In this document: positions 1-45,450 of the stretch, one piece after another
How the letters are laid out: every line of letters starts with the position of its first letter
How positions within the stretch are numbered: position 1 is the first letter of the stretch
DNA from: a virus
DNA: 45,450 nt
Reading direction: 5' to 3' (one strand)
IMG/VR virus record: IMGVR_UViG_3300043772_004626
Coordinates: 1 to 45,450 of that record
Position numbers and translations under genes: made by a program
Notes under the pieces: model-generated
Seen by the model: the letters and a program-made list of their open reading frames with translations, nothing else
Told to the model about the DNA's origin: nothing
The model's database searches: none

Positions 1-1558
1 CCACATTTCTGAGATTCACATCATCCTCTACTGAGTCTTCGGCTTTGAGATTTTCTTCACGCCATAGCTGGGTATTTTCCAGCATTTCCTCTTCGCTTAG
101 GCCCAGATAACGCTTGAGCAAGAATCTCTTGCTCATGTAGGGCACAGCTTCCAGCTGACTAAAACTGGATATTTTCGCAGCATCCAGCTCTGATTGACGA
201 TACTTGGCGAAGTTTTGTGGTTCATTCATTTTCAGTTCAAACATAGTATTGTCTATGTTCAAACCACGCCACTTCATAAATGCCTTGAACTCAGTGTCCA
301 GCGTGGCGCAGAGCAGAGCCTGCAACCTCTTACAATACTGATTGAACCGATGTTCCTGTATCAGTGCTGTGGCTACTTTGCCATCATTGTGTATGGCTGC
401 ACTATCTTCAGCACCAGTGGGCAAATAGCTGCTGGGGATGCGCAACCCTCTGAACAGCTTGTTGGTAAAGAACTTCAGATCATCAATTTCGCCCAGGTTT
501 TGTCCGCCTGGTAGTGTTTCCACTTTACTACCACGTCCTTCAGCAGTCTGTGGGAAGAAGTAGTCCTCGTTAATACTCAATGGATTGTAAGTTGAGTCCA
601 TGAAGCTCTGTCCGCCGCTTTGTGTGGGAATTCTGCGCTGATGTATTTCATTCTTAACACGTTCCACAAATGCCATGGCCATGTGCGCAGGCATGTTACC
701 CACGTCAATATAAAATACGCGACGTTCTGGGGCTCTCTGCACACGGTAAATCACAATGGAATCTTCCAGCAATTCCTTTTGTTTGTACACTTTAAAGATG
801 TTTTCCAGAACACTCTGACCAAAAGGCCAGTTACTATCCAAGCCTTCAGTCAAGCTCAGATGTACTATGTGTTGAGCTTCGATAGCCACCTCTTTTAGTC
901 CGTGTACAAAACGACTGTTGGTACTGTACGGATTATTGGGCATATTATACGCAGCAGCACCGTAACCACTGGTGTTGGGCATGGTGTGATAGATGTTATC
1001 AGCAGTGACCTGAGTTACTGTTAGGTTTTCAAAGTTGGGATTGATGTTTCTTAGAATATACTGTTCAGGACGCTTGCCATCGCTTTCATTTACAATGATT
1101 TTAACCACATTGGTCATGTCTACCCAAAACATCTTGAAGGTTTCTGGATCACGCAAAAATACCTGATCACCGTACTTCAGAGTGTTTCTGAATATCTTGA
1201 ACATGCGTTTGTCCAGTTCATTAAGAGAACACCAAGCACTCAGCTGTTTTTTAATAATGCTGACTTCAGTTTCAGTGGGTTTGTCTTTGAAGAACAAATC
1301 AAATGGTGTATTGTTCTGTTCGTTTTTTTGAGTACAGAATTCACTAATGATGTCCAGAGCACTATTTACTTCGCTGTCAATGTCCATGGCTTCATATTGG
1401 TTATAGCGTTCCAGACGATTAGGGTGTCCCATGTAAACTTCAGGCAATAGACTGCCGTAGTTTTGAAACTTGAAGTTATTCTGAGCACCAACACTAGCAC
1501 CATTGATCGGGCTCAACACTCCACCAGATGCTGCTTTGAAATATTTCTTCCAAGACAT
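1..1558 (-). CDS. 20: Portal vertex protein, T4 gp20-like (3' end beyond window)
   Basis: Forms the dodecameric portal ring at the capsid vertex through which DNA is packaged and to which the tail docks. I translated the minus strand from the ATG at 1558-1556; 519 residues are visible without a stop, so the frame leaves the window. The start reads MSWKKYFKAASGGVLSPING. The best family marker is the block EDYFFPQTAEGRGSKVETL followed by PGGQNLGEIDDLKFF and then a TNKLFRGLRIPSSYL stretch, which is characteristic of T4-type portals. T4 gp20 is 524 residues, so only a short piece should be missing unless this protein is longer. The ribosome site AGGAAAAA lies about 8 bases before the ATG, with a CATAAATA late-promoter candidate upstream. 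A broken second copy of this gene start lies at 3364-3436, beyond the inserted homing endonuclease. Confidence 0.93.
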   Translation of the reverse strand, partial: MSWKKYFKAASGGVLSPINGASVGAQNNFKFQNYGSLLPEVYMGHPNRLERYNQYEAMDIDSEVNSALDIISEFCTQKNEQNNTPFDLFFKDKPTETEVSIIKKQLSAWCSLNELDKRMFKIFRNTLKYGDQVFLRDPETFKMFWVDMTNVVKIIVNESDGKRPEQYILRNINPNFENLTVTQVTADNIYHTMPNTSGYGAAAYNMPNNPYSTNSRFVHGLKEVAIEAQHIVHLSLTEGLDSNWPFGQSVLENIFKVYKQKELLEDSIVIYRVQRAPERRVFYIDVGNMPAHMAMAFVERVKNEIHQRRIPTQSGGQSFMDSTYNPLSINEDYFFPQTAEGRGSKVETLPGGQNLGEIDDLKFFTNKLFRGLRIPSSYLPTGAEDSAAIHNDGKVATALIQEHRFNQYCKRLQALLCATLDTEFKAFMKWRGLNIDNTMFELKMNEPQNFAKYRQSELDAAKISSFSQLEAVPYMSKRFLLKRYLGLSEEEMLENTQLWREENLKAEDSVEDDVNLRNV

Positions 1559-1577
1559 TTATTATTTTTCCTATGTG

Positions 1578-3317
1578 TTATTTATGCCAAATCCATGTGC
1601 TCTGACCGCAATCCCAAATTCGATCATATTTTAGTTGCTGCATGATTTGCCATTCGGTTAAATTTTCACTGTTTTCGACGAGAGGTGCAATTTGTTTGCG
1701 CTGAAATTGCATCCTGTTCAAACGTTGTTTATAGTCTGTGTACCAATAACCCGTTTGTGTAGACTGATATTTAAATCCCAGTTTATCATATACTTGACCA
1801 GTTCCCCAACTGTGATCACAATAACTTATTACACTAGTTGGGTTGATTTGCTTTACAAAAAACGCAAACATGCGACCAGCAGCACCAGGCACTGAACCTG
1901 CTGTAGCCAATCTAATCAATTCCCATTCGTATTTTTTAGAAAATCTGGGTTTTCTAAAACTCATTGCAGCTACTAATTGATTTTGACATTTTAATCCCAC
2001 GTGATATCTTGCACCTGCTGATCCCTGTATGTGGTGTTGATCAAAAAAATCTGCCGACGCTTCGGGCGTCATCCATTCAACTGTGCATTTCCTGGCTGAA
2101 ACTGTAGATTGAGATGCCTTTAACAAATAAGTTAATCTCTGTTTACACTGGTCTTTTTTGAAATTCCATTGATCTTCCCAAATTGTGATCAAATTAATTC
2201 CTAGTTTAGTACACTGTTGATATTTGTTTGTGTGATATTCTTTTGTTCGCTGTCCAGCAATCTCACTGTGCCAATACAGTCCTGAACATTCAATAGCCAA
2301 TTGTTTTTGTGGAATATAGATATCAAGCTCTTTACCTAGTAGTACTGATCGATCACTACAAACAAATTCAGAAGTAATTGATTGAACAAACGCTCTGACT
2401 TCAATTTCAAACTGTGACAGTTGTGGCTTAACAAATAAGGATTCAGCTGAATATTTTTTGCTGTACAAATACACTGTATGAGGATGAATATTCATCTGAG
2501 AACTCATTTGTTCTCTGGTATGTGTTTTTGCATACTCGCAAAACTTTTCAGCATTATCAAGTATATCCAGCACAGCCGGGTCCATACCAATTCGACTGGG
2601 GGCTGACACTGAATAATGTGTTTCAATTGTGTGTTTTGCTTTTTGGATCGATGCAGCTTTTTCTTCTGCAGAACGTAAACTCTGAGTTGCAATTGATTTT
2701 GCTAGAATATCAGCATTTTGTAACGGCCTGTTCACACCATATTTTTGTTGATTAGTTTGCTGTTGTTTGAGCAAGCATTGATCTGTCTTCATGTGATGAT
2801 CGATGCCGTACTTTTTTATAGTAGTTGCTTTGCGTTTTTGTTGTTGATGCTGTTTTTGTTCAGCTGTGCGCAATTGATGAGAACTCAACAACTTTTCTTT
2901 AATTTTGGGGTTCTGAACCGGATAATCTACCCCATACTTTTGTTGATTGGTTTGTTTTCTTTTTTGCTTTACACCAGGCACTGCGTTCACAGTGTCAACA
3001 CCGTATTTTTCTCTGAGAGTAATTTTTTGATTTTGCATGCGTAACTTGCCTACACATGCACACTTATTACCCAGAACGCATCCTGCTCGATAACCCAGTT
3101 CCCAAGTATTAAATTGACGTTTGTTGCCTTGTTCACATACTGGTGGTTCACCGTTGATCAATATCCACAATCTTTCACTTAGATTTTTTGGATCATATTT
3201 GTCTGTTGTTTGAGTTAGCTGCGCTAGCAAATTAGGCTGCTTTGATAATACAACAAAAAATCCTTTGGAGCTTTTGCCTTCAATTAATTGAGTAATTTGA
3301 TCACGCAACTTGGTCAT
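1578..3317 (-). CDS. Homing endonuclease, EDxHD/Vsr-like PD-(D/E)XK type with NUMOD-like repeats
   Basis: Free-standing homing endonuclease of 579 residues, probably cutting the portal gene of related phages. The N-terminus has a Cys-containing zinc-finger-like segment (CEQGNKRQFNTWELGYRAGC then CAC, about residues 61-88). Four repeats ending in KYGVD, KYGVD, KYGID and KYGVN follow (about residues 100-215), resembling DNA-binding modules seen in phage homing proteins. The catalytic region ELDIY (E330, D332), AIECSG (E343) and LYWHSE matches the Vsr-like nuclease fold of the I-Bth0305I group. The C-terminal third (from about 410) contains SFRKPRF and IRLATAGSVPGAAGRMF, a region often attached to such enzymes. 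It is inserted between the tape measure and portal genes, flanked by two versions of the portal gene start. No good Shine-Dalgarno precedes its ATG. The nuclease class is inferred from motifs; whether it is active is unknown. Confidence 0.85.
   Translation of the reverse strand: MTKLRDQITQLIEGKSSKGFFVVLSKQPNLLAQLTQTTDKYDPKNLSERLWILINGEPPVCEQGNKRQFNTWELGYRAGCVLGNKCACVGKLRMQNQKITLREKYGVDTVNAVPGVKQKRKQTNQQKYGVDYPVQNPKIKEKLLSSHQLRTAEQKQHQQQKRKATTIKKYGIDHHMKTDQCLLKQQQTNQQKYGVNRPLQNADILAKSIATQSLRSAEEKAASIQKAKHTIETHYSVSAPSRIGMDPAVLDILDNAEKFCEYAKTHTREQMSSQMNIHPHTVYLYSKKYSAESLFVKPQLSQFEIEVRAFVQSITSEFVCSDRSVLLGKELDIYIPQKQLAIECSGLYWHSEIAGQRTKEYHTNKYQQCTKLGINLITIWEDQWNFKKDQCKQRLTYLLKASQSTVSARKCTVEWMTPEASADFFDQHHIQGSAGARYHVGLKCQNQLVAAMSFRKPRFSKKYEWELIRLATAGSVPGAAGRMFAFFVKQINPTSVISYCDHSWGTGQVYDKLGFKYQSTQTGYWYTDYKQRLNRMQFQRKQIAPLVENSENLTEWQIMQQLKYDRIWDCGQSTWIWHK
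1579..1586 (-). promoter_or_regulatory. Candidate T4-type late promoter for portal
   Basis: Minus strand reads CATAAATA, one base off the T4 late consensus TATAAATA, 20 bases before the portal ATG and followed by ACACATAGGAAAAA with a good ribosome site. The final codons of the upstream endonuclease (CAT AAA TAA) form the promoter, including its stop codon. Matched by eye, no mapped transcript start. Confidence 0.6.
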
Positions 3318-3322
3318 ACTTG

Positions 3323-3330
3323 TATTTATA
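3323..3330 (-). promoter_or_regulatory. TATAAATA late-promoter-like box just before the homing endonuclease
   Basis: Minus strand has a perfect TATAAATA only 5 bases before the endonuclease ATG. In T4 the transcript starts about 6 bases after the box, so a transcript from it would be nearly leaderless. It may be functional, fortuitous, or used with weak translation. A TATAAT hexamer (-10-like) also lies at 3362-3367 on the same strand without a clear -35 box. Confidence 0.35.
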
Positions 3331-3363
3331 CAGCAGTATTCGTTTCAGTTAATTTAACTATAT

Positions 3364-3436
3364 TATAGTGTTCTGCCGTTCACTGGACTGAGTTGACCAC
3401 CAGCGTTTGCTGTTCTGAAGTATTTTTCCAAGACAT
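3364..3436 (-). pseudogene. Remnant of an older portal gene start, frameshifted
   Basis: The minus strand from the ATG at 3436 begins ATGTCTTGGAAAAATACTTC, closely matching the live portal start ATGTCTTGGAAGAAATATTTC. Restoring one A in the A-run gives MSWKKYFRTANAGGQLSPVN followed by GRTL, against MSWKKYFKAASGGVLSPING in the live gene. As written, the frame stops after 18 residues (TGA at 3382-3380). It keeps its own ribosome site (AGGAAAAAAG) and upstream late-promoter candidate. This is best explained as the original 5' end of portal, stranded when the endonuclease arrived together with a new portal start. The similarity is clear but the stretch is short. Confidence 0.8.
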
Positions 3437-3453
3437 TCTTTTTTCCTATTCAG

Positions 3454-3461
3454 TATTTATT
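3454..3461 (-). promoter_or_regulatory. Candidate late promoter of the original portal gene
   Basis: Minus strand AATAAATA lies just after the tape measure TGA stop and 17 bases before the relic portal ATG, with AGGAAAAAAG between. The order and spacing match those at the live portal start, supporting a duplicated promoter/ribosome-site/start unit. Confidence 0.5.
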
Positions 3462-3462
3462 A

Positions 3463-6400
3463 TCAAACGTTTTCTGCGATAGTATTTAAATACCCAACAG
3501 ATTTGACCTGAATACTAATTAATTCTCTGATTGCTGCTAGCAAATCAGAATTATCGTTAGTAGTCAAACTGGGAGTTGTGATGGTTTCTGGTTTAGGCAG
3601 TGTGTCGACGGGGAAGCTGTCAGTAACTTCTTGCAATAATTTATCCATCTGTTGTTGCGGAGTCATTACCATTCTGCCAGCGTCCACTGGGGTTACCATC
3701 TCTGTCCCATGCATTGTTACAGGAAAACCAGACTCTGGACCAGAAAATACACCACCCTCTTTTGCTTGCAGAGGAACCTCAACGTGAAAATGTCCTGCTG
3801 TTGCTTTGGCACTGGGATGATTGTATTCATCAATAACGAAGTTAGCACCCATACTCTTGAGCATTTCTGTAATTTTTTGCCCTTGTTCCTCAGAAGGTGC
3901 TTGATTTAAAACAAAATCCATAGCAATTCCCTGAGTATGTCTGCTGCTTGGTGATTTTTCTTTATGAAATTTATCGTTGAGACCTGTGATTAATTTGAAA
4001 CCTGGTATTCCCTCTTGTACTTTTTTAGCAAGTTCGATCAATCTGGGACTTATGCCACTGTCAGCAGCTTGTACGTCACCTTCTTTGATCTTCAATCCCA
4101 TTTTTTTGAGATCTTCTTGTGATGTTACTTTAGAGTCAGCTGCTGGTGCTTTGGGTGCCCTTACTGAACCCGAAGTTGTACTCGCGGCGCCTGGTGTAGC
4201 ACTGGCTGTGGCACCAGGTGTGGCGCCAGGTGTGGCACCGGCAGTCACAGGTTGTGCTTCAGTTTTGGGTTTTGCTACTAAGTCTTCTGTTGTGGCTTTT
4301 TCTCTAGCTTTTGTTTCTTCTTCTATAGTTTCTTTTTGTTTTTTAGATGCCTCTGCTACTTTTCTCAACTCCGCTGCTGAATTTTTAAATTCTGGACTTA
4401 ACCATCCAAGTTTTTCAAAAAGGGAAGCCATGAAGTCATAAAAACCCTCTTTCATTGTGAGATAGACACTCATAATTCCATCTTTGACTTCAGTAAAGCT
4501 GGGTATCATAGGAGATATAGCGTTGTATAAGTATCCAAATAATTTGTACAAGGTTCCTATTAATATACCAAAGGGTGTGAATTTTAAAATCAAATTCCCC
4601 ACATTTAAAATCAAATTCCCCACCACATCTACGAGTGGTTTCCATAGCGCACCAATAAGTGGACTGAAGAAATCATAAAATGCTATGACAGCAGCAGTTA
4701 ACAGAGCAAATTTAGCCGCAGCAAATGCCACCCCAGCAATCAACGGAGCCGCAGCAAATGCCACCCCAGCAGCAGTTGCGGCAAAACCAGCAGCAGTTGC
4801 GGCTAAACCAGCAAGCAACGGAGCAAAAGCAATACCCAAAGCTATCAATATGGGTTTCCAGTTATTGGATAAAAATTCAGCCACCCATTTAATCGCCGGC
4901 CACACTGTAGTAGTAACAAAACTACTAAACTGCAACAAAGCTGGCATCACTGTAGTAGTAACAAAACTACTAAACTGCAACAAAGCTGGCACCAATGTGG
5001 TCATCGTAAAATTACCCAAGTTAGCCAAAGCTGGCATCACTGTGGTTATTAAAAAATCACCAAAACTTTTCAATGTGGGTATTAGTGTTTGATTGATGAA
5101 ACTGTTGGGATTGTCAAACGATTTTATTAAACCTGTAACTCCATTTTTAATGGTTTCTATAAAACCCAAAAGAGTGGGCTTAAACTTTTCAAACAAAGGC
5201 ATAATCAAATCATCAAACATTGTTTGTTTGAGTTTTTTCATTGTTTCATCAAAATCTTGTAATGATCTGGTGGTTTTGTCTTGGGTTTCTTGTTCTTTTC
5301 TAGCTGCTTCATTCTTTTCTTTTGCCGCAGCTTCATCCATTGTACCGTCTGCTTTGAGTTTATTCTGTGACGCGATTTGAATAGCTTCCATGGAACCCAC
5401 AAAGGTGTTAACTCCACCAGCTTGCGCAACACTTAAATTGGTACTAAGTTGTTTAGCACGTTTCATTACTTCTATTTGACCAGCAGTGGTTGTTTCATCT
5501 AGTTTTTTCTTACGTTCAGCGTCATTTTCAATTACATTAGTGCCGTTGATTATACCGTCAGTATAATCAGTCATACCCTTCATGGCTCCGCCCATCACTG
5601 CCTGATAATTTCTCTGTGCTTCAGTTTGCGGAGCAATACCCAATATTCTGAGTTTAACCATTTCTGCTCCACTTTCGCCAAATTTTGCACGAGCTTGTAT
5701 CATGGCTTCATTAAGTGCTTTTTGCTGAGTTTCACTCATGCCAGCCATTTTCATTCTAACGGCTGCTTCTTGCATAGTTTTGGCCTGAGCGTCTGCTTGC
5801 TCCTTACGAGATTTTCCAGTAAGTTTGGCCATGGCATCCATTTCCTTCATTAAATTGTTTGCCGAATCCGCCATCTGCTCAGTAGTATAACTGTTTCCCT
5901 GAGCACCCTGACTAAATAAACTCATAATAGTGGGCAAAGATTCATTAACTTCCTGAGCACTCATTCCCAAAGCTCTTAAATCTTTTCTAACAGTTTCACT
6001 AACCTTGGCAAATTTCATCGCACCTTCAGTGACAGTACCAAACTGTGCAAATTTTTCAGTATTGGCGCTTACTGTGCTAGCAAACTGTTCCATCGTCTGT
6101 CCAGTCTGAAAGGCAGCACCACGCATCATCATGATGTTGTTATTGAAACTGGCTCCTGACGCACTGACTGTTTCCAACGAATCCACATAGCTATCTAATG
6201 TTTTAGTTACTGCGGTCAACACACCAGTAAATATGCCTAAAATTCCACCTATTAGCGGCAAACTACTAACTGATTCATGCAGTGCTTCAGTAAAATCACT
6301 TAAACGAGTACCACCCACAAACAAAAATTTAGCAAATTCAAAACCAGCAGTCACAAAATCACCCACAACTTCTATGCCTGTTTGTATAACTGCTGCATAA

Positions 6401-6906
6401 AGATTCGCTTTAGAAGCCATTCCACCAACAGATTTTGCTGCCATGCCTGCTGCACCAGAAAATCCCTGTCCAGACTTTCCCATCATTCCAGCAGCTTGAG
6501 CAAAACTGCCGCTTAATCCACCAGTCATGCCACTCATTTCAGAAAAAAGAGTGTCCATTTCTCCGCTCATGTCAGTCAAGCTGGTTGCAGCCGAGGACCC
6601 AGCACTGGCCAGTTTACTCACAGAGCCACTGGCGTTATCCACGCCATCTCCCATGTTTTTTAGTTTGTCATTGAAGTTAGTAGCACCAGCACTTAGTAGG
6701 TCCATGACCTTCGCAGCTTTTCCAGCACTTTTGGCCAATTCATCAAGGGATTTCTTACTGGCAGGATCCAATTTAATTTTGGCAGACGTGGAGCCTAATT
6801 TCTGCACTTCTTTGATCAGATCTTGCAAACTAGATTCTGTAGCAATTCCGTCAATTTCTGCCCCGTCCAACTGATTCGCGGTTGCTTTGATTATTACTGT
6901 AGCCAC
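3463..6906 (-). CDS. Tail tape measure protein with C-terminal M15-type peptidase domain
   Basis: 1147 residues; sets tail length and probably helps penetrate the cell wall. The N-terminal half is helical and rich in Ala, Gly, Ser and Met. The middle is hydrophobic with tandem repeats: a 15-residue repeat (FVTTTVMPALLQFSS) and Ala-rich AATAAGFA repeats, typical of tape measures. A Pro/Thr/Ala linker (GATPGATPGATASATPG) leads to a domain with SRHTQGIAMDF (H990, D997) and GHFHVEV (H1039, H1041). That H-x6-D plus HxH pattern belongs to M15-type zinc peptidases of the D,D-carboxypeptidase / L-Ala-D-Glu endopeptidase kind. The tail GGVFSGPESGFPVTMHGTE is a common tape measure C-terminal motif. The start is GTG at 6906-6904 with GGGG 9 bases upstream; the ATG 14 bases upstream is out of frame. 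A roughly 1.5 angstrom per residue rule would give a tail near 170 nm (inference). Confidence 0.88.
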   Translation of the reverse strand: MATVIIKATANQLDGAEIDGIATESSLQDLIKEVQKLGSTSAKIKLDPASKKSLDELAKSAGKAAKVMDLLSAGATNFNDKLKNMGDGVDNASGSVSKLASAGSSAATSLTDMSGEMDTLFSEMSGMTGGLSGSFAQAAGMMGKSGQGFSGAAGMAAKSVGGMASKANLYAAVIQTGIEVVGDFVTAGFEFAKFLFVGGTRLSDFTEALHESVSSLPLIGGILGIFTGVLTAVTKTLDSYVDSLETVSASGASFNNNIMMMRGAAFQTGQTMEQFASTVSANTEKFAQFGTVTEGAMKFAKVSETVRKDLRALGMSAQEVNESLPTIMSLFSQGAQGNSYTTEQMADSANNLMKEMDAMAKLTGKSRKEQADAQAKTMQEAAVRMKMAGMSETQQKALNEAMIQARAKFGESGAEMVKLRILGIAPQTEAQRNYQAVMGGAMKGMTDYTDGIINGTNVIENDAERKKKLDETTTAGQIEVMKRAKQLSTNLSVAQAGGVNTFVGSMEAIQIASQNKLKADGTMDEAAAKEKNEAARKEQETQDKTTRSLQDFDETMKKLKQTMFDDLIMPLFEKFKPTLLGFIETIKNGVTGLIKSFDNPNSFINQTLIPTLKSFGDFLITTVMPALANLGNFTMTTLVPALLQFSSFVTTTVMPALLQFSSFVTTTVWPAIKWVAEFLSNNWKPILIALGIAFAPLLAGLAATAAGFAATAAGVAFAAAPLIAGVAFAAAKFALLTAAVIAFYDFFSPLIGALWKPLVDVVGNLILNVGNLILKFTPFGILIGTLYKLFGYLYNAISPMIPSFTEVKDGIMSVYLTMKEGFYDFMASLFEKLGWLSPEFKNSAAELRKVAEASKKQKETIEEETKAREKATTEDLVAKPKTEAQPVTAGATPGATPGATASATPGAASTTSGSVRAPKAPAADSKVTSQEDLKKMGLKIKEGDVQAADSGISPRLIELAKKVQEGIPGFKLITGLNDKFHKEKSPSSRHTQGIAMDFVLNQAPSEEQGQKITEMLKSMGANFVIDEYNHPSAKATAGHFHVEVPLQAKEGGVFSGPESGFPVTMHGTEMVTPVDAGRMVMTPQQQMDKLLQEVTDSFPVDTLPKPETITTPSLTTNDNSDLLAAIRELISIQVKSVGYLNTIAENV
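4903..5082 (-). repeat. 45-base tandem repeat inside the tape measure gene, four units
   Basis: Units start at 4903, 4948, 4993 and 5038. The first two are identical across 45 bases; the other two are diverged. The unit encodes a 15-residue segment containing TTVMPALLQFSS. Length change by unit number here would alter tail length in 15-residue steps (inference). Confidence 0.85.
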
Positions 6907-6930
6907 TTTTTAATCCCCATTTTTACCATA

Positions 6931-6938
6931 TATAAATA
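6931..6938 (+). promoter_or_regulatory. Late promoter of the gp26/gp51 operon
   Basis: Perfect TATAAATA on the plus strand, 34 bases before the first gp26 ATG, with GGCGGAAAA as ribosome site between. The position in a divergent gap is as expected for a T4-type late promoter. Confidence 0.7.
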
Positions 6939-6951
6939 TCAAATACAAAGT

Positions 6952-6959
6952 TATTTATT
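6952..6959 (-). promoter_or_regulatory. Candidate late promoter of the tape measure gene
   Basis: Minus strand AATAAATA, 45 bases upstream of the tape measure GTG start. With the plus-strand TATAAATA it gives the gap two divergent late promoters whose boxes are 13 bases apart. Confidence 0.5.
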
Positions 6960-6972
6960 GGCGGAAAACTCT

Positions 6973-7839
6973 ATGAACAACCCTAATCCATTACAGAATT
7001 TTTTTAGAAAACCCAAATTTAGCATGTCGTTGCCCAGCCGAGGACGTTGGTATCCACCCAACACATTAAAAAGCACCGACGGCTCAGTGGAAATTTTCAG
7101 CATGACTGCTGCTGACGAAACCAAATTTAAAACCAACGAAGTTTTGATGAGCAGTCAAGCCACATACGACTTGATCAAAAGTTGTGTGCCTGCTATAGTT
7201 GACCCTGAACTCATGCCCATTGTGGATCTGGATGCAGTGTTACTCAGCATACGCAGAGCCAGTTACGAAGATTCTATCACTTTCAAATCACCTATTCCCA
7301 ATACATCATTGGTAGATGAATTTGAATTGAAAATTTCTGATCTCATAGACACTATGTCTAATGCTTCAGTATCATGGGATGAAGAGCTGAACATCGTGGA
7401 AGGCGACAGCACTGTGACTTTTCAGGTTGTACCATTGGCACTAAAGCATTTGTTCAGCACCACACGTCAAATCATGCGCCAGCAACAGCGTGCCGAATCC
7501 ACCATCAATAACAGCATTGAACCTGATGAAAAACTCAACGAGATCAGTCAACAGTTGAAAACCATAGCAGATTTTGCTGTGAACAATGTAGCTGATTCCA
7601 TCAAGAGCATCCGCACCAACAGTGGTTTTGAAACCAGTAAGCCACAGGAAATACGGGATCTGTTGTACAAACTGGACCTGGAATATTTCCGAGCCATCAA
7701 GAATCATCTGGAACAACAGAAAAAGATAACAGGATTTAAACCGGTTATCAGAACCACCACACCAGAGCAGCAAGCACTGGGTGCTCCAGAGACATTCCCA
7801 GCAGAAATTACATTCAACCTCAGTAACTTTTTTGCATAA
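6973..7839 (+). CDS. 26: Baseplate hub/assembly protein, T4 gp26-like, paralogue 1
   Basis: 288 residues; belongs to the T4 baseplate protein family that includes gp26, needed for hub assembly. Hallmarks are FFRKPKFSMSLPSRGRWYPP at the N-terminus, FSMTAADE, a VDLDAVLLSIRRASY block and a final LSNFFA. I chose the ATG at 6973 because it has GGCGGAAAA upstream and its sequence aligns with the start of the next gene; the reading frame is open further back but carries no family similarity. It lacks the Cys-x2-Cys pairs present in the neighbour, so the zinc ribbon seems to have been lost here. A TATAAATA promoter lies 34 bases upstream. One base separates it from the next gene, suggesting coupled translation. 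Confidence 0.85.
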   Translation: MNNPNPLQNFFRKPKFSMSLPSRGRWYPPNTLKSTDGSVEIFSMTAADETKFKTNEVLMSSQATYDLIKSCVPAIVDPELMPIVDLDAVLLSIRRASYEDSITFKSPIPNTSLVDEFELKISDLIDTMSNASVSWDEELNIVEGDSTVTFQVVPLALKHLFSTTRQIMRQQQRAESTINNSIEPDEKLNEISQQLKTIADFAVNNVADSIKSIRTNSGFETSKPQEIRDLLYKLDLEYFRAIKNHLEQQKKITGFKPVIRTTTPEQQALGAPETFPAEITFNLSNFFA

Positions 7840-7840
7840 T

Positions 7841-8659
7841 ATGAACCCACTTAAAGCATATTTTCGTCAACCCGAACTCTATATCAATCTGCCCAGTCAG
7901 GGAAAATACTGGCCCGAAGGCAGTATCATGATTCCTGTAAATGGTGAACTGCCAGTGTACAGCATGACTGCTGCTGACGATATGCTCATGCTAACACCCG
8001 ATGCTCTCATCAATGGCAGCGCCACTGTTAATTTGATTCAAAATTGTATACCCAACATACAGGATGCTTGGCAAACCCCCAGTGTGGATCTGGAATACTT
8101 ATTAGTGGCTATCCGTATAGCCAGCAGTGGAGCAAACATTCAGATAGAAAGTGTATGCACCAGCTGTGATCAAAACAATGATTACAGCATTGATCTCAGG
8201 GTATTGCTGGAGCGATTTGACCCATCAGCTTGGCATCAGCCGCTGATACTGGGAGAATTGATGCTCACATTCAGGCCTTTGAATTTTCAAGTACATAATG
8301 ATTTCGCAAATAGATTTTTTCAGTGCAAGAAAAAACTCAGCCAAACATCCGCAATTGAAGACACAGAGCAGAGAGAACTTATCTCCAGTGAGATCATGAG
8401 CGAGGTTAACAAAATTGACCTGGAGTATCTGATATCCAATATCTTCATGATACAAACTAAAACAGTCACAGTAACTGAACCAGAATTTATATCTGAGTTT
8501 GTTTTAAACTGTGACAAACGAACATACAATCAAATAAAGAATCATCTGGATCTTCTGAAAAAATCAACTAGATGCGATCATCTGGAATTAATTTGCGATA
8601 ATTGCGGACACCAGTACAGCTCAGAATTCAGCATGGACTACGCAAGTTTTTTCGAATAA
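7841..8659 (+). CDS. 26: Baseplate hub/assembly protein, T4 gp26-like, paralogue 2 with zinc ribbon
   Basis: 272 residues; same family as the preceding gene, sharing the FRQPELYINLPSQGKYWPEG, YSMTAADD and VDLEYLLVAIRIAS blocks. It carries two CxxC pairs (VCTSCDQ near residue 107 and ICDNCGHQ near residue 254) bracketing the middle region, as in a zinc ribbon split by a domain. It ends SMDYASFFE, aligning with the FNLSNFFA end of paralogue 1. Its ATG is 1 base after the previous stop with no strong ribosome site, so translational coupling is likely. The last codons TTT TTC GAA TAA include a T-TTT-TTC heptamer where a -1 shift would enter the gp51 frame. Confidence 0.87.
   Translation: MNPLKAYFRQPELYINLPSQGKYWPEGSIMIPVNGELPVYSMTAADDMLMLTPDALINGSATVNLIQNCIPNIQDAWQTPSVDLEYLLVAIRIASSGANIQIESVCTSCDQNNDYSIDLRVLLERFDPSAWHQPLILGELMLTFRPLNFQVHNDFANRFFQCKKKLSQTSAIEDTEQRELISSEIMSEVNKIDLEYLISNIFMIQTKTVTVTEPEFISEFVLNCDKRTYNQIKNHLDLLKKSTRCDHLELICDNCGHQYSSEFSMDYASFFE
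8647..8653 (+). other. Candidate -1 ribosomal frameshift site joining gp26 to gp51
   Basis: The heptamer T TTT TTC lies in the zero frame of gp26 paralogue 2, one codon (GAA) before its stop. A -1 slip reads TTT TTT CGA ATA AAG and continues open into gp51, giving a fusion DYASFF-RIKLLRCDSN and onward. The gp51 frame has no well-placed ATG with a Shine-Dalgarno, which favours either frameshifting or coupled re-initiation. Inferred only from sequence. Confidence 0.4.
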
Positions 8660-8709
8660 AGCTGCTTCGTTGCGACTCTAACCAAGCAGTGGAGAGACTG
8701 CTGGAGGGC

Positions 8710-8886
8710 ATGGAGCGGCAGATAAATTCATTCAAAGAAGATTTGCTCAAGAGCATCTGGTACATGCGAGGATCAGTAAGCTATGCAGACATCATGCAGA
8801 TGACAGAGAAAGAGCGAGCAATCATTGGAAAAATAATCAAAGAAAATCTGGAAACCACAAAAAAGACTGGACTACCATATTTTTAG
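8710..8886 (+). CDS. 51: gp51-like baseplate hub assembly protein
   Basis: 58 residues from the ATG at 8710. The sequence contains SIWYMRGSVSYADIMQM, TEKERAIIGKII and the end ETTKKTGLPYF, matching the short gp51-like proteins that follow gp26 in aquatic T4-like phages; much shorter than T4 gp51 (249 residues). The start is uncertain: the GGAGG before 8710 is only 3 bases away, a GTG at 8689 has no ribosome site, and the frame is open back through the end of gp26. It may instead be made as a -1 frameshift extension of gp26 paralogue 2. Its last codons form the first arm of a terminator. Confidence 0.75.
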   Translation: MERQINSFKEDLLKSIWYMRGSVSYADIMQMTEKERAIIGKIIKENLETTKKTGLPYF

Positions 8887-8912
8887 AAGATTGGTAATCC
8901 AGTTTTTCTTTT
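8866..8912 (+). terminator. Rho-independent terminator of the gp26/gp51 operon
   Basis: Arms ACTGGACTACCA (8866-8877) and TGGTAATCCAGT (8892-8903) pair with one mismatch around a 14-base loop and are followed by TTTTCTTTT. The first arm lies inside the end of gp51. Confidence 0.8.
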
Positions 8913-9469
8913 CATAGTTTCCAGTCACAATATGCTGCACAGTATCTGGGCAGTTGGGAGATGTGCTACGCACATCTGTTATTTCGCTTGCTTCGCAAGC
9001 TCATAACGTTTTTTTAAATCTACAGTTCTTTACGTTGATGAACTTTCTTTAGCTGAATACTCTTCATAGATCCTGCCATATTTCGCCCGTCCGCGGGGCG
9101 AAATAATAGATGTGGGTAAACCCTTCATGAGTCCACAGCCAATCAATAACAGAAGTATTAGCGGAGGCGGTTGACCGGTACCCCCAATCTTCTTATTCGG
9201 CAACAACGCTAACATTATGATCTCTGGAGTACACACAAAATGACCAGCCTCAGTGAGGACGGTTAGCGGTTGCGTCAACGGGACGATGCTTCAGCGGTAT
9301 TGACAGCGCCAAAGCAACTTATCAGTGGTTGTATCTTTTTCACAGAGCCACTATCGTTTAACTTAAAAAGTCTATTTTTGTAACACGCAAGATCCGACGG
9401 CCAATTTTTCAGGCAATCTCAATGCGAGTCGAGCAGCCTCGACCAAACAGCGTTACTATATAACCGGAG
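8913..9469. other. Gene-poor structured region between convergent gene blocks
   Basis: About 560 bases without a convincing gene. It holds an 8-base-pair hairpin at 8959-8977 (AGATGTGC, loop TAC), the second terminator, and a perfect 10-base-pair hairpin at 9079-9105 (TATTTCGCCC, 7-base loop). A 16-base inverted repeat pairs 8972-8987 (ACATCTGTTATTTCGC) with 9098-9113, all Watson-Crick but one G-U, and overlaps both hairpins. A 6-base-pair GTCGAG/CTCGAC stem lies near 9428-9443. A minus-strand 82-residue frame (9030-9278) has no recognisable features and I do not call it. No tRNA was recognised. This could be a non-coding RNA, a relic, or terminator clutter. Confidence 0.5.
8978..9015 (+). 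terminator. Second, back-up terminator
   Basis: The GTTAT/ATAAC outer stem and GCTTGC/GCAAGC inner stem around a TTC loop (8978-9007) are followed by G and seven T. It sits about 70 bases after the first terminator. Confidence 0.6.
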
Positions 9470-9898
9470 TTATTTTGAGATGGTCTCTGAAAGTTCCCTG
9501 ATAGATTGTTTATTGATTTCGAAGAATGTTTTTAGATCTGAAAAAAACCAAGTTCCATGATGTTGTGATTTATAATGAGTTCCATGAGGAGGTAAAGTGA
9601 GTTTTTCTTGTGCCGGGGTGGCTATGAATGTTCCATGATGTGTAATTTTGATGAACAGTACTGTGAGATCACCCTCATCAGCTACCCCCACAGACTGTTC
9701 AATCCAATTTTCCAATAGTTTATTAGTGGTTCCTGAAAGTAATTGATGAAATCCAAAAGATTTATAACTTTTACACTCGATATTTAGTCGGTCAAAGCTG
9801 GGCCCAGGTATAATATCGCCTTTGAAAGTTCTGATCTGCCCTTCGCTCAGTATCTGTTTTCTGTGAGAGTTTGCTCCACCTATGTAAGAGCATTTTAA
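9470..9898 (-). pseudogene. C-terminal part of a PD-(D/E)XK phage nuclease, split by a homing endonuclease
   Basis: The minus frame is open from just after the endonuclease stop (TAA TAA at 9904-9899) and reads CSYIGGANSHRKQILSEGQ, then IRTFKGDIIPGPSF and NIECKSYKSFGFHQL, and LLENWIEQ further on. GDI followed by ECK is the PD-(D/E)XK pattern of phage Holliday-junction-resolvase-like nucleases, which normally start with a KGNSFERE-type segment. That start is missing here; a degenerate copy (11013-11076) lies on the other side of the endonuclease. No ATG, GTG or TTG precedes the catalytic motifs, only an ATG at 9715 downstream of them. Barring splicing or re-initiation at a rare codon, the enzyme is dead. 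The family assignment is from recalled motifs. Confidence 0.72.
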
Positions 9899-9901
9899 TT
9901 A

Positions 9902-10975
9902 TTAATCTGTAGGCTTAAATTTACAATTTTCGAAATGATATCTTTTCATGTTAGCAGCACCACCTGTTTTTTTACAATATACACATGTTGCTGTTTTTTT
10001 CTTATGCCCTTTAGAAGCTTGACTTAGTTTTTCTCCAAAACCATCAGGCTTTGGTTTTCCTTTGGAGCTTTTGCTTATGTTTTGCTTCCAAGCATCAATC
10101 TCCTCTTCGGTCATCTTGTAAAAACAAGGTTTGTTAAACATTCCATTTTTTTCCCCACGGTGAATTCTGCGCTTGTCATTTTTCCATTTTAATTTAGTTT
10201 CTTCAGTATGTTTCTTTCCAAACATTCCGTTTTCGTCACCGCGTTTTGGACATTTTTCACGCAAAATTTTTTTAATTTGAATGGATTTCTCTTCTCCAAA
10301 AAGTCCTTCATATTTTTTATTTTTATTATATGGTTCTTTTCCGTATTGAGGATTGTTTTTTCCTCTAGAATACATATTTAAAAAAGTTTCTCGTTCTTCA
10401 TCATTCATTAGTCTATGAAGATAATGACTTTCACCTGAATAATACAGTTCATTTAATTTTTTCATCTCATCACTAGATAATAGGGCTCTCCAGTGAGGGT
10501 TATTTTTATATCTCTCAGTTAAACTATTACTTATTTTTAAGCGAGTTTCTTCCAAGTGTTCTTCTGGTGGTATAAACTTTATGGCACCAATATGGCGATT
10601 GAAGTATTTTGGAGTCGACTGATTGGGCAATTTTGCTCTCAACACGTCTTCAAAAATTTGTTTTCTGACCTCTTCATAAACTAACGAGCCTCTTGTTTTA
10701 TGTAAGGATTCAATATAAAACAGATAATTTTCTTTTCCTTTACTAGAAATACATTGATTTAATAATTCAGATGAACCAGTGTACGATTTCCAATCAGATT
10801 CTTTTTTAATCCTTTTTTTATTCTTCTTACCTTTTACTGTTTTTCTTAAATACTGATGAAATTGCTTTTTGCCTATGTATTCTTTACCTGTATCACATTC
10901 AACTATGCGGTAGATAAATCCAAACCATTCATCAATATTAAACTCTTCAGGAAAAATCCAATGTCCGATGTCCAT
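9902..10975 (-). CDS. GIY-YIG homing endonuclease (SegE-like)
   Basis: 357 residues. The GIY-YIG core is near the N-terminus: GFIY (19-22) and KEYIGKK (31-37). NUMOD3-type DNA-binding repeats follow (NPQYGKEPYNK, NGMFGKKHTEETK, NGMFNKPC). The C-terminus has a zinc-finger-like CVYCKK...HFENC. It is inserted into a nuclease gene: its stop abuts the 3' half and a short 5' remnant lies upstream, next to gp46. The flanking non-coding sequence (about 60 bases) is too short for a group I intron core, so I read it as a free-standing endonuclease rather than intron-encoded. The ribosome site GAGGAG, 7 bases before the ATG, is inside the 3' arm of a strong hairpin, which should repress translation from read-through mRNA. 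Confidence 0.87.
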   Translation of the reverse strand: MDIGHWIFPEEFNIDEWFGFIYRIVECDTGKEYIGKKQFHQYLRKTVKGKKNKKRIKKESDWKSYTGSSELLNQCISSKGKENYLFYIESLHKTRGSLVYEEVRKQIFEDVLRAKLPNQSTPKYFNRHIGAIKFIPPEEHLEETRLKISNSLTERYKNNPHWRALLSSDEMKKLNELYYSGESHYLHRLMNDEERETFLNMYSRGKNNPQYGKEPYNKNKKYEGLFGEEKSIQIKKILREKCPKRGDENGMFGKKHTEETKLKWKNDKRRIHRGEKNGMFNKPCFYKMTEEEIDAWKQNISKSSKGKPKPDGFGEKLSQASKGHKKKTATCVYCKKTGGAANMKRYHFENCKFKPTD

Positions 10976-11014
10976 AAAAGCTCCTCATTTTATTTATGTA
11001 AATGAGTAGCTTTT
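10976..11014 (-). promoter_or_regulatory. Hairpin sequestering the ribosome site of the GIY-YIG endonuclease
   Basis: On the minus strand, AAAAGCTACTCATTT (11014-11000) pairs with AAATGAGGAGCTTTT (10990-10976) at 14 of 15 positions around a 9-base loop. The second arm holds the Shine-Dalgarno GAGGAG and ends at the base before the ATG. In T4, similar structures keep homing endonucleases such as I-TevI silent on early transcripts. Confidence 0.75.
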
Positions 11015-11076
11015 ATTGGTTTAAAACCCTTTCCCAGCTATTTCCCTTTTGTTTTTGCGGATTTGGCATCACTCAT
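11013..11076 (-). pseudogene. 5' remnant of the split nuclease gene
   Basis: ATG at 11076, 2 bases after the gp46 stop. As written it encodes MSDAKSAKTKGK and stops at TAG (11040-11038). Dropping one base in the GGGAAA run gives MSDAKSAKTKGNSWERVLNQ and then a stop. KGNSWER is the expected N-terminal signature of the nuclease whose catalytic half lies at 9470-9898. The roughly 20 residues that should join the halves are absent. So this gene followed gp46 in the operon before being broken by the endonuclease. Confidence 0.65.
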
Positions 11077-11078
11077 AG

Positions 11079-12836
11079 TTATGCCGTCTCCTGCAAGTAC
11101 TGGGTGAAACCATTTTCTTTAATCACCTTGAGTACGTTATTAACTCTGCTGGCCAATTCGTCTTTGTGACTGATTAACCAAACACTGCGATGACGTTCGC
11201 GAGTCATGTGTTTGAGAACAGCCATGGCGTTTTCTACTCCAGCAGCGTCCATACCATTATCGATCATCTCGTCAATGAACAATAGATTAATGGGCTGATA
11301 TAAACTTTCCCAAACATCTCTGAAACTCCAGCTCAAACACAATATTAAACGGGTACTTTCGCCGCGTGAGAGATTCCCCACATCTAGATCTCTACCCAAT
11401 TCTTCAATTTTTACACTGAGATCGCTCTGGAAAACCACACGATGCGGTAACCCCATTTTGTACAGATAGTAACTGAGTCTCTGATTCAGATAGTTGAGGT
11501 TTTGTTCAATGATTCTTTTTCTAATAAAACTGTCTTTGTTAGTGAGCAGTTTCAACAGAAATTCCTCGTGATCCTGAACTTTTTTCAGCTGATTGATGAG
11601 ATCATAGTTGATCTCCTCCAGTGCATGGGTAGTCATTTCAACAATCTGTTCCTGGTAAGGATCAGTCTGAGTTCGTTGTGCTTCCAATTGAGAATATAAT
11701 GCCTGAAGATTGCTGCGATGTTCCACAGCATTTTCCACTGAATCATAGATGGTCTTGACTGGTTTATCCATGACACAGAGATTGCGCTGATCGTCAGAAC
11801 ATTTGGTTACTTCCAGCTGTAACTGATTTAACACCGATTGAGTTTCAGTCACTTGTAACTGTTTTGCAGCCAACTGTTTGTCCAGATCCGGAACTGGCTG
11901 TCCACAAGTGTAACAACGATTTTCACTTAAACTAATCAGTTCAGCCTGTAATCTTTCCAGTGTTTTTTGCTCACGTTTTAGAGCTAGACTTTTTTGCTGA
12001 CACAACTGTTCCAGATGCTGACGTTGTTGTGTTAACTGCTGATATTGTTTCCAGCTTTCGTGTAAAGCAATTTCAGCTTCAATATCCACACTGCTCAGTT
12101 GTTCAATAGCTGATTCAGTGATTGCGATATCGGATTTTTTACGTTCCTGCCAGGTTTGTTGACGCTTTAACAGGTTAGAGATCTGCTCCTGTATACGCTT
12201 GTTGGCATTAGTGACTGCTTGAATTCTTTGTTCTTCCTGGGTGATCAGGTCTCGGGTGGCTTTCATTTGCTCACGAAGACGATCAGCTTTTTCACTTAGC
12301 AAAGTGATTCCCAAGAGCTGCTCAATGATGGTTCTCTGTTCATTGGCTTTTAACGCCAAGAACGGATTAGTATAAGTGTTGAGAGCCACCACATGCTGAA
12401 ACATGTCGTGTGTCATTCCCAGCAATTGATCAATGGCATTTTGTGTTTCACGACTATCACCCTGTGCTTCATCTGCTGCCTGCTGTTCCTCATTGTTGAT
12501 GAAGAACTTGAATACGTTGGGTTTTCTGCCTCGTTCAACACGATATGCCTGGCCTTGAATTTCAAAATCCACTGTGACCAGCAGATTTTTTCCATTGGTT
12601 TTGTTGATGAGATTTTCTTTTTTGATGTTAGAGAGTGCTTGACCATATAAAGCATAACTCAGTGCGTTTAAAACGGCTGTTTTCCCTGTACCATTCCTTG
12701 AACCACCATCTTCGCCACCCAAGTCAATATTTTCACCCAGGACCAATGTGAGGTCCTGGGTGTCAAATTTCACTGCTTGTGTATTCTGACCCACACTGAG
12801 GAAATTTTTAACTGTGATATTCTTAATCTTAAACAT
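11079..12836 (-). CDS. 46: Recombination endonuclease subunit gp46 (Rad50-like ATPase)
   Basis: 585 residues. With gp47 it forms the phage Mre11-Rad50 complex, which resects DNA ends for recombination-dependent replication and host DNA breakdown. The N-terminus has the Walker A region GENIDLGGEDGGSRNGTGKT (residues 34-53). The centre is coiled coil interrupted by a zinc hook CYTC (Cys308, Cys311). The C-terminal part has the ABC signature NLSRGESTR, Walker B LLFIDEMID (about 517-525) and the H-loop WLISHKDE. Length and motif order fit the T4 family. It is one base downstream of gp47, so translation is probably coupled. Confidence 0.95.
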   Translation of the reverse strand: MFKIKNITVKNFLSVGQNTQAVKFDTQDLTLVLGENIDLGGEDGGSRNGTGKTAVLNALSYALYGQALSNIKKENLINKTNGKNLLVTVDFEIQGQAYRVERGRKPNVFKFFINNEEQQAADEAQGDSRETQNAIDQLLGMTHDMFQHVVALNTYTNPFLALKANEQRTIIEQLLGITLLSEKADRLREQMKATRDLITQEEQRIQAVTNANKRIQEQISNLLKRQQTWQERKKSDIAITESAIEQLSSVDIEAEIALHESWKQYQQLTQQRQHLEQLCQQKSLALKREQKTLERLQAELISLSENRCYTCGQPVPDLDKQLAAKQLQVTETQSVLNQLQLEVTKCSDDQRNLCVMDKPVKTIYDSVENAVEHRSNLQALYSQLEAQRTQTDPYQEQIVEMTTHALEEINYDLINQLKKVQDHEEFLLKLLTNKDSFIRKRIIEQNLNYLNQRLSYYLYKMGLPHRVVFQSDLSVKIEELGRDLDVGNLSRGESTRLILCLSWSFRDVWESLYQPINLLFIDEMIDNGMDAAGVENAMAVLKHMTRERHRSVWLISHKDELASRVNNVLKVIKENGFTQYLQETA

Positions 12837-12837
12837 G

Positions 12838-13854
12838 TTATAAGTTACGGTATATATCCATCAGCAGATTGTTGTCATAAAATTCACTGTTGATATTAAC
12901 AATTTGTGCATTTACAATCTGATCCACGCTCTCAAACTTCAGATCCGGCGCTGCGGTGTCTTCAGTGTGAGCATTGTCTTTTTGACTTATCAAACTAATT
13001 TCTCTGAGTTGATAAGTTTCGCAAAAAGTTTCTTTCACAAAGCTGGCTTCTTCGTAAGAGATATCCACGTCCAGGCGAATCCTCACATAGCTGTTGGGCA
13101 ACAGATAACGTTCTGGTTCCTGAATTACATCGCTGATGTTGAATACACGATAACGTGGAGCTCCGGGCCAAGCATAGTAAGTGGGTTCTGATCCCCATTC
13201 CAGTATCATGCAACCACGGTCATCGTCGCCGGCGTCACTAAAGTTGTGAGGGAAACAGTTACCCATGTAGGTGATGTTTCCCTGAGTCTGACGCTTGTGG
13301 AAGTGGCCTGTGAATACCTGACCAATACGCTGAAAATCGTCGGCTTTTAATTCGCCCAGATCCGGCATCTGTACCATGGCATTCATGAGAAAGTTGGGCA
13401 ACTCCAGATGCCCAAACAGATACTGCCCTTGTTGTTTTTGAATCTTTTTGTAGTCTTCTCCCACTAACCAGGGTGCAAACACACAGTCGCCCTCGGTGTG
13501 GAAATCGTTGATGATATCCACACGATCTATGTTGCGAGCCCAGCTAACACTGTATAAGTCACGACGATCACGGTAAAACAAATCGTGATTGCCGGGTATC
13601 ATGATGGTTCTGGGAAAAGTCTTGCTTACTAATTCCAAACATTCCAGACTGTAATTCAGAGTCTGTACATTAATGGTGTTGCGATTGTTGTGAAAATCTC
13701 CCAAAAACAAACAGATATCGCAACCATGCTGCCGTCCTAAGTCGCACATCCACTGAACAAAATTCAAACAATCCTGATTGTGTTGCAACCCATTGCTTTT
13801 ATATCCCAGGTGAATATCAGTAAACGCCATGGCTTTTTTGAATAAATTGGGCAT
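12838..13854 (-). CDS. 47: Recombination endonuclease subunit gp47 (Mre11-like)
   Basis: 338 residues; the metallophosphoesterase nuclease partner of gp46. All expected metal-binding motifs are visible: FTDIH (D13, H15), LFLGDFHNNR, IPGNHD, FGHLE and TGHFHKR. The C-terminal 100 residues, more variable in the family, probably bind gp46. It follows the phosphate transporter gene after a 34-base gap. The ATG at 13854 gives the usual N-terminus; a second ATG 8 codons inside also keeps the whole catalytic domain. Confidence 0.95.
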   Translation of the reverse strand: MPNLFKKAMAFTDIHLGYKSNGLQHNQDCLNFVQWMCDLGRQHGCDICLFLGDFHNNRNTINVQTLNYSLECLELVSKTFPRTIMIPGNHDLFYRDRRDLYSVSWARNIDRVDIINDFHTEGDCVFAPWLVGEDYKKIQKQQGQYLFGHLELPNFLMNAMVQMPDLGELKADDFQRIGQVFTGHFHKRQTQGNITYMGNCFPHNFSDAGDDDRGCMILEWGSEPTYYAWPGAPRYRVFNISDVIQEPERYLLPNSYVRIRLDVDISYEEASFVKETFCETYQLREISLISQKDNAHTEDTAAPDLKFESVDQIVNAQIVNINSEFYDNNLLMDIYRNL

Positions 13855-13888
13855 AGTTAATTATATTTTAATAACTCCAGTAAGTCTA

Positions 13889-14881
13889 CTAAAAAGGTTT
13901 AAAACCGGTATAAAACGCTGCTGCTATAAGTGCGCTACAGGGTATAGTAATAACCCAGGCCATCACTATGCGACGAGCAGTTTTCCACTTCACATTGGGT
14001 TCTGTTTCGCTCGCACCCACGCCCAAAATACCACCAGTAATAGTATGAGTAGTACTGACGGGAATGCCCATGCTACTAGCAATAAACAACATAATACTAC
14101 CACCAGATTCCGCACAAAATCCTCCTCTGCTGTCCAGCTTGGTTAACTTAAACCCCAGTGTGTCAACGATTCTCCAACCACCAGCCAATGTGCCCAACCC
14201 AATGGCCAAAAAGCTGGCCAGTATTACCCAGTAGGGTATAACATCAGTGGCTTTGAGCTGGCCGCCAGCCACCAATATCAGGAAAATAATTCCAGCAGTT
14301 TTTTGTGCATCATTGGCACCGTGACCCATGCTATAACATGCACTGCTGGCTAACTGGGCCCACCGAAACTTCTGATCCAGCGTTTTATTGGTTGTGGGCC
14401 AGATAGCTCTGGCTGCTGTATTGATACCCGCACCCAGCATAAATCCAATCACTGGGCTCAGCACAATAAAAGAACCAATCTTCACGATGTTATCCCAAAT
14501 CAGTGGGTCTGTACCGGTTTTGCACACAGTTGCTCCGATGAGTCCACCAATCAGTGCGTGACTGCTGCTGGTAGGCAATCCATAATACCAAGTGATCATG
14601 TTCCAGGCAATAGCACCCATTAGACATCCAAAAATCACATTGAGGTCAACCACGCTGGGTTGAACAATGCCTTTGCCGATGGTGGCAGCCACGTGATTGC
14701 CAATAAAAAACACCGAGACAAAGTTAAAGACAGCAGCCATGGCCACTGCCTTTCTGGTGCTCAATGCTCCTGTGGCCACCACTGTGGCTATGCTGTTGGC
14801 TGCGTCATGAAAACCATTGGTGAAATCAAAAACCAATGCTATAAAAATTAAAAATAAAATACTGACTAATACTGGGTCCAC
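13889..14881 (-). CDS. PiT-family inorganic phosphate transporter (PHO4 superfamily)
   Basis: 330 residues, an inner-membrane cation-phosphate symporter of the PiT family. The family signatures appear in both inverted halves: FDFTNGFHDAANSIAT (about 18-33) and YSMGHGANDAQKTAG, along with GLPTSSSHALIGG and GIPVSTTHTITGG. About ten hydrophobic segments are evident, and no frame damage is seen. The start is GTG at 14881-14879, with AGGAG 7 bases before it inside the end of the late sigma gene, so expression in that operon is likely strong. Lying between gp55 and gp47, it is a cargo gene of cellular origin (auxiliary metabolic gene) that may raise phosphate uptake during infection. Phage phosphate genes are more often pstS or phoA; a full PiT carrier is less usual. 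Confidence 0.93.
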   Translation of the reverse strand: MDPVLVSILFLIFIALVFDFTNGFHDAANSIATVVATGALSTRKAVAMAAVFNFVSVFFIGNHVAATIGKGIVQPSVVDLNVIFGCLMGAIAWNMITWYYGLPTSSSHALIGGLIGATVCKTGTDPLIWDNIVKIGSFIVLSPVIGFMLGAGINTAARAIWPTTNKTLDQKFRWAQLASSACYSMGHGANDAQKTAGIIFLILVAGGQLKATDVIPYWVILASFLAIGLGTLAGGWRIVDTLGFKLTKLDSRGGFCAESGGSIMLFIASSMGIPVSTTHTITGGILGVGASETEPNVKWKTARRIVMAWVITIPCSALIAAAFYTGFKPF

Positions 14882-14882
14882 G

Positions 14883-15728
14883 TTAAAACTCCTGACTGTT
14901 TGACCACTTCATCTGACGACTGAAACTGGGCGTTAGTCCATGTTGCTCCAGCAGGTCGTCACGCAGGTCCTGGTTGCGTTTTTCTATATTTAGGATGCGA
15001 GTAAAACTGTTGGTCAAAGTGGCAGTAAAATAACTGAAAGGATTGGAGCTTTTGCTCTCATCAAATTGCAATCCGATTTGGCTTAACTGTACCAATGCTG
15101 CGCCACGCATCTCTTCGTTGTAAGTATACCCACGCCAGTTACTGCGAGTGGCATAACGTTCACATAACTTCAGGAACATCAGTGCCAAATTCTCAGTCAT
15201 CTGACCATGCGTTTTACTAAAGCTGCCAGTGTCTAGGTCACCCGCCCAGTGACTTTTACCCACGCACCGCACACTGTGATCTACGTTGATTCTGTAATGT
15301 TGAAAAGGCGGAAAATTCACACGGATATGTGTGGGGTCTGGTGCTGTCATTATGAGCTTTTCGATGTCTTCTTCGGGTTCCTCTACTTCAGGTTCAATTT
15401 CCTCCAGAAATTTCTGTGCTTTGCTTTTTTTCTGTGCCTTGGGTGGTTTGGGTGGAGCCAGTGGAATATGATCCCAGGTCATGATTCGGAACACCAGGTC
15501 ACTCACTGGTATACACAGTGGATCTGCTTCTTCGCCGGTTTCACGGCGTATTCTTTCAGCTCGATTAGTCTGTGCAGCCAGGATGTTCTGATGTATGTCG
15601 GTGACTTTGTGTAAGATAACATCAAACTGATGATCATTGACTGGATCCTGAAAACTGCAATAACTATTTTTGCTAAGATGAATTTCCTTCATCATGTCGC
15701 GGTTGTTTAGGTAATTGGTTCTGCTCAT
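14883..15728 (-). CDS. 55: Late transcription sigma factor, T4 gp55-like
   Basis: 281 residues; directs host RNA polymerase to late promoters, with the sliding clamp as co-activator in T4. The C-terminal half has the family block NWRGYTYNEEMRGAALVQL, then GLQFDESKSSNPFSYFT and FTRILNIEKRNQDLRDD, ending LTPSFSRQM. The N-terminal half (1-150) has no recognised domain and contains a Pro/Lys/Glu-rich linker near 92-125. It is longer than T4 gp55 (185 residues). First gene of the gp55-PiT-gp47-gp46 run. The ATG at 15728 lacks a strong ribosome site; ATG codons 12 and 13 are alternatives. NATAAATA boxes across the window are consistent with its activity. Confidence 0.88.
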   Translation of the reverse strand: MSRTNYLNNRDMMKEIHLSKNSYCSFQDPVNDHQFDVILHKVTDIHQNILAAQTNRAERIRRETGEEADPLCIPVSDLVFRIMTWDHIPLAPPKPPKAQKKSKAQKFLEEIEPEVEEPEEDIEKLIMTAPDPTHIRVNFPPFQHYRINVDHSVRCVGKSHWAGDLDTGSFSKTHGQMTENLALMFLKLCERYATRSNWRGYTYNEEMRGAALVQLSQIGLQFDESKSSNPFSYFTATLTNSFTRILNIEKRNQDLRDDLLEQHGLTPSFSRQMKWSNSQEF

Positions 15729-15757
15729 ATCTAGATATATACATATATTTTAGCATG

Positions 15758-15765
15758 GATAAATA
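15758..15765 (+). promoter_or_regulatory. Candidate late promoter of the tail/baseplate operon
   Basis: GATAAATA, 21 bases before the ATG at 15787, with AAAGGAAA between. It sits in the 58-base divergent gap facing the late sigma gene. Confidence 0.6.
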
Positions 15766-15786
15766 ACTTAGTAAAGGAAATAAGTT

Positions 15787-16911
15787 ATGGCCAATCCTTC
15801 CACGGCTGCAGCAACTACATCCACTGTATCACCAGATGATTCACAAACAAAAGCCACTGCGACTGTTCTGGCCAAGCTCACACACAAAATCAAAATTTCA
15901 TTACCGCCCGCAGCGGTCGGAATTTTTTACAATGATCCCAGTAATCAGTTATTACTTCCTCTAAAGAAAACAGCAGGATTTTTATTTCCTATTCAGCCAG
16001 CTATTACTACAGGTTTTGATGCAAAATACCAGGAAATTGCACCCACTCACAGTAATTTTCCCTATCAGATGTATCAGAGCAGCAGCATGAAACCCATCAG
16101 TTTAACCGGGGATTTCATAATCAGAAATCAGTACGACGCACAATATGTTAATGCTGGCATACATTTTTTACGCTCACTTACTAGAATGTTTAATGCTCGT
16201 GACGGAGTATATGCTGGTGCTCCGCCGCAAGTGGTTAGATTACATGGGTTGGGATTTACTGCTTTCGACAACATACCCTGCGTACTAACTGACTTAACTG
16301 TGACTTTTCCAGACAGCGTTGATTACATAACTTTTCAGATCAATAAATCGTCTTCAGTATTTGGCTCCGAAACGGCCAGAATACCAGTGAATCTCAGTAT
16401 TCAGGTTTCATTGACTCCGGTGTTTAGTCGTGATTTTATCACCAACACTTATAGCACTATTGGCTTCAGTAGTGGCGCTGTGCGTCTGCTGGGGCGTAAT
16501 GAAGAAAAACAAAAAAATAAGTCAGCTGATGAGACAGCAGGTGCAGTCAACGGATCAACAGATGCCTCAGTTCCCAGCAACAGTGCGAGCCCAAATACTA
16601 ACGCACTAAGTGTGGAATCCAAAAAACAAGTATTATCCAATGCAGTTAAAGGAATCACAAAAGCTTCGGATTTGCTGAATAAAGGAAAAGAAACTCTAAG
16701 CAAAATAACCAGCTCTCCCAGCACAGGTTTAGCAAAATTGACCAGTAAACTCCCGGGCGTATTACCCAACGTGGGATCTGCTATTGGCACCACTGCGTTA
16801 AATGCAGTAACCAATAAGGCCTTGGACAAACTGATCAACACTCCGGGACAGCAGTCTGGAGTGGCAAAAGTCCTGGGCCAGGGCGTAAAAGTTGTGGGTA
16901 AATTCATGTGA
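15787..16911 (+). CDS. Tail/baseplate structural protein, possibly tail-tube-initiator type
   Basis: 374 residues, first gene of the plus-strand baseplate operon. After a low-complexity Ser/Thr/Ala N-terminus, residues about 30-225 form a folded domain with TGDFIIRNQYDAQYVNAGIH, FLRSLTRMF, GAPPQVVRLHGLG and IPCVLTDLTVTFPDSVDYI. This arrangement resembles structural proteins encoded beside gp53 and the hub in aquatic T4-like phages. The last 130 residues are Ser/Asn/Lys-rich and then Gly/Val-rich without recognised domains. A late-promoter candidate and AAAGGAAA ribosome site precede it. A role at the baseplate-tube junction (gp48/gp54-like) is inferred from position and the hydrophobic beta-rich core, not from a firm match. 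Confidence 0.6.
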   Translation: MANPSTAAATTSTVSPDDSQTKATATVLAKLTHKIKISLPPAAVGIFYNDPSNQLLLPLKKTAGFLFPIQPAITTGFDAKYQEIAPTHSNFPYQMYQSSSMKPISLTGDFIIRNQYDAQYVNAGIHFLRSLTRMFNARDGVYAGAPPQVVRLHGLGFTAFDNIPCVLTDLTVTFPDSVDYITFQINKSSSVFGSETARIPVNLSIQVSLTPVFSRDFITNTYSTIGFSSGAVRLLGRNEEKQKNKSADETAGAVNGSTDASVPSNSASPNTNALSVESKKQVLSNAVKGITKASDLLNKGKETLSKITSSPSTGLAKLTSKLPGVLPNVGSAIGTTALNAVTNKALDKLINTPGQQSGVAKVLGQGVKVVGKFM

Positions 16912-16926
16912 GATTTGAGTAAAAAA

Positions 16927-17229
16927 ATGAAATATTCCAAACACAGTCCCTATTATGAAACACAAAACGATGCTACCGGGAAATATCTGGATCAGATGGT
17001 CAGCAGAAATGTTCCAGCGTCTATAAATGATCTAACTTATGAAATCACCTCAAAATATAATCAGCGTCCTGATCTTTTGGCTTATGATCTTTACGGAAAA
17101 AGTGAACTCTGGTGGGTCTTTGCTGAGAGAAATCCCAATACGCTGGTGGACCCCGTGGGTGATTTTCGAGTGGGTGTGAACATCAGTATACCTGACAAAA
17201 AGACACTGTTTAGTGCGATGGGAATCTAA
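16927..17229 (+). CDS. 53: Baseplate wedge protein, T4 gp53-like
   Basis: 100 residues from the ATG at 16927. Recognised by YNQRPDLLAYDLYGKSELWW, RNPNTLVDP and GVNISIPDK, the gp53 pattern (a LysM-like fold that clamps neighbouring wedges together). The frame also allows a TTG start at 16915, four codons upstream; I prefer the ATG, which has GAG 7 bases before it. It lies just after the previous gene stop and 1 base before the next gene. Shorter than T4 gp53 (196 residues), as is common for this family outside T4. Confidence 0.8.
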   Translation: MKYSKHSPYYETQNDATGKYLDQMVSRNVPASINDLTYEITSKYNQRPDLLAYDLYGKSELWWVFAERNPNTLVDPVGDFRVGVNISIPDKKTLFSAMGI

Positions 17230-17230
17230 C

Positions 17231-19933
17231 ATGGCCAACAGTATACAATATTCACGTTTAATCAAACAATCCAAGGAAGAGATCGCTCAATTACAACAGT
17301 GGGCAGCTGAACTCAATGCTATTCCTAAGCCCACTGCTGGGCAGATTCGGGCTCGGGATGACTTTTTTCAAAAAATTACTGCACTTCAGCAAGAACTTCA
17401 ACAATATCAGCAAGGATATGATCAAGCATTAAAAGATGAACTGGAATATCAGAAAAAAGCTGATGAAAAGGCTGCTGCTGACAAAAAAGCTGCTGATGAA
17501 AAGGCTGCTGCAACAGCGGTTGATGAAAAAAAAGCAGCCGGAGAAAAAGTCAAATCACAAACTCAACCCACGGCTGCAGAAACTGCCAGCGCAGATCCCA
17601 ATGCTAAAGTACAAACACCCAATGATAAACCCAATACACAACAACCCAAATCTCAAGTAAGCGGTACAGAATCATCTAAATCTGTTTCTGAAGATCAGAC
17701 CACGCCGTCAGCGCAATCCACAGTGACAAAAACAAACACTGACGTGGTAAAAGCTGGATCAGCGAAAACTACCGCTGCACCCAGACCCAACGCACTAAGT
17801 GGGCTAGCTACCTACAATTATATTGTGGAACTTCAAGCCACAGACAAGCAGGGCTTAATTCGTTTACAACAAGAAGAAACTTATATTCCCAGTGATTGGG
17901 TAACCTTGATTAGCACTGCTGGTGGATTGGGTGGTGCTGGTTTGCTGAGAAACACCGAAGACAAAACCACAAAATGGTTTACCAAAGAGTATTATCTGGA
18001 TGATCTGGAATTTACCAGCATTGTGGGGATTAACAGTAATGCCAGAGCCAGCGCAGATACTCAAGTGACTTTTACTATAACTGAACCATATGGTATAAAC
18101 CTCATACAGGAACTCTGGGAATTTAACACTACATCTTTGAAACAGGAAAACTGGACTGAGACCTGTTACATGTTGAAGATAACTTTTAAGGGGTTTACTG
18201 ATCAGGGCGAGTTGAAGGATCTGGGGTTTACCAAGTATATACCTCTTAGAATAATGAACATAGATATTAAACTCACCAGCTCTGGTAGCGTATATACCGT
18301 TAATGCTGTGCCATTTAATGGACAGGGAAATGACAAACGTTATGGAGTTCTATCCAAAGGAATACAGTGCGAAGGTAAAACAATATATGATATTCTCTTG
18401 GGAGTTGATGGTGCGATAGATTTAGAAGTAGCACCTGACGACTATTATAAAGTAACAGGGGTTAATCCTTTAACTCTGATACCCAATCCACCCAACCTCA
18501 AATTGGCTCTGAACAAAGAAGCCATGGAGGAAGCTGAAAAAAACAAATCCGGTCCCACTACTCGAGCTTATCCCACTGAATATGACTTTGATTTCATCAA
18601 CGATCTGGGGTTGGCTATTGGTAATGCTATTATAAGCAAACCCGAGGAAATAGACACCAAAGACACCAGTATGAATTTGCCCAAAGACAAGCAAGAAGCT
18701 CAAATAATTAAAAATCTATCCAGTTATCAGTTATTGGGTCAAAGAAACAGTTCAGACATCAAAATTAATATCAACAATCAAAAAGTAAATTTTAATGCAG
18801 GTCAGATCACTGAAATTCTTTCTCAGTTAATTATTAATAGCAGTTATGTAACTGATCAGATCAGAGAATTCAGAAAGAACTATCAGGAAGCCATAAAAGA
18901 ACAGAATCCCGAAGCCAGAAAAAACAAACTGGATCTGTTGAGAAAGCCCTTTAATTGGTTCAGAATTGTGCCTAAAATTTATAATACCGGCAAGTATGAC
19001 CAGTCCAGCAACTTGGATCAGAAAAGAATTGTGTATCAGATTGTGGGTTATGAAATACAAAATCCCAAGGGTGTGGGCGGGCAAACGGTGCCTGCGGCTA
19101 AACAGAGCGAAATTGAAAAGGAAATTGTTAAAGAATACTATTATTTCTTTACTGGAAAAAACACTGAAATAATAAATCTGGATATTAGCTTGAATACCAG
19201 CTACTTCAGTTACAGACCCAGAAATCCCGAAATCTATGCTCAAGCCACTGGGAAAAAACCAACAGAACCCAACCAAAATAGTGCCGGCACCAACGTCAAC
19301 ACTAACGAAACAGTCACGGTTAAAGATCCTCTGAACGCTGCTAAAACCACAGTACCCACAGCCAAAACAGAAAGAACCAGCTCGGGCATGGGCACCACTA
19401 CTGCTGACCGAAACGTGGCTGGTCAGGTGGCTAGTGCTCTTTACAGCAATGTGGATCAGCTAAGTGTGAGTTTGGAGATCGTGGGTGATCCGGATCTGAT
19501 TAAACAGGATGGTGTGTTTAAAACAGCAGTGGAAGACGGCGATGAAGTGCCCATATCTTTTGACAATCGAGAACGTTATGTGAAACTGGAATTACGTAAT
19601 CCCAGAGACATTGATGATGCCACAGGCACTATAGATAAGACAGGGTCAGCTGATCAAAATGTTGTGTTTTCGGGTTTGTACAAAATTCTGGAAATTAACA
19701 GCAAATTCAGCCAGGGTAAATTTACACAGGTGCTGAAACTGATAAGGTCTGTGTCTGACCCTGAGGATCAACCAACCGAAATATCCAAAAAACAAGACGA
19801 GGCACAAAAGAGCGGAGCGTTTGAACCGCCCATACTTAATATATATGATACTCCGCCCAATATCAAAGACATCAAACCCGCAATCAGCACTGATGTGTTG
19901 TTTGGGAAGTTCCCTCCGCCGCCCTCACTATAA
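17231..19933 (+). CDS. Baseplate hub protein (gp27-like position) with long low-complexity N-terminus
   Basis: 900 residues. Residues 1-75 are a Gln-rich helix; about 76-120 form a Lys/Ala/Glu-rich charged coil (KKADEKAAADKKAADEKAAA); to about 195 it is Ser/Thr/Pro-rich and disordered. The folded part starts at about 200 (TYNYIVELQATDKQG) and includes FTSIVGINSNARASADTQVT. The C-terminal domain has SLEIVGDPDLIKQDGVF, YVKLELRNPRDIDD and SGLYKILEINSKFSQGKFTQ, typical of hub proteins in large myophages. Immediately followed by the gp5 spike, as hub proteins often are. The start is ATG at 17231 with GGGA 8 bases upstream; a GTG 6 codons earlier overlaps gp53. Hub assignment is from the C-terminal motifs and order. 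Confidence 0.7.
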   Translation: MANSIQYSRLIKQSKEEIAQLQQWAAELNAIPKPTAGQIRARDDFFQKITALQQELQQYQQGYDQALKDELEYQKKADEKAAADKKAADEKAAATAVDEKKAAGEKVKSQTQPTAAETASADPNAKVQTPNDKPNTQQPKSQVSGTESSKSVSEDQTTPSAQSTVTKTNTDVVKAGSAKTTAAPRPNALSGLATYNYIVELQATDKQGLIRLQQEETYIPSDWVTLISTAGGLGGAGLLRNTEDKTTKWFTKEYYLDDLEFTSIVGINSNARASADTQVTFTITEPYGINLIQELWEFNTTSLKQENWTETCYMLKITFKGFTDQGELKDLGFTKYIPLRIMNIDIKLTSSGSVYTVNAVPFNGQGNDKRYGVLSKGIQCEGKTIYDILLGVDGAIDLEVAPDDYYKVTGVNPLTLIPNPPNLKLALNKEAMEEAEKNKSGPTTRAYPTEYDFDFINDLGLAIGNAIISKPEEIDTKDTSMNLPKDKQEAQIIKNLSSYQLLGQRNSSDIKININNQKVNFNAGQITEILSQLIINSSYVTDQIREFRKNYQEAIKEQNPEARKNKLDLLRKPFNWFRIVPKIYNTGKYDQSSNLDQKRIVYQIVGYEIQNPKGVGGQTVPAAKQSEIEKEIVKEYYYFFTGKNTEIINLDISLNTSYFSYRPRNPEIYAQATGKKPTEPNQNSAGTNVNTNETVTVKDPLNAAKTTVPTAKTERTSSGMGTTTADRNVAGQVASALYSNVDQLSVSLEIVGDPDLIKQDGVFKTAVEDGDEVPISFDNRERYVKLELRNPRDIDDATGTIDKTGSADQNVVFSGLYKILEINSKFSQGKFTQVLKLIRSVSDPEDQPTEISKKQDEAQKSGAFEPPILNIYDTPPNIKDIKPAISTDVLFGKFPPPPSL

Positions 19934-19953
19934 CATAAAGGTTAAGATAACGT

Positions 19954-21501
19954 ATGCCCAAAGCAGCAAAAAGTTTACGAGCAGGTAAGTTACCAGAATG
20001 GTCACAAAATAATACCGGATTGGTTCAGAATCCCGGTCCCTATATTGGTATTGTGAAATGGAACAGCGACCCAACTCGCAGCGGCAGGTTACAAGTTTAC
20101 ATACCTGCACTGGGTGGCAGTGATCCCGAAGACAGTGCTCATTGGTACACAGTGAGTTACGCTAGTCCGTTTCGGGGTAAAACTCAGGGCAAAGTGGATT
20201 CCTTTGGACAATACATACAGGCTCAGGTGAATCTGGATTCTGGCCCGGACGAAGAAAACAGCTTTCAAAGTTATGGTATGTGGTTTGTTCCACCCGACCT
20301 GGGGGTTAGAATTTTATGTTTGTTTCTGGATGGTGACCCAGCACAGGGCTACTGGTTTGCTTGCTTAAATGACAGTTTTGACAGTCATATGACGCCAGGT
20401 ATCGGCAGTGCTGACAGCGGAGTCTATGTTTGGGATCCCAACGAACTCAAAACACACCAGAAACTCAGAGACTATATTGAGTTATCCAGCAAAGAAATTC
20501 CCAGTCGTTTGCCAGTAAGTGAAGCTATCTTCTCAGATCAGGTGGATCAGAATGGCAAACCCAACGTGGACATTGACAGTGTGAAAAAATTACCGCATGT
20601 GTATCAGAGTCTAACACTGGGCAAACAGGGTTTGGCTTTTGATTTCGTACGCGGTTGTGTGAGCAGCAGCAGTCTCAGAGAAAGTCCCAGTCAGGTATTT
20701 GGTATCAGCACGCCGGGCCGTCTCTGGAACATGAGCGATCAGAAGAAAAGCCAGGAGTTTTTGGCGTCCGGCACTGAGACTGATCTGCTTAAAAATTTCC
20801 GCACTGGTGGGCATCAGTTGGTGATGGATGACGGAACCACAGAGGGGCTGGATCAGTTTATTCGTATTCGCACCACTCGTGGCAACATGATTCTGCTGGA
20901 TGATACCAATGAACAAATCTACATAGTAAATGCCGCTGGCACAGCCTGGATTGAAATGACACCCAGTGGAAGAATTGACATCTTTACTGAAAACGACTTC
21001 AGTGTTCGCAGCAAAGGTGACATCAATTTTCACACTGAAAAAGATTTCAATCTGCATGTGCGTGGTAAAATACAGGTTCGCAGTGAACAAACCACTACCC
21101 TGGAAAGTGTGGGCGATCTAACAATGCGATCCGAATCAGCCAGCACACTCTACAGCAAGGGCAAACAGGAACTGGGAACTTCGGCTGCACAGAATCTCTA
21201 TAGTTCAGCTGGTACCAGCATTCGCACTGGTGGTGATCTTGTGCTCAAAGGCAGCACTATCTATCTGAACACCAAGTCGGGCAATGTTGTAAATGAACCA
21301 ACCGCTATCAAGCAAAAGAAACATCCCAAAACACAACCCGAACCCGGAAAGAAAACCTGGTGGATGCGAGATGATTTTGAAAGCATAGTAAGTCGTGCTC
21401 CAGAGCACGAACCCTGGCGCAATCATGAAAAATTCACAGTGAAATCATCTACTCCACCACCCAGTGGTGAATCCAAACGAATCACGAGGACCAACAAATG
21501 A
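19954..21501 (+). CDS. 5: Baseplate central spike, gp5/VgrG-like, without lysozyme domain
   Basis: 515 residues; forms the membrane-puncturing spike below the hub. The N-terminal OB-fold-like domain shows GIVKWNSDPTRSGRLQVYIP and later LGVRILCLFLDGDPAQGYW. The central part ends in MDDGTTEGLDQFIRIRTTRG followed by a repetitive beta-helix (IYIVNAAGTAWIEMTPSGRI, SVRSKGDINFHTEKDFNLHV, and more VRSEQTT-type strands), as in gp5C and VgrG. T4 gp5 has a lysozyme domain between OB fold and helix; no lysozyme motif is evident here, and the next gene may supply that role. The C-terminal 90 residues are Pro/Lys-rich. Its stop overlaps the next gene start (ATGATAAG). Confidence 0.88.
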   Translation: MPKAAKSLRAGKLPEWSQNNTGLVQNPGPYIGIVKWNSDPTRSGRLQVYIPALGGSDPEDSAHWYTVSYASPFRGKTQGKVDSFGQYIQAQVNLDSGPDEENSFQSYGMWFVPPDLGVRILCLFLDGDPAQGYWFACLNDSFDSHMTPGIGSADSGVYVWDPNELKTHQKLRDYIELSSKEIPSRLPVSEAIFSDQVDQNGKPNVDIDSVKKLPHVYQSLTLGKQGLAFDFVRGCVSSSSLRESPSQVFGISTPGRLWNMSDQKKSQEFLASGTETDLLKNFRTGGHQLVMDDGTTEGLDQFIRIRTTRGNMILLDDTNEQIYIVNAAGTAWIEMTPSGRIDIFTENDFSVRSKGDINFHTEKDFNLHVRGKIQVRSEQTTTLESVGDLTMRSESASTLYSKGKQELGTSAAQNLYSSAGTSIRTGGDLVLKGSTIYLNTKSGNVVNEPTAIKQKKHPKTQPEPGKKTWWMRDDFESIVSRAPEHEPWRNHEKFTVKSSTPPPSGESKRITRTNK

Positions 21502-22136
21502 TAAGTTTTCCAGTAGCTATACCCAAACCCAACGCCAATTTGTTGATCACCGAAACCGAAATACTGATACAACCCTATCCGGTGTCTCTGTTGCCGGATT
21601 TTACTGCTGGGCAAACTCGTGCAGTTCTGGCTCAAGCCAGTAAGATATTTGCCCCCAACAACACATATCAGAGCCAGGACACGGTGGGGCGTGTGGGTAA
21701 GTACCAATTTAATGCACAAACACTGGAACTACTGGGTTACTTAAAATCTGGCACACAGGATTCGCTGCGGAATCAGAATGGTGCAAATGCCCTGGCCATC
21801 AACGCAGGCAGCAATTGGACTGGATTAAATCAGATCAACAGTGCGACTGATTGGAAAAACAGTGCAGGAGTTCAGGAACAGGCTGTGGTTAACTTGTATC
21901 AGCTGAATCTTGCACAGATGAAAAAAATCAATCAGACTGTTTCGGCATTATCTCCAGATCAAATAGCTGGGTTATTGCTGGTAGCACACGTGGCTGGTGT
22001 TACTGAAGCACTTAGGTTACTCAATTACAATCTGGGTAAAACGGCGTCAGCAGACGCATCGCTATCACAGCTTAACCAATATTTTTATGCTGGTTCCAGT
22101 GCGTACAGTTTTGGAACAGTGGTGGAAAAGGCCTAA
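21498..22136 (+). CDS. Muramidase-fold baseplate protein, catalytic residue doubtful
   Basis: 212 residues, overlapping gp5 by 4 bases. The core VGRVGKYQFNAQTLELLGYL, then NWTGLNQINSATDWKNSAGV and QEQAVVNLYQLNLAQMK, and DQIAGLLLVAHVAGVTEALR, resembles phage tail-associated lysozyme/transglycosylase domains with a GKYQF motif. In that group a catalytic Glu usually sits in an ES-G segment before GKYQF; here the segment is KIFAPNNTYQSQD with no Glu, so it may be inactive or use another residue. It possibly replaces the lysozyme module missing from gp5, as an enzyme or as a structural relic. The N-terminal 35 residues are Pro-rich. The family call is by eye. Confidence 0.6.
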   Translation: MISFPVAIPKPNANLLITETEILIQPYPVSLLPDFTAGQTRAVLAQASKIFAPNNTYQSQDTVGRVGKYQFNAQTLELLGYLKSGTQDSLRNQNGANALAINAGSNWTGLNQINSATDWKNSAGVQEQAVVNLYQLNLAQMKKINQTVSALSPDQIAGLLLVAHVAGVTEALRLLNYNLGKTASADASLSQLNQYFYAGSSAYSFGTVVEKA

Positions 22137-22139
22137 ATA
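22132..22139 (+). promoter_or_regulatory. Candidate late promoter before gp25
   Basis: CCTAAATA, whose TAA is the stop codon of the upstream gene. It matches the CTAAATA form seen for late promoters in aquatic T4-like phages. TGAGGGAA and the gp25 ATG follow at suitable spacing. Confidence 0.5.
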
Positions 22140-22155
22140 CTGAGGGAATAAAAAC

Positions 22156-22545
22156 ATGGCATTATATCGCGGCTTCAGCACAGTAAATGAACTCAGCCAG
22201 AAAAAGTTTGTGCTCACTGATTATGAACTTGTAAAACAGGACCTAATCAATAGGTTCAACACTCGTAAAGGTAGTCGTGTGATGTTACCCAACGAGGGAT
22301 GTATAGTTTGGGAACTGATGTTTGAACCACTCACAACAGAAGTCAAACAGGCTATGCTGGAGAATCTAGTAACTATTATTAGTCAGGATCCCAGGCTGGA
22401 GTTGGTGGATATCGTTTTAATAGATCAGACTGATACAAATTCTGTTACATTTGAACTGGCAGTAAACACAGTGGGTGGCGATCAGACACAGGTGATGCGA
22501 GTGCTTTTTGACGAACGTGGAACAGCTTCAGAACTGAACCAATAA
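22156..22545 (+). CDS. 25: Baseplate wedge protein gp25-like
   Basis: 129 residues. The gp25 family (also found in type VI secretion baseplates) joins the baseplate wedge to the tail sheath. Visible markers are YELVKQDLINRFNTRKGSRV, MLPNEGCIVWELMFEPLT with the conserved Glu-Pro, and a C-terminal beta sheet (VDIVLIDQTDTNSVTFELAV). Length is normal for the family. GAGGG lies 10 bases before the ATG, and a CCTAAATA box just upstream. It precedes gp6, the usual order. Confidence 0.92.
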   Translation: MALYRGFSTVNELSQKKFVLTDYELVKQDLINRFNTRKGSRVMLPNEGCIVWELMFEPLTTEVKQAMLENLVTIISQDPRLELVDIVLIDQTDTNSVTFELAVNTVGGDQTQVMRVLFDERGTASELNQ

Positions 22546-22565
22546 ACTGCTTGGTTAATTGCGAA

Positions 22566-22573
22566 CATAAATA
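22566..22573 (+). promoter_or_regulatory. Candidate late promoter before gp6
   Basis: CATAAATA in the 45-base gap between gp25 and gp6, 17 bases before the gp6 ATG. The nearest ribosome site (GGAAG, 5 bases before the ATG) would still lie in the transcript. Confidence 0.6.
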
Positions 22574-22590
22574 AAGGAAATGGAAGCAAT

Positions 22591-25500
22591 ATGAGTCAGC
22601 AGCAAAGAAAACAAAACCTATTTGGTGTTCAGGATTGGCAGAGTATATACCAGACTTTTCGTGATGCCGATTTTAAGAGTTACGATTACGAAACTCTAAG
22701 AAAAAGCATGATAGATTATCTCAGACTCTATCATCCGGAAAACTTCAATGATTATATCAATAGCAGCGAATATGTTGCACTGATTGACCTGATTGCATTT
22801 ATGGGACAGTCCATGAGCTTCCGCATGGACCTCAACGCTCGAGAAAACTTTTTGGAAACCGCGAGACGCCGTGATAATGTTCTGAGATTGGCCAAGTTGG
22901 TAAATTACGAAGCCAAAAGAAATCTACCCAGTCAGGGTTATTTGAGAATCGAAGCTGTTCGTACCAATGAAGTGGTACGAGATACCCAGGGCAATGATCT
23001 CAGCAACTTGGCGATCCGCTGGAATGACATCAACAACATCAACTGGCGTGATCAGTGGAACAGTATTTTGAATGCAGCCATAACCAGCAGCCAGCGAGTG
23101 GGCCGACCAGGAAACACAGCCAATATCGACGGCATTACCACAAGCGAATACAGCATAGATATACCTGCCGGAGGTGGAATACCCTTCATATTCACCAGTG
23201 TTGTGGACAACATTGCTATGAATTTTGAAGCAATAAATCCCACTGTGAAAAACAGCAACACTGTTCGTGAACTGGGCGCTGATGTTAGCACAGTGTACAA
23301 TCTGTTGTACAGAGATGACCAACGAGGATTTGCCAGCAACAATACTGGGTACTTTGTGTATTTCAAACAGGGTACACTGTTGAGTGAAGAATTCACAGTA
23401 TTGGAGAGCGTTCCCAATCGTCAGTTTACCCTGCAAACCACTGGCGTCAACAACAATGATATCTGGTTGTACAAAGTCAACTCAGATGGCACACTCACTG
23501 AGTGGAGTCGCGTTGATTCAGTTAATGGGTATAATACCAGTTATAATAACTATGAATCCACTAATAAGAAAGTTTTCAGTGTAACCAGTTTGGCAGACGA
23601 TGGTGCAACTTTGGTTTTTGGTGACGGTGTTTTCAGTGAGATCCCAGTGGGTGATTTTGTATGTTATTATCGCATCAGCAATGGTTTGAATTATCGAGTT
23701 AATCCTGGCGAAATGTCCAACGTGGTGCTCAATATTCCCTATGTGAGCAAGAATGGTCGCACACAAACTCTGACCGTCACAGCCAATCTCAAATACACAG
23801 TGGCTAACAGTGCTGCTCGTGAAAATATCAATGATATCAAGACACGAGCACCTCAGAGTTACTATACTCAAAATCGCATGGTGAACGGTCAGGATTATAA
23901 CAGTCTGCCATTTGCCAAATACAGCAACATACTGAAAATTAAATCAGTAAATCGAACCAGCAGTGGTGTAAGTCGTTATCTGGACGTGATTGACAACACA
24001 GGCAGATACAGCAGCACCAATATTGTGTGTGATGATGGATTTGTTTACAAAGACACCAACGAAATTGATAACCAGTTTACCTTTGCTACTCGTGATGATA
24101 TTGTTGAAAATGTCAATACATTGGTGATACCAGCTGTTCAAAATTCCACAATGCTGAACTTTTTCTATGGCACTGACGATACTGGATCAACAAAAAATTA
24201 CAGTACAGAAAACATTAACAGTAACTTATCTTCAGCAGGTTACCCAACAAACACTTATGTTGATTGGAATCTGGTGTTGGTGGACAATGATATCAGCAGC
24301 GGATATCTAAACCTAGTACAACCCACCAGCAGCGAATTAGCCACCACTGCGGCTACTTATTTTGACAATAAATTTCGTGTGGGGGCTGTGTTAAAATTTG
24401 AGCCACCCTCAGGCAGAATATTTGATTACGAAAATCGCTTGGTTAGTTACAACGGCAGCGTGGGTTTGAACCAGAAAACTGAAATCTATGCCACAGTGAG
24501 ATCCATCAGTCAATTTGGTCGTGGAACACGATCTGGATCCAGTGTGGGGGTTGACACAGATGGAACAGGAGCTATTGTGCTTAGTGAAAAAGTCCCCACT
24601 GGTGCCCGACTCACTGAGATACTGCCCACTTATAATCCCAATTTGCCCAGTGACATTCAGACTTCTTTGGTAAATGCCCTGGTTGCACAAAAAAATGTAG
24701 CTTTGGGATACCGAGCAGGTAGCACAATGCCAGACAGTGTGGGAGATTGGTTTTTGATTGAAAACCCCTCGGTTAACGGTAATTTTATAGAACCATCGAA
24801 TACTGATTCTACCAATATTAACGGTTGGTTGATTGCTTTTACAAATACCAGTAACACATACACAGTGCGTCAACGTAGTATACAATATTTCTTTGGAAGT
24901 GAAAAGCAAACCAGATTCTTTTTTGACCCTCAGGTAAAGATCTATGATCCAGCTAGCGGTAAATTACTCAAAGATCGTATTGATGTTCTCAAAGTAAATT
25001 ACAAACCCACTTCTGTATCAGTAACTGCTTTCAGCAATGACATCACAATGGGTATCAGTGGTGTGGTTATTGAAGGGGATGGCTTCGTAGATGATACAAA
25101 AATACAGGTCACTTATGCTGATAAAGACAGCGATGGTTCACCTGATCAACCTTATTTTTATGATGACATAGTGGGTACTGTGAGTTCAGCTGGTGCCGAA
25201 AACAGCTATGTGTTTTTTGTTAATGACCAGGAACAAACTGGCAGCAGCATGCGAGTACTCAGCAAAGGTACAGTAAAAATTGCAGCCTCAGAAGCACTAA
25301 TTGATTCCACCATCTACGAATATTCCAACAATGATGTTGTTTTTTCCACAGATACCGAAACATTTTTTCGCATAACCAGAACTTCATCCAGTGTGAGCAA
25401 GAGTACTGTCACCAATTACGTTTTTAAATATGGAAGATATGGATTGAAGTTTCAATATCGTCACAATGCTCCCAGTGATCGTCGCATTGATCCCAGTCCC

Positions 25501-26061
25501 AGTAACATTATTGATATCTATGTGCTGGAGAAGAATTATGCCGACGATTATACTCGTTGGATCAGAGATTTTACTGGCACAGTAGCTGAACCAGTTGAAC
25601 CCACTACAGAAAGTTTGAGAAATGATTTTTCTGATCTGGAACAATATCGCATGATCAGTGACTTGATTATTTTTAATCCAGTAAAATTCAAACCATTATT
25701 TGGTTCCAAAGCAGATCCCAATCTGCGTGCTAAATTCGTAGTGGTCAAAAATCCCAATGTGGTTGTCAGTGACAGTGAAATCAAAAGTCAGGTAATAACC
25801 AAAGTAAATGAATATTTCACATTGGATAACTGGGACTTTGGTGAAACATTTTATTTTAGTGAGCTTGTAGCTTACTTGCACAATCAGTTAAATTCAATCA
25901 TTAGCAGCGTCCATCTGGTGCCAACCAGCACAGGTCAAACATATGGTGATCTACAACAAATTCGTTGTTTGCCTTATGAAATTTTGATCAGTGCTACCAT
26001 AGTAACAGATGTTGAAGTAGTAACCAATCTAACCACCGTAAAACTCAGAGCAGGAAATTAA
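22591..26061 (+). CDS. 6: Baseplate wedge protein gp6-like
   Basis: 1156 residues; gp6 forms the inner ring of the baseplate. The N-terminal region has FKSYDYETLRKSMIDYLRLY, NDYINSSEYVALIDLIAFMG and SMSFRMDLNARENFLETARR, then RLAKLVNYEAKRNLPSQGYL, the strongest gp6 signature. The middle has FGDGVFSEIPVGDFVCYYRI and GQDYNSLPFAKYSNILKIKS, shared with gpJ-like baseplate proteins. The C-terminal VVVKNPNVVVSDSEIKSQVI and FYFSELVAYLHNQLNSIIS are also typical. Longer than T4 gp6 (660 residues), mainly from insertions in the middle. One base before the giant gene. Confidence 0.92.
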   Translation: MSQQQRKQNLFGVQDWQSIYQTFRDADFKSYDYETLRKSMIDYLRLYHPENFNDYINSSEYVALIDLIAFMGQSMSFRMDLNARENFLETARRRDNVLRLAKLVNYEAKRNLPSQGYLRIEAVRTNEVVRDTQGNDLSNLAIRWNDINNINWRDQWNSILNAAITSSQRVGRPGNTANIDGITTSEYSIDIPAGGGIPFIFTSVVDNIAMNFEAINPTVKNSNTVRELGADVSTVYNLLYRDDQRGFASNNTGYFVYFKQGTLLSEEFTVLESVPNRQFTLQTTGVNNNDIWLYKVNSDGTLTEWSRVDSVNGYNTSYNNYESTNKKVFSVTSLADDGATLVFGDGVFSEIPVGDFVCYYRISNGLNYRVNPGEMSNVVLNIPYVSKNGRTQTLTVTANLKYTVANSAARENINDIKTRAPQSYYTQNRMVNGQDYNSLPFAKYSNILKIKSVNRTSSGVSRYLDVIDNTGRYSSTNIVCDDGFVYKDTNEIDNQFTFATRDDIVENVNTLVIPAVQNSTMLNFFYGTDDTGSTKNYSTENINSNLSSAGYPTNTYVDWNLVLVDNDISSGYLNLVQPTSSELATTAATYFDNKFRVGAVLKFEPPSGRIFDYENRLVSYNGSVGLNQKTEIYATVRSISQFGRGTRSGSSVGVDTDGTGAIVLSEKVPTGARLTEILPTYNPNLPSDIQTSLVNALVAQKNVALGYRAGSTMPDSVGDWFLIENPSVNGNFIEPSNTDSTNINGWLIAFTNTSNTYTVRQRSIQYFFGSEKQTRFFFDPQVKIYDPASGKLLKDRIDVLKVNYKPTSVSVTAFSNDITMGISGVVIEGDGFVDDTKIQVTYADKDSDGSPDQPYFYDDIVGTVSSAGAENSYVFFVNDQEQTGSSMRVLSKGTVKIAASEALIDSTIYEYSNNDVVFSTDTETFFRITRTSSSVSKSTVTNYVFKYGRYGLKFQYRHNAPSDRRIDPSPSNIIDIYVLEKNYADDYTRWIRDFTGTVAEPVEPTTESLRNDFSDLEQYRMISDLIIFNPVKFKPLFGSKADPNLRAKFVVVKNPNVVVSDSEIKSQVITKVNEYFTLDNWDFGETFYFSELVAYLHNQLNSIISSVHLVPTSTGQTYGDLQQIRCLPYEILISATIVTDVEVVTNLTTVKLRAGN

Positions 26062-26062
26062 A

Positions 26063-29000
26063 ATGGCTATTAACCGTACAATAGACTTCCTTCCCGAATA
26101 TCTTAGAACAATTGCAAATCAGAGATTTTTAAACAGTACACTGGATCGAGTAATTAGTGATCCAACACTGAGAAAGTTTGATGGATTTGTGGGTCGTCGT
26201 TATGCAGACGGCAAACAACTGGAAGGGAATTACATAAACGAACCCAGCGGGGTCAGAGAAAAATATCAACTGGAGCCTGAGTTTGTTTTCTCTGATAACG
26301 GTGTTAAAACTCGCAGTGCAGGATTTATTGATCTACTCAACAGTGTGGCTGTGAGAAACGGCAGAGTGGATCTTTGGAATCGTTTGCTAACTGGAAACAG
26401 TTATAGCTTTAAGGGATTTGTGGATCTGGACAAACTCACTAACTATTACAATTATGTGTGGATTCCAGAACCCAGAGTTGTTAACACTGGTGTAGAAAAC
26501 GTACTGGTGGACGAAAACCCCTGGTTCAGAATCCCCATTGAAGTCAGCAACAGCAACGTCCCTAGTTCAAGATCTTTCAACGTCAAAAGAACATCGCTGG
26601 GTTTTGAAGTGGACGGTTATGATGGAATAAACCCAACTATACATTTGCGACGCAGCACGGCATCCACGACTTGCAGTTACACTTTTAATATTTCAGCCAA
26701 TGTGGCCAACGCTAACACCAGAATTCCCAAAGTAATTACTCAGGTAAATCCCAGCCAGAGCGTGGTGATTTCAAATGCTCAACAGCGATTTACCACAACC
26801 ACTGGTAGATTTCAAAACTCTGCTGGTTTATCTGTAAACAGCGATGAAGATTTTAACTTCAAGTGGTTGCCTTTCACTGTGGAAACCTGGGTATATGTAA
26901 GCAGCGTGGGAGACAGTCAGGATCATGTTATAGCTGGACAGTGGGACAACACTGATACATCCAACAGCAGTTGGGCGCTAATCAGAACCAATAATGGTGT
27001 GGACAACACTGTGAAATTTGTGTGGACTGATCTGGATACCGGGTTGGTAAATTCCTTATTGTATACCGACACTGGTGGCTTGAGTTTGAATGCATGGCAT
27101 CACGTGGCAGTTTCCAGAGTTAGCAACACAGTGAGATTGTATGTAGATGGCAACATTGTGAATAGTTCCACTATTGGTACCATTTCCAGAAGTGATAAGC
27201 CTTTTACTGTGGGTGTTAATGCTGCATTGAATCAGGGATTTAATGGTTATCTGGAAGACCTCAGAGTCACAAAAAACATCGCTCTGTACACCATTAATGA
27301 ATACGACGTACCTCAAAGCAATCTAAACAATGATGCCAATACGGTGCTGTTGATCACATTTGATGGAGCAAATGGTGACACAGTTTTTTCAGACAGTACT
27401 GAACTGGAAAACAGCAGAATCTGGATTCAATCACAGATTGGTCGTGATGGAACCATCGTGAGCAACCCCAACCTGGATGCCCGTGATATACTGGGAGTTA
27501 GTAACAATGGTGTCACCAATGGTGCTATTCAATTTGAAGTCCCCAGCTTGGACGACGAGAGTTATTACAGAAATCTCCAGTTAACTGGTAATGAATTTTA
27601 TGACAAAGTGGATCTAGCCACCACACTGAATTTCAATCAAATTCACAATGCAATTTATGATCTTTTTGTGCAATCACCCATCCCGGGTGAAAACAATGAT
27701 GACACCGGCAGACGTGGCGGAATTGATGGCGTCAGATCCCTCAATGGTAAAACTCTGATATTTGTTAACAAACAAGTAAGTGGGTGGGAAAAGGTTGTGC
27801 CTTTGGAATTCCAAGGCATTGAAGACAATCTTTACGAGCAAACAACTCCAGTTCCCAATTCAGAACGATTTGGAGTTTGGCAAATTCGTGTAGTTACCAA
27901 GACTTATGAAGATGGATCAACACTCGATGTTATTCAGTTGGAATTAATTCGTGAAGTGGAAAAAGATTATCGCATTGATGTTCTGGATGGACTAACCTAC
28001 AGAAATACCACTTGGTATAAAAGAGCTGATGTGTATAATCCAGCTGGAACTTCAGATGCTCTTAAGGGATTTTTCCTCAGAATGCCACAGCTGAGTGGCA
28101 ACTACACCACTTTGTATTTGCAAGACGACCAGAGTGATTTCAATGTTCTGCCATTGATTATTATAAACAGTGATGTTCCCACGCTGGACGTTGAGTCAGA
28201 AATTCTGTGCAAGCCCTATTATGTTAGTGGGAACGGAGTGGAATTTATCAACGGGTTACACATCAAATTTGGCCTAGATTCCACACCCAGTCAGTACACT
28301 GATCTCAAAATAGTGGATAGAGTTTTTACTGGGGAAGAAATTTTAGACAGTGAAACGGCCACAGAGGAAATTACATTTTCATTAACCAGCGTAACCAAGA
28401 TTGTATCTGGTGACTTGTTACTGATTGATGATGAATACATGCAAGTAACTGATGTGGATCTCACTTTATCAAAAGTAACTGTGGTGAGACCTCAACGCAA
28501 CAGTGTAACAGCCCCACATTCAAATGGGAGTTTTGTGCAGGTTTTGAGAACACCCAGTTATATTGTGGAAGGTGTTGGTCAGGAAATTGTATTGGTACCT
28601 TATCAGGACCTAACACCTAGCGAACAGTATTTAGATTTTGCTCAAGATCCTGATTATATCACCATAAATCGCGCCAGCCTAGATCGCAATCCCTGGAGCC
28701 GAACCAACAGATGGTTCAACAAACAGGTTGTGACCAAGAGTCTGGAATATCTAACTGATCAGGGTTATGAATTTGATGCTCCTGGTGCCAATCTCAATGC
28801 AGTTCGACCAATTGTGGAATTTGTGGCTGGACTAAGACTTTATGACTTTGGATCAGTTTCTTTGGCAACTATAAACTTTTTTGATGACAATAAAATCAAC
28901 GATGCTTTGAGCAAAATCAATGGTAGAAACATCACAGATACTCAGGCTATTAGTATCGACGGAACCACAGCACTTAAACAGTATGACTTGGTGATCTTTA

Positions 29001-32000
29001 ATGCTGATACTGACCCTGCCGTACGTCAAAAGATTTATCAGGTCGATTACGTGGATGTGGATGGTGATTATAATCTGTTTAATAAAACAGATGTCAAAGC
29101 GGCCACGACTGCTGATATCAATTTGAATTCCCCAGGCGCAGTTGATGGTGTAACACTCACAGTCAATGATCGGGTATTGGTTTGGAAACAAGTTGATGCA
29201 TCAGAAAATGGAATCTACTCTTATAATGGATCTGGGTTACAAAGAGCCACTGACACCAGCAGAGCTTCAGATTTTGCTCGAGGATTTTATGTAAAAGTAA
29301 CTTCAGGATCCACTTATTCAAACAACTGGTTCCGATATAAAGTTACTACTGTTGATAGACTGATCCAGTATCCTTTGGATCAAACCGCTGATGGTTCCAC
29401 TGTGTTGAAATTTACAAACATTGAGGGTATTGAAGTTGACATGCGGGTGGATTTTGCAGGATACACCACTGAATCTACTGTATCGAGCATTGATACACTA
29501 CTCAATGAGGTCACTGTTAGCTCAGCTATCACTGCGCCGGCGGGTACCACTGTAAATTTCTGTAACATTTATCTGGATCAAGTATCTGACCCCAGTACTA
29601 TTGTGTTTGACGCCGTAACAGATCGGGGACCCAGAGTTTACCTAAAAGAATACGCTACAGCTTCAGATGGAAATTGCGTATCAGTTGCACAGGGTGAACA
29701 AAATCGTGGTACCAATTGGTGCTGGGATAACCAATCCAGAAGCTGGATTAAGAGCAGCCAGATCAAAGATCAAATACAACAGAAGCCATTGTTTGATGTT
29801 TTTGATTTTAATGATGTGAGTTTCAGCAATCAAACGGTATATAACAGTACTAATTTTGCTGGTAGCACATTGTTTGAATACAAAATAAATTCCACTGCGG
29901 CCAGTGATCCTGTTTTAAAATTTGGCATCACTTATCGAACCATTAACAATGTGGGAGATATCAGTTTCTTAAATACTTTTGAAATTGACAGATTCAATTA
30001 CATTGATGATGTTGAACTTGGTACCAGTCAGGACACCCCCATTAATACTGGAACTGCAAAAATCGTAGATCCTTGTACTGGGCAAATCACACAATATGAT
30101 GTTTGGCAACGTGTTTTGAATAATTTGGAATTATATCAAAATATAGAAATCACTGGTTCAAATCTGAAGCTAAACTCAAATATCAACGCACAACTGGTTA
30201 TGGGTGATGTACGCAGAGATATCAATGTTGTGCTGGAAAGTGTCAATGACATTCAAGTTGGTATGGTAGTGAGTGGCGTTGGTGTTTCTGGGTTGCCCAG
30301 AGTCACAGCAGTGGACACGGTAAACAAAACAATCACACTCAGTTCATTGCAAAATATATTGGATCAAACTGAATTAACATTTAATAATGTTTTACAGTAT
30401 GATATTCCTGGAAAACTTTTGGTAAAGAATACTCCTAATGCTTATAAGGATAAAATCTTTGTAGACGGAACTCAGCTATATTCTGATTTGTTTACAGTAC
30501 AGCAAATGGGAGATATTATCCGGATCTCCATTAGTGTGGATGCACTGGATCCAATGAATATTCATTATCAAAATATCAGTGCCGAAAGCAAACTATTGAT
30601 CAAGCTGATAGCAAACACAGTTTTACCAAATGCTTGGTTTGACGTACCCACACAATTTGAAATAAATCCTTATAATTTCAGATCCAATGAGTTTACTCTG
30701 AGTGATCTCAAGAGTCACACCGATGCTCTGCACAGCAATCACGGTCACAGAATTACTCCGTTGGTCACTGATAACTCACTGGGTAACATCGAACATCGAG
30801 CCAATCCTGGTTTGATCATGTTGCATGAAGGGTTCAGTGTGCTTCCCACCTTGCTGTTAACAGATACTAGGTTTGATATTGAACGTGCAATCGCCACTGC
30901 TGGTCGTGAATACGAACAATTCAAATTACAGTTTATCGAAGCCAGCAATCAAGTTGAAGCTATTGAAACATTAACCGCGGCTGCTGCTGTGGACTCCATA
31001 TTCACGCTGCTAACGCAGAATAAATCTGCAGATCAGGCCTGGTACACCAGCGACATGGTGCCATTCAATGGAAATGACATCACATACATCGTAGATGATA
31101 CAGCTCAAACAGCATATGACATCAGTGATGTATTTGAAAATCAGGCCAATAACAAAGCAGTATTGGTTTACCTAAATGGTCTCCAATTGGTGCGTGGAAC
31201 AGATTATGAATTTGACACAGTGTCACCAACAGTTAATATTTCAAGAACTCTCAGAGTCAATGATGAATTACGCATTGCGGAATTTGTCAATACTGATGGA
31301 AGTTTTGTACCAGTTACACCGGCCAAGCTGGGGTTAGGTCCAGTTTACATTCCAGAAATCTATATTGATGACACCTACAGAACTCCAACCCGTGTGCTTC
31401 AGGGTCATGATGGTAGTATCACCACAGCATTTAATGATTATCGTGACCAGCTGATACTGGAATTGGAACTCAGAATCTTTAACAACATCAAATTGGACAC
31501 TGATCTCTGGAACAATGTTATACAGAGTCGTGTGCAACCTGCAGGAAAATTTCGTGAACTCAACGGCACTGCTCTGTACAGCATGATTGAAGAAGCCAGC
31601 ATAAGTCGTAAATATTTTTACGATTGGGTGGCCAACAATCGTGTCAATTACGCCAATAGTGTGTACGATGAAACTGATCCATTTACTTTTAATTACAGTG
31701 ACAGTAGAGATCGTATTACTAATCAAAAGTGCCTGGGTTATTGGAGAGGAATTTATCGTGATTTTTACGATACAGATCGCCCACATACTCACCCTTGGGA
31801 AATGTTAGGCATCACTAAGAAACCCAGTTGGTGGGAATCCATTTACGGTCCTGCGCCCTATACCGGTACCAACCTAGTGTTATGGGAAGACCTCAAAAAT
31901 GGCGTAAGCACTGGCGGGAATATCCGTAGTGTGTTGGGTGCCAGAACTACCAGCATCGTAAATTATGAAAACAATACCACTTACAATCTACTGGATGCAG

Positions 32001-35000
32001 TTCCCGCAGACAGTGGCGGAACATTATTGCACCCCATAGACGCTTATCTGATTGGTGGATTGATCACCAGCAGCGCAAAAAATCCGTTTACGTTCAACGA
32101 CAATGGACCAGCTGAAACTGCTTGGAGACGCAGTAGTTCCTACGCCTATGCTAAATTGAATCAGAAAATTTTACAAAATCCACAGTTTATGCTGGGTACA
32201 CTTTGGGATCTGGATAATTACAAACCTTATGCACTGATTGACAGTGTGGGTGTGTTTTCGGCTAGCTATGTGGGTTTCAGATATCTGGAAACTCAGTTCC
32301 CCAGCATTAACGATCTGAAGATTCACACAGTGGACACAGACGATGCAGGTGTTCCTGTGAGATGTCACAGTATACTGAACTTTGTGGTGGAAAACCTAAA
32401 ATCACAGGGACAAAATCCAGTCATTTTAAAGAACGCCATTGTGAACAGCGATGTTAACTTGGTTTACAAATTGGCAGCATTTGCTGACGTGGATAACATT
32501 CAGGTTTACGCCGAACAGAACAGTGTGCAAACACAAGGTAACACTGTGAAAGTTCCTCAGGAAGATTATGAATTATTGTTGAGCGAAAGTGTGCCCATTG
32601 ATGTGGCTTCCTACAGTGGCGTCATTATTAGTCGTTCAGCTAACGGTTACAAAGTAACTGGCTACGACCGCCAGTATCCTTACTTCATCATTTATCCTAG
32701 CGATGTAAACACCACACCCAAGCAGTTCCAGGTGGGATCACAGACCTACGGATATTACACTGAATTTTTGGATAACCCATTGTATATTCCATATGATTAT
32801 GAGTTTATATCCAAACAAACTGTAGTAGATTTCCTACTCAGTTATGGTGAACATTTGAAGCGCCAGGGATTTGCTTTTGAATCTCAACCGGAGCAGGATC
32901 GCATCAATTGGTTGGACGCAGCAGTGCAGTTCATCAAATGGAGTGGTTATAACTGGAGCTCAAACAACACATCTGGGCAGAGATTGAGCTTGGTACTAAA
33001 TCCTGCTGCCGGAGTTTTGAAGTACACACCCGTTGCTGGAACATTGCAGAATCTGATGTTGCCTGACAATCTGTTGTTGGATGAAAATCAGAACATCATC
33101 AGCAGTCGCGACATTGATGTTTATCGTGATCAGGATGTCACTTATGTGAACAATCTACAACCCAACAGCACCATCAGTGCATTGAGAACCAATATTGTGA
33201 GTTACGAGCACAAACTGATTGTTAAAAATCAGACAGTGTTTGGTGACCTGATCTTTAATCCTGCACTGGGTATTCGACAAAATCGTCTGAGATTGGTGGG
33301 TCTAAAAACCAATGATTGGGATGGAACTATTAACAGTGCTGGATACCTGCTGATGTTTAGCTCAGTACCAGAATGGCAACCCAACACAGATTATTTGCAG
33401 GGAGATGTAATCAAGTACAAGAACCGTAACTATACTGCACTGGAACCTGTGATTGGTGCAACCAATTTTCAAACTGAAAAGTTCAGCATCAGTGACGTCA
33501 CTTATCAAAATCGCTTGCTGCCCAGTATTGGCGCAAAGTCACTGGATCTGGAACGTGCATATGATATCAACCACAAACCCAGCATCAGTGATTTTACCAG
33601 ACTGAGATCCAATGCGTTGGGTTATGTAGAAAGAACTTGGCTAGTAAATTTGGGCTTGGACCTAAACAATCAGACTGAATTCTACAGAGGTTGGATTAAG
33701 GAAAAAGGCAGTTTTAACGCAGTAGATAAGTTCACTGCTGCTGGCCAACAGGATCTATTGGCTGATTTTACAGTTTCAGAAGAATACGCGGTAAAGTTGG
33801 GCGATTATGGTGCCACTGGTCGTACAGGTTTTGTGGAAGTTAGTTTGATAAATGACACAGAAAGCAATAACCCTGTGGCTGTGGAATTTGCAGACGGGCC
33901 CAACAGCACTGATTTGATCAGAGTGAGTACCACTGAACTGTATAAAAAATCTTCAAATTGGACTACTAATTTTATCAGTAATACTGGGCAGTTAGTTAAA
34001 AATGAAGATAGATTTATTGACGCTGGACCAGTACTACCCGCTGAAATTTACAACAAAGCCAAATCAGTTACTGTGGAATACAGTGCCGAACAGGAAAATG
34101 CACTGACTTTTAACAGTTTGGAATCTTTGACCAAGACTGAAGACGTTCAGAATTTACTTAAAAATGTGCGTTATGGTAATTGGATCTGGATTGCAGTGGA
34201 CGAAACACTGACCACTGATAACAAATACAATGTGATAACTTGGAAGAATTCTGATGCTAAAATACGGCAGATTAGAAAAAATAATTCACTAAACACGTTG
34301 GAATTATATTTGGATCAGGCATTAGATATTGAAACAGATCAGATAGTAGTCATAGATATTAACGATCTATCTCTGACTGTTCAGGGGGCATTCAAGGTTG
34401 TTAAAAATCAGGTAAACCCCACTGCTGATTATGTCAGTGTGTTGAGCGTAACATCTGATATAGTGGAGTTATACAATTTTGACACTGTGACTTATGCTGC
34501 TGATCTAGAACCCAAGTCAGTGTACATTTATGAAACACTTAGATACAACGATATTGGTAGTGCCTCGTTGAATAGAAATTTGGATAAGTTGTATTTGCCC
34601 AAGGACGGAAAATTATATGTGGACTACAATAATTTGGGATGGGCTGTGTTTGATTTCCGCGAGCCCTATGATTCTGGAAGTTCAAATTTGCCCGACAGTG
34701 AGAATCAGATTACTGGAGCTCCTGAAGGGTTGATTACCACTAGTATTGCTCAGGACGATATCGCAAGATGGCTTTGGTTGGGCAAAGTTGATGACAACAA
34801 AGTGGTGGTTAAGAGTTTCCGAAACACCAATTTGGGTCTGGGAGTAACCGGTGATCTTGATACTTCACTGGCAACTTTTGATCCAACCACCAGCGCAAAT
34901 GGTGAACGTTCAGATACTTTGAAATTGGGTACTGAGATAATAAACCTAACCAACGGTAAAGCAGCCGCAACTGGTACTGACAGTAGTAATCGCGGACAGG

Positions 35001-38000
35001 TATACATTTTGCAAGCAAGCAATGATGGCTATCAAGTAAATCAAATATTCCGTGGTAGTGCATCTGGTGCCTATTACGGATCCAGCATAGCTGCTTCTGA
35101 CAATGGAGAATGGTTGTTTGTGGGTGAAACTATACCCAGCGGTGCAGGTAACGTCTATGCCTACAGAAAATTCAATAGTTCAAACAGTTCATCCAGTTGG
35201 ACCACAGTGGGTAACGCCTCTAGCTCATATACCATGTCTTTCACACCCGACAATCTTTACAGCATTAGGGTAAAAGTGGCTGACAGACTCAGAATACCTG
35301 TTGCGGAGTACACTCTAAGTGGCAACATGATCACATTTAGCACATCTGTTAATGCTTCCAACATTAGCGTCACTCAACTGTCAGAATATTATCAGTTGAT
35401 GCAGACCATTGCTGATCCTGACGCTGCCACAGGTGGTAAATTTGGATCCAGTGTTACTGCAAACAGTGATGCATCCACACTAGTGGTTAGCGCACCGTTC
35501 AACGGCGTTGGTAAGATTTATGTTTTCAGCCACGATGTCGAAAAGACTTTTGTGAGCACCACTACTGCCACAATTAATTTGGGTAGCACAGTAACCAGTG
35601 TGGAAAAGGTTGTTGTGAAAAAGAACGGTGTTACTCAGACTACTGGAACAAATTACGTTCCAGTTGTATCAGGCGACACCACATTGGTTTTCCACGGTAA
35701 CAGTCAACCAACATCCGGTACAGTTATTGAAGTGGATATGATGCAATATGATCTTGCACAAACTATAACAGGCGAAACAACTGATACTGAGTATGGACAC
35801 AGTGTTGCAATCAATGGAAATTGGTTGTCAGTGGGCGTACCCAAAGTTACAAACCAAGTGGGATCAGTGACAATATCCAATCATGGCAGAATGGAATTGA
35901 GATCACTGAACAGTGAGATAAGCAACACGATCACCATTGATCAGGATGATCTGAGACCGTTGCCCAACAACGAGTATGTCAGGGTGAATAATTGGTTGGT
36001 TAGTGCCGGCACCAGTGGCGCAATTAGCTCAGTTAGTATAAGCGGGACTGCTGGAGAACTCAGTGTATCCAGCGGAAACTATTACCAGGGACAGGCCATT
36101 GTGGTAAGTGGAACACTTACTGGAACTGGTTCAATCACTGGTTATACCAATCCCAAGACCTACTATATAGCTGCTGTGAACTCTGGAGTCAGCATAGTTA
36201 TAACCGATACCTACGCTAATGCTATTTCAGGAGTCAGTTCACTCACAACAACCAGTGGAACCACTACTGGATTGACATTCACATTGCAAGCATGTGTGGA
36301 TAATCTAGTAACCAATGTGAATAATCTCAGCGACTTTACTGGTGTTACTGCTGTTAAGAACCTTTTTGACACAGTGACATTCACGATCGACAGCACCAAA
36401 CACAATACCGGAATCGTAACATTAGACAATGTGGCAGTTCTGCGCAATGTCAACAGCACATATGGATTGGTTCAGAATATTAATAACTTTGACATCAAGA
36501 GCAATCGTTTGGGTTCCACTGTGAAGTGGATAACAGACGGTGTGTTGGGTGTGGTGGAAAATTACACTGAATTTTTGGAAAGCACACAGACCACATTTGA
36601 TAATGCCTTTAATATAGTAACCACAGTTGGTCTGGCTTTTGAAAACAGCTTAGTGCTCACACTGAATTCAGTATTTGGAATCAGAACAGGTTATCAGATG
36701 ATCGGTGATGGAGTGACTGGCAGTCCTGTGGTAATTGGTGTTGACGCTGGAAGTAACACGATCAGTGTAAACATCACACAACAGGGATTGGGCGCTGGTA
36801 CTGTATTAACCTTTGTGGATCCTGGTCGTACAGATACTGCTGCCTCGAGTAAATTTGACAGCGGAACCACACTGTTCTATGACAGAGAAGCGCAGAATAC
36901 TCAGAGATTGTTGCTTTATCAATTGTTAAGAACCGGCCGAAACGCTTTGGGCGCAGATGTTGATACTGCTCAGTTGACCAGAGTAAAAACCATTCAGTAC
37001 GACAAAACCAGTACACCAAATATATTTTTTACTGGCAGTCTGTACCGACTCTGGGTAGGTGATGGTTTGAGTAATGATGAATACAATAATGTCTTTGTTT
37101 ATACCAACAATAACTTACTTAAAGGATGGACACTGAATCGTCAACAACAAGAGTTACTGGAACCCAGAAGCATTTTCCGTGCCTGGATCTACGACTCCAG
37201 AACACAAGAAAAAGCTGTGGACCTGGATGTTGTTGATATAGCCAATGGTTTATTGCCTGGTGCTATTGCACAACACATTGATTACATCAGTGTTGTTGAC
37301 CCAGCCAGTTACGGAATCCCAGTTTGGAGAAGTGGTTACACTTACGAAGTTGGCTCCAGAGTAATCTATAACAGTGTGGTGTACACCGCCAATGAACTCA
37401 ATAATACATTGTTCTTCAACAGCGACCAGTGGACTGCTAATACTGCACAGGTTAGCAACACCGGAAGCAAATACTGGGGAGCCGCACAGGTTGGAGAAAC
37501 TTGGTTTGTAACATCCAAATTGCGTAGTGTACTTTATGAACAAGGCGAACTTGCTGATCGTATCAGCAACTACAACAGGTGGTTTAGCGATACTGAAATT
37601 GTGGTTCGTGAATGGACAGCGAGCGCAGTTCCGCCAGCAGAATATTCCAACACCGATGGATTTGTTGATCCTGCTGCCGCTTATGTGTTTAATCCAGTTA
37701 ATAATACATATTATTTCTGGGTAACAAACAAAAACACAGTGGGTAATAAACACGCTATCAGTGCTGCTGACATCAGTCTGGGATTGGTGGATATTCAGGG
37801 CACAGGATTGCCCATGATCTCACCTGCCACCAACAACAGCGTGATACTTTACAATGTGAAAAACTTTGTAGACAGCGCCGAATATATATTACACATTGAT
37901 TATGTGATCGCTGATCATAATAATCGTTTGCACAGCGAATATCAGCTGTTGACTGAAGACAACAGCCTGGGATGGTTAAACACTCCCATCTACTACAAGA

Positions 38001-41000
38001 TGGTGGACAGTCTGAGCGGTATTGATCAGAATAGTCAGGAAGTTCCGGACGGTAACCTCAACGCCGAAGATCGTTATGGCGTACTTTTGAGACCCAGACA
38101 GACCATGTTCAGAGATCGTGAAAAGGCTCTAAAAATTTATTTTGAAACAATAAATTCAAATCTTCGCACAGTAATAATCAGTAACATGAATACTCTGGAT
38201 AATTTGAAATTACAACAGGATTACCCAGCGGTTACAGAATACCAGTTTAGAGTCCCAGACAGAGAAACTCTGTTGATCCTAAACACCAATGATTATGCTG
38301 AGAACACTCAGGTCCTGGTGGAAAAAGATCGCACTGCATTGTTTGATGGATGGAACCTGGTAAAATTAGTCAATTCCGAATGGGAAGTTGTGAATTCACA
38401 ATTCTACAACCTGAACGGTTACTGGAAGTATGTAGATTGGCAGAGTCCAGAATATCAAAACAAGCCTGCTGATTACACCATCAACCATGTTGGCTATCTG
38501 AATTCCATAGTTCCAGTGGCAGGTGAAACTGTTGAAATATTGGACAACGGTGATAGAAAACGTGCAGTATATCTGGTAGAAGCTGACAGTAGTTTCACAC
38601 CATTGTTTATGCAAGATGGAACCATTGAATTTTTGGATATCATCTATACGCTGACTGGATCAGACGAAACAGGTTTTGACAGCACCATAGGTTTTGATAA
38701 TGATCAAGCTCAGGTGATACGTCTGGTATTGGACGCATTGAACAATCACGTGTTGGTGGATCGTTTGTGTTTTGTGGCAGATCGAGCATTTTTTGCAGTG
38801 TTGAGATACGCCATACAGGAAAACAGAAATCTGGATTGGTTATTCCAGACCAGCTTCATAAACGTAAAACACAGAGTGAAAAATCTCAACAGACAAACCA
38901 ATTTCCGCAGCGACGATGAACAGTTTGTTCGTGACTTTATTGAAGAAAACAAACCTTTCCACAGCAGACTGAGAGATTACATTAACTCTTATGATCTACT
39001 GGATCAGGCTCAAGTTGCAGTAAGTGACTTTGACTTACCTGCGCTCTATGATGAAGTTTGGTACAAAGCTCAATTTGCTGGATCCGGTGGGCGTTTGAAA
39101 GCAAATCAAGCAGGGTACTTCCTGGAAGGTTACACTGGGTTAAATCTAGTAGACAATATACTTTATATTTCTGGCTCAGGTTTGGCAAATCACGCCATGG
39201 GTACTTGGCCCAACACCAGTAAACTTTCTGCTCAAGCTCAAAATTGGGTGTTTGCTCTGAATCAATATCCACTGCAAAGAGCCACAAAATATCCAGTGAA
39301 TCCAGACAGTGAAATTGGTATCGCAATCAATGGTGTTCCATTCTACAGCATAGTGGGCCGATTCAAGGATCGCTTGGTAAATGCCAACGATCTCAGTGAA
39401 GAAGAAATCTACACAGAAAACATAGCCGAAACCAATGGTTATGCTGGTCCGGATGCTGGAAACGGATACCTGACCGATAACGATGCTTACGTTTATCGCA
39501 TGGATCCGGTATTGTTGTATACTAAGAATTCTGCGCAGCACAGTCCTATCCTGGGCTTTGCGCTAGACGGATACCCAATTTATGGACCATATGGTTATGC
39601 AAATTCAAACGGTACAGGTGGAATTATAAGAAACACCAGCAGTTACACTCTAAAGAGTGAACTCAGATTGGTTCAGGAAAGTATTCAGAATGGTACCAAA
39701 TATGCTTCGCTGGGTTCACCCACTGGCGTATACACTGAGGATTGGCAATATGTTCCGGGCGCGGGCACACTGGACCAGCATAATGGAAGATTTGTGATAA
39801 CTCCAGAATATCCATATGGAACATACGCTTATTTTGTTACCGTGGATGAAAACAACAATCCAGTATACCCCTATATCATAGGTCCCACATTCGCCGGGGT
39901 TCCCACTGGACTCAGAATCGAATATCAGGGCCAAAGCAGCGTTCCAGTATATGACAATGGTAGATACACGATGCCCTCAAGCCAGGACTTAGCGGTCAAT
40001 GACTGGAGTTTGAGATCACCCTCGGGGTCTTTCTATAACGATTACAAGAGATTCCTACAGAGTCCTTATCGTAATTGGTTTGACAATTATACTTACAACC
40101 TGGTAAGATTAGATTTAGCAGACGCTGGTAAAGGATATACATCAGAACCCACGATTGTGATCAGCGGTGGTGGTGGATCTGGCGCAACGGCGTCAGCAGC
40201 TATCACATCAAGTGGCCAAATTAAAGACTCGGATTTCATTATTAATATTGGTACAGGTTATACTGGTATGCCCACAATCACATTAGTGGGTGGTCAAAAC
40301 GTGCCAGCTTGGAGTAATACAGTGACCTATAGTTCAGGCACTGTAGTAAGTTATACACCCGCTGGGGCAAGCACATTCTACTATGAATCACTTTCGGGGG
40401 TTCCGGCCGGAACATCGTTATCCAACACACTATACTGGGTAGAATTGCCACCCAACAACAGCAAAGTGCCCAGATCTGGCGTACTAGTTCCAGTTTTGGA
40501 AAACAACTTGATAAGATCTTTTGACATTTCGATGAAATTTGATCGTGTTAAGGGTCGAGTGGAAACACATACTCTGGATAAGTTATATCTAGCCGGGGAC
40601 ATCGTAAGACATCAAATCAATCAGAAATTCTATATTACTGATAGCAATCTAGTGTCTGCTTCAGCTAACCAGGATCTATACAATGCGGTGAACTGGAATA
40701 TACTCAACTCCTACAATACAAATGATGTGGTTGAAAATTCTGAAAACGGATTATTGTACAAAGCAACGACCAGCGTTGTGCCAGGAATCGCTATCACTAA
40801 TACCAGTTACTGGGTCAGATTGACATACTGGAGAGCGATGTCTGAAACTGAAATAGTGGAATCAGATGCAGCTACTAGAATAACTGCCTTCTACACGCCA
40901 GCAAACAACATGGTCACTTCAGATCTAAAACAGTTATTGTCTGGTGCTGATTTTGCTGGAACACTGGTTGATGGATATGAATTTACACAAACTCACCCAG

Positions 41001-44000
41001 TGCCCACTGGAGCATTGGCTGACACTGACGATCAGGAAATAGACAATGTTTCCTTGATGGCACAGTTTGACGCGGCACATTATTTTGGCACCGTGTTCAC
41101 AAACAAGCATAGAATTCAGGGAACCAGATCTGGTAGTTTTGGTGCATCCAATATCATCAGTGTTGGAGACGAAGACAACAACATTGTGTACACTATTCCA
41201 TCAGACACCAACCCGTTGTTCACTGCTGCGGTTGCTAGATATATCAAAGTTAACACAAACACTGGTGCTGGAAACAGTCCAGATCTGGCAGAATTAGCTT
41301 GCGGTACTCAGGATTTTACTTTTGAATTTTTCTTCAGAATCCAAACACTGGATCAAACTCAAACATTGGTAGATAATTTCAATTCTACTCCTGACAATGG
41401 ATTCAGAATTTATGTTAGTAACACCAATGAATTAAGATGTGATTATTACAACGCATCAACCACATTAAGACAACAACTTAACGCTGGGGAAACACTCAGA
41501 GACATCTGGTATCATGTGGCTTTGGAACGTAAAGCCAATACTATGTCATTGTATCTGGATGGGTCACTCAGAGATAGTTATTCAGAAAGTACAGTTTCAA
41601 GTCTGAATTTTACAAGCACTGATGTGTCCTTTGGAGCTAATACTGATGATTCAGATTTGGCCAATGTGTACATGGATGAAGTTCGTCTAACTCGTGGACT
41701 ACTAAGGTACGATGCAGAAACCTATACCATACCTTCGGGTGGATTCGGAAGAAATACTGATCAAGACGTTTATTACAATAACAACGTTTTGTTGTATGGT
41801 TTCGAGTCATTGATAAATGAAGTAGAAGATGTTGAAATCAGGTTTGCAGTTCAGGGAAATCGTAAAGCATTCGCTGATCTCGGTGTAAATCAGAAGGTAC
41901 TGACTCTGCTCACTGAAAATTTTGCTACTGTGGAAAACCAAACTATTGCCACAGTTCCTTACACTGTGATCAAAACACTGGACGGCGATGTGGAAAACAG
42001 TTATGTTTTGACACTGGATAGTGTATATGATATTTTTGTGGGAATGACTGTTAGTGGCTACCAGATCGCAGGATGCCCCAAAGTGGTAGAAATCGACACA
42101 GACGCCAAAACAGTGAGATTAGATGTTAAACAAACAGTCATCGACAATGGTACCAGTTTGACATTTATACCAGTAACTGGAAAATCAGATGTACCGGCTA
42201 TAACAATGGTAGCCCCCAGCATGGTTGGTGAATACAACATAATTGATGCTGGAGTCCACGCTGATTATAGTTTGGGTGTGGAAGATTTCACATTGGAATT
42301 TTGGTATAATGATCCAGTACATCAGCTGGTCAGAGACGAAACAGCCAACTCCACGATATATCTCAGCAGTGTTGCTGGTGTGGTTTCTGGAATGAAGATG
42401 TTTACCACCACTGGCAATGTTGGAATCAACGTTAACAGTGTAAACACTGAACTGAATACTGTGACTTTGGCGAGCACAATCACTGGTTCATTGGGTGATC
42501 AATTGAGATTTGTGAAAACCAATGCTGCCAAGACTGTGTTTGTACTGAGTGATTTTGTTACAGCCAACGTCACTGCTAATGTTTCTGCCAGCACATTGGT
42601 TGACGTTACGTCAACAGTTTCTCTCAAAACTGGAATGTATGTAAATGGTACTCAAATTGTGGGGTCAGCTACTGAGGCGGTGACTATTGCTGACATTAAC
42701 TCCAATGGAACTACTATTACGTTAAATCAAGCACAAACACTCACTGTTCCGGCAGAATTGAAATTTAATCGCAGTAAATTTAGCCTGACAGGAGTAGTAG
42801 AAACCAACACTAGTGGTGAACACCGTGTGGTGTTCTATGTAACTGATGCCACTGGGGTAAAGCAGACCCTGTTGTCAGAATACCAGGGGTATTCAGCAAC
42901 TCCAATCTATGTGGCGCTGGATCGTTATGATAGCAAATTCAAGTTATTCATAAATGGTTCATTAACACAAACAGCCTATGCACCCTGGGATTTTGGTGAT
43001 GGTATTACTCCGTTGCCTCTGCTGCTCAGCAATACAACAGATCCTTTCTCAGGTAAGCTGGCTGATTTCAGAATAACCAAAGGCGTTAGCCGTTATGGTT
43101 TAAGCACACCTGTAGATACTGCAATTTCAAGTGATTTTGCTGATCAATATCTGGGAATCAGATCAGCTGACATCACAGTGGATGGTACTGGTTTCGTCAA
43201 CAATATCACCAGTGGCAGCACAGAGGAACACATACCAGGCAGACTTTATGATACACTAAACATCAGAGTGTTTGCTAAAAATCCAGCAACACCAACCGCA
43301 AACGTTGGTATTGGATATCGAATGTTCCAAGACATGTTACAGAATGTGTATTACTATGCTATACCAGCCAGCGGAACTACAAGTTTGGCTTCAAATTTAA
43401 CAGCATACGATGATACGGTATATCTGGTTAGCGTGGCTGGATTCCCAGACACCGACCCAGACACCAACAATCGTGGTGTGTTTTTCGTGGCAGGCGAACG
43501 AATCAGCTACTTGCACATTGACAGAACAGCCAACACAGTGAGTGGACTGCTCAGAGGAACACTGGGCACACATGTTCCCCTGATGCATTCATCAGGAACT
43601 CGTGTGGAAGTAGCTGGTGTAGCTGAACAATTTCCAGGGTCAGCAGGATCCTACGGAGTTATTGGAACAGTTAGCTCGTTGGTAACTTCCAGCAATACAG
43701 TGTCGTTGGCTACGGTTAACAATGTTTCAGTAGGCATGGCTGTGCAAAATAGTTTGATCAGAACAAAGGCAACTGAAACATCAACAATTGGCTCAGTTAG
43801 TGTAGAAAATGCCTCTGGGATACTTGCAGGGATGAGCGTGGCTGGAGTATCAACTGGGATACCCAAGGTAGTCAGCGTGGTGGGTAACTTGGTGACTTTT
43901 GACGCCGTTCACACAGTGTTCAATGACACTTTGCTGACGTTCTTTGTTACAGTGGACAGTGTGGACACCGTCAACAACACTGTTACATTGAGTTCACTTC

Positions 44001-44221
44001 AGAGTTTCAACGCCAATGAACAGATCATTTTGGGAGAAATAGTTGCAGACGCAGCTAAACCGTTTGGCAAAGTCGTTACCAATACATTAACCAATCATAG
44101 AAATACTTGGTATACACCTGGTACGGCAACAGCAGCAAACGGTGCTGGTTTAGCAGCAAGTTCCACAGAAGTTGCACAATTTCTCCTAAATAACCCAGCT
44201 CTGTTAAACTCGTTGCCATAA
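26063..44221 (+). CDS. Giant mosaic baseplate/tail protein (gp7 position), 6052 residues
   Basis: A single uninterrupted frame of 18.2 kb. The N-terminus (LPEYLRTIANQRFLNSTLDR) and position after gp6 suggest a baseplate-anchored protein in the gp7 slot, presumably reaching outward to bind the cell. Approximate domains: LamG-like fold 1 at 262-412 (FTVETWVYV ... WHHVAVSRVSNTVRLYVDG); a conserved block RPHTHPWEMLGITKKPSWWE near 1905-1925; CBM5/12-like modules near 2436, 3753, 4747 and 4875; FG-GAP-like propeller blades near 3004, 3127 and 3244; a YHYH-type domain 4367-4605; LamG-like fold 2 at 5075-5220; LamG-like fold 3 at 5401-5680, interrupted by inserts. A repeat of about 55 residues (LxSVxxIxVGMxVxG ... 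LTF) recurs throughout. The start has AGGAAA 7 bases upstream. T4 gp7 is only 1032 residues. Baseplate function is inferred from synteny; the domain calls are by eye. Confidence 0.72.
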   Translation: MAINRTIDFLPEYLRTIANQRFLNSTLDRVISDPTLRKFDGFVGRRYADGKQLEGNYINEPSGVREKYQLEPEFVFSDNGVKTRSAGFIDLLNSVAVRNGRVDLWNRLLTGNSYSFKGFVDLDKLTNYYNYVWIPEPRVVNTGVENVLVDENPWFRIPIEVSNSNVPSSRSFNVKRTSLGFEVDGYDGINPTIHLRRSTASTTCSYTFNISANVANANTRIPKVITQVNPSQSVVISNAQQRFTTTTGRFQNSAGLSVNSDEDFNFKWLPFTVETWVYVSSVGDSQDHVIAGQWDNTDTSNSSWALIRTNNGVDNTVKFVWTDLDTGLVNSLLYTDTGGLSLNAWHHVAVSRVSNTVRLYVDGNIVNSSTIGTISRSDKPFTVGVNAALNQGFNGYLEDLRVTKNIALYTINEYDVPQSNLNNDANTVLLITFDGANGDTVFSDSTELENSRIWIQSQIGRDGTIVSNPNLDARDILGVSNNGVTNGAIQFEVPSLDDESYYRNLQLTGNEFYDKVDLATTLNFNQIHNAIYDLFVQSPIPGENNDDTGRRGGIDGVRSLNGKTLIFVNKQVSGWEKVVPLEFQGIEDNLYEQTTPVPNSERFGVWQIRVVTKTYEDGSTLDVIQLELIREVEKDYRIDVLDGLTYRNTTWYKRADVYNPAGTSDALKGFFLRMPQLSGNYTTLYLQDDQSDFNVLPLIIINSDVPTLDVESEILCKPYYVSGNGVEFINGLHIKFGLDSTPSQYTDLKIVDRVFTGEEILDSETATEEITFSLTSVTKIVSGDLLLIDDEYMQVTDVDLTLSKVTVVRPQRNSVTAPHSNGSFVQVLRTPSYIVEGVGQEIVLVPYQDLTPSEQYLDFAQDPDYITINRASLDRNPWSRTNRWFNKQVVTKSLEYLTDQGYEFDAPGANLNAVRPIVEFVAGLRLYDFGSVSLATINFFDDNKINDALSKINGRNITDTQAISIDGTTALKQYDLVIFNADTDPAVRQKIYQVDYVDVDGDYNLFNKTDVKAATTADINLNSPGAVDGVTLTVNDRVLVWKQVDASENGIYSYNGSGLQRATDTSRASDFARGFYVKVTSGSTYSNNWFRYKVTTVDRLIQYPLDQTADGSTVLKFTNIEGIEVDMRVDFAGYTTESTVSSIDTLLNEVTVSSAITAPAGTTVNFCNIYLDQVSDPSTIVFDAVTDRGPRVYLKEYATASDGNCVSVAQGEQNRGTNWCWDNQSRSWIKSSQIKDQIQQKPLFDVFDFNDVSFSNQTVYNSTNFAGSTLFEYKINSTAASDPVLKFGITYRTINNVGDISFLNTFEIDRFNYIDDVELGTSQDTPINTGTAKIVDPCTGQITQYDVWQRVLNNLELYQNIEITGSNLKLNSNINAQLVMGDVRRDINVVLESVNDIQVGMVVSGVGVSGLPRVTAVDTVNKTITLSSLQNILDQTELTFNNVLQYDIPGKLLVKNTPNAYKDKIFVDGTQLYSDLFTVQQMGDIIRISISVDALDPMNIHYQNISAESKLLIKLIANTVLPNAWFDVPTQFEINPYNFRSNEFTLSDLKSHTDALHSNHGHRITPLVTDNSLGNIEHRANPGLIMLHEGFSVLPTLLLTDTRFDIERAIATAGREYEQFKLQFIEASNQVEAIETLTAAAAVDSIFTLLTQNKSADQAWYTSDMVPFNGNDITYIVDDTAQTAYDISDVFENQANNKAVLVYLNGLQLVRGTDYEFDTVSPTVNISRTLRVNDELRIAEFVNTDGSFVPVTPAKLGLGPVYIPEIYIDDTYRTPTRVLQGHDGSITTAFNDYRDQLILELELRIFNNIKLDTDLWNNVIQSRVQPAGKFRELNGTALYSMIEEASISRKYFYDWVANNRVNYANSVYDETDPFTFNYSDSRDRITNQKCLGYWRGIYRDFYDTDRPHTHPWEMLGITKKPSWWESIYGPAPYTGTNLVLWEDLKNGVSTGGNIRSVLGARTTSIVNYENNTTYNLLDAVPADSGGTLLHPIDAYLIGGLITSSAKNPFTFNDNGPAETAWRRSSSYAYAKLNQKILQNPQFMLGTLWDLDNYKPYALIDSVGVFSASYVGFRYLETQFPSINDLKIHTVDTDDAGVPVRCHSILNFVVENLKSQGQNPVILKNAIVNSDVNLVYKLAAFADVDNIQVYAEQNSVQTQGNTVKVPQEDYELLLSESVPIDVASYSGVIISRSANGYKVTGYDRQYPYFIIYPSDVNTTPKQFQVGSQTYGYYTEFLDNPLYIPYDYEFISKQTVVDFLLSYGEHLKRQGFAFESQPEQDRINWLDAAVQFIKWSGYNWSSNNTSGQRLSLVLNPAAGVLKYTPVAGTLQNLMLPDNLLLDENQNIISSRDIDVYRDQDVTYVNNLQPNSTISALRTNIVSYEHKLIVKNQTVFGDLIFNPALGIRQNRLRLVGLKTNDWDGTINSAGYLLMFSSVPEWQPNTDYLQGDVIKYKNRNYTALEPVIGATNFQTEKFSISDVTYQNRLLPSIGAKSLDLERAYDINHKPSISDFTRLRSNALGYVERTWLVNLGLDLNNQTEFYRGWIKEKGSFNAVDKFTAAGQQDLLADFTVSEEYAVKLGDYGATGRTGFVEVSLINDTESNNPVAVEFADGPNSTDLIRVSTTELYKKSSNWTTNFISNTGQLVKNEDRFIDAGPVLPAEIYNKAKSVTVEYSAEQENALTFNSLESLTKTEDVQNLLKNVRYGNWIWIAVDETLTTDNKYNVITWKNSDAKIRQIRKNNSLNTLELYLDQALDIETDQIVVIDINDLSLTVQGAFKVVKNQVNPTADYVSVLSVTSDIVELYNFDTVTYAADLEPKSVYIYETLRYNDIGSASLNRNLDKLYLPKDGKLYVDYNNLGWAVFDFREPYDSGSSNLPDSENQITGAPEGLITTSIAQDDIARWLWLGKVDDNKVVVKSFRNTNLGLGVTGDLDTSLATFDPTTSANGERSDTLKLGTEIINLTNGKAAATGTDSSNRGQVYILQASNDGYQVNQIFRGSASGAYYGSSIAASDNGEWLFVGETIPSGAGNVYAYRKFNSSNSSSSWTTVGNASSSYTMSFTPDNLYSIRVKVADRLRIPVAEYTLSGNMITFSTSVNASNISVTQLSEYYQLMQTIADPDAATGGKFGSSVTANSDASTLVVSAPFNGVGKIYVFSHDVEKTFVSTTTATINLGSTVTSVEKVVVKKNGVTQTTGTNYVPVVSGDTTLVFHGNSQPTSGTVIEVDMMQYDLAQTITGETTDTEYGHSVAINGNWLSVGVPKVTNQVGSVTISNHGRMELRSLNSEISNTITIDQDDLRPLPNNEYVRVNNWLVSAGTSGAISSVSISGTAGELSVSSGNYYQGQAIVVSGTLTGTGSITGYTNPKTYYIAAVNSGVSIVITDTYANAISGVSSLTTTSGTTTGLTFTLQACVDNLVTNVNNLSDFTGVTAVKNLFDTVTFTIDSTKHNTGIVTLDNVAVLRNVNSTYGLVQNINNFDIKSNRLGSTVKWITDGVLGVVENYTEFLESTQTTFDNAFNIVTTVGLAFENSLVLTLNSVFGIRTGYQMIGDGVTGSPVVIGVDAGSNTISVNITQQGLGAGTVLTFVDPGRTDTAASSKFDSGTTLFYDREAQNTQRLLLYQLLRTGRNALGADVDTAQLTRVKTIQYDKTSTPNIFFTGSLYRLWVGDGLSNDEYNNVFVYTNNNLLKGWTLNRQQQELLEPRSIFRAWIYDSRTQEKAVDLDVVDIANGLLPGAIAQHIDYISVVDPASYGIPVWRSGYTYEVGSRVIYNSVVYTANELNNTLFFNSDQWTANTAQVSNTGSKYWGAAQVGETWFVTSKLRSVLYEQGELADRISNYNRWFSDTEIVVREWTASAVPPAEYSNTDGFVDPAAAYVFNPVNNTYYFWVTNKNTVGNKHAISAADISLGLVDIQGTGLPMISPATNNSVILYNVKNFVDSAEYILHIDYVIADHNNRLHSEYQLLTEDNSLGWLNTPIYYKMVDSLSGIDQNSQEVPDGNLNAEDRYGVLLRPRQTMFRDREKALKIYFETINSNLRTVIISNMNTLDNLKLQQDYPAVTEYQFRVPDRETLLILNTNDYAENTQVLVEKDRTALFDGWNLVKLVNSEWEVVNSQFYNLNGYWKYVDWQSPEYQNKPADYTINHVGYLNSIVPVAGETVEILDNGDRKRAVYLVEADSSFTPLFMQDGTIEFLDIIYTLTGSDETGFDSTIGFDNDQAQVIRLVLDALNNHVLVDRLCFVADRAFFAVLRYAIQENRNLDWLFQTSFINVKHRVKNLNRQTNFRSDDEQFVRDFIEENKPFHSRLRDYINSYDLLDQAQVAVSDFDLPALYDEVWYKAQFAGSGGRLKANQAGYFLEGYTGLNLVDNILYISGSGLANHAMGTWPNTSKLSAQAQNWVFALNQYPLQRATKYPVNPDSEIGIAINGVPFYSIVGRFKDRLVNANDLSEEEIYTENIAETNGYAGPDAGNGYLTDNDAYVYRMDPVLLYTKNSAQHSPILGFALDGYPIYGPYGYANSNGTGGIIRNTSSYTLKSELRLVQESIQNGTKYASLGSPTGVYTEDWQYVPGAGTLDQHNGRFVITPEYPYGTYAYFVTVDENNNPVYPYIIGPTFAGVPTGLRIEYQGQSSVPVYDNGRYTMPSSQDLAVNDWSLRSPSGSFYNDYKRFLQSPYRNWFDNYTYNLVRLDLADAGKGYTSEPTIVISGGGGSGATASAAITSSGQIKDSDFIINIGTGYTGMPTITLVGGQNVPAWSNTVTYSSGTVVSYTPAGASTFYYESLSGVPAGTSLSNTLYWVELPPNNSKVPRSGVLVPVLENNLIRSFDISMKFDRVKGRVETHTLDKLYLAGDIVRHQINQKFYITDSNLVSASANQDLYNAVNWNILNSYNTNDVVENSENGLLYKATTSVVPGIAITNTSYWVRLTYWRAMSETEIVESDAATRITAFYTPANNMVTSDLKQLLSGADFAGTLVDGYEFTQTHPVPTGALADTDDQEIDNVSLMAQFDAAHYFGTVFTNKHRIQGTRSGSFGASNIISVGDEDNNIVYTIPSDTNPLFTAAVARYIKVNTNTGAGNSPDLAELACGTQDFTFEFFFRIQTLDQTQTLVDNFNSTPDNGFRIYVSNTNELRCDYYNASTTLRQQLNAGETLRDIWYHVALERKANTMSLYLDGSLRDSYSESTVSSLNFTSTDVSFGANTDDSDLANVYMDEVRLTRGLLRYDAETYTIPSGGFGRNTDQDVYYNNNVLLYGFESLINEVEDVEIRFAVQGNRKAFADLGVNQKVLTLLTENFATVENQTIATVPYTVIKTLDGDVENSYVLTLDSVYDIFVGMTVSGYQIAGCPKVVEIDTDAKTVRLDVKQTVIDNGTSLTFIPVTGKSDVPAITMVAPSMVGEYNIIDAGVHADYSLGVEDFTLEFWYNDPVHQLVRDETANSTIYLSSVAGVVSGMKMFTTTGNVGINVNSVNTELNTVTLASTITGSLGDQLRFVKTNAAKTVFVLSDFVTANVTANVSASTLVDVTSTVSLKTGMYVNGTQIVGSATEAVTIADINSNGTTITLNQAQTLTVPAELKFNRSKFSLTGVVETNTSGEHRVVFYVTDATGVKQTLLSEYQGYSATPIYVALDRYDSKFKLFINGSLTQTAYAPWDFGDGITPLPLLLSNTTDPFSGKLADFRITKGVSRYGLSTPVDTAISSDFADQYLGIRSADITVDGTGFVNNITSGSTEEHIPGRLYDTLNIRVFAKNPATPTANVGIGYRMFQDMLQNVYYYAIPASGTTSLASNLTAYDDTVYLVSVAGFPDTDPDTNNRGVFFVAGERISYLHIDRTANTVSGLLRGTLGTHVPLMHSSGTRVEVAGVAEQFPGSAGSYGVIGTVSSLVTSSNTVSLATVNNVSVGMAVQNSLIRTKATETSTIGSVSVENASGILAGMSVAGVSTGIPKVVSVVGNLVTFDAVHTVFNDTLLTFFVTVDSVDTVNNTVTLSSLQSFNANEQIILGEIVADAAKPFGKVVTNTLTNHRNTWYTPGTATAANGAGLAASSTEVAQFLLNNPALLNSLP

Positions 44222-44224
44222 ATA
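44217..44224 (+). promoter_or_regulatory. Candidate late promoter after the giant gene
   Basis: CATAAATA containing the TAA stop of the giant gene, 6 bases before the next ATG. As at the other stop-embedded boxes, termination and promoter share bases. The first gene's leader would be almost absent, so it may mainly serve the genes at 44374 and beyond. Confidence 0.5.
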
Positions 44225-44230
44225 AGTTAT

Positions 44231-44377
44231 ATGAATGGTCACGAGGAAGTAGAGCAATCCAAAAAAGATCAACCTCAATCAGACAGAGTGCAGGAAACAC
44301 CTGCACTCTGGATTGAAGGGCATTTGAGAATTTTTGATCCAGAAACAAAACAACAAATGGTAAATACGAGGGCATGA
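44231..44377 (+). CDS. Small hypothetical protein, 48 residues, related to the N-terminus of the next gene
   Basis: Starts at ATG 44231, 9 bases after the giant gene, and its TGA overlaps the next start (ATGATGA). The sequence begins MNGHEEVEQSKKDQPQSDR and ends WIEGHLRIFDPETKQQMVNT-RA. Its last 25 residues resemble the first 30 of the next protein (LDITGWVNIKDAHTGQQLVN-KKNA): both show I-x-G, a D-x-x-T-x-QQ-hydrophobic-VN string and then a basic residue. It may be a partial duplication or a small accessory subunit. No strong ribosome site. It contains a perfect 11-base-pair hairpin. Confidence 0.55.
   Translation: MNGHEEVEQSKKDQPQSDRVQETPALWIEGHLRIFDPETKQQMVNTRA
44284..44310 (+). repeat. 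Perfect 11-base-pair inverted repeat in the 48-residue gene
   Basis: CAGAGTGCAGG and CCTGCACTCTG around a 5-base AAACA loop. No T-run follows, so it is not a typical terminator. It may be an RNA processing or stability element at the end of the giant transcript. Confidence 0.75.
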
Positions 44378-44988
44378 TGAAAATAGCATTGGATATAACA
44401 GGATGGGTTAATATCAAGGACGCTCATACTGGACAACAACTGGTTAATAAAAAGAATGCCATCCACTATGAAAATTTTTCAGAAGCACTGGCCAAGAGCA
44501 TCAGTTCTGGGCCTCTAAACGCCAATGATAGCGAAAGTGCAAGTGGGTTTATTAAAGAAATGGCTTTTGGGAATGGTGGTACTGATGTGAGTCCCACAGG
44601 AGTTATCACCTATAAAACACCCAACTATACTGGAGTCAATGCTATTCTATACAACCAGACTTATTCCAAAGTGGTTAATCAGCAATTTAGCTTGAACACA
44701 GATCCAGTTAACAACAAAATGACAGTATCGCATCTGGTGGGAAAAGCCTACACTGATATTTTGGTAAGCTGTTTGCTTCAATACAATGAACCCACCAGTG
44801 GTCAAGCAGTATTTGATAACACCACAGACTTCAATGACACTTATGTTTTTGATGAACTGGGATTGAAGAGTGCTGGTGGTAAATTATTAACTCATGTGAT
44901 TTTTCACCCAGTGCAGAAAAGTTTAAATCGTTTGATCCAGATTGATTACACAATAAGAATTCAAACACTCACTAATTTGAGTAGCTAA
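44374..44988 (+). CDS. Probable virion structural protein
   Basis: 204 residues. The N-terminal segment IALDITGWVNIKDAHTGQQL, then VNKKNAIHYENFSEALAKSI, is a beta-rich start seen in structural proteins of large aquatic phages. FIKEMAFGNGGTDVSPTGVI, then TYKTPNYTG, and a C-terminal HVIFHPVQKSLNRLIQIDYT-IRIQ follow. No enzymatic motif. The first two codons are both ATG; GAGGG is better spaced for the second (44377). It overlaps the 48-residue gene and precedes a probable fibre gene, consistent with a baseplate-periphery or fibre-connector role (inference). Confidence 0.6.
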   Translation: MMKIALDITGWVNIKDAHTGQQLVNKKNAIHYENFSEALAKSISSGPLNANDSESASGFIKEMAFGNGGTDVSPTGVITYKTPNYTGVNAILYNQTYSKVVNQQFSLNTDPVNNKMTVSHLVGKAYTDILVSCLLQYNEPTSGQAVFDNTTDFNDTYVFDELGLKSAGGKLLTHVIFHPVQKSLNRLIQIDYTIRIQTLTNLSS

Positions 44989-45004
44989 CCAGGGAGTTTA
45001 ATAG

Positions 45005-45450
45005 ATGGCGTATACAATCAAAAGAACCAATGGAAATACCATAACAATTGACGATAATGCGTTGATTACCACTTATGGTGTGCAATTGATTGGAAAAAAT
45101 CGTCTGGGTTATGGGACTTCTTTTAATCAGAACTTTTTCCGGTTGATGGAAAATTTCAGTAACAGTTCATCACCCAGTAATCCAGTCAGTGGTCAAATTT
45201 GGTGGGACACTGCGGGATTTTTGAAAGTATATACCGGCAGTGTTTGGAAAGAAGTCAGCAGTGCATTGGTCTCAGAACCAGCGAATCCGGTTAATGGTGA
45301 TTTGTGGTTGGACACTGTCAATGCTCAGCTTAAAGCGTACAACGCCAACACCAATACCTGGATCACTATTGGACCCAGTAACACAACCAGCGGTGTACTG
45401 AATGGGTTTGTTACAGAAGCAATCACACAGGGACTCTCGACTTATTATGT
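45005..45450 (+). CDS. Tail-fibre-like structural protein, 5' part only
   Basis: ATG at 45005 with AGGGAG 9 bases upstream; the frame stays open to the window edge (148 residues seen). It starts MAYTIKRTNGNTITIDDN and includes LIGKNRLGYGTSFNQNFFRL followed by MENFSNSSSPSNPVSGQIWW. A second copy of the Trp motif reads SEPANPVNGDLWLDTVNAQL. The PxxPVxGxxWxDT repeat is common in fibre or baseplate-attached proteins of aquatic T4-like phages. Probably receptor-facing or fibre-anchoring. Confidence 0.7.
   Translation, partial: MAYTIKRTNGNTITIDDNALITTYGVQLIGKNRLGYGTSFNQNFFRLMENFSNSSSPSNPVSGQIWWDTAGFLKVYTGSVWKEVSSALVSEPANPVNGDLWLDTVNAQLKAYNANTNTWITIGPSNTTSGVLNGFVTEAITQGLSTYY

Follow-up and report, generated by a model that had tools for sequence, protein, structure and literature searches.

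The gp55-PiT-gp47-gp46 locus

The window, that is, the whole stretch of DNA analysed here, comprises 45,450 nucleotides from a virus. On its minus strand, a gp55-type late sigma factor gene (14883-15728; phrog_12791, 3.4e-73), whose product is 37% identical to the PA5oct 'sigma factor for late transcription', is followed by a gene for a PiT/PHO4 symporter (13889-14881). Next come gp47, the SbcD-like recombination nuclease (12838-13854; phrog_100, 1e-63), and gp46, the SbcC-like ATPase of the recombination nuclease (11079-12836; phrog_77, 1.1e-96). The PiT gene thus has gp55 and gp47 as its two core borders. Only one base lies between the sigma stop and the PiT start, and an AGGAG ribosome-binding site, read from the sequence, is present within the sigma gene, near its 3' end (14893-14889, minus strand), 7 nt 5' of the PiT GTG. 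The original prediction of an intact PiT gene in an operon-like arrangement, placed between the late sigma factor and gp47 and with its ribosome site within the sigma gene, is borne out by these family and neighbour matches.

The window also carries portal, baseplate hub, gp25-like, gp6-like wedge and other tail genes. A single ORF of 6052 aa (26063-44221, plus strand) comes after the gp6-like wedge gene. A GIY-YIG/NUMOD3 endonuclease gene (9902-10975, minus strand) is present after gp46, and an HNH-type endonuclease gene (1578-3317, minus strand) adjoins the portal gene; a late-like octamer precedes each of them.

It had been asked whether the gp55-PiT-gp47 order recurs in other contigs. It is kept in three near-identical records (99.7-100% at the nucleotide level) and in two diverged contigs (90-92% at the amino acid level), and the arrangement is, therefore, not a matter of chance. 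The same block, with virion genes diverging from gp55-gp47-gp46, is found in RaK2, PA5oct and Atu_ph07, but there PiT is missing and gp55 and gp47 abut. Phosso has the block as well, again without PiT, its gp55-gp47 gap being filled by a glycosyltransferase and a small ORF. Since the block is common to all four, it is an old one, syntenic among large T4-like phages, into which PiT was inserted. A PiT gene at this place was not described in the annotated phage records searched.

The PiT ORF begins with GTG, encodes 330 aa and has no internal stop. It matches PF01384 (Pfam PHO4) over the full length of the profile (1-350) with an E-value of 2.6e-92 and a score of 309.9 bits, the cut-off being 33.7; the profile search thus puts the protein inside PiT/PHO4. 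Both signature halves of the complete carrier that had been predicted, FDFTNGFHDAANS and SMGHGANDAQKT, are present, along with PTSSSH and PVSTTH. Across 23 phage PiT proteins, FDFTNGFHDAANS / PTSSSH and GHGANDAQKT / PVSTTH are invariant or nearly so. An AlphaFold model of the window protein, built with 22 phage relatives, has a pLDDT of 88.2. Through Foldseek, its best match was 6l85_A (TM 0.88, E 5.6e-16), the next PDB fold having an E-value above 0.01; the predicted structure thus resembles 6L85, a solved sodium-dependent phosphate transporter of the PiT fold. No PHROGs family matches the protein, nor does any BFVD viral structure over its full length. The PitA model (NCBIfam NF033774) gives 162.2 bits against a cut-off of 800 and the CysP sulfate permease model (NF053884) 79.9 bits against 400. 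As both scores lie far below their cut-offs, the protein is given the family name only and is called neither PitA nor CysP. The carrier had also been termed low-affinity, but affinity is not readable from sequence; Monier et al. (PMC3429862) hold that placement in the PHO4 tree is insufficient for inferring it.

A cargo slot between core genes

Among the four neighbouring proteins, PiT is the best conserved. Between the window and the contigs L004 and L005, the amino acid identity is 90-92% for PiT, 82% for gp55, 73-74% for gp47 and 70-71% for gp46, and the dN/dS of PiT is 0.04-0.06 with dS above 1. Purifying selection thus holds the gene in these lineages. The gene accordingly shows the sequence marks of a phage auxiliary metabolic gene: a cellular metabolic gene, intact and under selection, on a bona fide phage contig.

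The gap itself is variable. Loci were collected with the window gp55, together with reference phages and L001-L005, which gave 85 entries having both gp55 and gp47. The survey was ranked by likeness to the window gp55, and its fractions therefore describe the relatives of this gene and not all T4-like phages: the gap is below 150 bp in 52/85 entries, above 400 bp without PiT in 25/85, and contains a PiT match in 8/85, the last being six distinct contigs, one with a decayed copy. In other words, the two genes abut in 52 of the 77 PiT-less entries, and the other 25 carry alternative cargo, mostly a single gene, such as a radical-SAM/SPASM protein, an AMP-binding enzyme, a DUF6071 protein, a glycosyltransferase or a member of several unnamed families. 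Among the latter, a family of about 296 aa is present in the gaps of seven loci (among L125-L201).

In L124, whose gp55 is 77% identical to that of the window, the gap (5850-6400) holds nothing but PiT scraps with stops and frameshifts. The prediction that the gene shows no decay is true for the window copy, which is open and complete; the decayed relative indicates that PiT is dispensable in some related phages. It had further been proposed that the position links PiT with the core genes of infection instead of with a cargo island. This was not supported, as the abutting genes, the other cargo and the L124 remnant all speak against it. The contents vary from one relative to another; hence, gp55 and gp47 enclose a variable cargo slot and PiT is cargo between core genes. 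Recognizing the slot as swappable aids the reading of cargo in this large phage group.

Could PiT, then, be passing cargo of little benefit, a chance occupant of a tolerant gap that is on its way to being lost? The many unrelated inserts and the decayed copy in L124 would fit such a view. The dN/dS of about 0.06 at dS above 1, the conservation of PiT ahead of its three neighbours and the intact copies kept by a phage-only clade in diverged phages all argue against it, and it is considered unlikely.

The phage lineage and the PhoU-like partner

Relatives of the window PiT are encoded at 33 IMG/VR loci. In an unrooted tree of 101 rows, a branch with support of 100/100 sets 24 phage rows, the window included, apart from the others. 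One of the 24, L116, was ignored as a doubtful member because of its very long branch and odd composition. Two phage proteins fall outside and group with bacteria, namely the very diverged PiT of L030 and that of LR756501 (L117), a phage of 735 kb. The portal proteins of the window and of L008, L011 and L017 are 26-37% identical over their aligned parts, whereas the PiTs of the same phages are 64-66% identical. This difference suggests that PiT has most likely moved between diverged T4-like phages.

A tree was also proposed as a means of finding the donor. The tree yielded the phage-only clade, but no recent donor was found among the bacterial matches listed, the 369 genomes of one class, or plasmids. 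The nearest bacterial PiTs among the matches listed are beta/gammaproteobacterial and 58-60% identical, and belong to Burkholderiales, Steroidobacteraceae and other Gammaproteobacteria; the best from 369 genomes sampled across one class reaches 57% and the best plasmid PiT 55%. Matches in the phage collection that are named Listeria, Staphylococcus, Salmonella or Enterococcus phage, and likewise the Acinetobacter 'MD-2021a' pitA, were excluded as being probably of host origin, since they are mostly unannotated records or else typical host pitA.

In the bacterial relatives tested, the gene adjoining PiT is PhoU_div/DUF47 (PF01865). A profile built from these neighbours was used for counting the partner within 1.2 kb of PiT. 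It was detected at 72/80 of the nearest bacterial PiT loci, some of the other eight being cut by contig ends, and at 0/33 phage-clade loci, with the window counted and a few likewise cut (Fisher p ~3e-21, taking the loci as independent despite their kinship). A search for PF01865 elsewhere in the genome found none in ten phage records. Operons of the type pap/phoU2(pitR)-pitA are known in Streptomyces and Sinorhizobium (PMC7866108) and in Staphylococcus (PMC7326077), and the pap-pitH1 pairing has been described (PMC7866108). The phage clade has the PiT family in common with these operons, and most of its nearest bacterial relatives are so paired, but its members do not form the two-gene pap-pit module, as the PF01865 partner is absent.

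The absence of the partner suggests that uptake by the phage PiT probably escapes the control that the host exerts on PiT specifically. Some bacteria, such as E. coli, have a PiT that works with no PF01865 partner, and the lack of one does not necessarily imply deregulation. The consistent absence across the phage clade offers a direct test of whether phages strip the control from an adopted nutrient carrier. In the 735-kb phage L117, PiT and PhoU_div occur as a pair (6962-7948 and 7965-8639); this pair, grouping with bacterial PiTs, is a separate acquisition that kept its partner.

Probable phosphate import during infection

In other members of the clade, PiT lies near replication genes, in which the non-virion part of T4-like genomes is rich in any case. 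It is located between NrdA and NrdB in L008, L009 and L024, and likewise in L025, which is cut at one end. It adjoins the clamp loader in L019, follows the clamp and clamp loader at a distance of a few genes in L015 and L032, and has the clamp loader nearby in L013 and L014. PiT follows gp47-gp46 in L006 and L011, is near the DNA polymerase in L012 and near the DnaB helicase in L026 (relatives L028 and L029). Phosphate genes are found as well: phoH is about 2 kb from PiT in L010, and in L020 (5968-8132), whose contig has phoH too, PiT directly precedes the gene of a PstS family protein, making a small phosphate-uptake module.

As for the timing of expression, a candidate host-sigma70-type promoter with the extended -10 TGCTAAAAT was located by a pattern scan upstream of gp55-PiT-gp47-gp46 (15747-15775, minus strand). 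Matches to the sigma70-type pattern are no commoner than in shuffles; the extended -10 itself is conserved in L004, L005 and L124. On the opposite strand, a late-promoter-like octamer, GATAAATA (15758-15765, plus strand; motif match), faces the divergent virion genes and not the PiT operon. The late-like octamer NATAAATA has nine sites in the 45-kb window, all at gene borders: 1586(-), 3330(-), 3461(-), 6931(+), 6959(-), 10998(-), 15758(+), 22566(+) and 44217(+). Several of them are present 13-53 nt 5' of the starts of the portal, gp6-like, 374-aa virion, GIY-YIG, HNH and 1147-aa tail genes, and none of the nine faces gp55, PiT, gp47 or gp46. The strict T4 late promoter TATAAATA was set aside, as its two matches in the window are no more than chance. 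At the level of motifs, the placement of the octamers and the conserved -10 are suggestive of the PiT operon being transcribed in the early/middle phase and the diverging virion genes in the late one.

We consider it probable that PiT is a phage auxiliary metabolic gene for importing phosphate for nucleotide and DNA synthesis, drawn from a phage PiT pool and held as slot cargo. A T4-like phage, syntenic with jumbo phages of the RaK2/PA5oct/Atu_ph07 type, would have obtained the gene from a pool of phage-borne copies that travel without the PhoU-like partner (PF01865, Pap/PitR). Occupying the gp55-gp47 slot, it would be translated via the ribosome-binding site near the 3' end of gp55. In early/middle infection, the carrier would sit in the host inner membrane and import inorganic phosphate, drawing on a proton or sodium gradient and not on ATP. 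The imported phosphate would then feed nucleotide and DNA synthesis. The pap-pit pairing of bacterial relatives, the PiT-pstS pair with phoH in L020 and the phoH near PiT in L010 all point to phosphate as the substrate.

As one member of the PiT family is a sulfate permease, and the window protein does match the CysP model weakly (79.9 bits), the phage carrier might instead move sulfate or another oxyanion. We find this quite improbable: on the window protein, the score of the PitA model is about double that of the CysP model, and PitA is ahead in 8/8 phage PiT proteins tested, the bacterial relatives stand in phoU_div-pit pairs, and pstS and phoH near clade PiTs favour phosphate. Phages do encode membrane proteins with roles in superinfection exclusion or membrane remodelling, but such a non-nutritional role for PiT is very improbable, as it would not need the transport-core signature residues conserved across the phage clade, and in other phages PiT has genes of replication or phosphate uptake and use around it.

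A broader version of the phosphate-import reading is put forward only tentatively. Diverged T4-like phages may share a dedicated PiT lineage, confined to phages, that has lost the hold of its PhoU-like governor and become wired into replication modules, so that phosphate import would be on along with DNA synthesis, whatever the phosphate status of the host.

Phage DNA synthesis can be limited by the supply of phosphate, and pstS and phoH have received most of the attention in this field. A phage-derived pho4 clone (JF837193, 1139 nt, one flanking ORF) was reported in 2012 (Monier et al. 2012, PMC3429862), and pit was listed among soil-phage phosphorus-acquisition genes in 2024 (Nat Commun 2024, PMC10987575). 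The window PiT is therefore not new in kind; the new facts are the phage-only clade, the missing partner and the gene neighbours of other clade members. That clone probably represents a phage pho4 already and was presented without operon, slot, clade or partner analysis (PMC3429862); in the passages considered here, the soil-phage article, which has a similar phage-encoded pit, does not mention a phage-specific clade, partner loss or the gp55-gp47 slot. Earlier statements of the clade, the missing partner or the slot were not found in the literature searched, mostly outside subscription journals. The algal viruses OtV-2, OlV-1, BpV-1 and EhV-86 also carry PF01384 as a horizontally acquired phosphate-uptake gene, but their PHO4 genes branch with algal hosts (PMC3429862), whereas the window PiT is in a phage-only clade.

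Marine T4-like cyanophages with pstS and phoH are a further case of T4-like phages that carry genes related to phosphate. PstS, a binding protein, relies on the host ABC transporter, whereas PiT would work alone, and a phage-only PiT lineage would be a self-sufficient uptake route. PiT had been contrasted with pstS as a different strategy; the two are not exclusive, as L020, a member of the clade, carries both side by side.
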